This document shows, piece after piece, positions 1-64,000 of a stretch of DNA of 64,000 bases. The position numbers and the translations under genes were made by a program. The stretch is from Plumapathes pennacea (Eukaryota; Cnidaria; Anthozoa; Antipatharia; Myriopathidae). The DNA is taken from NCBI GenBank assembly GCA_964036295.1, contig OZ038462.1:36865680-36929679 (forward strand), in the 5' to 3' direction. The notes beneath the pieces were generated by a model. That model saw only the letters and a program-made list of their open reading frames with translations, was not told the DNA's origin and did not search any database. How positions within the stretch are numbered: position 1 is the stretch's first letter; every line of letters starts with the position of its first letter.

Positions 1-198
1 CGGAATAGGCCTAAATATATGGACCCTTATATATGAGGCATTGTCCACGGCGTCATCATGCCCATACTAGTACTATACGTCAAAATTTGTTTTACGAACA
101 ACAGCAATGATTGGCAAGAGAAGACAAAGATTAGAGACTAGAATTAAGCATCAGACATAGCAATGAACCAGATTTTGTATGTTGATTCATCAACTCAC

Positions 199-1843
199 CT
201 GTCCTCATACCAAAGCGAAGACAGGTATGCAAGTTTGGTTCTGTGCTGGGCACGTCCTAAAATCATTTGAGCAGATGTTAATATATATATTCTATGTAAT
301 ACTGGGCAGAACTCCGGCCTTTTTACTGTTATATGGTGTATTGGGTAGATATCAATAACCAATGGTTAATTTAGCTCGCTAGATGTACACTGTATAACCG
401 TCACCAAGGTTTGTACATTCGTGGCACTTTGCACACGCTTCCTTTGCTATTGCAACCCACAAGTAGGTGTGCCGGCAAGCATAAACTGAATGATCGTTAC
501 CTGGTGTATACGTACGAATTCCCTTGCACTCTTCACTGCACTCTCAGCACGATCCATATGGAGAAAAGCAAGAGTTCTCCCTTTCAGAGCGTTTTTCATC
601 TGGCGTGCACGGATTGGTATTTTGTTCTCGAGGATGCGATAAGCTGTGTTAAAATATTTTAACGCCTTATCTGGACGGGTTTCATCTTTGGGATTCAACA
701 ACCTGTATCCCCTTGAGGCGACGCTGTCTATCTCCTCCTAAAAATATATATATAGCTAATTTGAAGTAGTCGTATACTGTTGATGATAATGTATTCCTTG
801 TGTAAAAGGTATTGAACTGTTTGGTTCAAACGAGACACTGCTATTATTTCTTTCCATTGAACGACTCAACTGCTTCTAAAGCAGGCATTTTTAACTGTTA
901 AGATTCACAGGATGCCTTACCTGTGAAATGCGCATGATCTCCTTTGAAATCTCTATGGACTTGTCAGGTTCATTACTTTTAAAGTAGGCATCAGCAAGAC
1001 GGCGTTGTACTTGTATTCCAAATTTATCACAGCTTAACCGACTGAGTTGTAAACATTTCCGGAGCTCATTGAGAAAATAGATCACAGTCTTTAGGTCCTT
1101 TAGGGATTCTGCTGCCGTCCAAGCGTCTCTCAGCTCTACCTCATGACTCTGGATATTCTGTTTTTATAAAGAAAGATTCTTTTATAGACATTGCCAAACT
1201 ATTAAAGTACCATCGGATTGGTAAGCTATAAAGTCAAAAGAGCCTCTCGGATGTGCAATATTATAATTTATCTAATAATATAGACCGTGGTCATGCGCTA
1301 GAACCAAGCTTAACACGCGGGATTGCTCATCGGCTTTTTTGTAGTTTTGCCTCATGTGCAAGCAAGCATGTGCTAGACAACCAAATATGAAAAGGTAAAG
1401 CAAAGAGAAGTTTGACCACGGCCTTAATCAAAACACGACTACTCCTCGATACAACTGCCGGAATTATTTTATCTTCTCCGCATTTTTGCGGTATGAGTGA
1501 AAGATGCGTGCTTCGCCTTGGTTACTGGCACATCAGCCTATCCGTACCTTAATGTAATAATAATGATAATGGTGATGGTGATGGTGAAGGTTATGCTGAT
1601 AGTGATGGTGATTTGTGAGCTCTAGTTACATAAGAAGTGCTGTGCATACTTTTACTAGAAGAGCAGAGAACGCACCTTTTTTTCATTCTGGAACTGTGGT
1701 AAAAGTTGGAGACCTTTCAGCAGTCTCTTCTCCATTTCTGTTGGAGAGTACTCAATAGCTAGGCCGTAGCACCGCTCGGAGAGATCAAATAGACCATCTT
1801 TGTATAGACGACATCCTCTAGTTTTCCACTTTTCTGAATCATT
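199..1843 (-). CDS. GENE L exons 12-15: TPR exons leading into the missing ankyrin/helicase part
   Basis: Exons 1843-1676 (56 codons, NDSEKWKTRGCRLYKDGLFD), 1157-921 (79 codons), 737-501 (79 codons) and 256-199 (58 nt). Each has a same-phase homologue in GENE R: 56349-56185, 55835-55596, 55468-55205 and 54234-54177. The last is tiny but diagnostic: both copies are exactly 58 nt and encode EP-x-(L/I)-HT-x-LRF-x2-RTG across a phase-1 junction. Because the next R exon opens ankyrin and helicase sequence in phase 1, the same should begin left of base 1 here. An incomplete gene is therefore expected from the window cut rather than from decay. Confidence 0.75.
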
Positions 1844-4800
1844 CTGAAAACAAAAAATGTTCATGGTAAAGGCTTCGTCTTGATTTAAGTAATTATGATT
1901 ATTTCAGTGAGATAGTGCTAGGCAGATGCCTACTATATACATGTAGCTGTTTTACAATCTATACACACATCTATTATCGAAAGATTTTGCGGAGACAACT
2001 ACCTACTCAACCTCGTTCCCAAGCTCTTTCATCTCCCGGGCCCCGCCCCCGAAGAAAGACCCTGGTTCAGGCTGGTCACGTGTCGGCCAGAATCTGGCCG
2101 GTTGCAAAAAAAGAAACCAAGGGAGGGGCCGTTAAGTCGGAAATTTACTTTACTTTGTCTACTGGGGAAAGAAAAATTTGGATATAAAAATTTAACATCT
2201 CCCATGTAGTTTACGCTGCGTCTGAACAAGTCAAGTTGTTGCAGGCCTTGTAGTTCTGTGGGAGACCACTGCAAAAACGTATGCGGAAAACTGAGCTAAT
2301 AAGGCACTTCTCGAAACAGCGAAAGAGTTTTACAGCAGCTCGTTGCCACAGAGCGAAGGTTTGCCGCATTTAATCTGCAGACCATGTGAAAGACGCCTCG
2401 ACAACCTCAGAGCTTTCAAAAAGGTAATTTGAAGAGTCAAGGCTCCTTCGGAAGGGTGAAAAGATGCATTTAAACACGAAGGCGCGCTATAAAAGGCCGT
2501 TGGCCGCCTCTTTCGACATCAAATTTGCATAATGTTTGATTGAATCGCACGTGCGTCTACAGCGTTCAGAAGTCGCTCTGTCCATGAAGTTTCTCTGCAG
2601 CAACTAAAAGTATACCTAAAATTAAACACATACGGGCAACTTTAATGTGAAGTCCTGGACGGAAGGGTTTGAAACGAAAATTTTCTCTTGGCTGCCAAAA
2701 TACATTTTGAATTTCGCGGTGCAATACGACCATCAAGCATATTTAATTTTTACTTTGAAGATTATTCTTGGATTTTACTCAAATTGCATTCAAAATGAAT
2801 GTTTATGTGATGGAAAATTGGTGAGACAACATTATCTTGTTTTGCGTGGTATTCAAGTACAAGGAAAACAAAATTTGGACATTTTTGGCTTTTTACTAAT
2901 TAGGAGCTGTTGTCTCGGTCGCTGTTGATTGACAAGTGGCTCTGCGCTTCCCAGGGAAGCGCCCTTTTTTGCCAAAAAGCGTGGCTGATTTGTGTCGTTT
3001 GTACCAGCCTCGTTTTGATTTGACAAACGCACAGCACGACAAATTTCTTTGACAGGGGGACCCCTCCCAACGGATTATCTTTGTGAGCAAGGCACGTGAC
3101 CAGCCTGAACCAGGGTCTTTCTTCGGGGGCGGGGGCCGGGAGATGAAAGAGCCTGGGAACGAGGTTGCTACCTACTATACTGAATTTTGCAGGAACTTTT
3201 TTCGTCTTTTTAAGCCGATCGTTGGCAGCCGGAAATACTATCAGCCTCGCTATAGAACGGATCGTTTTTTTTCCGTTTCTCGAGCAACACAATTGTAGCA
3301 AAACATACCTGTGATGGTAAGGAACTTCTTGCGTAGCATTCTTTGCCGTGCTCTATGGCTTCCGTAAAAGCTTTCAACTTAAACTCGACGTCAATGAGCT
3401 GTTCAAAGGTGGAGTCAGTGAAGCCCTTGTCAGATTCATCGTCACACTCGAGAGACAAGAGGTATAGCTTCTGGGCTCTTTTTTTTCTGCTTGAGTCTTT
3501 CTCGTCGTCTGCTTTCGCTTTCCACGTTTTTGCCACCTCCTGATTGTAAAACAGTAACAGTTGGCATTTTAAAGCAAGATTGCAATGTTTCGAAAGTCAA
3601 TGATTTGGATGCTCTTATAGTACTTTTTGTTTTGTAGTGAAATTATAGCAAAACATACTTTTTGTACTTCTTGTGAAATCATAGCAAAACATACTTTTGT
3701 ACGATACTGCTAAGATTTTGAGCACTTATGAATTCCCACCCTTGAAACTCGACGTTAGCCTTTATTAGCTTGCTCTTGTGAACGAAACAGGATGCATTTA
3801 GCCTTCATAATTACCAAGGCAATATTCTGGCCATCCTCTGACTCGCCTTCATTTAAGAGAAGACTTTTGGCATGGTTGATGTCGTCTATTCCTTGCTTGC
3901 CGGTTTTGTCTTGCAAATATCGAGCAGCACCCCTGCCAATGTACAGCTTGGAACGGGTAAGATTCAGATTGTCACAGGAGTCTTCTGCTAGTTCCAAAGC
4001 ATCCGTGTAAAGTTCTTCAGCTCTTTTGAGATGCGATTCCTCGTCGGTTACCGTCAGTTTCTGCGCTTCTTCCTGTTATCAAGAAAAGTAGCACAAGAAA
4101 AATACATTTAATGTAGTTGACTATTGTACTGATGTCATGCAGGCACCTGTATACATATCGCTGTGACATGACTTTACACAAATAAACCAATCGCGGTCTT
4201 CCCTGCGACTCTATACCAGTAACACTAGGGCGTAACTGGCGGGTCGCAACGTCGGGCCGGATTGTTTGTCATGTGTGAGGGTCAAGCTGAAGTCAACACT
4301 AGCATAAATTTAACACTTGGACGGCCATTTAACTAAAAGGTATGAAATTGTGTTATTGATATCATCAGTGACCAAATGGTTGTGCTCCCACTTCCGGTCA
4401 ATACAGGTGCGAAGGGGTATGATACTCGTTTCTTTCTTGAAGGTTGTGGCGTTTTAAATGTCGAATCAACTACTCTACTCAGCTTGCGTGTAATGCGAGC
4501 AAAATTCGATCTCTTGCTAGTGGCGCCTGTCACACGAAATGTTTTATTTACAGTTTTGAGTTATGGACATACCATCAGTGAATTGATCTTGTTCATCTTT
4601 TGCTGGTGCAGCGCCTCACATAAAAGGCGGCGGGCTCTACTTTCCCACGATGAGTGAAATTTCCATGACCACGGGCCAAGCTGCTGCAGTGAATGACTAA
4701 AAATGGCGACCGCTAGATCCAAATCGTTGAGACGTCGGACTTGGATGCCTTTAAACAACCAGTAACAGCATCTACTTATGTTTTTCTGCAATTTAGCACG

Positions 4801-7800
4801 AATCAATCAATCAATCAATCAGTGAGTTAATCAATCATCATTGACTGGAATACATAAGAATGTAGAACTGTATACTTACAGAATATTTTTGATTACCAAA
4901 CGACTGGCACGCTATTTTTTCTTCTGTCAGGTCTTTCCATATTATCAAGTTCAAAGTTCTGTCATTGCAATGGTCCTTCGCGATGTCAAAAGCAATTGCC
5001 GCAAGATTTTCTTCTTTGTCTTCCAACAGCTGAATCCCACGTTGTATCCATTTCTTCGCATTTTTTTCCTGAAACATAGATATTCAGAAGTTATAAGAGA
5101 GTGTAAAATGAATAAGTGAGTGTGAGCTAGTGAATGAGTTAATGAATGAATCACTGAACGATTTAATGACATGAGTACGTTAATTAATGAGTGCGCGAAT
5201 GTGTGAGCAGGCGAGAAAAACAAACCAAACAAACATAGAAAAAATAAAAAATAAATAAATAAGAGAACGCAACCACAAGTTTCCATGATGTGGACCACTT
5301 TGCAAAATATCTAAAAACTTCAGTTTGGTTTATTATACTTTCACAATCATAGCTAATTGGTACAACCCTTTTTCTTACACCAATGTAACGAAACGCCAGA
5401 CGAGACACAAAAAACGACGAGTTTGCCCCTCCATTAGTACTATCTTTTATATAATAACTATGATACTACGCACGTTCTGATTGGCGAAGCGCCCCGTGAG
5501 TCCACAACATTTTGACCATGTGATGACGTATAAAATCACAGTAAATATGAGTCCTCGGAAAACCAGTGGAAATTTGTTAAATATTACACGCTGACGTGAT
5601 ACTTGATGTATTTTATTCAGTAATTATTATACTAGAAATACGATAATCGCAGATACCCCTCGCTCTGCCATTGATGGGACTTTTACTTTGGTACTCCCAA
5701 CAAGAGTAGCCTTTGTTTTACCGAAATGTTGACTCAATCTTTTTTTCAAAGTCAAGTGCTACACGCAAAGGAAGGAGAAAAAGAATGGTGTGTGTTATAA
5801 TACTTTTGCGTTGAAAAAAGAGTCGGTTGCGTGACGAAGTACGTATTTCCCACGGTCGGCACGTCAAATTAATTTATACGGTCTGGCAAGCAACGTTCTC
5901 AAAATTTAATACTCAAATTTTGAAGTTGGTCGGCCGTCGTAGTACGGGAAAAAAGGAACACTGATTTTATAGGCTTCCTGTGCGATTTGTTTTCACTCTG
6001 GACTGCATGCACCAGACTCAGGCATGCATATTTAATGAGCTCGAATTGTTTTGTATGTGAACCCGCTCAAAACAGCATGATTTCTCCCAGAATCAAAGCA
6101 AAACTTGAACGGTTTACTTCAAATTATACACGGGCTTCAGACCTAGTCATACTTCTAAGGGCTTGTGAACGATTCTTGCTGCAATCACCGCATGTCAGAT
6201 TACAGCATTTATTACAGTTTTAGTCTTGAAAAAAAAAAAAAAGAAAAGAAAAAAAAAGACATCTGACTAAATCATCCAAGACTCCAAGTTCCGATTGCTC
6301 TGAGCGAATACGGTAGCCGAAACTGGCGACAGAAGCGTATTGAAACAATACTTCGAGAGAAATTGATCAGCATACAGATTCTAATAGATTCTTGAAGTGA
6401 TCGAGTTACAAGATACGGATAGAATAATATTTGTCACGGTGATTGTTCGCTTTCCACTGACTAACCTTCTAAGGGCTTGTGGACGGTTCTCGCTGCAATC
6501 ACCGCATGTCAAATTACAGTATTTTTTACAGTTTTAGTCTTGAAAGAAATAATAAGACATCTGACTAAATCATTCAAGACTCCAAGTTCCGATTGCTCTG
6601 AGCCAATACGGTAGCCGAAACTGGCGACAGAAGCGTATTAAAACAATACTTCGAGGGAAAATAATCAGCATACATATTTTAATACATTCTTGAAGTGATC
6701 GAGTTACAAGATACGGGTAGAATATATTTGTCACGGTGATTGTTCGCTTTCCACTGACTAACCTTTGTTCCTTGTCCTTTCTGAATAAGTATCTGAGTTT
6801 AACACTAAACGACGTCTGAAGCTCCCGATTTGCTTTCAAGCGCTGGTCCCTTTGGGGAGCCGTTTCTTCGGCATGCTTCCATTCATGATGCTGTCGGTTA
6901 TAACATGTTTGTCGTCTTTTCTCTAGACGTATTTGGCGCTGTTAGATCGTTTCACGATTTCGCCTTGCCCGTGCCTGTTCCCTTCTCTTTTGAAGACGAG
7001 CTTCGCGAGACCGTTCTGTTTTCCATTTTTCCAGTTTTCAAATTCATTTTCGTGAAAGCAGTTACGTACAATTATTGCTTTGTTCAAATCTTTTTTTATT
7101 CCGTCAGTAAAGACACTGGCGGAGACGCTAATCGATAATTATTGCGTCATTGCCTTAGGCGCCTTGCCTAAGAGTCGTGTTCGAGATGGCGACACGCTTG
7201 GAGTCTTCAAATAAGGCGACTATGCTGCATTAGCGTCGTGATTATTACCCTCGCTTCGCTCGGGGATAAAAGAATATATATAACGCGTGGGAAGTTAGGT
7301 GAACACTCTAGTAGCTAGGGAAACGGCGGCCTTGCGGTTTCTCCCCCTGGAGGGGGGGGGGGGGGAGGGGGTGTTCCCATATAAAAGGACAAGGATGCTC
7401 GTCGTACTTCTTAGGGGTCAAAATTACGGGCTTTTGGTACTGCTTAGGTTGCTCAACATGTGACGTGGTACCGTTTAGGGGTCGGGTGTCAGTCGAATGA
7501 ACCTTTTTTTGTCGGGTGTCAGTCGAATGAACCCCGTTTTCTTACGTTACTCTTGTGTTCTTCCAACTTCCCGCGTGTTTAGATTAGGCTATATTACACG
7601 CCGGGAACGCGTTATATATTTCTTAAAAATCTTCCTATTGATATTGGACAAATGCATCAATTTGACACATTATTAAATAGATAATGTTATGAACTTACGT
7701 TTCTCTTGGAGGGATCCATTTTACTCAACTGCCACGGCGTGTTCTTTGGCTCTAGAGTCCACATTTGAACTAACCACAAAACTGCAACAATTGTGGTGAA

Positions 7801-10800
7801 AGGGGCGATCACAAAAATAGCTTCGCACCATGTTGATCCACACTGTGTCCACATGTAGATCGTATACACCAGGAGAAGACTAATCGCAACTAGCTCCTTC
7901 ACAGATCGTTGCTTCTGCAAAGAAGAAAATACATGGACGTAATATTGATGCTTGGACATCTCTAAGTTTGACTTTGGCATTCAAAATTTCAACAGAAAAT
8001 CCGGCTGCCTGGGTGACTGCACTCGTCTCACTATTTGGTCAGAAATTCATCAAACCTCAAGAAAAAAGAATGAATAAAAGGAAACCACTGATTTAAAATG
8101 TTGATGCAAATACGAATTTTCATTTCGCGTGGCATCAGGTCACTAGCTGTCCGGTGATATGGAATGTAAAATCGTCGTACCTGATATACATTTCATGGAC
8201 GTATTTGCCTACCGGAATATCGAACGAGGTTACGACGCAAATAAAAAAAGATTTTATTAACATAAATATTAAATATTTCAATGCCAAAGATAAGTTCAGG
8301 TTGCACATTTACGAAAAATGTGCAACCTGTGAATTGTCTAATGTAACCTAATGTACGCGTGACCACTCGAATGAATTCAAAGCTCTCAATCAGGACATTC
8401 CAATAGGTAGTGTGCTCGTTTTTGTTTTTGGTTAAAATGAAAGAAGCGAAAACGGAAACATGCCAATACCATTCTGTCCGAGGACAACAAGCAGTCATAG
8501 TGCCAAGGTTTGTGAAACAGTTGAAAAAGGTATATTACAGCCCGCAGGACCAGGACTTTTCCGATTGTTGCGGTCTTCATTACAAATGCAGTTAGGAACA
8601 AGAAGTTTACACTAAATGTGTGTAGAGGTAGCAAGCTGATTGCATGAGACCGCCACTTTGTGAATGGTCCAGCACTTGTGCGGATCCAGATCAGTATGAC
8701 CTACGACAAGGGGAAAAGTTTTATCCATTAGACTTCCCCTGAAATGACACCGTCGAGTTATTAGAATGTTCACAGACATACCCGGAGCAAGGTCCATACA
8801 GGTCCAACAATCTGGACAAGTGCCATTACGAACATTTCCAATAAATGTGGCGCAAATAATAGGCGTGATTGTGGGAAACACGTAGAGAGTATCAGTGTAA
8901 ATGCCAAAAATACCTGAAAGAACAACCGAAAGTTCCAAAGTAAAAATCCTAAATCTAGTCTCACGTCGGGCTTCATTTATTACAGCAATCAGATGAATGA
9001 CAGCGAGTGACTGATTTTGTTGAAAAAGAAAGACTGATAAGTAATTTAGTAATGAATTAAGATACTGGCAAGGTTGTAATACCTTTTCGACCTTCATACA
9101 TCACCATTTGCCTAAACATAACTGAGTTAATCCCCAATCAAGTCAAATTCCTTCCCGAAGCGGCTCGGTAAATAGCCACCGCTATTCACTTCTACTTGGC
9201 GAATAACTGTTAACTATTGATGTAGCATAACTACATGTATACATTGTACCTTGAGTAAATTCCACATACTGCCATCAAAATGGATAGCTGCAACCTCGAA
9301 CGTTCCTACCAAGTGTCGCACAAACAATTGGACTGATTGTGGCAAAAACACATAGATTATCAACTGCAGTGCCATAAATATCTGAAATGACAAAGGGTAA
9401 AGTGATACAAAAACGTGGATCCTCTCCTCGCTCGCATGAAATTGAAACAGGAAGCCGCCAGTTTTTGGTTAATAAGTATGGGTGCTTTCTTATTCTTAAG
9501 AATATTCGATTCCACTTTCAGTAAAAAGAAGTTAAAAATTAGAGTGCTTTCTATTTGGAATGATTTAGAATTACTCACGAAATAAAAAGTATATGGTGCT
9601 CCGGCCAATATTCCAATTTAACTATCATCTTATCTCACTAAATGTATCTGACTGAGAAGAACTGAGAAATGTTTGGCAAAATAGCAGCCCTATTAGACGT
9701 ACTATACCTACGATAGAAGGGACTTTTTAGTCAATTAGATTGATTCCGTAGAATGGCTACATATATACCTGAAGAAAAGTCCACACACGGAACATTTGAC
9801 CTGCATTTTGGATAGCTGCCATGATCATTCCGGCCAGGTCTCGCACGAATAATCGGACTGATTGTGGCAAACACACAGCCATTATCAGCTTCAGTACCCT
9901 GAATACCTGAAAGGAAAGGAAAAAATCAGGCTTTAGGTTTGCTTTTCATTTGTCACAGCTGCAATTAAACAACCTGAGGTGAGCAACGCACACTTGGGCC
10001 AGATGGATACTGCCCAGAGCTACCGGTTTTCGAGCACTCGCTAATCTCTAGGATGCTGACTTCATACAGCTTTTTGTTCAGTAAATATAACTTGTCTGAT
10101 TCTTAGAATTTAATTTACAATCGTTCAGAGAGATAAATGAAAACTAAAAACTTTAACACGAAATGTTAAATTGGTTTGCTTAGCCAGGACCTACGCTTAA
10201 GGCGAGAAATCTGATTTATCAAGACATCGAATGAGATTACGAGATGAACATACACTGGAAAATCTACCCTTCAGAGTATGTAAATATTGCTAGCCTCCCC
10301 CATTTTACAACGTAATTTACACATAATCTACACATGGTTTACATAATGTGTAAATTATTTTTACATACAATACTCTCTACTCACACAGTTTGTAAATAGT
10401 GGGTAGGCAGCATGTAAATGTCAATTGACTAGCAAATAGTAGGTTATTCACATACATTTTACTCCATTTTACACAATGTGTAAACAGGTAGAATTTTCCC
10501 AGTGTATATAAAACATAAAAATTCAGCACACAATTATCCACACTATTTTTAGTATGTGTGATATTTAATCATTCTACAAGTTCTATGTAAATTTTGTGCC
10601 GACATAAAACTGAGTGAAAGTCATCCCTAATAATGCCCGCTATAGTTTAGCATTCTCAGTCAATCAGCGTGAGTTTTGTACCAGTGGCTATAGGGCAGTT
10701 AGACTAACCTTTTTCGTATCTTCGCTTTGATTTCTATTCACCAGAAGCAGGTCCTTTAGTCCACAAGAATAATCTTTTGATTTAAAACAGATGGTTGTAT

Positions 10801-12105
10801 ACTTTTCGACGATCTCCTCACACAGTTCCGGCGAGTAATCCTCAGCTAGTTGGCGAGCAACGAGCAGAACATGGCGCGCGTCGCTGTGCTTTCTGGAGTT
10901 CATTAAAGCAGCTGCGACATCCTTCAAATGGCGGGCTTCGTTCTGCATTAGGCATAAAGTTGATGCGGAGGAGAAACATGGATACATGTGTCATGTCGGA
11001 TAGTTCAACTCTATCAGCAACAGATCCGATCTACCCACATTTTCGAAATCCTTACCTTAATGAATTCAGCTTGTCCAGTTTGGGACCTCAGTGCTCGGAT
11101 ATCTTCCTGTGCCTTATCGTCAACCCCTGCAATTTGCCGAACTATTGCTCTTTGCGACAAGATCTCAGGTGATTCGATTGAGTTTTCGTAGGTTGCGACA
11201 CACAGCTCCTTGATCATTCCAAAGTAGTACCAGCGAAACGAATTTTCTTCTATCCATAGCAGCCAAGTTTGTAACTGTACCCAAAGTAATGGTATACATT
11301 TTTAAATACGAATGGTATGAACCCAGGAGTGCAAACAGTATGTTGGTTTTGATCGTCAGGGTAAAGATGTTTTCTAAACTTACATGTAAACTAAAGTAAA
11401 AAAAATTCAGTAGTTTTCAATACCAATGACCACGAGGTACTAAATATTAAATTATTCATCCTGAAAACATGCATCGACCTGTAAAATGTCATGGTTTGCG
11501 AGCTCCTATAGCAAGTAAGCAAAGCTATAAAGACTGTCTGAGTAAATGTTTTATATTATTGGATCGAACTTACATCTGAAAGTGTGTAAAACCAATGAAT
11601 CCACAAAAATTTCTTCAGCGAAGAAACTATCCTCTGACATTTGCGATCTTATATAAGTGAGGTCTCTTATTAGCGGCGGTGTGTGTTTTGTATTCTACAG
11701 TTCAAGATCGTGCATCATTTGTTTTTCTTGTAAAACGGTTGTACGATTGGTAGAAACTTCGGAGTTTTAAGTAAATACGATCCCCCAATCTTTCATTTAA
11801 CAGAAGACGTATTGGACACACACCTATGTTATAACAGGGTTTTCTGTATTCCGTTTAAAACTTACCTTGTCAAAATCTGGATGCTTTGCTTGAATTAGAG
11901 GCAGCTCATCATGCCCATTTAGGGAAATCACTTTGATCAACCAATAAGAAACGCAATAAAAGAGAACAAGTTCTACTAGGCTCACTGCTGCTTGGCAGGT
12001 CCACGGAACAGCCCAATACAGAAACATGACATCCGTGGCCACAAATGTTTTCAAGTTCTCCTTTGGGTAGTATAATGAAAACGCAACTTGTTTAGAATAA
12101 GGCAT
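199..12105 (-). CDS. GENE L: TRANK1-like TPR gene with membrane-spanning N-terminus (partial, 15 exons)
   Basis: Predicted exons in coding order: 12105-11866, 11274-11056, 10942-10709, 9906-9769, 9381-9250, 8913-8782, 7914-7699, 5068-4880, 4785-4573, 4072-3815, 3539-3309, 1843-1676, 1157-921, 737-501, 256-199. All are phase 0-0 except the last (58 nt, phase 0-1), giving 967 codons plus one base before the window ends. The last six exons are collinear, with the same phases and clear protein similarity, to six GENE R exons; in R the next exon carries ankyrin and helicase. The helicase part of L is therefore probably just outside the left edge. The start ATG at 12105 has A at -3. Joining of the first six exons to the TPR part rests on phase, strand and order, not on transcripts, and a missed exon between 8782 and 7914 is possible. 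Related to TRANK1 (TPR and ankyrin repeat-containing protein 1), whose molecular function is poorly known. Confidence 0.75.
2008..3167 (+). mobile_element. Inverted-repeat DNA transposon with 9-bp target duplication (Mutator-like candidate)
   Basis: The two ends form near-identical inverted repeats of about 75-80 bp, starting CAACCTCGTTCCCA at 2008 and ending TGGGAACGAGGTTG at 3167. Both are flanked by the same 9 bases, CTACCTACT (1999-2007 and 3168-3176). A 9-bp target duplication is typical of Mutator-like elements. The 1.16-kb interior has no long open frame, so it is non-autonomous. It lies in the GENE L intron between the exons at 3309 and 1843. A further copy of the terminal motif occurs near 62266-62285. 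Confidence 0.75.
3309..5068 (-). CDS. GENE L exons 8-11: TPR exons
   Basis: Exons 5068-4880 (63 codons, starts EKNAKKWIQRGIQLLEDKEE), 4785-4573 (71 codons), 4072-3815 (86 codons) and 3539-3309 (77 codons). The W-x2-RG opening is the signature of TRANK1-type TPR exons in all three genes here. The third exon contains GRGAARYLQ, shared exactly with the GENE R exon at 60162-59935. The fourth (EVAKTWKAKADDEKDSS, then YLLSLECDDESD) matches the R exon at 58734-58513 along its whole length. Exons 8 and 9 have no counterpart in R, so L has two additional TPR exons here or R has lost them. The 4072-3815 exon uses a weaker donor (TTG|GTAATT). Confidence 0.75.
6155..6765 (+). repeat. Direct tandem duplication of an approximately 310-bp unit
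   Basis: The block from about 6155 to 6466 is repeated at about 6467-6765. Both copies share CTTCTAAGGGCTTGTG, the CACCGCATGTCA motif, the ACTCCAAGTTCCGATTGC stretch and a final TGTTCGCTTTCCACTGACTA. The first copy has a longer A-rich tract near 6230-6260. The final motif also appears near 20595-20615, so the unit belongs to a dispersed family. It lies in the 2.6-kb GENE L intron between the transmembrane exon and the next TPR exon. Confidence 0.85.
6767..7040 (-). pseudogene. Relic of an arginine-rich repeat ORF of probable transposon origin
   Basis: Read on the minus strand, one frame gives a strongly basic, repetitive peptide containing TERSREARLQKRREQARARR, broken by an in-frame stop at 6944-6942, then continuing with RQIRLEKRRQ and ETAPQRDQRLKANRELQ. 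The recurring E-x2-RExRLxxRRE pattern resembles the N-terminal basic repeats of some invertebrate Helitron/PIF1-like proteins; that likeness is from memory and not certain. The frame runs directly into the 310-bp tandem repeat family next to it, so both may be pieces of one mobile element. It is not part of GENE L. Confidence 0.3.
7350..7535 (+). repeat. Dispersed G-run repeat, copy 1
   Basis: Begins with a long G tract, then CCCATATAAAAG, GCTCGTCGTAC, two TTAGG-type motifs and GGTACCGTTTAGGGGTCGGG, followed by GTCAGTCGAATGA. The same order of motifs occurs at about 12703-12865. The G tract could form a quadruplex. No coding potential. Confidence 0.7.
7699..7914 (-). CDS. GENE L exon 7: two-helix transmembrane exon
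   Basis: Seventy-two codons beginning KQRSVKELVAISLLLVYTIY and ending MDPSKRN before GTAAGT. Two hydrophobic spans are visible: residues about 7-21, and about 30-52 (AIFVIAPFTTIVAVLWLVQMW). The loop between them contains two cysteines (CGSTWC). A basic, proline-containing stretch follows, then the TPR exons. GENE R has a two-helix exon in the same place directly before its TPR exons (60486-60314), so a hydrophobic hairpin ahead of the solenoid appears to be shared by both minus-strand genes. Confidence 0.6.
8782..9906 (-). CDS. GENE L exons 4-6: three tandem homologous exons of 44-46 codons
   Basis: Three consecutive exons (9906-9769, 9381-9250, 8913-8782; 46, 44 and 44 codons) encode copies of the same amphipathic/hydrophobic module. 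All are phase 0-0 with CAG acceptors and GTATAT, GTACAA and GTATGT donors. Each begins with an aliphatic helix (VFRVLKLIMAV, IFMALQLIIYV, VFLAFTLILST), then a shared (L/F)PQS core followed by (V/R)xLF, and ends in a Trp-Leu-rich tail (WTFLQ, WNLLK, WTLLR). The exons recur about every 470-525 bp, so the locus grew by tandem duplication of an exon with flanking intron. All three frames are open, which argues for coding selection. The module is not a family I recognise; it could be a membrane-embedded or membrane-surface helix pair. Confidence 0.6.
10252..10506 (+). repeat. Short foldback element with palindromic TTTACACA array
   Basis: Bounded by inverted ACACTGGAAAAT-type ends (10252 onward and back from 10506). 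The interior is almost entirely degenerate TGTAAA/TTTACA motifs that can pair with one another. It is a small relative of the 1.2-kb element at 56513-57710. Confidence 0.65.
10709..11274 (-). CDS. GENE L exons 2-3: helical TPR-like exons
   Basis: Exon 2 (11274-11056, 73 codons) contains WIEENSFRWYYFGMIKELC and ends QAEFIK before GTAAGG. Exon 3 (10942-10709, 78 codons) begins NEARHLKDVAAALMNSRKHS and ends SEDTKK before GTTAGT. Both are phase 0-0, have the alternating helical pattern of TPR-type alpha-solenoids, and are close in size to the canonical 77-80 codon TPR exons further along this gene. Exon 3 has the typical layout of small residues in helix A followed by an LxxxARxL-type helix B. 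No catalytic motif is visible. The acceptor of exon 2 has a weak pyrimidine tract, so its 5' border is the least certain of the two. Confidence 0.55.
11866..12105 (-). CDS. GENE L exon 1: N-terminal hydrophobic exon
   Basis: Eighty codons starting MPYSKQVAFSLYYPKENLK. A long hydrophobic stretch follows (residues about 27-60, containing FLYWAVPWTCQAAVSLVELVLFYCVSYW), enough for one or two membrane helices, then an acidic tail ending DFDK. The donor after DFDK is GTAAGT, read on the minus strand at 11865-11860. There is no clear signal-peptide cleavage pattern, so a signal anchor is more likely. Whether this is really the first coding exon is uncertain: the frame stays open upstream of the ATG to about 12144 without a methionine. 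Confidence 0.55.
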
Positions 12106-12702
12106 CTTTTTAACACGAGACGGCCGGAATCCTAGTCGACCCAAGTGAACCCAAGTTTGCTACAAATCAGAACTTGCATTCAGAGTTCCGATGGGGAGCC
12201 AATTCGCAAGTCGACCTATTGTACGTTGCAAGAAGACAATTTAAGTGCTGTAACAAAAGCTAATGCAATAATCACCTTGCGTTCACTTGGCTCGAAATGG
12301 GTTTAGTGACCAAATGGTGAAAAGCTTGGGTTGACTTGGGTGAAATTTTGTGCTCGACCAAAGTCAACCCATGCAAGTCTGCGACGCCCTAAGTGACTTG
12401 GGTCATCGACTTGAGAGTGCATTTGGTCAAGGCTTCACAAGTGAAATAAACCATGAGATTATTCTGTGAAAGAAATAGATAAAATAAATAACGGCACTAT
12501 TTTAGTATTGAATATCAATTATCTAACGACGTTTACACAAATAAGTTAGTAAATACGTGGTAGTTGTAAGGTATGGATCGGTTTCAAATTACTTATTTTG
12601 AAGCTTTTATTTAATGGTTTTTGAATGTTTGTCTATGGAGTTACACTGTTTAAGGCTTTGAGGTGCCATTATCATAGTTTGCCGAAGACGAGTTGCGTAT
12701 CG

Positions 12703-12865
12703 AGGGGTGGGGGGGGGGGAGGGGGACTCCCATATAAAAAAGAACGGCTCGTCGTACCTCTTAGGCGTCACAATAACAGGGTTTTGGTACCTCTTAGGGT
12801 GCTCAAAATTAAACGCTGATTTGTTACGCGGTACCGTTTAGGGGTCGGGTGTCAGTCGAATGAAA
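12703..12865 (+). repeat. Dispersed G-run repeat, copy 2
   Basis: Same orientation and motif order as the copy at 7350-7535: G tract, CCCATATAAAA, CTCGTCGTAC, then the GGTACCGTTTAGGGGTCGGG block. Downstream, 12980-13050 carries further fragments of the same phrase (TTTTTAGGGGTCAAAATAAG and CCTCTTAGGGGTGAAAAC), suggesting an internally repetitive element. Confidence 0.7.
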
Positions 12866-13059
12866 GCGTTTTGTTTGAAAACAGCAGGGGATAAAGTGCT
12901 TCATGATATTATTTTTATAGCAATTTTAATTGCTTTAAAAAGGCATCGAAACTTTTGATTCTTGGTATGCTTTTATTGGTACTTTTTAGGGGTCAAAATA
13001 AGCTCGAGCCACGCCGGAGTACCTCTTAGGGGTGAAAACAAAAATTCCCGACGAGTATC

Positions 13060-16000
13060 TCCGTCATCTTTAAAGTAAGCTTCGATTTTCTATGGTCCAT
13101 GTCAATCATCACCAAGTCATCAATACCTCACATCTTTCACACACACATATGTTTATCCTTCTGAAAATGAAAGATCTGACACGGTACTTAAATTTTCATT
13201 GAGCACAGTCGGGCTGAAAGAGGAACTAATTTATACTCATAAGTCGGCAGCATATCTGCATTTGATCAATTTTGATAATCTTGGTCATTCAAGTGTAACA
13301 TCTCGGATATTTGGCTTGCATTTAAGATAAATACCTGTTAGTCTCCTGTCATTCTTGGCCTTGATAACCAGTCCATCTAAAGTGTATAGTTTATTCTCGC
13401 ATGATCGGGCTCTAAAAGCCGGAATCGCCTCTTTCAGGGTATGATTTTTGAGGCAATGCGTTTGATGAATGTAAATATAGCTAACGTCGTCGTCAGCAAC
13501 TATAGAATTTTATGCGCTTGTTTCCCCGATTCTCTGGTTCAAGCTCTTGCCTCCTTCCGTAATACCGTCTGAATTTTTGTACCTGAACTGAGTCTGAGAC
13601 AAAACTAATATGGCGACAATCTCGCTGTGCGGACTACAGAATAAAACCTTGGACTGATAACCGTTTAAAATAAGCATTATAATAATGAACGCTTAGTTTC
13701 CATACAATGAGGTACGATTTCTTGACATCTATATTAAGTTTACATGTGTGTATACTTACGCGATAATGACGGTGTCTTAGTTAACTTTACAATCCTGTCC
13801 TCAAAGTTCTCCATGCACAGATCTCGATACTGTGTACTTAGCTTGTCAGCAGTTCCATGCGTTCATGTACATAATGTAGCCAGCCACCAGCCATTTCAAA
13901 AGCAAACAAATGTTCGTGTGGGCCTATTTTCTTTGAAAGCTGCCTTCGAGATTTTATGATTTGAAATGCAAATTAGCACTGCGAGTTCTGCTGGTTAATA
14001 GCCACGGAAGTAACACCAGCCAGATGTAATCTTGTCACGCACAACTGGAAAGTTTAAAAGTTTCAACTCCTTCAAGTTTCTTTATTTCACACTGTTTGCC
14101 TATTTATATCGAATTTAATAAATTTTGTCATAAGTTTGAAGGTTCTACGAGTAAAGTATTTGTGTTTTTAAGTAGTAGTAGGTTGCTCTATGAAGTATCT
14201 GTGTGCGGGGACCAAAGTAGCTATGGCTAAAGCGTTTGAGCTGGTCTCTGTATTACTCAAGCTCAAGATGTTGTTGCAAAAGGTGAATACATAGCCCAGT
14301 TGTCGAAGCACGATAACCGCAACTCTGGAGTAGTCTAAAATTGTCTTAACCCATTACGTCGCTGGAGAGCCGCGTGAGATTGATCTTAAATCTTCTTTTT
14401 TCTTCTGAACTTCAAAATGTCTGCATATTTTATTTTTTCTGTTCTTTCTGTTAGTGATGCTTAAAAATGATTGACGTGACTACTCTTGGGTCACGTCACC
14501 TAATTGTTGCAAAAAGCCGTTATCGGGGCATGAACACTGATTGAGTGATCCCGACTCTCGCATCCAGGCGACCCTCTGTCCGCACCTTCAAAGAATGCTC
14601 GAAGATTCTTAGGTACCAGCTAGCGGTTGCTTCGTCATTCAGGACTGCGGCTTCCTTATTCGGTACATGTATATGCATGTTCGCGTGATGTACCATATTT
14701 GGAGGTGTTGAAAATTTTCTGTTATTCCAATCTCGTGCCCAGACCCTCCTCTGTACGAGATGTGCTGCAAAAAGATTGCTATCCTTCATACTGTGCAATG
14801 AATTTTCTTCTCGACAGCGATTTGTAGACAGGCTATCCGTGATGACTAAGGCCAGCTCTCATTCGGGAACCATAATCATGGTTTGAATTCATCGGACAGG
14901 AAGCCCTTTTGGCTAGCGGTAAGTCTCAATATCTGTTGCTCTACAATAATTTAGTCTAACAATTTGTTATTATAAGTTTAAATTGGTTCAGTGTATTAAT
15001 CCATCGAATAAACGTGTGGTTTACATACAAACAGTGATTTAATGGAAACGAATATCCCAAGTTGTATCTCGACTAGATAGTGCTACTTCTGCCTTATTTG
15101 AAACAGCTGTGGCGAAGCAACATCTCTTATCAAACTAGTTGTTGTCAAATGTCTTAATATTTTGACGTAATCAGTGCTAATAATCGTATCTCCTTCGATT
15201 GAGGGCATACGTACCCGATACCTACTTTCCTTCTGCGATACATTCATGCGCTTCACGGTACCGATATTAAAAGTGTCGTTTGCGAGAAACCCGGTGAGTG
15301 ACATTTTGCACTATTTTTAATAACAGTGACCACTCAGATTACAAGAAAAAACTAGAGCAGCGACTCGTTCGCATTACTGTACTCGTCGATGATGTTTTTA
15401 TGCTTAATCTTGGGCATGACAGTTTGCCTGCTTCGTTGACGACGAAATACATAGAAGGCTAGACGAACCTACCGCCCCAGTCGACAAGAAACAGTCATGT
15501 TTAACAAGACATAACATGTTTCTACAAGTTGCTTTATAACTGCAAATTAAAAGCGGGTCACTCAGTTGAGTATATAAATTTTACCACATGATACAAGTCA
15601 TGAAACAAGCAACAGTATGATTCTATCAGTTTTCAAACGCAGTTTTGAGAATAATGTGTGTTTACTTGGGTACGAGATGTAACCGTAATTTACTGCTTAT
15701 TTGCTCCAAATAAATGATATGTTGCAATCGTTTGAAATAAGAGAAATCATTATGTAAGTTACCGAGACTATCTAGTTAGTCTTTGTAGCCACTCTTCCCT
15801 GGCTTCCGCATAATACAATATCTTTCCTGTAGAATCTATTCCGGGAAATTTATAATTACCGAGAAAGACCATTGTCGTTGACCCGCGTATATACTACTTT
15901 AACTTGGAACTTCAAGTACAACTTTAATAGCCGCTGGTTTGATGTTGTATCACTAAAAACGTTCTATTTCTTATTATGAGTTTCTTAGGCATGTTATTGT

Positions 16001-16100
16001 TTACACGAAACCAACTGCGGGTTGAAATTTGAAATTTAAATTTAAAAATATTGTATATTTGAATTATTCAAGACTTATGGTGCAGCATGCATGTGGTCAC
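13060..16100. other. Gene-free stretch
   Basis: AT-rich sequence between GENE L and GENE P. Only short, unrelated open frames occur (for example 15304-15083 on the minus strand, 73 codons, with no recognisable motif or partner exon). I see no convincing exon, RNA gene or intact mobile element here. Confidence 0.6.
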
Positions 16101-16115
16101 ACTCGTAACTTTAAA

Positions 16116-16320
16116 CGCAGGGGGCGCACTATAAAAAGGCTACACGGAGATTCAAGAAAGATTTTGATCAGGCTTCCATTTATTAAACCGTTTATTTAAT
16201 TGACAGTTCTGTTCGTGCTGAAAAAAGCGAGAGGTTCTTGTTTGCTTTTTTTATTCCGCCATTGTATTTAATATAAAAAAATCTCCCCGTGAGGGGTTCC
16301 CTTTTATAGCGTGCCTCCGC
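16116..16320 (+). repeat. Small inverted-repeat (MITE-like) element
   Basis: Imperfect inverted ends of roughly 24 bp: a GCAGGGGGCGCACTATAAAA-type left end and, on the right, its complement around CCCTTTTATAGCGTGCCTCC. The interior is AT-rich and non-coding. A related GCGCGCTATAAAAGGC motif occurs at about 2482. No target duplication was resolved. Confidence 0.4.
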
Positions 16321-17169
16321 AACTTGCATTTATTTTCAACCTTCAGTCAACAATCCGGACAAGTGAAAACAGATCAAATTCGCGTTGGGTCTTTAGTCCG
16401 TGACGATCACAGAGGCATTCTAGATGCACACTTTAAGGTGACGATGTTCAATACGCGTCTCAACTTGTGGCCGCAATTTGAAATTTGAAGAGTGATAATG
16501 ACGTGTTCATTTCATTTCAGTTCATTTCGTGTCCATTATTCCTGCTTTCATTTTTGCAGTCCATAAAGCTGTGTTACACTGGTTGATTTGCAACGCCGAT
16601 TTGCTCCAAATCCACGTAACGGTGTTGCAAGTTTTTGAATCGCTTTCAAAAACTTGCAACGCTTTGCAGCACAGTGTTTACAGCACAGCTACTGCTGGCG
16701 GCGCCACAATTACAAAACAGTGTCCGACAAACATTGTATCTTCTCAGATCCGTTCACGGTGACTGTTCACATTCTTTGGCCGATCACTTTGCTTTCCTTC
16801 CACGTTAAACCATCCGATTTTTTAGAGAAAGAGCTAATCTGCCGTTTACGATGCCACAAACACCGGCAATACAGGTCGAATCTTCTTCTCCAACTGTTTT
16901 CTTGGCTTGTAAACTGAAAGTTTTCCCTGTGAAATGGATTTATCTCCTTTACAAATTCTTGTTCCACCGCTTTGGTTCAGCACAGACTTAGCCGACACCT
17001 TTTACCAAAACCAAAGAGCTGCACAACCTCGTGTGTGAAACTTTTGACAAACAAATTTAACTGTGACGTAGCGGTCCATCTGCCCGGTCCGTCTGCCTGG
17101 TCCGTACAAGAAAATATGGACCGCTAACGAGCCAATCAGAATGCTCCATTTCCATCATGGACTGGTGAG

Positions 17170-17351
17170 CCATATAATAAATAGATCTTATTAACCGAGC
17201 GCGCGGTCCGTACAATGGACCAAGTTTTTTTCGTCGCCTTATGGCCAGAGCGCGCTTCGCGCTCGGGCCATAAGGCGACGAAAAAAACGAGGATCCATAA
17301 CTTACGGTACGGACCAAGCAAACGAGGTTAATAAGATATTTATTATATGGC
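17170..17351 (+). repeat. Foldback element with perfect central hairpin
   Basis: The outer arms pair (CCATATAATAAATA at 17170 against TATTTATTATATGG ending 17351, with TTATTAACC/GGTTAATAA inside). The centre is a near-perfect hairpin, with TTCGTCGCCTTATGGCC facing GGCCATAAGGCGACGAA over a GC-rich loop (17231-17282). Between them lie inverted GGTCCGTAC motifs. The GGTCCGTAC motif recurs at 17080-17110 and 20905-20990, so it is a local repeat family. No coding potential. Confidence 0.75.
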
Positions 17352-17606
17352 TTTAGATTATTCGACAAACACAAAACAAGGCCCCAACGAGTACTCGTCT
17401 CGTTCATTCAACAACATCAATTGCGATCAGGCATGAATTACGCACGTTTGTTTTCACAACAAATTTAGTTAACAGCTTACAATTCTACCGATTTGAAAAT
17501 CTTGAAAGAAAATGAGCGTCTGTCGAACCAACTGCCTAGATAAATACTAATTTGTTCTGAGCTGAATGAAATGGCCCATAGCGTGTGTCAAACAACGACA
17601 CTGCAG

Positions 17607-18400
17607 CACAGGCGGCCCAAGCTAGCTTGGGAGGTCCGGTGGTTGCGTGAAGGGCCAAGATTATAAGGAAATGTATGGGGATTTTGACGATGGCGATAAA
17701 TCATAGGATTTGCTAATAAAACACGAAATAAACGCATTCCACCTGTTAGTTGTTGTCTCCTGTGTCCCTTGTGTAAATTTAGAGCCGCTACGGCCAGTAT
17801 TAGTGGTCGAAATTCCCGGCGGTGTTTCTCCCTCCAAAAGAGAGAGAAGGCTGGAAACTCCGTTGGCCAGTCGTCGTTAGACAAGCGCCGATAAATGCCG
17901 CCAAAATCTTCCAACGTCGAAAATTTCTCCACCACGCCATTCCTCGATAAATTGCACTCCGGCACATTGGTGTTTCGGCAAAATCGCGCTATCTTCAAGC
18001 CCGCAAAACAACGATATTTGTCATCAAACTGCCATGAAATTAGATGCTCCCATGCTTGACTCCGATAAGGTGGCAACATTCCGAAACAACCCAACCGTTG
18101 CTCTGAAAGCGACATTCCCATTGGTCAATGACAACAAAGGCAATTTGAACAGTTGGCGACAAAACGCACTCTGTCTGGAGTGGTGTAAAGAATACGACTC
18201 TGCTCACCCTCTCCCGGCGCGTCGGTTTTTTTTGACAGCCTTTGCATTCACGCACCAATCAATGACAACGATAGGGTTTCAAAAAAACCGACGCAAATCC
18301 TATGATTTATCGCCCATCGTCAAAATCCCCATACATTTCCTTATAATCTTGGCCCTTCACGCAACCACCGGACCCCCCAAGCTAGCTTGGGCCGCCTGTG
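17607..18400 (+). mobile_element. 794-bp TIR element with 7-bp target duplication
   Basis: Terminal inverted repeats of about 107 bp are almost identical: left end CACAGGCGGCCCAAGCTAGC, right end its complement ending CCGCCTGTG at 18400. Both ends are flanked by ACTGCAG (17600-17606 and 18401-18407). Each TIR carries a subterminal palindrome, CCCAAGCTAGCTTGGG, a possible transposase-binding site. A 177-codon minus-strand open frame covers most of the element, but it includes TIR sequence and shows no transposase motif, so it is probably chance. The near-identity of the arms implies recent activity. The superfamily is unresolved; a 7-8 bp duplication does not settle it. Confidence 0.8.
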
Positions 18401-18407
18401 ACTGCAG

Positions 18408-20890
18408 TAAACTTTATTCGGTGAACGACTCGAACTCGCCCTTGCTCGCTCACTAAAGATTTAAAATCAAAGTTGCGTGGCCGCTGTAAGGTCGCCCATA
18501 TATGTTATACTGTCTGATCGGGATTAATTTTTTGCTCCAAAGTAAGAGAAATTTGTTTGCGCGAAATCTGAGCAATCTGGTACCCAGACCCTCCAATCAC
18601 GAAACTCGAAGGCTGGGAGGACGTTTTAAGAATTGGATAGCTAGTTGAACCCGTCAAGGGTAATCTAGTTTTAAATAGATCTCTGTAGCGCAAAGACGAC
18701 CGGGAAAAGTACCAACGGCCAGAAATGGCGAGCTTTCTAGAACTATGAAGTTGCAGGGACCCAGTTGATTTGGCGTTGCCAGAGAGCTCGCGCCATGAGT
18801 TGCGTGGAGACCAGAATGTACTAAAATGGACAGAAGGGACAAGAGCGGAACTTTCAAGAGAGACTTTTGTTTCTCACCAGAAAAATATCACACAGTATAG
18901 AGAACTTGGCTTTTGACACCTTGCTCCAATGAAACCTGACTAAACTAGAAATTATCATTACAACACTCATACACTTGCTTCTTGAAGGTTGAGCGTCTCT
19001 GCATTTTGAGCTTAGGAGCAAAAGCATCAGTCGGCAAGAAAAGCTTAGTAATGCGTGACATATCTTTTTATGCACAATCGATATTGGCCGTTTGACTTCG
19101 AACATTTATTTCTAATCAGAGGCCACCATTAATCCAGCCTTCGCTTCAATACTTATCTATTCCTTTTATTAACTGAATGCGTTTCTTCTCTCAGGCTTTA
19201 GAGTATTCGTGCTCTGTAACAAATGTAAAACTGAAAGCCCGCGGGACTGAAAGCGAGGAATGAATGAAACACGATACCTGTTTACAATATTTTGCGGTTT
19301 TGTTCACAGTGTGTTCAGTCCATTTGTGACTGCAAACTCAATGCTCAGGACTATTTCGGTGTATTGTTCATTTCTAGTACACATTGACCATTGCGAAACA
19401 AAAGCTACATGATCGAATGGAAGAAACATTTCAGCAGGCAATGTATGATAAGCAGAAACATTTTGCTGGGCAACAAATGTCATGTAACACTGTAAAGCAT
19501 AAATCGCTATTGTTTTACGGCTAAAGCTCATCGTAGCTTTGGTTTCCGTTTTCGGCCTGTTATCTTTCCCAGAAGTATTTCGTGTCGCCACAGAAAGTTT
19601 CGTCGGGACTAAATAATTAGCGGCGACAGAGTTATTTGCAATCGCGTAGCGGTATCCATCAAATATCAAATCCACGAAATTTCCGCGGTGAACTTAAGAA
19701 CGCAAGCCAAAACCAGTTTATCCGTACATGTTCCACAGAACCAAACGGTGTTGAGTTTCGAGCATAGCCTCGCTGTGTCAACGTCGATATGCGTTACAGC
19801 TGTAGAAGCACCCTCGTTACAAAAGAGCGGCACAATGGCTGCATTTCATGATCACGGCATAATAGCCATGCAGTTTCATTATCTTCGTTCGACCGAACAT
19901 TCTCGCTCAATTTCGGTATGCTTCGTCTTCACAGTACAGTGAGTGCCCTACCACTGTAGGAACACTCAGGCTCAATGGTCAAACGACAAGCTTCAAATGC
20001 TTGACAACCATGATAAATAAATCAGAAGAAACTACCTTCGACAAGTTAACCCGTTCGTCACGCCCAAATTTGGAATGCCCAAATTTGGATAGAACACAAA
20101 AGAACACATCTTTATATGGATTTCCATTGTGGACGCAGAGTGAATGGGGGACAACTCAATCCCATAAAGGTCGCCTCTCCACTTCGTGGAGTGGGCGACC
20201 TTAAAAACTGCAGTCTTATCTCTTTCCAGAAGAAACTGCTTTGTAACTCAGAGTATTTTTTATTCTTTTGAATAAGTTTCTTACACGTACAATAATGTAG
20301 AAGGCAAAATGGCACTAAAAGAAAATCACTTCATCACAAACTGCGACCGACACATCGTTGAAAGTTATATTATTCAAAACTCACCGCTTAATTTTCCTGC
20401 CTCCTCGTGGAGCGTTTAGGTTTCTTCCAGCAAAATAAACGTCCTCAAATCACCACGGCATTTTTGTCCTAGTCAGTGATTTCGAAATACAGAGTTCTCG
20501 TGCATTGTGAAAATTTACAGTCTTCACAGTGCGCCATGACGAGCAAACATGTCTGCAAAACTTGATTCTTGCACGGTTTTAGTCATAACTGTTCACGGTG
20601 ATTGTTCGCTTTCCACTTTCTTCCTGGCAAGTGTGCAAATTTTAACACAGAGGTGAAACAACCCTCCATACTCTGCAGCGCTTGTTGTCAATGACGGCTG
20701 AGGTAGCAAGATATTTTTTTCTCGGATGTTTTCCTTCTTCGTAACGGTCATTTTCCAAGATTGTAAGCTTTCCCCGATCATCATAACTTAACAGTGAGTA
20801 TCCGGGACGTTTAAACTTCCCATTGTACATCTGGGCCTTTTATGACAAACGTTTAGCAACTTTTCGAGTAATCATTTGCGATCCACATGT
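18408..20890. other. Gene-free stretch
   Basis: No supported exon. Two points only: a short hairpin at about 20166-20203 (AAGGTCGCC facing GGCGACCTT across a CTCCACTTCGTGGAG core), and near 20595-20615 a copy of the TGTTCGCTTTCCACT motif that ends the 6.2-6.7 kb tandem repeats. The open frames here have no partner exons or motifs. Confidence 0.6.
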
Positions 20891-20897
20891 GCAAACT

Positions 20898-21060
20898 GAT
20901 TTTGCGGTCCGTACAGTAAGTTATGGACCGGTAAAATTGACCAATCAGAACGTGCGTAAAATCAATTTGCGGTCCGTACAGGAAAGTATGGACCGGTAAA
21001 TTAACCAATCGTAGCGTGCGTAGTATCAGTGCCATATAATAAAGCTCCTTATACAACCGC
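20898..21060 (+). repeat. Tandem GGTCCGTAC repeat pair
   Basis: Two direct copies of a unit of about 70 bp (near 20898-20966 and 20967-21030). Each contains GCGGTCCGTACAG, ATGGACCGGTAAA and an ACCAATC motif, and each is itself weakly palindromic. The following CCATATAATAAAG matches the arm of the foldback element at 17170. Confidence 0.7.
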
Positions 21061-21660
21061 GTGCGCCATAATCCTCTTTCACAACGAACCTCCTTCGGTC
21101 ACGTGATTCACTACGTCACAATTTCGTTTCACAAAGTCTCAATACTCTGTTTCACAAAATTACTTTATTCCATTATTCCAGGGAACTGGGGTCATTGTCT
21201 ATGATTATTCCAAAGAAAATGTGATTCGTTATTCCCGAAAGACCAAGGCCATGATTCCATTATTCCTCTGCAAGAAAAAATCGTTATTCTTATTCCACAA
21301 TTCCTCTTCAGCTTCCGAATTTGAAAAATCGCATTCCTTCGATTCACTGAAAGTTACCAACAAATTTTAAAAAGTCTCACTGACAAATACTTTTACGAAT
21401 ATTTACACAGAAAGTGTTTTTTTTCCCAAAGAATAATGCTAAGTACGAAATTGGACGAAACTTTGGAAATTACGCCCCTTTCAAACATGTATTCTCCAAA
21501 AAAATTCCAACTTATTTCTCTGCCGAGGACAAGGTCCAGCTGCAGTGTTTTGGGGGCGAATTAAGATGTGCCGTAGCTCTATTTTGCTAAAGTAACTTGA
21601 TTGCAACAAACAGAGAAGGCTATCACAGCTATTTCCCTTTTTTTTTTTCAGGCCCTTACC

Positions 21661-23856
21661 ATGGACCCGCTGACGGCGGCTAGATTGGCCATGGTCCAAG
21701 GCAAGCCCAACGCTGCTGTTGAAATTTTAGACAATGTTTTAACACAGATGCCACCGAACGTGCCGTCTCATCATCGCTTGTTATGTTTGATTGAGCGCGC
21801 CGACGCTCTCTGGGCCATGGGGCTCCTCACAGAAGCAGTCGAGAGCATGATGGTTGTTTTAAAAATGCATTCTCAAACACTCGACGAGAGAACTGCAGAG
21901 GTGTGTGGTCATATACTAAAACGACAGTAAAAGTATACGTAATCTGAACCAAACGTAACTTAGGTTAATTTTATTGTGGTTGTCTGCGTAAAAAATGAAA
22001 ACATGAGTACTCGCAAACATACCTTTAACCCTTTTACTCCCAAGCTGAAAAGAAAAAAAAGATTCTACAAAAAAGAAATTAAAATGTAAGGTGATGCATC
22101 GATAATTGACTGAAAAAAAAAAAAAAAGATTCTACAAAAAAGAAATTATCGATAATTGACTATTCAATCACTGTTGTCATCTACACACCGCTTTTAGTGA
22201 AGAACGTTTAGTGAACCTTTATTACGTTGAGAATAATTAGGGCCAAACGGTGTGCAATCTTGAGTTTAGTAACGTAGCTAGACACCATAACGGTTAGATT
22301 CATGCATTCTTGCCAAAATGTCCAAATGTGTCTAGAGCTATTACTAATTGTTCTCTCTTCTAAAAAAGTACGTTTCTACATTAACTGAAAAGGAAGAGGA
22401 CTAGATTAGCGACCATCCGAGACTCCTAAATTCACTACAACTAAATTCCTGTACATTAGGCCCTCTTTACAAAGAGATAGGGTTACCCTAGCACTAGGGT
22501 AACCTGGGTATCCGGGTCAAAGTTGGCCCGGCTCTACAAGCAAATTGAAACAGCTTGGGTAACCCGGGTACCCGGGTCAACTTTTGTTTATATCGTTTGA
22601 AGATTTAGAACTTTTGTATTTCGTCTTTATCTTTCTCGGCCTAATTCTGGTTGTCGGTTTCAGCAGGGTTTGGCGCTACACAGTCATCTTAATATAAAAG
22701 TAAACAATTCATCATTAAACTCCGTATAATATTGTAAATCCGCCTGGAAATAAAAAGAAAGCCTTTAGTTTTCATTTAGCTTTGCTTTCTCATACAAACT
22801 TTGAAAGCTATTTAAACAGATTATGCCTACTTTTATCTAGACGTTTCGCCGCCTGCGTTTCGCAATTATTTCACGCGCCGCCTTGCCATGCACTGCATCG
22901 TACAGCCTTGTCATGTATTGCAACTTCTGTCGCAGCGAGACATTAGTCTTTCCGTGATTAGGTCGATTGTAAATTCATGCAAGGGGTCGAAATATAAGAG
23001 GTCCTGTGGCGGCTAAATATTCTATTTTTCATTGACAAGGACTGAAGATTATATTTTCGGAATTATTTTACACTTTGTACACATTCCACCGTGTTAATCG
23101 TTTGTTATCGATTTGTCGAGAGATCTGGGAACCAGCATTGACTTGTCCCGGGTAGGCGGGTTATCCCTAGCGAACTGTTTACAAGGGAAAATCATAGCCC
23201 GGGCACTAGGGTGACCTTAGCTTTCAGCTTGCGTAACCCTATCACTACGGGTTATGTTGTCCCGCCCGCTTGTAAACACGCTAAATAAAGAAAGAAGAAA
23301 TCTTAAAGCGCTAGGGTAACTCTATCTCCTTGTAAACAAGCCCTTAATAATATTTAACCGTAGGAGATGGGTCCAGCTCACTTTGGGAGACTTTATATGG
23401 AGCGCAAACAGTCAATTGCATTGCATCTGTTGGGCGACATCAGTAATTTGATTCGCCCGCACTGGAAAAAAAAAAACAAAACAAAACAAAACAAAGAAAG
23501 ACAACATTTTACCACAATTTATTGCAATAGCTTGTACTCTAGAGCTAATTACTTTCCCATTATAAAGAAGCCCATTTTTGAGCTAAATATTCTCTTTGTT
23601 CTCTTTGTTTTTCCCATCTCAGGACATAGCAAGAAGGTGGCGTTCCAGATATAATGACCTCTTTCAGCGAAAATTGTTTCCCGCAGCGGAAAAGAGTTGT
23701 TTCATTGCACTGTTTTTCTTGCCCAAGCAACAATTCTATGACACGGAGCGGGCAGATATGCATGCTGCAATGGCATTTGCCAAGTACCAGCAATTCAACA
23801 GCTCTTACATAGACGACATAAAGCAATGTAAAACGTATAGTATTGAAGTAGCTAAG
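21661..23856 (+). CDS. GENE P exons 1-2: N-terminal TPR region
   Basis: Exon 1 (80 codons) begins MDPLTAARLAMVQGKPNAAV; exon 2 (78 codons) begins DIARRWRSRYNDLFQRKLFP and ends YSIEVAK before GTAAGT. Exon 1 ends at GAG|GTGTGT, keeping phase 0. Exon 2 opens with the same (D/E)-x-AR-x-W motif as the GENE R exon at 58734 (EMARRWQAKA) and the GENE L exon at 3539 (EVAKTWKAKA), so the TPR exons of all three genes share an ancestor. Unlike L and R, no hydrophobic segment precedes the TPRs, so P is predicted to be soluble. The 1.7-kb intron between the two exons holds a MITE. Confidence 0.8.
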
Positions 23857-26800
23857 GTAAGTCTTGGCTTATTTTTCAGTCACACTTTCACGGCTGCGTA
23901 GTTTTACTGTTGTTCGAGTGGTTACTTTCTTCTTGTCAGTGTTATTGCTACTTGTACTGGTATAGTTGCTGCAGCTACTTCTGCTGCCATTGTTATGCTG
24001 CTGTTACTCATGAACTGTTCCACACTGCCACCATTTGAGTGCTTTCTTAATTTTTGTGTTGCGGGGTATAACATACTTTTAGAGTCTTCCTGGTCGGGGA
24101 GCAACTCGCTGGCCTAGGTACCACAGTTTGGGATCGCAAAACTCACTTTAAATACTGTTCTGTGGTAACGTTTCTTTCACGAAAACAAGTACAACTCTCT
24201 TTTCTTAGTCTCGAGCTGACAGATTCAATCATATCAAGTGTTAAGTCGTCTCAGCGGTTCCTAATGGTTTTTCGCACGAGCTGAGTTGTAGAACAAAGGA
24301 TGGGAAATAGGTTTTAGTTAGGATCAAACCCAAAGTCATATTCGGAACTCACATTTCCGAATGGACTTTTCCTCTAGAATGTTGTTAACACTCGAGTGAT
24401 TTCCCTGTTTGATTAATACACTGATTCTGAAACAGCGCTAACACATTCCGATGAATACGATTGGCTATAGTTAAGATCTGAAGGAAGAGAAAGTGCTGGC
24501 GTTCATACGGCAGTGTATAATCCACTTGCTGTTGCTCATTTCCTAAAGCAGGATTTTCAAGCAATAACAGGATCACTTAGATTTCCTCAGGAATGCCTCA
24601 GTGTTAGTCACCGTAAACAACAACGTAATACTAGATCAAACACCTAAACTAACTCTTCCAATTGTCAGCAAAAGAACCCCAATTCACAAATATATTCGCT
24701 TCCAAAACTAAGGAAAGATCTTCCAATTTTATGCTATAACTTTTGGTTAAGATGTTGTAAACGTTTTGGTGTATAATGGATAATTGTTGTCACACACACA
24801 CACATGTACACCCACAGAATCAAAAATAGCGTAGGATGAAGAAGGAAAGTAAACAGACTTTCCGTTGATATGTGATTACTGCAGTTACAAGTTTTACTGG
24901 ATGGAGACATAGGAAACAACTAGTCCTCTGTTTTAACTATATGGTTTCTAAAATCGAGTATCAAATATAGATCACTTAAGTGTCCAAACTGAAAACTAAC
25001 AGTAACACGCCTGGTCAATACAGAGAAAATAACCAATTCTCCCCTCTGCAACCGACTACGAGTTGCTAAAAAATGACGTCATGACTTACAGTGATTCATA
25101 TGACTAAAACATATTTATTGAAAGTGTTCAGATTTATTTCAGCTTTAGAGGAGTTAAAGGTTGACGGTAAAGCCCTGACCAAACGGATGCAACATTTCGG
25201 CGCAACATTGTGCAACATTGTCGCAAGCATGTTTCGTTTGTTTGGCCACCCTGTTGCACGACGTTGTGTGATGGTGGATGAAGTTTGATTTTCGTCAACA
25301 TTTTGCACAAAATCATACAACATTTTCTTCTTCTGGGTTGTTGCTTTGTTTTGCGATCGTTTGGCTACCTTCGTGCAAGAACGTTGCGTCAAGGAATGCG
25401 CAAAGCAGGATGGGCATGTTTCGCATGATGAATTCCCAGATTTAGTTCATCAACAACTACGAAGAAAGGATTGGAAACTAAAAAGAAATAATACTGTCAA
25501 AGGCTGCGAGGAAATGTAACTGAAAAGTGTAAAATAATTCAAACTGTTGCGTTTGGTTGGCCGGCCAACCAACCGGCTAGCTCCAGCACATGTTGCAACA
25601 GGACCCATGTTGTTTGACGTCAATTTTAGTCAAGTTGTAATTCAATTGTGCGTTTTCGACGGAATGAACTCTTTTAAGTATTATCCGTATCCCTGTCAAA
25701 GGAAAACGACGCAGTTTCCGTTATTAGTGCTGCTGCGGTTGTTAAGAAAATTGGTGTTGATTTGCAGTGAGGGAGGCGGTTATTAAATAAGGAGTTTTTC
25801 TCATAGGAATGGGCACAACGTTGGAAGCAAGAAGCAATCCATTTCTTTACGAAGCTTAACGGGCTTGAAGATGCCATAAGACTGTTTGACTTCTGCCTGG
25901 AACACCACCCAGAAGATGGCTCGTACAGAGATCACAAGCAATCAGTTTTGAGCTACAAAGCTGCAGTGCATTTCAGACTTGGTCAATTCAAAAGAACTTT
26001 AGAAATTGGTAATGAGTGCTACAACACAAAGCCGACTGAGTGGCTGGTAAGATCTAAAATATTGACGTGCTTTATGCCTAAATAAGTTTTTCCCTACTTC
26101 TAAAACTATAAGTTGGATGATCATAAACTAACTAAGTAATCCATAGGTTTTATAGTTACAGGGCTGCAGACCCGCGCAGAGTGTTTCTTGGAAACGAATT
26201 GTAAAATACAACAACAACAACAATAGCAACAAATTCGGACAAACGGCAAAGTAGCCGATTTTCTTGCGCTTTCTGATATATGTTCATCACGTTCAAAACC
26301 AAATACTCCGACTTGTGACTCTTATAATCTCTGTCCCTTTTCGTGCCATTGAACAGTGCACTGTCGCCCACCATAGTTCCAATGTTTTTCCAAATGTGAT
26401 TCTCTCAAATTGGTTTCTGCGACAGACAGGTTTTTGCTATTACTGCGCATGTTTCCAAACGAAACATATTTGAGCATTTTTATCACGTTAGCCCGCGTTG
26501 CATTTAAGTAGATCCCTGTATAACGTATGCTAACACTTGCAGGGCTAATCTTGCTTGCTTTTGCACCAAAAAGCACACTGTCGTTATTCTATGGAGAAAG
26601 TTGTCCAGGGTTACCCGAGACAGCCCCCCATCCTCACCCCCGAGTTACCCGGGGGGAGCTAACTTTCCACATATTACATTGAAAAACTCAACGAATCGTT
26701 AACATGTGGCGAGACAACTCGGGAGAGCGAGTTGTCTTGCCTCGGCAGGGCGGATAACCTTGGCAGGCGGGAAATTTTTTTCTCAAAAACAATTTTGCTT

Positions 26801-29800
26801 GGGGGAAGGGATTGCAACTCGGGTTTACGGGAAACTACCTACTAGAGTACATAAACAAACGGTAAGACGATCTTTCTGCGGTCCGCAATCTTTATAGACT
26901 GAGTTTACTTTAGACTTAGTTTAAAAATTTTTTCCCAGTTTGGCTCCAAACAGAGAGGGCCAGCTTTCAACAGGTTTACCGGGGACAAAGCTTTTCCATA
27001 TAAACGGGACCTAACTAGAATATAATAATATTGTATATTGTTTAGCTGTTGAATTTATAAAACGTTTAGAACTTGCCTTATGGTAAACTTAGCAAACATT
27101 GTTTTTGAAAAAAATGTTTGTATATTTACCCTTCTGCATGGAGACTGACACAACGAACAGAAGAACGTAGAATTGTTTCAAGGCTTATCTCAATATATGC
27201 TAAATATTAACCAGAGCGCGCTGTCTAAATATCCTCGTGTCACGCAGCCTTCAGAACTTTTTCCATACTAAGTGCAGTACACGTGAAGTATAAAGTTCTA
27301 TAATATGGTCTCGAGTCCTCACTGCCGCTACTTTCAAGGTTTGTTATTGACTATGATTTATAGATTGTATAGTAACGGTGAAGGAGCGGCAAAAAGGAAC
27401 ATGTTGGTGCTTTTATTCGTGCGGGCTTTTAAAATAATTTGAGTGAATCAATATAATATTCTGTGCAAAAATCAGTCTGTTGGATGGCTTTAGTTTGGTT
27501 AGGCTAAAACATGGCTGCGAGAGCTATTGCCATTGTCAGCACCACGAAAAAAAAGGTTCACAGTGAAATTTGATAAGTGCAAGACCAGCCTCGAACCGTA
27601 TTTTTGCTGAAAAACTCACTGAGAGAGTTGGTGCCCTTTGTGATTTTGAAGCCGTCATTTACAGATTCGTTTTGGCCTGAGCTTATACCTGATTGGACGC
27701 GATGAGCTGATTGATCATAGAGTTTGATTGATGGACCAATGTATTGCGTTTTGACTAAGTTTTTCGTCAGAGGCATGAAAAATCTACTCGAGCTCCCACT
27801 CGGATAAACAAGCAAGAACTGTTGTTGGAATGGACTGTAAAAAAAAAAAAGAGCTCTGATTTATGAAGTTCCGATATTTTGTTGAAGTTGAGTTTGTTTA
27901 CATAAATTTTGTTCATTTTTTAACAGAAAGAAGCAGAGAGATGGAAGGAAAGAGGGAGAATTCTTTCAGTGAAGGAAAAGCGGTACGACCTGCTTCCGGA
28001 ATGCTACAGGATAGCCATAAAGTTTGCCCCTCTCCAGGATAAAGAGCTTCTAGCGACACTGTATTCCAACCGATCCCTGGCTTTCAAGAGACAAGAAAAA
28101 TGGAAAGAAGCTCTCGAAGATGGGCAAAAGTGCGTAGAGTTAAAACCTAACTGGTCCAAGGTAAATTGCTTTCGGGAAGTGTATAAAATTCTTTTTTCAA
28201 TTACTTTTGCAAGGTTTTGTCACACACTAGGTAAAATGTCTATGACCGGAAGTAAGTGGCCCCACATCGAACTTTTGTGTGTGTATTACAACAAAGCTAT
28301 TTCTGCACTTGCAGGAAAGTTAAAGCAAATTGCTCAAAATGTGACAACAAATTGAGCCGGCAACATGTACTTTGTGAGGTGCAGGCGCGTTAACTACTTT
28401 AAAGCAAGTCTTTTCTCCAAATCCCTTTTTCATTATTTAACCTATTAATTATGTTCGGCAGGCCCATTATCGTCTGGGGTCGAGTCTGTTTGCAATGGAA
28501 AGGAATTCCAAAGCGATGGATGCGTTTTGTAGAGCTCTACACCTCTCAACAGAAGGCGAGCACTACGAAACGTTGATGCAAATCATAGCAGTGTCGCATA
28601 AATTACCAGGTGCGTCCACTGTTACTAGCGTCTTTCCTTTTTCTCTTTGATACTCACAGTCAACTCATTGGTGTTGTGTTCATAAGTAGCTTAAAATCGA
28701 TTGTTTACTGACGCACCCACAGCAGGCTCAATTCATACCTTATTATCCTTTATCATATAGATACGAGTGGTTTACTGGAAAATATGCCACTCGTAAAATT
28801 CATACGAAACTTCATCCTGGACCCGAGTGGCGTGTTTTCCATATCCTCACTGGTGAGGTAATCGATGATGTCATTTTACGCTTTTTCACGTTTTTTTTTG
28901 TGTGCAAAGCTGCCCAAAACACTTGTACCTGTGTAATAAAAATAGAATTACACGACGGCCTGAAGATCTGGTTTTTATTTTATCGTGGTAAACACAATAT
29001 TTTACCACTCAAAAATAAAACCCATGTCTTCGCGCCGCCGTGCTCAAATATGTATGTGTATATAATATATATATTATATCTTTAATAAGCAATCAAAATA
29101 CATTCCAGATTGTACAACCAGAGTTGCTTTTCAAGTGCCGAGAGATGTTGTCCAAAAGGCAGTGAACGCTTGTATCGACGAAGAAAACTGGAGCAATCTT
29201 TACGTTCTTTTTCTTGGTGGAGGAGGAGCGAAGAAGTCCAAGCAGCATGTGGGTGGTCTGGCAACCGGATGTGACACATCTGCCGTGAGGCTGGAGCAGG
29301 TCATCAGGGTGGACAATGTCCCGGATTTGGAGAAGTTCGTCTCAACTTTGCTAAAACACAAAACGCCAGCTTTTCATATAGACAAGACAAGGCAACAGCC
29401 ACTGGCCGTTGCACTCGAACGTAAGAAATTTGGAGTAGCGGAGCTGCTGCGCCAAAAAGAAACAGGAGTTGGGGAGGTGCAGGACAGCTCTCAATCTCTT
29501 TGTGACGAGGTTAATACTTTGTTTTTATTGAACGTACTGCTAAAATGTTTCATAATACAGCCATATGTGTGAGCCCGGTTCTTCAAAAACCGATTAAGCT
29601 AGCAAGGATTAATCAAACTTTTTGTTTCAGCCTGGCCAACTACTGCAACAGCTTGTTGGTCAGAGACCAACTAAAAGACTTGCAGTAATTTAAATCGTGC
29701 TGTGAACAAAACCTAGCTTCTATTTTCAGGCTTGATGATCATAAAGAAGCTTGGAGAATCCTACTTTGAACAACTAGACCTTGAAATTAATGTTTCAAAT

Positions 29801-32800
29801 TATTTTGTTGTAATCACAGTCAAGTAAAGAGGTTCAATACCTTGAATCTGTAGCTGTAAACAATTTTAGTGTTACCACGCACTGGTCTTGTGTTGTGAAG
29901 AGAGCATGACTGGGGGAGCTGATCCAGCACTTGTGACCAACATGAAACTTTGAAAGTTTAGAATATGTGTATTTTTCAATGCATCTTGAAACAGTTGTCT
30001 TTTAACATTCCTCAGGGTACGGCTGAGAAACTAGCACAGAATGCGGTAGAACAACTCCAAAAGAACAACCTGACTGAGGCAATTCGCTTGCTGAATGCCG
30101 CAAAGAGTTCCGCTTGTACCGGGGCCTTGAGGTATAAAATTCTGAAATATCTGGCAGAAGCTGAGTTCAAACAAGGGAATTACGACAAATGCCTCAAGGC
30201 GGGACGCGAGATGCATTCTGAATCTGAAGTGAGTTAAGCACAAAGATATTTGATGCCCGATATTGTCATGAATACAAAGCCACAAAGAAACTGCCACTTT
30301 CTGTGAAGTACTTCTTTTGCGTAAAACCGATAATAAACTAAAAGTATGTACCGACAGCTGAACAAAACCTTTTTACTATATTCAGGCTTTAGCAATTATG
30401 TGGAAGGATTGGGGAAACGAACTTTTAAAGATGGAAAACTTTAACTGCATGGTTGAGTTCTACGATTTGGCAATCAAGTTTCTCCCCGGATCAAACACTG
30501 AACTCCGGGCCGTAATACTCAGCAACCGCAGCATGGCACACATTCGCAGGAAGGCGTACGCGAAAGCTCAGAAAGATGCCAAGGAATGTATCAAAACGAG
30601 GCCCAAGTGGTTTAGGGTAAGTCAAGCTTGCAGAATAAGTTTAGAAAGCAGGGCAGAGAGAGAAATAATAGTTTGCACTCCGTCCAGACTTTCAACTATT
30701 TATCCTTTAATACACTATTCAGAGGTCGAAATAGTGAGATCCTTTTTAAACTTCTAGTAGTAAAATCTGCTCCCTTTTTATACCTTTTAACAGAAATACT
30801 TCCAGAAGAGCCACACATGAACAACGCGGCAATATGAAATGCTAATACAATGTTTTTAGTCCAGGGCCAATTTAATAAAGCAGTTACGACTATATTTTAC
30901 AAGTCGGGCCAATTTTTCCACACGTTATAGACACGCTTTAACCTAATACCATGGCCAAATACTGTTGCAGCTATGCATTTGAGACCGAAATCTGTAATAT
31001 TTTGTAGATCTTTGCCAGATTAGAGTCTGGTTTGAATAATGGTCCCACTTGCAAACTACACGTGATATGTTTATTGAATTGACCCTAGCTATTTTTACCG
31101 GAGCCTCCCTGAATAGCTGGTAACCAGGGGGTAACCAGGTTGAGAATTAAACGGTATTTCACACGTGGACCTCCCAGAACTTCGGATGTTTTTATCTCGG
31201 TATGTTACGGTCCTTTTCAGGGATACTATCGGCTTGGAGCTTGTTTGGTGGGATCAAAACAGCACGATGAAGCACTGCAAGAGTACTGCCGGTCCTATGA
31301 GCACGCACAGAACGACAAGGAAAAGAAAGTGGCGGCACACGAGATTGTCTCTACAGCAATGATTTGCCAAGGTTTGTTTAATGTTGAAATAAGGGCGCTA
31401 TATTCCTTATACGCTTTTGCATGTTAAAGCTGTCTGGGTGCCACGAGAAACGTAGTTAAAAGCCCTGAAAAGAATAGTTGAAAACAACACGCTGTGCTGT
31501 TTTACTTGAACATGGAAACCTCCATTCTCTATCAGTAGTTAGTTGGAGAAAATAGGTTTCCCTCGTCTAACATAGTAGAGGTAAGTGTACGCAGGCACTA
31601 CTCTTGTAGTACTGTGTCACATATTAACAAAAAGGCACTCGCTAGTATTTTGTCGAGAAGTGTTAAATTACGATCCGTTGGCCGTGTAGTACTGGCGTGG
31701 TTTATACCTCGCACAATCATCAAATTTAAGTTCAGACTATTTTTTTTTTTAATATTTCTTGCAATTATATTTGACGGTACGGCGAAGAGTTCATCTGGGG
31801 AATTAAATTTCATTTACAAAATGGCGTAAGAAAGGAAACAAGAAGCCCCTCGCTTTTATCGGCACGAGCAGAACTTTTATATAAACGGTTATAGAAGCGG
31901 TCATAAACTAAATAAATGGTTTTACATAGCAAGATTTACGTTTACAACTGTGGAAAAATATGGTCAATGAACGCGTGAGCGACGAAGTACTGCTGAGAAA
32001 GTTTTCTCAGATTTCACGACCTTTTCAGAGTGGCTTGCAAGTCCTTGATGAAAAAAATGTACAACATTAATTGGAGAATGAGCAAAGAAGAAATAGTTGC
32101 ATGCCTCAAGTGTTTTTACACGTCAGCAAAGGGAACAAGGCAGTATCTTCGCTCAAGTCGGTACGAACAGCCATTGATCGATCGCTTTCTTCGGTTCGCC
32201 TCTGCGATGTAAACAGTTTTTCATCACCACCGACTCTGCCCTCACAGAAGCAAATATAGTTTTCTTCGTCAATTTTAGTTTCTGATGTTTAAGAATCTTC
32301 AGCTTCAGTTTTCGTTGAGCACGGCCAGTTGTCAGTTTCAAGCAGCATTACAAACGTCGCACATGGCAAGCAAGGAAAGCGATTCCCTTAGCAATTTGAT
32401 GTTTATAACTGTACCAACGTCGAAGTTTTCAATAATTTTGGTACATACCTTAAGATATTTTTGTAAACTTCTTCTGAGAGTGTTCGTGCTGTGTAATTTT
32501 CATGAAAATGCTTTCTTCACTGGACGGTAATAGTGTTCTTTTGGGACCTATTCTAATTCCGGAATAGTCCCAAAATAATGCACGACTTTTAATTATGTAC
32601 TAGAAATAGTTATTTTTGAGATATGTGAATAAAACCGACAAAAGTTTCCTTTGCCGTTAATTTCCCATTTAACAGTAAATCGCGCTCTACCATGAAAAAA
32701 GGTTATAACATCAGATCTACATTCTGTAGTCCAACACTTTTACAACGATATATATCATGTGTGGCCTTCGACTTCATCGTCTTATTGTTCTTTTTCCAGA

Positions 32801-35800
32801 CGGTGCGTCAAAGATCAAATGCAAGATTTCCCCACAAATTCTCAACATGGTCATCAAGGAGGTGGTCCGAAACGGAGAGTTGAAATTACTAAGGTATCTT
32901 TTCCTCGGGGCTCGTGAACAGTGGTCTGCATCAAGTAAAGCAGGCCCACTCGCTTCCAACTGTGATGCTTCGTGTGTACCGCTCGACCTCCTGCTACAAA
33001 TTGACGTGAACGATCAAGAAAAGCTGCTGGAAACTTTGTTAAAGCAAGGGGCGCTGTGTGATGGTGTTCCCAAACGTGGGGTTATCCCATTACAGGTTGC
33101 ACTGGAGGAGGAAAATTATGCTTTTGCTGTTGCGCTGCTGAAGGGAGGTGCTGACCCGTCTTGTGTTGTTGGCCCCAGTACCTTCATCCGTGGCCAGGTG
33201 AATATGGGAATTTAGCTAAGGTTATGATAATGAATTGGCACATTTCTCTCCAATCCGAACCCATGTTTGTGGCCAAAGTTTTGCCTTCGGTTATAGTAAA
33301 AATCATTGTGATTATAGTACTTTCATCATCATCATTATAACAACATCATCATCACCATCATTTTATCATCTTCTTTAGCCGCATCATCTCTTATTATCTT
33401 CCTCGTCATCTTCATTATCACAACCCAAGGTTTCATTTTTAATGCTTACATAATAAGCACATCTCACCTATCATGTCTAACTGCACAATTAATGGCTGAC
33501 TGACCACACAGTACATGAGCTGAATATCTGTTAAATTGAGTGTGAACACACGTTGTTTTATGTGCGACGTACAGGGCACCCCTAGTCAGTGGCTTAAGCT
33601 TGGTCGGAAAGCAATGGAGACACAAAACTACAAAAAGGTGGTGATGTTTATGTGTCTTTGCTTGGAAGTAGCTGAACGCAGTAAAGAGAAGTTCGTTTCA
33701 TACGAATGTCACGACTCGCTCAGCAAGGCGTATTTTCAAATGGGTAATCCTATCAAATGCCTGCAGGCTGGAAGTGAATGTTTCAAATTGAAGTCCAACA
33801 AATCGGAGGTAAGTCCGTGTTCATTGCAGTATAAGTTACAAGGCTTGTTCGAAGGAGGAACTTGAGCTAGAGTTTTCAACAACTTAAAAATATTTCTGTG
33901 TAGTTGTCTTCTTATATTTTTAGGCTGTAATTTCGAAACTTTTGAGGCACAGTCCAAGCGTTCCAATATGCTAAACTGCAAAGTGTAATTTTACTTGGGT
34001 ATCGTTACCTCCAAAATGGTTTCGTCGTGACCAAAATTAAGTAGTTAGCTCTATAGTTGGATTAATAAGAATGCTAAAAAGTATTCTGCAGATTTTCCCG
34101 AAAAAATAATATACAAAATGCCTACAAAGTTTTAGCCAAAAACACAAATCTAGTGCCTCATAAATTGATATGTGAGTCGACAGTTGTAATGTCATTGTTG
34201 TCTAATCATACATTTTTCTGGTACGGATGACGAAAAGAGTGTCCCTTCTCAGCTTCTGTAGAAGCGCCTAAAGTAAGCGAAAGGCAGCAAAATGTGCAAT
34301 GTACAAAAACTTTTACTGAATAAGAGCGACATATTTGGTCGTATCGCGCAAGAATTGATCTCTCACTGCCTGAACACTGCCCTAGTCAGTTTCGCCCACG
34401 GGATCTGGGGCCGTATTTACCAAACGTTTTTCTTTACTTTTGACATTCTGTAGAATTAGGACGTTTACATTTAGATCTATTGAAAGTAACTGATGTGGGG
34501 AGTGAGTAAAAAAAGTAAACGCGAACAATTCCTCCCCTGTAGCGGTTCTCTTCTCTGCCTATATGTGTCATTTGTGTATAATGCCATGGACCTGCAATTG
34601 TGCATGTGCATTGGAGCCCCGCCAATATAGCGAAGTGCCAGGGTCTGGAAAAATGTGTTCGTTACACCAGGGTGCGTTATAAACGAAACCCCGTTATGAC
34701 GAATTTGTAGGAAAACGACCAAAATCTTCGTTACTTATATAACACAACAAAGCTTATTTAATTCGGTTTGATTGATTTACAGGGTGAAGCGATAAAGTGG
34801 AAATTTCGTGGAAGCAAATTATATGAACAGAATCTATTCTCCTCCTCCGTTGAATGCTTCAATATGGCCGCAAATTACGCTCCAGTAAACAACGAAAAAC
34901 TCTTGGGAGAGGTGTTGTACAACCGCTCCAAGGCCCGTCAGAAGAACAACGATTTTCATGGCGCTTTGAAAGATGCAAAAAGCGCGGCAAAATTTCAGCC
35001 CGAACTGTTAAAGGTATTTTCCGCTTTTCACTTGCACTTAAGCTTTTAATTTACCGCCTCCTTACGCATATTTTACACTCATTTTTCCAGGGCCACTTAA
35101 ATCTGCTGGAGTGCTACAAGATGTTGCGTCGAGATAAGGAAGCTCTAATGATAATCAACGAATGCATAATGAGAAATCCTCAACATGAAGTCCAATATGA
35201 TCTATTATCAGATGGTATATCAATTGCTTCACGTCTAAAAGGTGCAAAATCAGTTTGCTTGCGTAATAAGCATGTATGCATGTGTTTATACGTATGCATT
35301 AGACGGCTTGTTTCAGCGCTTGCAATATGAGAGTATTCAGCTTAAATTAATCGATGCAATTGTTGAAGTGTTTTTGAAATTAGAAATGTTTACATCAGTC
35401 TTTTGTCAATACTTTTTCTGCTTGGACAATTTCTGGGGGTAACTTGAATCTTCACAGCGTGTTTATATGTGTGTATTTTTGTACAGTTATGTATTTGTTT
35501 ATATGTATACATGAGTAAATGCATGAAAGTAGATAGCAAATTATGGGACACCATTTGGTCTGTTAGTGCCCTATAACATCACCGAAGGACTTTAATTTTG
35601 ATTAGTACTGATTAATGTATGTTTAATACTGACGTTGGTGATGTTTTTGGCCTTGCGGTTGAAAAACGAGTCAGCGGTTATTGCATAAAACAGACGTGGA
35701 TTTTGTGCGGGATTTTTTATTTCGTAAAACCTTGAGACTAAGAAGTAGTGACTAAGGTCCTGTTTATATGAGAAAATTTTGGTCCGGGGACCCGGGTCAT

Positions 35801-38800
35801 CCTCCTCCTCGAGTCAAGTTTGCCGAGCGTTTACATGGAAAAAAGTTGTTCAGGGTAAACCGAGTCAAAGCTGGCCCTTTAACTCAGTTTATAAAGCCCA
35901 CGGATGACGGACCGAAGGAAGATCGTCTTATCGTTGAGTTTTGTGCTCTCGTGTGTTCAATTTTGCCGAAATTTTGTTTTTGACAGCCTTCCGTAAACGC
36001 GAGTTGTCCTTCCTGCTCGAGCCAAAGTGTTTACATAGAGAAAAATTGTTCCGCCACCCAGGGTCACCCTATCTTATCAACCGAGTGTCCTTGCCCCAAG
36101 GGTCACTCTGTCCCTCGAGACAAGTTGTGATTTGTCATTTAAACGCTTGCTTCGATTTATAAAGAGATGTATGAAGAGTTGGCACGCCCAGGGTGACTCG
36201 GGGGGAGGAGGGGAGAGAGTGGCTCGGGTCCCCGGGCCATTTTTTTCTCATATAAACAGGGCTTAAGAGGTGAAATTTTACCTTGAGTCCGACCAAGTTA
36301 CTAAATGACGTTGGAAATTTCCGCGGTGTCAGCTGCACATCATTGCACGAGGTGTAGTTTGATTATCACTGACATACAACAAATTGGAGTTATTTTAAAG
36401 CTCGAATTGTAATGTTTTCTCGGAACGAATATAGTGGTAGAATGTAGTGTAGCTGTGCCCATTATTCGTTATGCACTACTAGGAAGCGTTTGACTTATTT
36501 TTGTTTTTATTTTTGACTAGGAGATACCACTGCCATTACCGCTGACATTCCAAGCACAATCGTGACCAAGCTGATTGGGGAGGTTGTAAAGACAAAAGAC
36601 TGGAAGAAACTTGGCATCTTGTATCTCGGAGGTGGAGGGCGTGAATCATATCCGGTTGGTGGAGGGGGCCTGGCTTCAGGATGCGATACTTCTACAGTTC
36701 CTATCGAAGAAATCATTTCTTCGTCTTTACCCAATCGTTTTGCCCTTGTGTCAGCACTGTTAAAAGATGGTGCTCATGGCAGTGGTCTGGGAGGTGGGAA
36801 TTCGATCGTGGTTCCTTTGGCAGTGGCCATTCAGGAGAGGGACCTTGCTTTGGTGGAAGACTTGGTTAAACATGAAGCCGATCCTTGCGCTTTGACAGCG
36901 GACGGACAAACTCCACTTCATGAAGCACTGAGAATTGGCAACAGCGAAGGTTGGTGACAAAATGAATGCCTTTTAAACCATTTGTATATGACACTGAAAA
37001 AAGCGGAAAAGGACATCCGAGGAGATTGGCCATTTTAACTGCTACCAATTGGTCGAATATAATAATTTGACATAGTTTTAGGAAGTATATTACGTTATAT
37101 TTAATATCATCTACATGCAAACTAAAGGGCAAGAATATTTTCATGGGTCATACCTTATACGATTTATATGTTCATCAATTATCCTTCCTTCCTTATATAG
37201 GTAAATTTCAGTTCCTGAAAGCCTTACTCAAATCAAATCACAAAGGCATCCGCGATGTCCAAAATTCTGAAGGCAGCACACTATACCACTACACTACGTC
37301 AGGAAAGTGCACTCAACACAAATGCGAAGCAATAAGAACTCTAAGGGATGCCAAAATTAATCCTCTGCTACCAAACAAGCGAGGAAAACTTGCAATTGAT
37401 TGTGTAAAACCAAGGGACAGTCGCTGGAAAATGCTGAAGAGTGCAATGGATTGTCTCGATTCAGCACAGATTCCGCGTCTGGCTAAGAGTGATACAGACC
37501 TAGAGGATTTGGTAGATGGAAAAAAGTCGTTTGAGGTGCCTGACGCAGCCTTTGATAAAGTTCTCGACGGTGCTCCCATCAGCAAAGCAGTAATTAAACC
37601 AAAAGCCACTGATATTAACGTTATCCAACAAAAGAAACCGTTGGATAACACGTGGAAGAGGGTTCAGACATTGATAGATAATTTAGTTGTCGAAAAGATT
37701 TTACAGATTGAAGAAACCGAAGAAGATGACATGGAGAGGGAGACTAACGCCACAAAAAATCAACAGGAGGCAGTACCACATTTGGAAAATAAGCTTCCAG
37801 AGGAGATGAAAGAAGTGGTAACCAAGCAGGAAAATACAGACGAAGTCGAGGAAACCGAAGAAGCGGATGTTTATGAAATAATAAATTCGTCGGTATTTGA
37901 GAATCTCCCATGGGAAGTAGACTGTACAGATGACGTTTGGCGAATTCTCCGAAGTGATAGGATTGACGAAGCTACAAAACGAAGAATAGTATCCAAGATC
38001 CAGGTGTTGGCTGATGGAAGATGGAGTAAAACGATGTGCAAACGCCTTGAGGGACCTGCAAAGCAACAAGGCATCTTGTTGTACGAGACAAAACTTACAA
38101 AAGGTGCCCGAATTTTGTGGGAGAAGACCATCGCGTTTTCTGCACGTTGCAGTCAGGATGCCCAGTTTCGAGTTCTAAAGGGGCAAGGTAAAGGACTGAT
38201 CTACTCAGAGATAATCCGTGTTTGGGATGTTGTCCTAGATCATAATGCACTGGATCGCAGGATTAACAAGATTATCAAATCTCATAGACGTGGATTAAGC
38301 TGCATCATCAAAAAAGATCTGAAAGGCATCAAAAGAGATGACCAGAGGAATGACACGTCCACGAAGGAATGTCTTCCCAACTATTACGTGACGAAAGCAG
38401 AAGATAATCAACAATCAAACAGCACAGAACTAGCTGTCAAGCATCGGGCAGAGTCTCTGCCAGGCCAGGACGAAGTGGCAAACATTTTTTTCCCACCTGC
38501 AAGTCCAAATGATCAAGAATATCACATACTCAAGTTTTATACCTTCGGCACGGCCTTGGTGCGAACTATTCTGGAGGGTGACAGTGCAAAGAGAGTAGAT
38601 TTTCCCTTCAAAGCCACAGAGCGCGAGGATGCTATCATTAGGCTTCGGCAAAAGCCTCCATGTCCTGTAATACTCATTGGAAGGAGTGGGACTGGAAAGA
38701 CGACTTGTTGCCTGTACCGTTTGTGGAGTGAATTTCAGACCTATTGGGAAGGAGCTGCCACTGGAGGTCCTCACATGCCAAAGTACAAAGAATCTGAGAT

Positions 38801-41800
38801 TGAAGAAAAGGAAGAGATTCAAACAAGTGACTCTGGAGCACAGGAAAATGTGGTCCACATTGAAATAGAATCGGAGAATAATGAAGAAACGGCAGCTGCA
38901 ATCTCGGATTGTGAGAACGCATTCGGTTCTTCCGACAGTTTTGAGCATTTGCACCAATTGTTTATAACAAAGAATTCGGTGCTGTGTAGTGAGGTCCAAA
39001 AAACCTTCCGTGAACTATTCCATGCATGTCCTTCTGTTTTAGAACATACCAGAATAGAAGACCATGCTTTGCCTGGAAGGATACAAGATGTCGAAGAAAC
39101 CGCATGGCCATTGTTCATAAACTCTCGAAACTGGCTTTTATTATTGGATGCATCTTTGCCTGGCGAACCGTTCTTCAAGAGAAATCCGGATGGTAGCCTT
39201 TCACGAAGAATCGAAGGCTGGGGGGAAGAAGACAACCACTTGCAGTATATCCCGGCTGACGATTCTGATGACGATGAGGACAACGAAGAAGACAAAGACG
39301 AAAACCAAGACAAAACAGAGCACGGAGAGGAAAGCGGACGTTCGAAACAAACCCCACCAAAAGAAGTAGATCCAAGGAGAGAAATCACTTACCAAGTCTT
39401 CAAACAAGACATCTGGCCAAAGATGGGGAAGAAAGCAAAGGGTAGTGTTGAATATCACCCCACTTTAGTTTGGACAGAGATAAGGTCTTTCATTAAGGGA
39501 TCAGCAAAGGCACTTCGTAGTGAAAATGGCGTGCTGTCATTGGAGGATTACCATAACCTTGGCAAAAAGATGGCCCCTAACTTCTCTGCAGATCTCCGCG
39601 AAGATGTGTACAGGTTGTTTGAAATTTACGAGCGTGTGCGGTCAAATCTTCGTATGTTTGACGAAGCAGATCTCATATTCAACCTTCACCATCGCTTACA
39701 GGCGATACCTGCTCCCCAGTGGTCAGTGCATCGATTGTACGTGGACGAGACGCAGGACTTCTCACAATCCGAGCTTTCGCTGCTTATTCGTTGTTGCCGC
39801 CATCCGAACGACATCTTCTTCACGGGAGACACTGCGCAAAGCATCATGCGGGGAATAGCTTTCCGTTTCGAAGACCTGAAGTCGCTGTTCTTCTACGCTA
39901 ATGAAGAAGCTGTAGCTCGTGGTCATCGGGATTTGATTAGAGTCCCGGACAGGCTGTTCCAACTGACTCACAACTACCGCTCACATTCAGGAATCCTCCG
40001 TCTGGCTTCAAGTGTGGTTGATCTGCTTCTGAACTATTTCCCGGAATCATTTGACAGGCTAGAAAAGGACCAAGGCATGTTTGATGGTCCAAGACCGGTA
40101 CTCCTTGAATCTTGCAATCTCACAGACTTGGCGATGATCATGCGTGGGAATCGACGACAAACATCGCGCATCGAGTTTGGTGCCCATCAAGCTATTCTTG
40201 TTGCATCTGACGAGGCCCGAGATGCGTTACCCGACGAATTGAAGCACGGTCTGGTCATGACCATCTACGAGGCCAAGGGATTGGAGTTTGACGACGTCCT
40301 CATCTACAACTTTTTCAAAGACTCGCAGGTACTACGTTACCCTTAAAACGCGCAATTTAGTCTCGAATATTTCTTTCTTCCTAATTATGGACGAAATGTC
40401 TGTCTAGTTTGAAGAAAAAAGGGTATTCGAAAAGACATGCCCACGGATTAGCAATTTCAAATTTTCTGCGGGCTCAGAATTGGCTGTATCTTTTGTCGCA
40501 CTTTCCTTGTTTACGTTGTAATGTAAAGTAATAGCAGTAAAATGATCGTTACAGTTATGAATTAACTGTTAAGTTAAAAGCAATGGCAAAGGTAGCCCGG
40601 AAAAAAATCCAAACTTCGGCGGGAATCAAACCCATGACATTCCCGATACGTCAAGAACCCAATAATATATTTAATAATGCTAATACAATAATATAATAGA
40701 CATGTAGTGATGTTAGAATTCTCTGAAATGATCTTTAAAGCTCCAATCTATTTTGTTCTGCAGGCAAATAAGGAGTGGAGGGTCGTGACGGCTTTTTTAA
40801 AGGAAAGATACGTGGAGCAAACGAGACACAACACAGGACTAGTGGAAATATCGGAAGAATCGCTGCGAGCGAAGTCTCGACCTCTGGAGTTTGACTCAGA
40901 GAAGCACAGAGTCCTTAACTCGGAGTTCAAGAACCTCTACACGGCAATAACACGAGCCCGGGTGAATGTTTGGTTCTTTGACGAAGACAAGATGACTCGG
41001 GCACCAATGTTCGAGTATTTTCAGATGCTTGGCCTTGTGGAAGTCGTTTCCAGAGAGAACGAGGAGGAAGGCCAAGAACCTTTGACCCCTATGTTCGCAG
41101 AAAAGTCAACTACAGCAGAATGGAAAGAGCGTGGCATGTTCTTCTACAAAAAACGCCTCTGGGAAGTGGCCATTAAATGCTTCAAATTTGCTGGAGATGA
41201 GCTGATGGTCCAAAAGAGTCAAGCACATCTACAGGCTTCAGAGGCGAGACGATGGTCTTCTGAGAATCGAAGCCGTATGAGAGAGGAGTTCCTGAAGGCT
41301 GCCGAAATGTTCATCGATTGCAAAATGGTGGAAGAGGCAGAAGTGTGCTTGTATAATGCAAGGGAGTGGTTACTACTGGCACAACTCTATGAGAAGACAG
41401 AAAAGGTGGGGAATGCTACTTTCATATGATAGAAACAACTGAAGTCCTTTCCATAGGCTTCTACTAAGTATATCTGTTCTTATTCAAGCTAACCATAGTG
41501 AACTTAGTTGGATAATTGGAGGGAGCTAGTTTCAGTCAATTAAAGGCATGAATATTATAGCTCAGATAAAGATTACCAAACGACAACTTGAATTCCGTAA
41601 CAGAGTAGCCTCAGAAACCCCCCTACCTCTTTATTGAAAATTTAATTAGCATTATCGAAATGTTTTGGTGTTATAAAACAAATCATGCCAAGTCGCTCCG
41701 AGACCTTTTGCTATAAAACCTATTTCCATAACAGGCACAACTATCCCGTTTAGTGACCCCTTTATCTATTTTTGGCCTCGTTTACAGTAGAGCAAATTCA

Positions 41801-44800
41801 TCCGGACTCGTGAATGCGTTTACACTAGCTTTTGTGAATAATCCTTTGTCATTTTTAGTAAATTCGGATAAAAAACGAATCTGGAATTGAAAGTTGAAAC
41901 TTTGTACCCGGATACTTTGTATCCGAAACAGTTTTCAAGTGTTAACGGGGCCTTGGAGAGTAAGAACGGGACTTGAAGAATAAATTCTTCCAACTACAAG
42001 CTAATTCCGTCCCTTTCACAATTATGTGTTTTTAATTGTAATAGTAAAGGATGACTGAAGAAATATACTCAGTATACAGCTGTAGCAAAGTATGATATGT
42101 TACTTGTTTAGACTTTATAACATCCAACTATAACGAAGTCATGTGACCAGTTCAGACAGAGCATGCAACATCTACAGTGGTAGTTTATCTATTTGAGTTA
42201 ATTACAATTTATATGTATTTAGTTCGCAGACGCCGCAAAATACTTCACGAAAGTAAATTACTTCGAGAAAGCAAGTGTATGCTTCGAGCATATCAACAAC
42301 TACCATCAAGCAGTGGAGATTTTATGCCGTGCCAAACGTTTCGAAAAGGCTATCGATGTTCTTGAGCGCTATAACACTCTGGCAACAGAAGGTGCAGGTG
42401 CCATGGGAGTGACTCCCCCGAGATCCATTCGAACCGTAGAAAGGTTGTGTTTCAGTTTGGCCAGTGAGTACTACAAGAACGGAGAATATGACGAAATGAA
42501 AGATGTCCTACAGAGACTCCCATCTGCAGAAGATCGCATCGACTTCTTGAAGAAGCATGGTTTTGTGGACGCTGCTGTTCGTGCAATGGTGGAAGATGGG
42601 AAGAGGAAGGAAGCTGCTACTTTGCTTCAGACGCATGGGAAATTTCAAGAAGCCATAGCATACTGTGAAGATCCATTGTTTGTCGCAAAATGTTTGGTAT
42701 CTGCCGTACGTACCGCTTCTATCGATAAGTCAGCCATTCCTGGCAAACTGATTAAAGCACAAGAACTGTACAGGCAATGCGAGGAAAACGATGGTCAAGC
42801 AGAAGCTTTGGTTATGCTTGGGAGATCTGAAAGGAACATGAAACGCCTTAAAGAAGCAGGAAAACTGTTTAATAAAACTGGTAATGTCTGTGGAGCATGT
42901 GAGTCCATTGAAGCAATGTTTGAAATAGAAAACGGAACGTCTCTGCCTCTTCCACCGTGGATAACCGTTAGAGCTATTGAAAGGCTTGTCAGTCTTATTG
43001 ACACACTGTGCAGACCAAAGGAACAGCTGAAAATGGTTGAAGAGAAGATGCTGGTGGTATGTGAGAAGCACTTTGGTCTTTTGAAGTGGGACGTACGTTT
43101 TCGACTTTGCAACAAGAGAAGTGGTTGTCGCTTCTCTGAAATAGCTCCCGATTTGGTACGTGGAAATTCTAGCGACGTTGATGTTGTGGTGGACGTCACA
43201 ACGGGGCGGCAAAGAATCAGTAAGCATCTAATGGATCTCGCCATTTCATTGATTTGTCAAACTCGTAAACGGCTGGAAGCAGTGTTTCTGGAAAACTCAA
43301 TTTGCAAAGAACATTTGAATGGGTTTACGTGTGTCACAAGTGATTGCCAGTATCTTCACAGCTCTGATGACTCAGAGCTGTTCAGTAAGCGTTTCACTGC
43401 TTTGCTTAACCTGGTCTGTCTTGAAGCAGTAAAAGGTGACCTTGCTGATGTGATGAAACAGCATCAACTGGGAACACACCATTCAGAAATTCATCCAAGT
43501 GCAGTGCCCAGATCCTGTGAACGCTTCTATGATCTGTTGTTTCCAGCAACTGGACTGAGAAGTAACAAACTGACTCGACATTTTCGTGATCTCAAACGGT
43601 ATCCTGCGTTCCGAAAACGGTTGAGAAGCTATGCACAACTGGTGTGGAACAGTTCAGAGCGCCTATCTGATGTCGATAGTTTCCTGAAGGCTTCGTTTAT
43701 TTTGGAACTGGCTGAAGATCTATCTACAATGATGACGTTCTTGAGCCAAGAAGAGGCAAAGATGAAGCACGTCGAAGCAAACGCTGCAGATGCTACTAGA
43801 ACGAGGAATGCACTAGTGGAAAACCGCAGTTATTTTCGCTGCTGGCAAGATGGAAGGCTTCGTCTGCATCGTCAAGGCAAAGTACTTGATGCCGCTCATC
43901 AGATTGTTCGGCGCTTCCTCTCTTTACCAGCAAAACGAACCGGCGTCCGTTTTCCCTCCATAACAAATACAGTTTTGATTTTGGAATACCAACTAACGGT
44001 TTGTTTGGCGTTGTTCGCAAGACTGAAGTCTCCTGCACATCAAGTACCCATCTGTCTACCAGAATGTTACTTAGCTGCTGTTCAGCTCTGGGACAATTTG
44101 CGTTGCACCACAAAGGGTCATCGTACCTTGTATGAGGCAGTGGAACAACAAGCATCCAGTAGCGACAGCAGGAAGCTCATTTCTCAAGTTCAGAGTCAGC
44201 TCAACTACATGGTAGATTTGACATGTGGCCAAACATCTAATCGGTTCGATGTTGTGCATGACGCACTCCAGGACGAACGAAGTAAACCCGAAGACGCGGA
44301 GAGAACTCTGGTTCTTGCTATGACGATGCTTTGCAACTGTGGAAGCGCCATACGTTTTGTTTGCGATACCGTATTGCTAAAAAGCCTATGGAAAATCTCG
44401 CTAAGAGATACCACCTCGAATCGCGTAAGGAATGCTTTGGTAGCCGTCAAGAATGCTAGCGGTGTTCGAGATGTAGTTATAGCACTTAAGACGCTCCTTC
44501 AAAGCAGAAACGAGAAGCTTTTTGATATTGATTGGCTTGACCACAAGTTAAGGTGTGATGCTTCTCGGAATTCAAATCCCTCTCGTTATCCAACAACATT
44601 TCATGCTGATCTGATGTTTCTACGTGGCGATGCCCAAGTCATTGAAGAAAAGAACAACACTGAAATCCTTGAAGAGGTGCAGGAGCCTGCTCTAGGCTTG
44701 TCAGTGGAATTTGATGAAGAGCTTGAGCGGAAAGAGAGAGAGAAAGTCGAGTTGGATCTAAGAAGTAAAGCTGAGATGGAATCACAGGAGGTTTTGAAAA

Positions 44801-46595
44801 GTGGAACAGAAGAAAGTATCCACGTCGATGGATACGTGAAGAGTTCGATTTCAGAGGATGAGGCTAAAGATTCAGCATCAAGGTCTCTGGATGAACACTT
44901 CACCAGCTTTGAGTTTGACCTTTCTGCCTGTGGTATTTGTGGGGAAGATTTCACAAAATTGCTGGACATTGAAGATTATAATCCAGAAATCGAATCAGGT
45001 AAGACAAAGCAGACATAGGTACTGTGGACATGTGTTACACCGCGCAAGCGGTGTAACACATGTCCGTTCATTACCAACACCATTTCAATTTCCGGCCCTA
45101 AGAACTCCACCCAAATCACCGATCATTTCGACTGCACTTCTCGCAATGTCATCTACTGCATACGGTGCACCAGCTGCAACCAGCTTTACATCGGCGAAAC
45201 AGGACGGAGGTTGGGAGACCGTTTCCGCGAACATCTTTTGGATGTAAAAAGCAACAGCCAGGACGCTTCCAAACCTGTAGCTCGGCATTTTAATCAACCC
45301 GGTCACTCCCACAACAACATGACCATTTTCGACTTATCTCTTCACCAAGGCAACACCGAATCCCGCAAGTGCACAGAACAGCGCCTGATTTTCAAAATTG
45401 GTACCTTATCTCCCGCAGGAATCAACGAGCGGTTCTCTTTCTCGTAGTTCCTTAAACTTTGACCATGTTTTTCTGATTGGCTGCTTTTCACTACAGCCAA
45501 TCATTAATTATTAAGTTTCCTCTGAGGTAAGTTTCTTTCTTAATCCCCTTTTAAACCCCGTTTACCCATAATCCTCTCATTCGCTCTGACGAAGGGCTAG
45601 CGCTCGAAACGTCAGCTATTGTCTCTTTGACGGCGTTCCATTACCCTCATCAACACTTAGTTGATACACCAGTTTGTCTTCCGCCACGCCGACGCAGTCA
45701 ACCTAGTTCTCTTAAGAGCTGGTATTACGTTATAGGTACTGAGTGACTTGCATCTGCATGAACTTTTCCTTTTTAATTATTCGTATACTTTTTATATCTT
45801 TTTTCTTTTTCAATATTTCTTAAGATGGACCCCAGGAAATCCAAAGATCAGCGGAGGATCTTGCTGCAGCACAGCAGAAATGCTTCCACGAGCACGCGAA
45901 CAGCCCGGCTCACGATCAAAGAATGACCGAGTTTATGTCCTACAAGAAGCTGTATAAGGAGCACTTGGCCCCTCTCCTGATTAAGGAAGAACGTCTCCAC
46001 AACGAGTTACAGGAATCCACGAGTGTAGGACTCGATCTTCAACGCCTAAACACTGCAAGTCAGCAACTTCAGGGGCAAATTGGTACTCTTGAGTCCAAGA
46101 AGACGTGGTGTGAAGCACACAGCCTTCAGAAAGCAATCACGCAACTTGAACAAGTGGTCCAGGAAGTTGAACAAATTTTACATCAAGGTGAAATATGATT
46201 TTTTTCTTGTGCATCTGCTGCAGAAAATTCACGTTTATTTTGGTAAAAAGAGTTCTCATTTTTTTTCTCCCTGTTTTTATTTCTCTCTGTCCATGCGCTA
46301 TTCCCTAGAGTAAAACTAGTGTTGCAAACGTTAGAAGCAAGAACATTTTCAGTATCTACTTTTCGTTTTGGAACTTGAGCACTGCAAACAGTTTATTTTG
46401 TCAGCATCTACATTTCATATTTTTATCTCTAATCACTCCCTAGTTAATAAAGACAAGGAAGGGAGCTTGGTAGAAGAGGGTGCAGAACTAGGGTCGCATG
46501 AACACGACGATGACACCCATCCGCTAAAAGAAGTGCCAAAGCCAGAGAAGACAAAGATGAGGCCACCGAAAGCCGGAAAAAGAAAACGACGATGA
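21661..46595 (+). CDS. TRANK1-like: GENE P: TRANK1-like TPR/ankyrin repeat and SF1 helicase protein, apparently complete (19 exons)
   Basis: Predicted coding exons: 21661-21900, 23623-23856, 25807-26046, 27927-28160, 28462-28609, 29109-29509, 30016-30228, 30386-30616, 31221-31371, 32800-33197, 33575-33808, 34783-35013, 35091-35214, 36521-36949, 37201-40328, 40764-41405, 42223-44998, 45825-46187, 46444-46595. They sum to 10,569 nt (3,522 aa plus stop) with every junction in phase. The ATG at 21661 sits in ACCATGG, nine bases after a strong acceptor (T tract, CAG at 21649-21651), so an untranslated first exon probably lies upstream. Order: TPRs, three TPR/ankyrin-like cassettes, ankyrin, UvrD-like helicase, C-terminal TPRs, CCCH-like zinc motif, basic tail. 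The vertebrate relative TRANK1 is, from memory, near 2,900-3,000 aa. Biochemical role unknown. No canonical AATAAA was found within several hundred bases of the stop. Confidence 0.88.
22456..23347 (+). mobile_element. MITE with TTAA-type target site (Kolobok/piggyBac-like candidate)
   Basis: Inverted ends: left TTAGGCCCTCTTTACAAAGA at 22456, right complement ending CCTTGTAAACAAGCCCTTAA at 23347, each followed inward by a GATAG-x-GTTACCCTAG motif. The right flank gives TTAA and the left a one-base variant, TTAG. The interior carries several GGGTAACC/CCCGGGT motifs but no transposase frame. It lies in the first GENE P intron. Elements with similar CCCGGGT-rich interiors occur at 26590-27010 and 35753-36267. 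Confidence 0.65.
25807..29509 (+). CDS. GENE P exons 3-6: TPR/ankyrin-like cassette A
   Basis: Four exons of 240, 234, 148 and 401 nt with phases 0-0, 0-0, 0-1, 1-0. Exon 3 (25807-26046) starts EWAQRWKQEAIHFFTK. Exon 4 starts KEAERWKERGRILSVKEKRY and contains YSNRSLAFKRQEKWKEALED, a classic TPR pattern. Exon 5 starts AHYRLGSSLFAMERN. Exon 6 contains LYVLFLGGGG, then GGLATGCDTSAVRLEQV, then two degenerate ankyrin-like helix pairs. Exon 6 ends at a weak donor, GAG|GTTAAT. The glycine-rich GGGG...GCDTS motif recurs in the other two cassettes. Confidence 0.85.
30016..33197 (+). CDS. GENE P exons 7-10: TPR/ankyrin-like cassette B
   Basis: Exons of 213, 231, 151 and 398 nt with the same 0-0, 0-0, 0-1, 1-0 phase pattern as cassette A. 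Exon 7 starts GTAEKLAQNAVEQLQKN; exon 8 has MWKDWGNELLKMENFN and LSNRSMAHIRRKAYAKAQKD; exon 9 starts GYYRLGACLVGSKQHDEA; exon 10 has a divergent LRYLFLGAREQW and LASNCDASCVPLDLLLQ in place of the GGGG...GCDTS stretch, followed by ankyrin-like helices with GADPS. Loss of the polyglycine run in this copy suggests relaxed constraint or specialisation. Confidence 0.85.
33575..36949 (+). CDS. GENE P exons 11-14: TPR/ankyrin-like cassette C
   Basis: Exons of 234, 231, 124 and 429 nt, again with phases 0-0, 0-0, 0-1; the last exon runs 1-1 because it continues into the ankyrin/helicase exon. Exon 11 starts GTPSQWLKLGRKAMETQNYK; exon 12 starts GEAIKWKFRGSKLYEQNLFS and has LYNRSKARQKNNDFHGALKD; exon 13 starts GHLNLLECYKMLRRDKEA; exon 14 has LYLGGGGRESYPVGGGGLAS and GCDTSTVPIEEI. 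Exon 14 ends in a canonical ankyrin repeat (ADGQTPLHEALRIGNSE) that is completed after the splice by GKFQFLKALL. Confidence 0.87.
35753..36267 (+). mobile_element. MITE-like TIR element in GENE P intron 13
   Basis: Inverted ends of about 40 bp: left CCTGTTTATATGAGAAAATT, right complement with TTTTTTCTCATATAAACAGG, each followed inward by a GGGGACCC/GGGTCCCC block. Flanks are CTAAG on the left and CTTAAG on the right, compatible with a degraded TTAA target site. GC-rich interior, no coding frame. The phrase CATATAAACGGGACCTAA near 27000 belongs to a truncated relative. Confidence 0.65.
37201..41405 (+). CDS. GENE P exons 15-16: ankyrin end, linker and UvrD-like SF1 helicase
   Basis: Exon 15 (3,128 nt) completes ankyrin repeats (SEGSTLYHY), then an acidic linker, then the helicase. 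Motifs with approximate protein positions: Walker A GRSGTGKTT (1663-1671), Walker B YVDETQD (2016-2022), motif III GDTAQSIMRG, motif IV NYRSH (2094-2098), motif V EAKGLEFDDVLIYN (from 2193) and, in exon 16, motif VI TAITRA (2272-2277). All are intact, so ATP binding and hydrolysis are plausible. An acidic D/E/K-rich insert (encoded near 39255-39330) separates motifs Ia and II. The intron at 40329-40763 falls between motifs V and VI, as in GENE R. Exon 16 continues into TPR sequence (EWKERGMFFYKKRLWEVAIK). By family, SF1 UvrD-like enzymes are nucleic-acid translocases; the substrate here is unknown. Confidence 0.92.
42223..44998 (+). CDS. GENE P exon 17: C-terminal TPR region with CCCH-like zinc motif
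   Basis: A 2,776-nt exon starting FADAAKYFTKVNYFEKASVC after the acceptor TTTAG at 42218-42222. The N-terminal third is TPR-like (YHQAVEILCRAKRFEKAIDV). Around protein residues 2787-2805 there is a C-x8-C-x4-C-x3-H motif (CKEHLNGFTC, then VTSDC and QYLH), very close to a CCCH zinc finger. Near the end, CGICGEDF gives a CxxC pair that may be completed by Cys/His residues in exon 18 (CFHEHANSPAH). The remainder is helical and of unknown function. GENE R lacks this whole region. The exon ends phase 1 at TCAG|GTAAGA. Confidence 0.88.
45018..45680 (+). mobile_element. 3' fragment of a Penelope-like retroelement (GIY-YIG endonuclease end)
   Basis: A frame open from about 45019 to the TAG at 45447 encodes CNTCPFI, then NVIYCIRCTSCNQLYIGETG and RRLGDRFREHL, the hallmark of the GIY-YIG endonuclease that ends Penelope-like element proteins, and finishes PAGINERFSFS. 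The reverse transcriptase is absent, as expected from 5' truncation. The endonuclease frame has no internal stop, so the insertion is fairly young. It sits in the intron between GENE P exons 17 and 18 (44999-45824), on the same strand as the host gene. Its 3' untranslated part holds a hammerhead-like motif. Confidence 0.82.
45583..45616 (+). ncRNA. Hammerhead ribozyme-like motif of the Penelope-like element
   Basis: CTGACGA (45586-45592), GGGC and GCTC arms around a TAGC loop (stem II), GAAAC (45606-45610), then GTCAGC. GCT before and AGC after can form a short stem I, and GTC would be the cleavage triplet. Hammerhead motifs are known from Penelope-like elements. Stem III would be only the self-complementary ACGT, which suggests a dimeric form, and there is one extra A before stem II, so activity is uncertain. 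The same bases can instead form a simple CTGACG/CGTCAG hairpin. Confidence 0.5.
45825..46595 (+). CDS. GENE P exons 18-19: coiled-coil and basic C-terminus
   Basis: Exon 18 (45825-46187) begins after CTTAAG and encodes DGPQEIQRSAEDLAAAQQK, then CFHEHANSPAHDQRMTEF and a heptad-rich helix (LQRLNTASQQLQGQIGTLES) suited to a coiled coil. Exon 19 (46444-46595) is acidic then strongly basic, ending GKRKRR before TGA. That tail resembles a monopartite nuclear localisation signal. Splice phases (1 into exon 18, 1 into exon 19) agree throughout. Both introns have usable GTAAGA/GTGAAA donors. Confidence 0.82.
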
Positions 46596-49500
46596 CTTCC
46601 CCAATTCTTGTTTAATCTTATTCCAAAATAGCACTTAGCAAGAGTTATTGGTTCGGAGCTGGCTTAATTGTAGGTGTATCAGGGACTTGGTTAATTTGAG
46701 TTTCTAATTGGTGGCCGGATGGTCATCTATTTTCGTAATGCGTAACAATTGCCCATAAAGAACAACATAAAGTCCGCATACTGAAGTTCTGATAGCGACA
46801 TCGCTGATTTGTCTTCGGTGTGAATTTACCGTTTGTGCAATAACAACCAATTTTATAAAAGGAAGGGGGGCTTTTCCTCGGGGGTATCTCGGCTTGTCTT
46901 GCCAATAGGTTTGTATGCAGCCATCATCAAATACATTTTTCTCGTGAAGTACGAAGCTAGTTGGGAGATTACTCCCGAATAAGCATTAGAAATTAGAGTG
47001 CAAATAATTCTTTTTACAAACAAATCGTGGGAAACAACTAAGTACTTACAGTGTTTTCTTTTTTAGCGTTAAAAAATATAACTTTCGTGTTCATGGTGGC
47101 GGAACGTTATACTGCTTAAGTTTTCTTTCTTGGCTTGCAAATTCCGCTTAGTGAAATTGGTACGTTTTCATGAAATTTGACGGAGTGCCTGGCATCGATA
47201 AAGTTTTTAAATTTATTGCGTACGCTGCAAGGCGAACTGTTCATAAAATCGTCAATGGCAATTGGATAGTCGTATTTCTAAAATTTTAGAATTTTGTTGG
47301 TGATTTTCTTGAAAATTATTTTTAAGTCTATGAAGGGATGCCTCAAAACGATCCCGGGGAAGCCTCAAAAGGACTCAAACACTACATACCGTGAGCAAAC
47401 GCAAAGTCTAGTGCTAAGATAGAAAGAAAACAAAACAAAATCTGATGACAGACAGCACCTAATCAAATAATCTCTGGCAATACAAGGTTAACTCTGACAG
47501 TGAACATAATGGAGAAGGAAAGCGCAAACGAAATTCAGCCCCACTGGTTTCTGCCATTTTGGAAATGTCGAAAACTTTCATACGATCGTTCGGGTCGAGA
47601 CTTCGAAAATGACTATGACGTCAGGTCCTTTTGAGTCATCGCTTTTAGCCTTCTCCCGCTTTGTGCAAAAATAACAGAGATACTTTTTGGAGGGAAGGGG
47701 GTGCTTATTCGAGGGGAAGGGGGAGGGGGAGACCGGAGGAGGCTTTGGCCGAGAGACATTTATTTGAGGGATGTTTGTATTCGAGGGCTTACGGGATCCA
47801 ATCCTCGCCATGCAGGAGTCTCAATAGGTTTTAATGCAGCCATCGCCAATCAACCAGATATATTTTTCTCGTGATTACCAAGCTGACTCCAAAATAAAGT
47901 ATTAGAAATTAGCGCGCGATAGTTGACATCATTAATTGTGAAAAACCTCCGTTTCTTTTGCTTTGAAAGTTTGAATGCTGTGCCGCGTTGTGGTTGATAC
48001 TTCCAGGCTGTTATGAGAACACAAAGCAAATCATGCAATCAGCTTAGACACCAGCTCCAAGGGAGCCAACTTCAGATCGAATGAAGTGGCGCGAGATTGG
48101 GCTGACACGTGACGTCATGAGTTCGCAGGCGCATTTGAGAGTGCGTGTGTTCGAGCCTGCCTGCAGCCGTGAGGTTCATGTTGGGCGTAGATTGTCACTG
48201 GAATTTGCTGTCTTATTTTCAACGGAATGTGACAGAAGATGTAGCTTAGTCGTGAAGTTATGTTAACAGCATCTGGGTTTATTTCTGCGAAGTGTTTTTG
48301 CTCTGTTTCTGTATACGTGGTTGGGACATGCATTTGAGTTGGTAAGTTGTCAAATCCTTGTGTACGAGAAACTGATTCTTTTTTTAGACAGCTATATCGT
48401 AAAATAGGGAGCCTAACACAGGCTTATTATTGCTATTCCATTAATCATACCATTGGCTTTTGTCCGAAGGCTTTAAACCATGACAAAGGTGCCATTGAAG
48501 ACGTGGTTACCAATGGCACAATCACAATAGTTTATAAATTCCTTGACATTGAATTGATTATTCAAAGAATTAGCATTTCTTTATTGCATCTCGTTTAGGG
48601 ATGTCCATGAAATTCTGGAATACTGAATTTCATAACATGGGTTGAAGTTGAAAACAAAATAAGTTGCCTTAGTTTTATTGATATTAGACGGCATGTTCAT
48701 TATCACTGCACTGCATTGATGCTCTCTTTCCTTTCAAGTGAAACACTCAAGAACTAAACTCCACTGATAAGTTGCAAAGTTTTTGTTGAGAATTTTTATT
48801 TCATCTTGGTACGTTTTGTGGAATATGCATCTTGTAAAGATATGGTTAAAGCCTTTGCGGGGGGAGAGGAATACCACCCCAAAAGGTATAGCTTTTAGCA
48901 TTTCAGTTTAAAAATAGGGTATTTAGAGCCTTTGGTCTATAATAGGGTAAGGGTTTTCAATCCTGGGCGGCACAATCCCACTCAAAATTTTGAAGTATTG
49001 ACTCCCATTTAAAGCCCTATACACAGAAGTCATACGGTGAGGATATCCCTTTGCCTAAAGGGTTCTAAAGATATGACCTGTGTGCTGTTTATTAGTTTTC
49101 TCATAAAAAAGGAAATCCTAGCTGGGCTGACATAGCTTATTGCAGCTGCATAACTTTATGATTTGAGGTTGGGTGCTCAGGCGAGAAGTACTGCCAGCTC
49201 CCATGACTGGCAATCCCAGCAAACCAGACATGAGTTCCCACAACAGCCCAGGCACCTATCACACTAAATAAGTCAGTGAAATAGAAGGGGAAATAGTGAC
49301 ACCCCCTGAGAATAGTGGAATTGGGGAGGGAGGGACGGGGTAAAACTTCCATTCTCTATGCCTGGTACACATACTTGCTACACTAACATCAGAATGACCA
49401 ATGTCAACCGTACGTATAAATTGGGTCAGATACAACTGACTGCACACTGCACCATGCCCCTCTTGGTTGTTAACCTACTGTACACTGTTAGTAGCTAAAT

Positions 49501-49828
49501 TGCAGTTAACTGTATAAACATGGGAAATTTAGATCGGATACATGTAATATTGCAGAAGATCAAGCTCTTCAATTTGTTGCATATCTTTAAACTGCGAAGT
49601 TTGTTATATATTATGTACACATATGCCATACTATGATTTTATTATGTATTATTACACGACTTGAGTGTTTACTTATTTCCTTTATAATAGCTCTGCTGGT
49701 GAGCTCACATGTTCTTTGGTGAACTGGATGAGTTTCGTACTTTATAGCTGTAACCAGGAAATTCTCGGAGTTCTGTGATGGACATCAGCATATAGAGTAA
49801 CCCCAGCTGGTCATACTGATGAGCCAGT
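46596..49828. other. Intergenic region between convergent GENE P and GENE R
   Basis: No supported exon. It holds a block from about 46708 to 47020 related to 63144-63260, the stronger duplicated block at 47750-48320, G-rich sequence near 47690-47745, and a low-copy repeat phrase at 48840-49060 (AATAGGGTATTTAGAGCC, AATAGGGTAAGGGTTTTC). Short open frames, such as 48347-48598 on the plus strand, show no motif or partner exon. Confidence 0.6.
47750..48320 (+). repeat. Segmentally duplicated P 3'-flank block, copy A
   Basis: Closely matches 63424-64000 in the same orientation. Shared landmarks include GATGCAGCCATCGCC-type sequence, CTGTGCCGCGTTGTGGTTGA, GACACCAGCTCC, GGCTGACACGTGACGTCATG and GTCACTGGAATTTGCTGTC. 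The best conserved part (47990-48260) contains CACGTG overlapping a CRE-like TGACGTCA, so it may be an old promoter rather than neutral flank. Confidence 0.85.
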
Positions 49829-50036
49829 CAATTTTTTACTGCCCAGATTAGTTCTTCAGCCACGCCTTGATCAAGACAGACTTTTGCGACTTTTAGATGG
49901 TCCGCGACTCAACTTCTCGCGATTGTCTTGGGAAATAGATCTGGGCTTTTCAAAAAATTCTCGATGTCCAGGAAGGCCATAGATATTCCTTGCCATCCTT
50001 CTGCTGTCGAATTCTTAGCATTGGACGGAAAACGTC
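49829..50036 (-). pseudogene. Decayed duplicate of the last GENE R exon
   Basis: Plus-strand sequence here resembles GENE R's last exon at 50050-50350. AAGACAGACTTTTGCGACTT matches AAGGCAGACTTTTGCCACTT; the CTCGCGATTGTCTTGG, GAAGGCCATAGAT and TCTGCTGTCGAATTCTTAGC phrases also find counterparts in the same order, and both blocks begin with GATGAGCCAGT. The copy has indels and no continuing frame. It lies directly downstream of GENE R's stop, in tandem. Confidence 0.7.
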
Positions 50037-50042
50037 TTTATT
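50037..50042 (-). terminator. Candidate poly(A) signal of GENE R
   Basis: AATAAA on the minus strand, overlapping the GENE R stop codon (50043-50041). It implies an extremely short 3' untranslated region and fits a gene truncated by rearrangement whose new end already carries a polyadenylation hexamer. Confidence 0.45.
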
Positions 50043-50613
50043 ATATTGATGAGCCAGTTGATCCTCTGGCGGCTAGCTTCCTTTGTAATTTCATCCGCAA
50101 ATCAACATCTCCTGCATAGTCTAGGGCCACTCCCGCTTTTTCAGTCATGTCACAGTCAAGGCAGACTTTTGCCACTTTTAGATGCTCTGTGGCTGAGCTG
50201 CTCGCGTTTGTCTTGGCAAACTTGATGTGAGCTTTGCACTTTGCCGCCAACAGGAAGTCCCCGGCGTTCATGAAGGCCGTGGATGCCGCTTTCCAGCGTT
50301 TGTCTTTGTACAACGTCATTCCCCTTTCAGTCCACTCCTCTGCAGTTGACTTCTTAGCAGTAACCCCCTCGTCTGAGATCGTGGCAAGCTGGGAATTTTG
50401 AAAGAATTCGAACATGGGTCTTCTTGCTTCTTCGTCCTCGTCGTAGAACCACACGTTTGCGCGAGCTCGAGTGATGGCTGTGTAGAGATGCTTCAACTCA
50501 GAGTTGAGGATTTTGTGTTTTCCTTCATCGAACTTCAGTGGACGAGTCTTTGTGTAGGCTTTAGGTTTTTCATCTGTTCCAACGTTTGCCACCACCCTCC
50601 ACTTTTCTTTGGC
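50041..50613 (-). CDS. GENE R last exon: helicase motif VI and truncated TPR tail
   Basis: Starts AKEKWRVVANVGTDEKPK after TTTTAG and carries motif VI in LYTAITRARANVWFYDED, then a TPR-like segment (EEWTERGMTLYKDKRWKAA) parallel to GENE P exon 16. Instead of a donor where P has GAKTEK-type sequence followed by GTGGGG, the frame runs on to RGSTGSSI and stops. No GT donor continues the frame at the position equivalent to P's splice. The loop between motif V and VI is about 20 residues shorter than in P. Confidence 0.85.
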   Translation of the reverse strand, partial: AKEKWRVVANVGTDEKPKAYTKTRPLKFDEGKHKILNSELKHLYTAITRARANVWFYDEDEEARRPMFEFFQNSQLATISDEGVTAKKSTAEEWTERGMTLYKDKRWKAASTAFMNAGDFLLAAKCKAHIKFAKTNASSSATEHLKVAKVCLDCDMTEKAGVALDYAGDVDLRMKLQRKLAARGSTGSSI

Positions 50614-50810
50614 CTAAAATAATCGATCGTAGTTTTAAGGTCTTATTACTGCTGAAAAATTCGAGTATACTACTACGAGTGTAGCCAAGGTTTCTGCGGG
50701 TTAATCAGTTTCTTAGTAGTGCATGCCTCGCAATCGCTACCACTTTCGTCCTTTCAATCTGTCGACCTTTTCAAACTTTGGTTAGTTTATGTGTAACATT
50801 CATTTTGATT

Positions 50811-50890
<80 letters not shown>

Positions 50891-53800
50891 TAATAATAAT
50901 AATGATAATATAGGTAACCAAGAAATGTTAGAGTATGGATGGAACAGTTTTGTATGGTTAATTGGTAACTACTATTCTACTATTTTTACCGTAGCAACCT
51001 ATTGAACACCGTTCTCCACAGTCAATCGAAGACACACTGAAAATGAGCATACCTCGGAATCCTTGAAAAAGTTGAAGATGAGAACGTCGTCGAACTCCAG
51101 TCCCTTGGCTTCATAGACAGTCATCACCAGTCCTTCTTTCAGCTCGGCTGGAACGGAATCACGGGCTTCTTCTGACGAGACTAGGACTACCTGGTGGGCT
51201 CCCAGCTCGATAGGGCTGTTCCCTCTCTGCTGACCGTTTAGTAGTTGTCTCAAATAATCGAAATCGCATGACTCGATGAGCACAGGTTTAGGTCCAGAAA
51301 ATAGTCCTTGTTCCTTATCCATCGTGTCAATAGACTTTGGGAAGTACGTCTGGAGCAGTTCGACTACACTGGACGCCAGGTTCACAATACCAGAGTGGGA
51401 ACGATAGTTGCACGTTAATTGATGGATCTTCTTGGGAATATTAACGTGTCTCAGCTGCGATTCTTTGTGGAAAAGAGACTTTAAATCTTCAAATCTAAAG
51501 GACACTCCCTTCATGATGGTTTGAGCGGTGTCACCTGAGAAAAACAGGCCATTGGGATCGCGGCAGCAGTGAAGGAGCAGGAACAATTCTGCTTGTGTAA
51601 GGTCCTGGGCTTCATCCACGTAAAAGCGATCAACTTGAAATAAAGAAAGTGGAGCATGCTGGAGACGTTTGTACACGTCATAAACAAGGTCGCACTCATC
51701 AAACATTTGGAAACGCTTCTTCTGATCTTTATACTTGAGATAAAAGTCGTAAATCTTTGCCCGGTTACGATGGAAGCTTGGTGCCATCTTCTTTCCAACC
51801 TTCTCGTACTCCTCGAGGCTCAACTCCCCAGATTGTAAAGCATCGAGCGAACCCTTTATGAACGACATGATTTCCGTCCACACTAGGCTTGGTTGAATCT
51901 CACAACCAATCTGGGTCATTGCTGGCCATAAGGTAGAGGTGAAGACTTCGTAGGTTACCATCTTTCTGACGGGCTCATTGTTTACCTGTGACTTGCTCTT
52001 CTTCGCTTTTCTGTCGTTCGCTCGGGCGACATTTGTTGTTTTCTGCAATGATGTGCGGATCTCGCAGTCCATTCCTGTAACAGTACAACGGAGTCGCCCG
52101 TCCTGGTCTCTTGGGAAGAACGTCTTGCCTGGCAGTGATGCGTCTAGAAGCACGAGCCACTGATGCACGCTCAAGAATTGAGGCCAAGAATGTTCAGGCA
52201 CATCTTGAATGCGCCATGAAGGAATGGAAGGGTAATTCGTAGGACTGAAATGGGCATTCCGTAAGCAGCGAAACATTTTAGCAATTTCTCCACAGAGAAT
52301 GCTGTTTCTGGAAATAAACAGTTGGTGGAACCTTTCGCAATTATCAACTTCATTCTTTTCAGTGAATTTGGCCGACAGAGGGATGGCATCTTGAAAAGAT
52401 TGTGCTGCATTATCTGGCGCCTCTTGGCGTGAATGGGTCGTTGTCACTTGGCTTGTTTGAGCTTCTTGTTGGTGCTTCACGGCAGACTCATGAGACTGAA
52501 GGGGGAGACTTGAAGGAAGCACCGCATGCTGAAAACTGTGGTATTCATTCCATAATCTGTACAGGCAGCACGTCGTTTTTCCTGTTCCACTGCGACCAAG
52601 AACAATGATGGAACACGCAGGGGAGGGCTTCAGGTTGATTATTTCCTGCTCAAGCTCCGTTACCTCAAATGGGTAGTCTACTCCCTCGACGCCAGACAGC
52701 ACATTGTTGATCATATATTTGGTCATCGAATAGAACTTCTTGATTGCATGATATTCCCCATTGGGAGAGCATTCCACCGGCAGAAGTTTTTCTTCTTGGC
52801 TGCTTGCGGCTATGGCCAAGGGTGCTCTGAAAGATTTTCTAATATTTCTTGCTTCTCTGTCGACATGATCATGTTGGAATACAATTTTCCAGATACGAAT
52901 AATTTGGACATCTTTCCCGTGTCCTGACGCGAAACCCTTAGCTTCTTGCCAAAGAATTCGCTGTGCCTTGGTCACCCTTGTTTCATAAAGGGTAATACCA
53001 TCCTCCTTGGAATTGTGTAACCTTGTGGCCAACTTTTTGGTTCGGCGTCCTTCTGCCAACTGTCGAATTTTTTTTACAATTTGCATCTTCGTCCAATTAG
53101 GAACCTCACTGTTTATTGCATGGAGAACATCTTTGACTTCTGTCGAACACATCACTGGAAAATTAGGATTTTCAAAAGAAAACACTGTTTCAGTAGCTTC
53201 TTTGATTCCACTTTTACTCTCAGGACTTGTAAGTGGCTTATCTGGCGTTTGTTCTTTGGCTTGAAAGCTAGACTCATGGGAAGGTTTCAGATTGCTATGT
53301 TCCATTGGTGGGCATGTTGGATTAGTTACTTGTGTCCGGGTGGGCATAGAGCATGAGCCGTTTGATCTTTCAGGGATCGTGCAAAGATATTTTGATTGAG
53401 CGGACGAGGAGTGCTTGCCCCCCTTGTGGAGAAATTCCGATCTACCTTCATAGATTGGTCCTTCTTGAATAGCAGTACGGACTAATTTCCGGAGACGTTT
53501 GAAATTCGCGTTTTGAAGTTCCATTTCCGTGTGGTCATACACCAGTTGCTGTAAGATTTTTTTTCGGGGATCGCTGCTGTCAAGAGTACATCCGGGAAGC
53601 ATTCCTTGGTTGTCTTTGATGAGAGGATCGGCTTCATTTTCCGTGAGGATTTGGATAGCGTATGGGTCGTCGGAGTAGCCCTTTTCAGCTGCTACGTGGT
53701 ATAGTGTGCATCCAAATTCATCCCTTTCATTGATCTTGGACTTCGGTACATTGTTGATCTTGGAGGTAAAGAGTTTGTATTCACCTTTGGAAGTAAGACA

Positions 53801-56800
53801 ACAGGAGTAAGAACTGAAAGCATTCACAGTGCGGAATGTAGACTTACTGACCGAGGCTACGTTTACACTATACCGAATAGCTTTCCGTAACATCGCGAAA
53901 ACATACCGGGTAGGCCTTCCGTTTACATTATACGCTGTTTTTGGAATTGTTGAATGTGTCAAAGCCTCTCCGGACTGGTCTCGTGTTTGCACTGTAGCGG
54001 AAAGGGTTTTTGGCCAAAGCCGCCATTGTTAAATGTGTTTCCATAGCAGCCCAAACTCCTTTCTCCCTACAGTCAAAAGTGTCTCAACGTATTTGGCACG
54101 ACTAATTTCGTGGGAAGATATGTAATGCAAGCTTCAAATGATTCGTGTTTTTTTATACAAATTTTGAAAACCTTACCTGTTCTTAAGCAGAAGCGAAGCC
54201 AAGTGTGTATTTCGGGCTCTTTCCTTTTTATATTCTGAAAACAGAACCAAAAAAAGATATAACATTGGCTGCTTTAGATGCTGGAGAAGCTTATACAGTC
54301 CTGTCGTCTGGCGTGTGTACATCAGATATAGTATTTCATAGTTTGTAGATTGACTGTCTAAAACCAAAGAAAAATGATTGAGGTTTCCATTATACGCAAG
54401 GCTTGACTGTATATATTATATGATCTTTTCTGCTCAGTTCAAACATTTTTACCAGCCAAAGTAATTGGCAATTATTGTTCTTTTCAACAACAGCATGAGA
54501 CCAATCAGCAGTGCAAGAAAACGCAATCGGACTGATTGACCAAGAATGCTGCCAAACTCATTTCGACCTATCTGAATAATTAGCAAACGCAAAATCAAAA
54601 CAAGCGCTCACACGATTACTTTCGATTACAAAAATAAATCTAACCCACGACTTTGAAAAATTAAGCAAGCGCTCCCCTTCGAATAAGCGCTCCCCTGACT
54701 TACCCTATAGATTTAACATAAGCGCCCAGGGCGCTTCTTCGAAGATTTACCGTAAACTAAAAAAGATCATTTGTAAGAAGATAAAGGAGTTTCTAAATTC
54801 GGTCATCTGGAAAGTCAGCGACACTACTGTTATCGGTATCAAGGCCCTTTATAAAATAACTGCTACTAAAGCTGGTGTTACACTGGTCGATTTGCAACAA
54901 CGATTTGCAACGCCGATTACCTCCAAATTCGCGCAACGGTGTTGAAAGTTTATGAATCGCTTTCAAAAACTTGCAACGCGTTGCAGCACTGCAAACATCG
55001 CAAAAAATCGTTCGCAATAGGGTGTTACACCTGAACAATTTTTAGCGCAACATCGTATCGTTGCAAATCGTCGCCGCAAATCGACCAGTGTAACACCACC
55101 TTAAGGAATGCATTTGATGTTTATCAGATGCACTTAGTTTACACAATTAGACGAATAATGCGTCTGAACAAATTGGTCGCCTGTAGTATTAAAACGGTCA
55201 TTACCTGATGCACAAACAGTTCTGCAGTCTTGAACGCCTTTTCTAGGTTGTCCATTTGCAACAGAGTAAGAGTTTTGCCTTTTAACGCTTCCTCGAGTAG
55301 ATCACCCTCGCTGTATCCACTGAAATGCGGTCGGCTTCGCGTTCGAAGTGCGTCTAGGGCCACGGTGAAATACTTCAAAGCCAATTCCAATGCCGGTTCA
55401 ACTGGACTGTCTTCACGCTCGCCGTTCAGCATTTTAAATCCTCTTGAGATGACCTCTTCTATCTCTTCCTAGAAAAAAAACAACAAACAAACAAACAAAC
55501 AAACAAACAAACAAAAAAAAGATTGCGTCAAAAAGCAATAGTAGCCATTCCCTATAGACCTTTCAAATTCCGGCAAACGATTTGCAGTAACTTGCCTGTG
55601 ATATAGTTAGGATTTTGCTGGATATCTCTAGGGATTCGTTGTAACCCCCATCCTGGAACAGGACCTTAGAAAGGCAGCGACGCACTTCGGTTGCAAATTC
55701 ATTGCCCTTCATTGTTTTGCCTTGTAAACATGTCAGTATTTCTTCCAGAAGGAACACAGCGTCTTTGAAGTTGTTCATTGATGCTGCTGCCTCCCATGCA
55801 TCTCTTAACTCATTAGTATGAACCACCATTTTTTTCTGAAGAAAGGAAATGAATGCGCAGTGTAAAATAGTACAAGCGTCAGTGAAAATTAAATTAAGGA
55901 TAATGCTAATGCAATGAATTGATAAGCATTATGTTCTCGCATTTGTTTGATTGTTTTACTTTTTGAGAAGCAAGACTATTTGCCTCATTTGTAACTCGAG
56001 CAGCGTGTAATGCAAGCCTTTATCTTCAATTTCAGTTTTGTCTTTTCAATTTAGCATTTTCTTCTTAAGGTTTGCTGGTTCAGCAATACTCTAGCATAGA
56101 GGATAAGAACTTATTTCCACCTTCCCATCTACCCTTATATAAACATTCATATGAATAGTGCGAATGAAATTTCCCTTGGCGTACTCTGTTTGCCTTGAGC
56201 AAGGCCACTAGCTGGAATCCTTTCAACATTGTTTCCATGGGTTGTGTCGGTGCGTACTCTATCGCAAATTTATAACACAGACCGGCGAGAGCAAATTGAT
56301 CGCCCTTGATCAAATGCTGCCCTCTTTCTTGCCACCTTTCGGCCAGGGCCTACAAGAGAAAGTATTTACGTCAAATATGACGTACGGTATAGGTGCCGGA
56401 TGTTTATTAATTTTTATCAACCAACATTGTTGAGCAGAAAAATCAGAAAAATACTGCTGATCAGTCAAACCTGTGTTGCGGCCCCGTATTTAGCGAACAC
56501 AGTACGTTGTCACACTGGAAAATTCTATCCTCTTACATACTGTGTAAATAACGCAAAAAGGTTATGTAAATCATAGTTTACATACAATTTACGCTGCGTG
56601 TAAACACATTTACTTGTAGTAAAATATGTTTTACACATATTTTACATATGTAAAATACACAATTGTAAAATGTGTATAAATACTTATAAATAGAATGTTA
56701 ATATGAAATACATTTTTATATACTGTGTAAATAGAGTAGAAAGCTATTTAAATTATGATTTACATATAGCTCACACTGCAGAAGTGGCCGAGTGTTCGAA

Positions 56801-59800
56801 ATCGTGTTCGAGTATTGATTCGCTAATAGTCCCACAAGTGGCAAGCAGGGAGCAAATCTCAGCGAAAGGGAAGTTGAAAGACCGCTGAAACTCAGTCCAA
56901 GGAATTACTACAAACAGACTGGATTTCCAGTTCCTTTATGAATGCAAGGTAACGTGTTCCGATCCGTGGTTTATGTTTGAACCGCGGTGACGGTATTTTA
57001 ATAGGCGATTGTAAACAGTAATGAAGGTGCAGGAATGATTTTTAATTCTCGCTATTTAGCCGAATCGAAATGTCCTCGCTTTCTGAATTTCTGAACAGTG
57101 TTTATCGTCTAACATAAAATAGCTTTTTCTTGGTTTGTATTTCATTTTTTTTTTTGGTTTGGTCGTGTCAGCACGACGTTTCCCAACTGAGAAATACCTG
57201 AATAAATTATAAATTGCAAAAACACTCACTCGTATTTTACGGGGTCCGGCTAGTTTACATAGACTTCACACAATATGTAAAACCTGTTTTGGGGGAATTT
57301 ACACAGTATGTAAATATGAATTTACAACCATTAAGTGCGAATGTTTACATGCATTTTACACAGTATGGAAACCTTGTTTTGGGCATGGAAATTTACACCA
57401 CATGTAAATTATAATTCACAACTATGAACGGTTATTTACATGAAATTTACACAGTATGTAAAATCTGTTTTAGGGGAAATTTATATAACATGTAAAGTAT
57501 GATTTACAAGGTGGAATTAACTGTGGTATTTTTGCTTTTTACATGCAATCCTACACACATTACTCACAGTTTACAGAATGTGTAAATTTCGTTTTAAATT
57601 TACACATTGTGTAAATGGGTAGACAGCGTGTAAATTTCATTTTACAAGCAATAAATGGGTTGTTTACAGACACTTTACACAATATGTAAGAGGATAGAAT
57701 TTTCCACTGTCAAAGTCCTGAAAATATTCTCAGTCAGATATTGCAAACTTTACATTAAAGGGAGGCACCCTTCGTACAGAAGTCAAAAAGGGTAATTATT
57801 ACACGACTTCACATTTTCGAGTGCAAATACGGGCCAAAACGAGTGCAAAGATGGGAGCGTATTGCACTCGTCAGGAACCAGATCAACTGGTTTATTAGCT
57901 TACGTGATCAGTTTTCGCAAGCAAAGTTTACGAACGCGTCATTTTTTTTGTTCCATTTTGCGCGCGGCGAGAATGTTTGCCCTGCTTCGTTTGTCGTGTA
58001 ATAAACAATTTATTACACGAAAAGTCGTGCAATACGGCTGTATTTTTACTCGTCAGTTTTATTTTTTCTCGCCTGAAGCAGGATCGAAAAAAATAAAATC
58101 GACTCGTAAAAATACTCCGCCGTATTGCACTCCTTCCCGTGTAATAACCTCTTTTTATTATTTTTACCTGTACTGAACAGACAGTTGTACTGATGGACTC
58201 TTGTCACGCTGAACGTCAAAAAGAAGAGATGTGCACGACGGAAGCAAAAAAACGCGCAAATTTTTTAGACAATTGTTTTCAGTATGAACTTTAAAATGGT
58301 CGCTTCGTTACATCTCCAAAACCTACATTTTCAGTTGTAGCTAGATGCATTTTAAATGTTTGGCCGCACCCAAAGTTAAAATTTAATGGGCCTGTATTAA
58401 GCACTCTAAAATTCCCCGAGGAGGTTTGACGCAATACAAGACATTCAGTTCACAGCATGATGTTTGGTTAATTTAGGCAACTAAGACTACATTCGTAACA
58501 AGTATATAATACCTGGGACTGTGCTTGTCTCGCCCAGGTACTCCTTTTAGCGTGCTCAATAGCGTCTTTAAAAGCCTTCAGCTGGAACTCAACATCGACG
58601 AGTTCCTCAAGAGTGGATAGACGAAAGTCTTCATCTGATTCATCGCTGCACTCTAGAGCTAGAAGGTAGAATTTCACTGCTCTCGTGGAGTCTCTCTCTT
58701 CGTCTGCTTTTGCTTGCCATCTTCTTGCCATCTCCTGATTTGCAAGACATTTGCATGTGCAGTATGCGGATCAATCAGTGAAACTGAAACGAGTCAGTTA
58801 ATGTCTTAAACTAATTTGTTACCTAAAGACGGTAAGTAAGTTGACTGTTTAACTCCTTCACTCCCAAGTTCAAAAATGCAGACTCCGCACAGCCACCGGA
58901 ATGGGAGGTGTCAACTCTAACAAACGCTGTATGAGCGCTACCATGTAGACACAATGAAGGTCGTCCCAAAAATCTGGAACATCCTCCCGAAAACAATTAA
59001 CCCTAAAGTTAAAGGTTCATAGCACTCTGTTGAACACTCTGGATGTTTGTAGAACGTGTTCAAACATTAAGGGGTGGAGCGGGTCGAGCATGCACTCGTT
59101 TTAAAATCTAGATTCCCTGAACCACCATTTCGTGCATTTTGAGGTTATTTTAAACAAATGTAAACGCTCAAACCAACCTTTTTAAAACCGCACATTTTGC
59201 CAGTTTAGTGGTAGAATTAACTGCTAGGCGTAAATATTAGTCATTCTCGAAAACTGGATCAGTTGAGTATCATCCTCCGAGGGTGCTGCTCAGTAAAAAC
59301 CTGGCCCACTGCGTCAAAAACCGCTAATGATTTACTTGCGAGCGCCCAAGGCGCAAGCTGGCTTGGGGTCCGGGTACTCATCATAATTTTGGGTGGGAGT
59401 GTGTAGCCCGGTCCTAAAAATCTTTACCATACTTTAGACCAACATATCTGATTTTCTATACCCTATTTCAGACCTGACTCCAAAATGTATACCCTATTTC
59501 AGACCTGACCTCAAAACGTATACCATTTTTCAGATTTATTTTTCCTGTTGCAACGATTTCCGCCCGGTATTTACTTCCATTTGTCGTAAAATGTCCGCGG
59601 CGACACATTTCTGTTAAAATCATACCCTATTTCAGACCAAAAAGGCCGCAACCATTGTATCTATGTACCGGACATTTCGTAAATACAGGAGTGCTGCCTC
59701 CAACATTTCGTATGGAAAGGGAAAGAACGATTCTCGCGCCAGCCCTCCGGAAACTTTGGAAGTTTTCGCTGCATGAATTTCTTTTTCAACCACATTCAGC

Positions 59801-60486
59801 CAGAAGGAAAGCCTCCCAGATGTCCCGGATATTTTTTGTGATGTCCTGATATTATTTTAAGTCTCCCGGTAAATTTTTGTCTCCCGATTCCCGACAAAAT
59901 ATTTAAATTACGGGCCTTGCTGTACTATTCTTACCTTTCCCTCACTGGGACAGAGATTTTTACCATGGCTGATGTCTGTTTCTCCTTCCTTAATTTTGCT
60001 CTGTAAGTACCGTGCTGCACCCCTACCCAGGAACGACTTGCCTTGGAGGATACGGTCCCGTGGTGCACGTTCCAAAACGCGCGAATACTTCTCTTCGGCT
60101 TTCGACAAAAGATTGTGATCAAACCGTATTTCGCCTTTTCTCATCCATTCCTGTGCTTCCTCCTGGTATTAACAACACCGTACGGGAATTTTATCAATAT
60201 ATTTACCTGTGCTTTACGTATACTATAGAGCACATCTAGTCTAAACGTTTATTCAATTCGTATTACAACGCATTCTCCCTAATGCATTATTACTCAGTTA
60301 GATTTATACTCACAATCTCCTTTTGAGGATCATGCTTTTTCGACTTTGGAGTAAGTCGCTTGTATAACCAAGGAACAACGACCGATAGGAGAGTGGCAAT
60401 AGCTACTAGCTTCAGTACCTTCTCTTCCAAAGTACAAAGTAGCCCAAACACAAAAAGGCTTCCCAGTGCATTTAGGATCTTTTCTC
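50041..60486 (-). CDS. TRANK1-like: GENE R: membrane-anchored TRANK1-like TPR/ankyrin/helicase protein lacking the C-terminal region
   Basis: Exons in coding order: 60486-60314, 60162-59935, 58734-58513, 56349-56185, 55835-55596, 55468-55205, 54234-54177, 53784-51053, 50613-50041, after an uncertain first exon near 62087-61905. These nine sum to 4,655 nt, about 1,550 aa. Order: two hydrophobic helices, TPR exons, ankyrin, acidic/polar linker, complete UvrD-like helicase, one short TPR-like tail. All helicase motifs are intact, so this looks like a working gene despite ending about 1,100 residues earlier than GENE P. Six consecutive TPR-type exons match GENE L in order, phase and sequence. P and R are convergent neighbours; R is closer to L than to P in its N-terminal half, while its helicase matches P closely. 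Confidence 0.83.
50811..50908 (+). repeat. (AAT)n microsatellite
   Basis: About 26 near-perfect AAT units followed by interrupted AATGATAAT. Lies in the GENE R intron that separates helicase motifs V and VI (50614-51052). The open frame reading as polyasparagine across it is an artefact. Confidence 0.95.
51053..53784 (-). CDS. GENE R ankyrin + UvrD-like SF1 helicase exon
   Basis: A 2,732-nt exon entered in phase 1 after TTCCAAAG, starting with GEYKLFTSKINNVPKSK and ankyrin-like DEFGCTLYHVAAEKGYSDDP. Helicase motifs in order: Walker A GRSGTGKTTCC (about 52597-52568), YVDEAQDL (motif II, near 51628-51605), GDTAQTIMKG, NYRSHSG, and EAKGLEFDDVLIFNFFKDSE (motif V), ending at GAG|GTATGC. Every motif has a direct counterpart in GENE P exon 15, including the C-C-LYRLW sequence after Walker A. 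The acidic Asp/Glu/Lys insert of P is missing; R has a shorter polar stretch (KSKSQVNNEPVRK) there. Confidence 0.92.
54177..58734 (-). CDS. GENE R TPR exons 3-7
   Basis: Exons 58734-58513 (74 codons, EMARRWQAKADEERDSTRA), 56349-56185 (55 codons, ALAERWQERGQHLIKGDQFA), 55835-55596 (80 codons), 55468-55205 (88 codons) and 54234-54177 (58 nt). All phase 0-0 except the last (0-1). Each matches a GENE L exon in the same order. Compared with L, the 55468-55205 exon has a nine-codon insertion (near RPHFSGYSEG). The 55835-55596 exon uses a GC donor. The 58-nt exon encodes EPEIHTWLRFCLRTG-type sequence and sets the phase for the helicase exon. Confidence 0.82.
54873..55098 (+). mobile_element. 226-bp MITE with inverted GGTGTTACACTGG ends
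   Basis: Left end TGGTGTTACACTGGTCGATT; right end is its complement, ending GACCAGTGTAACACCA. The interior is rich in GCAACG/CGTTGC motifs. The element sits in the GENE R intron just 3' of the exon ending at 55205. Partial relatives lie at about 16570-16690 and, more distantly, 25180-25390. No target duplication was resolved. Confidence 0.75.
55481..55515 (+). repeat. (CAAA)n microsatellite
   Basis: About eight CAAA units plus A-rich flanks immediately upstream (in coding direction) of the GENE R exon beginning at 55468. On the minus strand it supplies the T-rich pyrimidine tract for that acceptor. Confidence 0.9.
55594..55595 (-). other. Non-canonical GC splice donor
   Basis: The GENE R exon ending at 55596 reads TCACAG|GCAAGT on the minus strand. 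The homologous GENE L exon at 921 ends TTCACAG|GTAAGG. The CAG|GCAAGT context is the usual one for a functional GC-AG intron. Confidence 0.7.
56513..57710 (+). repeat. 1.2-kb foldback element built of palindromic TTTACACA motifs
   Basis: Ends are inverted: CACTGGAAAATTCTATCCTC at 56513 and GAGGATAGAATTTTCCACTG ending about 57709. The interior contains dozens of degenerate TTTACA and TGTAAA motifs, often as TTTACACA-x-TGTGTAAA palindromes, plus a unique non-repetitive core (about 56780-57200). It lies in a GENE R intron. A 255-bp relative with the same ends is at 10252-10506. Confidence 0.75.
58027..58131 (+). repeat. Inverted repeat (GTGCAATACGG family)
   Basis: GTGCAATACGGC with GTATTTTTAC on the left pairs with GTAAAAATAC and GCCGTATTGCAC on the right, around an ATTTTATT/AATAAAAT inner pair. 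Adjacent sequence (57795-58015) contains further TTACACGA/TCGTGTAA inverted motifs, so a larger nested element is likely. No coding role; it is intronic in GENE R. Confidence 0.65.
59456..59560 (+). repeat. Tandem ATACCCTATTTCAGACCTGA repeat
   Basis: The phrase TATACCCTATTTCAGACCTG occurs twice about 38 bp apart, followed by a degenerate third copy (TATACCATTTTTCAG) and another near 59620 (CATACCCTATTTCAGACC). Intronic in GENE R. Confidence 0.75.
59935..60162 (-). CDS. GENE R exon 2: first TPR exon
   Basis: Seventy-six codons: EEAQEWMRKGEIRFDHN, then KAEEKYSRVLERAP and GRGAARYLQSK, ending CPSEGK before GTAAGA. The GRGAARYLQ block is identical in GENE L (4072-3815). It follows the membrane exon directly in phase 0, so the solenoid starts about 20 residues after the second hydrophobic helix. 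Confidence 0.82.
60314..60486 (-). CDS. GENE R membrane exon: two hydrophobic helices
   Basis: A 173-nt exon with a strong pyrimidine tract before ACAACAG and a strong GTGAGT donor. In the frame that joins the next exon in phase 0 it reads GEKILNALGSLFVFGLLCTL, then a short EEK turn, then VLKLVAIATLLSVVVPWLYK, then a basic KRLTPKSKKHDPQKE tail. Two hydrophobic stretches of about 13 and 18 residues form a possible membrane hairpin, with the basic tail predicted to be cytosolic. It must be entered in phase 1. Confidence 0.65.
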
Positions 60487-61231
60487 CTGTTGTAAGGTAA
60501 AAAAGAAGACGGGGAAGAAAAGCTGAAGCTTTTAATCAGCCAACAAAAATACCATAAATGCTTGCCAATGAAAATCCAGACTGACCAGTAGTGATGTAAC
60601 CGACCGTGGAAAAAATGGAATTCTATATCTCCTTCAATGTATTATATAAAAAAGATAAGTTGCTAATTGTGATCTATTTCAATCTAGCTAATTTGCTCAT
60701 AGGCATTTTAATTGGTTACCAAAACGTACTCTCTTTACTATAACAAACGATGTAAACGTTATATTATTATTTTGGCCTTTATCAGCGACTGCAGCGATTA
60801 TATAGAAACCACATGCAGACCGGCTTTTGAAATTAAATTACACGTGTGGAATGGAAATGGGGAGTGTTAACTTAGAATAACTTGTGCACGACACAAATGT
60901 GAAATTTAGAGGGAGACAGGAATATATTGTATATTATGACCCATCAAATATTTCCTCCCGCGCGTGATTGGTAGAATCGTGACACGTGACCGAATAACGT
61001 CCGCTCGTGAGCGGACATTATCAGCGAATAACCCCCGCCTGGCGAACTAACGCTGTTTATTGACAATATCCGAACACAGTTCTATTTATTTAGTCACAAA
61101 AATCATTACAACACGACTACTGAGGAGGACATCAATTTATTGGTCGAAAATGCAGTTCCAGAAAGCACTAAAAAGTTTCACAGTTTCCGCGCCGTTGCGC
61201 TGCGAGAGGAAATATTTGAAGGATAATAAAG

Positions 61232-61411
61232 ACAATAAACTACTTTTGGCTTCGGAAATATGCACGGATAATTGTCCTTGGACATTATCTGTTCCTCGAA
61301 GCTCACAGTTGCCCTCGGGCTTCGCTCTCGGGCAACTGTTCGCTTCTCGGAACAGATAATATCCTCGGACAATTATCCGTGCATATTTCCTCGCCAAAAG
61401 TAGTTTATTGT
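61232..61411 (+). repeat. 180-bp near-perfect palindrome
   Basis: Left arm from ACAATAAACTACTTTTGGC at 61232 through GGAAATATGCACGGATAATT; right arm is its complement ending GCCAAAAGTAGTTTATTGT at 61411. The centre is CTCGGGCTTCGCTCTCGGG. The arms match almost completely, so the sequence could extrude a long cruciform. Non-coding, despite overlapping open frames on both strands. Confidence 0.85.
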
Positions 61412-61904
61412 TTATATATTAGTCACTATGCACAGGCCATGATAAATTATGGAATAAATCCGCTTACGACAAGCTTAACACTGATGTTAAAATGCACTCG
61501 ATAAGAGCTTTCTTTATTTGGCTATGTTTAATGTGAGGCCAGCAGTCAAAGGATTAGCATTCGTGGGCTAATAGAGCAGGGCAACAGGGTAACATACGTG
61601 CAGCTAACTAGGGAAGAATTTGTAATGAGGATCTGAAGAAGCGTCGATCGACACGAGAAATTCAGCTGTATTACTATCCCGTGTAAGCCTTAATGCATTG
61701 TTTTTGTTTGGATTTTCATTCTCTTGAATGCTCCGTGGTTTAAGTTACAAAGTGTGAGCTATAATGATTGGCATTACAGTTACGCTTGACACTGGCTTGA
61801 AAAAGCCTGTTTGAAATTAAAACCGGTTGTAGTGTGTGATCGTAGCGTTGTCGATCGAATGATATACTTCACAACATATTAAGCAAATGTTATTGTCTAC
61901 TCAC

Positions 61905-62087
61905 CATACATGATCGCATTTGTTTTTCAGTCCTGAAACCATGCTTTTGTTCCAAAAACAGAACCTGTCGAAATCGAATCTGCTCAAGAGTAAAGCTTAT
62001 TAATGTTGTGATCAGGGAGTTTACGAGCTTTACCTTCTCCCAAACAATGGTCTTCGAGATGCTCTTCGATAGATACCGCGTGTCCAT
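61905..62087 (-). CDS. Candidate first exon of GENE R
   Basis: Ends at a strong donor, CATGTATG|GTGAGT. Two readings are possible. (1) ATG at 62087 (ACACATGG context) starts a 61-codon frame, MDTRYLSKSISKTIVWEKVK, but it leaves phase 0, while the membrane exon at 60486 needs phase 1. (2) A late ATG in GCGATCATGTATG gives M-Y-G across the splice and joins the membrane exon in frame. The second fits the phases and would put the membrane hairpin at the very N-terminus. The exon itself is supported only by donor strength and position. Confidence 0.35.
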
Positions 62088-62774
62088 GTGTTTGTGTCGA
62101 AATCATGTATTTGGCCGTCTAATAAGCTGAACTTGCGGCAATAATGTGTTAATGCTAACCAAAAGTCAGAAATAATGCACCTGGTTATCAATAATAATGT
62201 CTTCACGGAACTACCAGCCGGCTCGGATTCTCTGGAAAGATACGATGACGTCATTCAGACTTTCGGAAGCCTGGGAACGAGGTTGTGGGAATCGGACCTG
62301 ACAGCTGAAATAATGATCCATGCATATTTGGTCCACCATTTTTGTGACCCGTACAAAAAATAACACGAGAGAGAGAATAAAAAGTAAAAGTACAGTAAAG
62401 GAGGTAATAAAGCCAACAAAATTTCGCCATGAATTTTCCTTCTGTTCCGATTATTTTGCTTAAACGTGGTTAAGGTATGTATTAAGTATAAGCTCATTCC
62501 AGAAATTTAACAAAAATATACCAGCAAAATGTTTCACTGGGTGCGATTTTGTTCAAAAAGTGCAGTCCACATAAACTATAATATCACTGCAAATATTTTT
62601 CCCTAGTTAAATTGAATTCTATCATATTATTGCTGAATGATCAAAGTTTCTCAAAGTTTTATAGCTAGGAATCGCATTAAAGCCAGAAAAGTTACGATCC
62701 AAACTTTGTCATGGACATGAGCGCTCGATGAAACTCCGGAGTAACCTTAAAGGATAGGCCAACATAGGTCAACA

Positions 62775-63045
62775 CCAAAGAAGATAACATGGAGCGGAAG
62801 ACAAACGAGACACAAAATCAACATGATGCAGTCCCACGTTTAAAAAACGAGGTCCTAGAGGAGATGGATAAAGTGGAAAGCAAAGCAAGAAAATGTAGAC
62901 CAAAGTTGAGCAAACCGATAAAGTGGATATTTCTGAACAAAGAATAGTCGTCGGTGTTTGAGAATCAGTTCCATGAGAAACAGACTGTATTGATGACGTT
63001 GGCGCATCATAAAACTCGCAATTCCCAGATCAAGGAGCCAATGAT
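62775..63045 (+). pseudogene. Truncated GENE P exon-15 fragment (linker region), dead copy
   Basis: Aligns by eye to GENE P 37715-37995. GATAACATGGAGCGGAAGAC matches GATGACATGGAGAGGGAGAC; AAAATCAACATGATGCAGT, CCTAGAGGAGATGGATAAAG and TCGTCGGTGTTTGAGAATC also match, as does GACTGTATTGATGACGTT. The copy has an in-frame TAG just before the TCGTCGG block and a one-base frameshift soon after. No helicase motif follows: the next sequence, from about 63144, is instead the GENE P 3' flank. Confidence 0.82.
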
Positions 63046-63143
63046 AACGCGTAAAGAGCACTACTGTACTCACTTGTGTGGTATATACTACTAATATCCA
63101 ATATCCATTTTATTTCATATTTTTATTTTTCCCAAATCGTGGC

Positions 63144-64000
63144 CAGATGGTCATGTATTTTTGTAATGCGTATTTGTCCATGAACAACAACATGACGTGA
63201 GTCAGTACAAAGCCGTTCGTATAGTTCTGATAGCGACATACTTGTCTTCGTAATAATTTTCCTTTAGTTAGTTCGCCAAACGTGTTCAACGCCGATTTCG
63301 CCGACCTCTACTTGGTTTTGTGGCCGATTTGGTCCGATGGTGTTACTTTTTTTACGTTTTTACGTTTTTACGTTTACCCTTTGTGCAAAAATAGCAGATA
63401 GGTGGGGGGCGGTTTACAAGGCTGAGAGCCTTTTATTTAAAGGGTGCCTATTCGAGGGTTTATGGTATCCAGGCCTCAATCACCATACAGGAGTACTCTC
63501 ATAGGTTTGGATGCAGCCATCGCCGATCAGATATATTTTTCTCTTGACTACTTGCTTACTTCGGAATGAAACATTAGAAATTAGCGTGCGAATATTTTCA
63601 TTGACATCATTAATTGTGAAAAACTTGAGCGCTTCTGTAGCTATGAAAATCTGAATGCTGTGCCGCGTTGTGGTTGACATTTCCAGGCTGTTATGAGTAC
63701 ACTAAGCAAATCATACAATCAGCTGAGACACCAGCTCCCAGGGAGCCAACTTCAGATCGAATTGGAATGGCGCGAGATTGGGCTGACACGTGACGTCATG
63801 AGTTCGCAGGCGCATTTGAGAGTGCGTGTGTTCGCGGTTGTCTGCGGCCGTAAGGTTCATGTTGAGCAGAGATTGTCACTGGAATTTGCTGTCTTATTTT
63901 CAACGGGATGTGACAGAGGATGTAGCGTAGTCGTGAAGTTATGTTATCAGCATCTGGGTTTGTTTCTGCGAACAGTGTTCTTGCCCAGTTTCTGTATTCA
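63144..64000 (+). repeat. Segmentally duplicated P 3'-flank, copy B
   Basis: 63144-63260 resembles 46708-46825 (TGGCCAGATGGTCATGTATT against TGGCCGGATGGTCATCTATT; TAGTTCTGATAGCGACAT), and 63424-64000 resembles 47750-48320 much more strongly. Order and orientation are the same as downstream of GENE P. The block runs off the right edge, so its full extent is unknown. Confidence 0.82.

Follow-up and report, generated by a model that had tools for sequence, protein, structure and literature searches.

The SF1 helicases of this group are normally soluble, nuclear or cytosolic proteins, and the helicase-type sensors of nucleic acids are mostly soluble, reaching a membrane via adaptors. The present work concerns two genes, R and L, in a 64,000-nucleotide stretch of DNA from the black coral Plumapathes pennacea (contig OZ038462.1, positions 36,865,680 to 36,929,679; referred to as the window). 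They belong to a helicase family that we take to resemble TRANK1 (TPR and ankyrin repeat-containing protein 1), a presumed likeness based on domain content, since a single protein combines TPR-like repeats, ankyrin-like sequence and, at the C-terminus, a UvrD-type helicase. However, R and L differ from TRANK1 in having hydrophobic N-terminal exons, and no such exon is found among 25 chosen exons of the other three family members. The UvrD, PcrA and Rep helicases of the SF1A type have their motif set in common with R, whereas R and L combine a eukaryotic multi-domain architecture with predicted membrane segments. A review (PMC11959080) describes ZNFX1 as a cytosolic SF1 helicase with an ARM domain, which is located at the outer mitochondrial membrane through MAVS. 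Like R and L as predicted here, ZNFX1 is thus a large multi-domain SF1 helicase at a membrane, in its case in antiviral signalling; however, it is described as localised via MAVS, whereas R and L would carry membrane helices of their own and other repeat domains. Passages of a second paper (PMC9145168) treat other proteins, and in the titles and abstract openings of the papers listed on TRANK1, TPR-ankyrin, ZNFX1 and UvrD-like proteins no membrane-anchored TRANK1-like protein is described. We consider it somewhat probable that R and L constitute a two-gene, membrane-anchored branch of this TRANK1-like SF1 helicase family, which is distinguished by N-terminal membrane-inserted helices.

Predicted exon chains and helicase parts of genes R and L

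The exons of both genes are listed in Table 1. Gene prediction for R yields a chain of nine exons in a single frame, and the exons downstream of E1 are open throughout with no interruption. The predicted chain of L consists of 16 phase-0 exons (1044 codons, 0 stops), six of which are hydrophobic, and the helicase exon that follows them sits left of the window.

Table 1. Positions in the window of the predicted exons of genes L and R and of the helicase part of the control paralog M
Feature	Position	Strand	Remarks
L first coding exon of chain	11866..12105	-	ATG start, one strong hydrophobic stretch, donor 9/9
L exon, TPR-like by eye	11056..11274	-	phase 0-0
L exon, TPR-like by eye	10709..10942	-	phase 0-0
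L hydrophobic exon, tandem copy a	9769..9906	-	
L hydrophobic exon, tandem copy b	9250..9381	-	
L hydrophobic exon, tandem copy c	8782..8913	-	
L hydrophobic exon	8470..8700	-	phase 0-0, donor 5/9
L hydrophobic exon, position equivalent to R E1 (L E1)	7699..7914	-	phase 0-0, two stretches
L exon, without counterpart in R model	4880..5068	-	phase 0-0; in-frame ATG 6 bases upstream of acceptor
L exon, without counterpart in R model	4573..4785	-	phase 0-0
L exons 4072-3815, 3539-3309, 1843-1676, 1157-921, 737-501, 256-199	199..4072	-	match R E2 to E7
M helicase part, paralog used as control	37071..41429	+	chosen N-terminal exons from 21658, not strongly hydrophobic
R E1, hydrophobic, EKILNALGSLFVFGLL...VVVPWLYKRLTPKSKKHDPQKEI	60314..60486	-	phase in 1, out 0
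R E2, TPR-like	59935..60162	-	33/72 identities with L 4072-3815
R E3, TPR-like	58513..58734	-	43/74 identities with L 3539-3309
R E4, TPR-like	56185..56349	-	21/55 identities with L 1843-1676
R E5, TPR-like, GC donor	55596..55835	-	29/79 identities with L 1157-921
R E6, TPR-like	55205..55468	-	37/73 identities with L 737-501
R E7	54177..54234	-	
R E8, ankyrin-like stretch and UvrD-like helicase	51053..53784	-	
R E9, C-terminal region with the stop; carries the final helicase motif, TAITRARANV	50041..50613	-	stop at 50041

An earlier, sequence-only reading of this DNA had described R as a hydrophobic exon with a basic flank joined to TPRs, ankyrin and a UvrD-like helicase with its ATPase motifs intact. 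The helicase part of this description is confirmed. R matches the UvrD-helicase domain PF00580 with 28.1 bits, where the cut-off is 23, and although the C-terminal domain PF13361 (22.5 bits) falls under its cut-off of 25.6, the motifs AKGLEFDDV (E8) and TRARANV (E9) are present by reading. Besides AKGLEFDDV, E8 carries GRSGTGKTT (which we take to be Walker A, the other motifs being labelled on the same presumption), DEAQD, GDTAQ and NYRSH, and the residues of the helicase core motifs in this exon are invariant across five paralogs. The helicase also matches the DNA helicase II structure 4c2u (E 2.3e-5) and the NCBIfam model pcrA (E 2e-7, far under the NCBIfam equivalog cut-offs). The single open frame and the basic tail of E1 hold as well, but the repeat assignments are less secure: the TPR exons are divergent, their best matches (TPR_1 in R, E 0.027; TPR_12 in L, E 1.6e-4) all lying under the Pfam cut-offs, and the ankyrin-like stretch of R has no Pfam Ank match and only weak matches in the PDB (de novo protein OR266, E 0.0034; ankyrin designs from E 0.014). 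None of the 31 PDB sequences listed at E up to 1 has a chain with the name TRANK1.

Searching the organism's own genome gave five members of the helicase family, which lie together in one cluster. With the TPR exons of R as query (E up to 0.01) only R and L were found; this search, like the own-genome searches with other exons described below, scores no more than the best candidates. A helicase-alignment search found 0 relatives among 78 pattern matches in viral_contigs and 46 in genome_contigs, and a bacterial promoter scan was uninformative for this sequence. If L were a pseudogene in decay and R no more than a remnant, a functional tethered helicase would not be made. The helicase exon of L is indeed frameshifted in this assembly, ahead of Walker A, and the three tandem hydrophobic exons of L show dN/dS of 0.59 to 0.73, only mildly below 1. 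However, the frameshift, which falls within CT-rich sequence, may be an assembly error or an allelic variant, R is open throughout, the core motif residues are invariant in the five paralogs as described above, and in exons E2 to E6 nonsynonymous differences between R and L are far fewer than synonymous ones. Decay of this kind is quite improbable.

Hydrophobic exon of R and its relationship to the helicase gene

Exon E1 of R has 57 open codons in frame with the TPR exons and is flanked by good splice sites (acceptor AACAG/GAGAA, donor AGATT/GTGAGT). It contains two 17-residue stretches with mean Kyte-Doolittle values of 2.09 and 2.14 (1.51 and 2.05, respectively, in 19-residue windows) followed by a basic tail with 6 K/R against 2 D/E. 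In the same 19-residue windows L reaches 2.19, so that both genes have at least one stretch with sufficient hydropathy for a transmembrane helix and exceed the maximum of 1.53 seen in 25 N-terminal exons of the other three family members M, N and P, none of which reaches 1.6; these control exons were picked by hand from a larger candidate list, leaving out overlapping variants, readings that are not TPR or ankyrin, some TPR/ankyrin exons (e.g. M 29090-29509) and helicase pieces, and the highest of the rows left out stand at 2.46 (P region 11768-12064) and 1.64 (longer variants of N 68527). The P region in question adjoins an apparent kinase gene, about 5.8 kb upstream of where the exons of P begin.

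Under fixed splice and hydropathy criteria, places with a two-stretch hydrophobic exon number 5 per 320 kb-strand of real sequence and 3 per 2400 kb-strand of simulated sequence. The 5 real places are those of R and L, one that overlaps the L array but is read in a different frame, and two on the strand opposite to helicase exons. Two-stretch hydrophobic exons are thus rare by chance, and the cases in R and L are more than chance. The earlier statement that L has a hydrophobic exon in the same place, and that R is not a one-off, is accordingly upheld by the two stretches of 7914-7699. The similarity between these two exons is, however, weak: R E1 and L E1 share 17/55 identities, and class-preserving shuffles reached their global score in 56/2000 and 28/1000 cases. 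The best local alignment pairs the first stretch of R with the second of L, and two alignments of the exon pair differ in register. Further, since L E1 also gives low shuffle counts against other hydrophobic exons of L, a part of this signal is shared composition. A search of the own genome with E1 plus E2 (E up to 0.001) returned only the query itself. The codon choice of R E1 is uninformative, as 29/69 noncoding open frames score equally high.

The two-helix membrane hairpin that was proposed for R does not appear in the AlphaFold2 model, which, based on 2 sequences, is a single long helix over residues 2-44 (pLDDT 72.6, pTM 0.32). This model, together with the shortness of E1 and the low value of its first stretch, would suit an exon that is spliced to the helicase and encodes a cleaved or peripheral segment (signal-like, mitochondrial or amphipathic) in place of a stable transmembrane anchor. 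However, the value of the second stretch argues against this, and the eight or nine candidate hydrophobic stretches of L are hard to square with a cleaved signal; we regard such a segment as decidedly unlikely.

The start of R is a separate question. E1 has no in-frame ATG and, unlike the 16 exons of L with their phase-0 entry, its acceptor splits a codon, due to which R needs either a non-AUG start or another exon further upstream. The search for an initiator exon there was negative; the best short candidate, 61911-61905 (donor 8/9; two residues and a split codon), is at the level of chance. An alternative candidate start is the CTG at 60466, which has G at both -3 and +4. A soluble R which starts within the first TPR exon may also be considered, and this leads to an explanation for both genes in which the hydrophobic exons are the 3' ends of separate genes for small upstream membrane proteins, or are non-coding, and the helicases are soluble, R starting at the E2 methionine (residue 7) and L at the ATG that immediately precedes exon 5068. 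Consistent with it, read-through of the donor meets a stop after 7 further residues in R and after 3 in L, AATAAA or ATTAAA occurs at 60253 in the 151-base intron between E1 and E2 of R and at 8 sites in the 2630-base intron of L, both helicase parts have the in-frame ATG just named, and E1 has none of its own. However, exon 4072 of L, a TPR exon, likewise has no in-frame ATG, both hydrophobic exons have good donors (GTGAGT, GTAAGT) and join the next exon in phase 0, and it would take a coincidence for two diverged paralogs to show an identical arrangement. Further, a terminator and a promoter would need to fit within 151 bases in R, which is uncomfortably short for a gene boundary, and E1 and E2 are for this reason favoured as parts of one gene. 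Separate genes are thus a less likely explanation, though one of some weight, and both R and L are most economically modelled as a helicase gene that includes a hydrophobic exon ahead of the helicase part. To this extent the earlier proposal of a membrane-tethered helicase stands, the tether itself being predicted from sequence; should transcripts bear out the splicing predicted here, R and L would be membrane-anchored helicases.

Extent of the hydrophobic region in L

The chain of L goes further than the earlier reading had claimed, since it reaches a predicted multi-pass region beyond its own TPR-like exons. In the tandem exons a to c, acceptor, donor and phase are all kept across the three copies. 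The six hydrophobic exons when pooled (363 codons) give a synonymous-codon z of 3.61, compared with 3.56 for the TPR exons of R used as control, and the first exon alone scores weakly (z 0.91); in this test one chance antisense segment also scored high. Own-genome searches with the hydrophobic exons found only L at low E, with two more weak matches (E 0.07 and 0.6), and those with its first three exons found only L. Upstream of R (60.3 to 77.5 kb) there are no convincing counterparts of the first 514 residues of L.

The open frame of exon 7914-7699 runs upstream past its acceptor to an in-frame ATG at 7980. L could also begin there, with its last hydrophobic exon, and the exons upstream of 7914 need not then belong to L. 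If so, L would resemble R, and 12105 to 8470 would be a separate multi-pass membrane gene; the tethered helicase would stay, without its multi-pass part. The lack of counterparts in R fits such a start. However, the upstream exons join 7914-7699 in phase 0 and reach their end with no stop, and the acceptor at 7914 is good, scoring 0.96. A start at 7980 is on the whole unlikely. As for the exons further downstream, 5068 and 4072 contain no in-frame ATG, the first one in exon 4785 is at residue 64, and no ATG-first exon between 7698 and 5069 passed the filter. Given the absence of an ATG from 5068, 4072 and this interval, the start of L is most naturally sought in the coding exons upstream.

Possible function and significance

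In the arrangement that we favour, the N-terminal membrane helices, encoded by one hydrophobic exon in R and by up to six, as a multi-pass region, in L, would anchor the protein. By the positive-inside rule, the basic residues that follow the final hydrophobic helix would leave the TPR solenoid and the helicase on the cytosolic side. An ATPase held in this manner at a membrane surface could act on nucleic acid, by binding or remodelling it, and may do so as part of innate immune sensing. The ligand, the identity of the membrane and a sensing role are all speculative, and for a sensor the nearest precedent is ZNFX1, by analogy. As a tentative proposal, R and L may represent the first intrinsically membrane-anchored SF1A helicases of an animal, in which a membrane domain, multi-pass in L and derived there in part from tandem exon triplication, is fused to a TPR/ankyrin platform and a UvrD-type motor, forming a membrane receptor or remodeller of nucleic acids. 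The cluster provides a built-in comparison, as two of its members have strong hydrophobic exons and three are without them in the parts examined. If the proposal is true, a helicase with its own membrane domain would unite detection and the membrane in one polypeptide.

Predicted structure of genes R and L

The nine predicted exons of gene R, a TRANK1-like gene, are read in a single frame of 1551 codons (stop included) following a split first codon, and its hydrophobic exon 1 is entered in phase 1 and left in phase 0. As this exon contains no in-frame ATG, translation would have to begin in an exon further upstream or at a non-AUG codon. Scanning the interval from 60.5 to 66.5 kb gave no clear initiator candidate; a CTG at 60466, which has G at both -3 and +4, is a possible non-AUG start. 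Since the first recognised exon of the divergent neighbouring gene N lies near 65.3 kb, the 5' end of R is expected between its exon 1 and N. The intron after R exon 5 has a GC donor at 55596/55595 (CACAG/GCAAGT), the matching L position being GT. By eye, the intron between R exons 3 and 4 holds an AT-rich block (~57709-56510) with numerous TTTACA/TGTGTAA units. The two ends of the block look like inverted repeats, ATTCTATCCTCTTACAT being matched by its complement, so that it resembles a small transposable element.

The sequence-only reading that the sister gene L also carries a hydrophobic exon at the corresponding position (7914-7699) is borne out, and L extends further, with 6 of its 16 predicted exons hydrophobic. 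These 16 exons, all entered in phase 0, give 1044 codons and no stops from the ATG at 12105; however, the reading frame of 7914-7699 has no stop between that exon and an ATG at 7980, so that L could also start there. Over the six exons there are 8 hydrophobic stretches at >=1.4 (Kyte-Doolittle means, 19-residue windows) or 9 at >=1.6 (17-residue windows). The strongest is contained in a single exon, and those at residues 272-290, 316-334 and 351-369 cross the exon junctions at 278, 322 and 366, which is consistent with the predicted splicing. The three tandem copies of a hydrophobic exon in L (44 to 46 codons, phase 0) share 74 to 78% DNA identity over 66 to 110 bases, with Ka/Ks of ~0.71, 0.59 and 0.73 and differences distributed evenly across codon positions. 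Tandem phase-0 exons of this kind are commonly spliced in a mutually exclusive manner, so alternative splicing of L may occur at this point. After its last hydrophobic exon, and before the exon that corresponds to the first TPR exon of R, L has two phase-0 exons (within 5068-4573); the R model has none in this place. The long L intron carries, by eye, a near-tandem duplicated segment (~6760-6550 and 6460-6250; shared runs of ~30 bases). In the L helicase exon, left of the window, two frames meet ahead of Walker A, viz. a frameshift in this assembly (contig C1, ~36864359-36864368, a CT-rich stretch), which gene decay, an allelic difference or an error in the assembly could each explain.

Predicted exons of R (splice sites placed by hand) and L (phase-0 chain), and the helicase cluster
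Feature	Position	Strand	Remark
R exon 1	60486-60314	-	
R exon 2	60162-59935	-	
R exon 3	58734-58513	-	
R exon 4	56349-56185	-	
R exon 5	55835-55596	-	
R exon 6	55468-55205	-	
R exon 7	54234-54177	-	
R exon 8	53784-51053	-	
R exon 9	50613-50041	-	
L exon 1	12105-11866	-	ATG at 12105
L exon 2	11274-11056	-	
L exon 3	10942-10709	-	
L exon 4	9906-9769	-	tandem copy
L exon 5	9381-9250	-	tandem copy
L exon 6	8913-8782	-	tandem copy
L exon 7	8700-8470	-	
L exon 8	7914-7699	-	
L exon 9	5068-4880	-	
L exon 10	4785-4573	-	
L exon 11	4072-3815	-	
L exon 12	3539-3309	-	
L exon 13	1843-1676	-	
L exon 14	1157-921	-	
L exon 15	737-501	-	
L exon 16	256-199	-	
Helicase cluster	C1:36680901 to ~36945171	P(+), L(-), M(+), R(-), N(+)	own-genome search

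Helicase, TPR and ankyrin parts

It had been proposed that R combines the hydrophobic exon with TPRs, an ankyrin part and a UvrD-like helicase. The predicted frame and a Pfam match to PF00580 above its cut-off agree with this, but the TPR matches score under the Pfam cut-offs and the ankyrin stretch is indicated by weak PDB repeat-protein matches alone. UvrD_C, the AAA models and UvrD_C_2 are likewise below cut-off in R. In the five-paralog alignment of R exon 8 and its counterparts, the helicase motifs GRSGTGKTT, DE-QD, GDTAQ, NYRSH and KGLEFDDV are unchanged, and the last motif (TRARANV) sits in R exon 9, outside this alignment. The only PDB sequences with E < 0.01 for the helicase profile are those of DNA helicase II, 4c2u (E 2.3e-5) and 4c2t (E 2.8e-5).

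As the own-genome search (290 Mb, 24 contigs) scores the best candidates alone, the five helicase members found, all on C1 within ~265 kb, are a lower bound, i.e. there are at least five. Judged by its general look alone, the genome is cnidarian and probably coral-like. Two of the gene pairs, L/M and R/N, have a head-to-head arrangement, suggesting duplication of one divergent pair. The helicase identity is 60% between R and L and 39 to 41% between R and the others. At E up to 0.01 the R TPR exons matched R and L alone, and at low E the L N-terminal exons matched only themselves. Among N-terminal exons chosen from a longer candidate list in the other members (8 in M, 8 in N, 9 in P), the top hydropathy was 1.53; outside this subset, a candidate in the P region (11768-12064) reached 2.46 and variants of N 68527 reached 1.64.

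Hydrophobic exons: chance, homology and codon choice

R exon 1 has two 17-residue stretches at hydropathy 2.09 and 2.14 (1.51 and 2.05 in 19-residue windows), followed by a tail with 6 K/R and 2 D/E. The two hydrophobic stretches read earlier as two helices thus stand, but AlphaFold2, given a two-row alignment of the R and L exons, draws a single helix (2-44; mean pLDDT 72.6, pTM 0.32), so that a hairpin in the predicted exon is no more than possible.

One fixed set of criteria for acceptor, donor, phase and two stretches was applied throughout. Of 503 exon-like segments in the 120-kb region (both strands), 12 passed, falling at 5 places; no segment of the 40-kb P region passed, and first-order simulated sequence amounting to 2400 kb of single strand held 3 such places. 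The five real places are the R exon, the L exon, one overlapping the L array in another frame and two antisense to helicase exons; real sequence thus yields such segments occasionally.

Globally aligned, R exon 1 and L 7914-7699 share 17/55 identities, ending KKHDPQKEI and SKMDPSKRN, respectively. Shuffles preserving hydrophobic positions reached their score in 56/2000 (global) and 46/2000 (local) cases, and in 28/1000 in a separate run. However, the best local alignment uses another register (R first stretch onto L second), a further alignment gave yet another, and the L exon also scores against other L exons (35/1000 for two exons, 13/1000 for one). Hence the sequence comparison is suggestive of homology between the two exons, but not strongly so.

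Against a null of the same protein with noncoding composition, codon-choice z was 3.61 for the six L hydrophobic exons, 3.56, 3.25 and 4.51 for the R, L and M TPR exons, and 1.13 and 0.91 for the single first exons of R and L. Because 69 pooled noncoding open frames are also above the null (z 5.99, 5059 codons, -0.031 bits per codon), this test is comparative only; the bits per codon are 0.015 for L hydrophobic, 0.015 for R TPR and -0.005 for L TPR exons, and one antisense chance segment gave 0.156.

Separate genes or a membrane-anchored helicase

The hydrophobic exons could instead belong to genes separate from the R and L helicase genes. Read-through past their donors meets a stop 7 residues on in R and 3 in L, the first R intron holds a poly(A)-type signal, and ATGs are present at residue 7 of R exon 2 and immediately before 5068 in L. 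However, this R intron is only 151 bases long, the donors are good and phase-matched in the predicted exons, and in the L intron 7698-5069 no ATG-first exon passes the filter. We regard a membrane-anchored cytosolic helicase as the likeliest product, with a probability slightly better than even. By the positive-inside rule, the basic tails would place the TPRs and helicase of such a protein on the cytosolic side. The closest parallel is the SF1 helicase ZNFX1, which is reported to work via MAVS on the outer membrane of mitochondria (PMC11959080); based on this analogy, a sensing role for the predicted membrane-anchored helicase would be a reasonable guess and no more.
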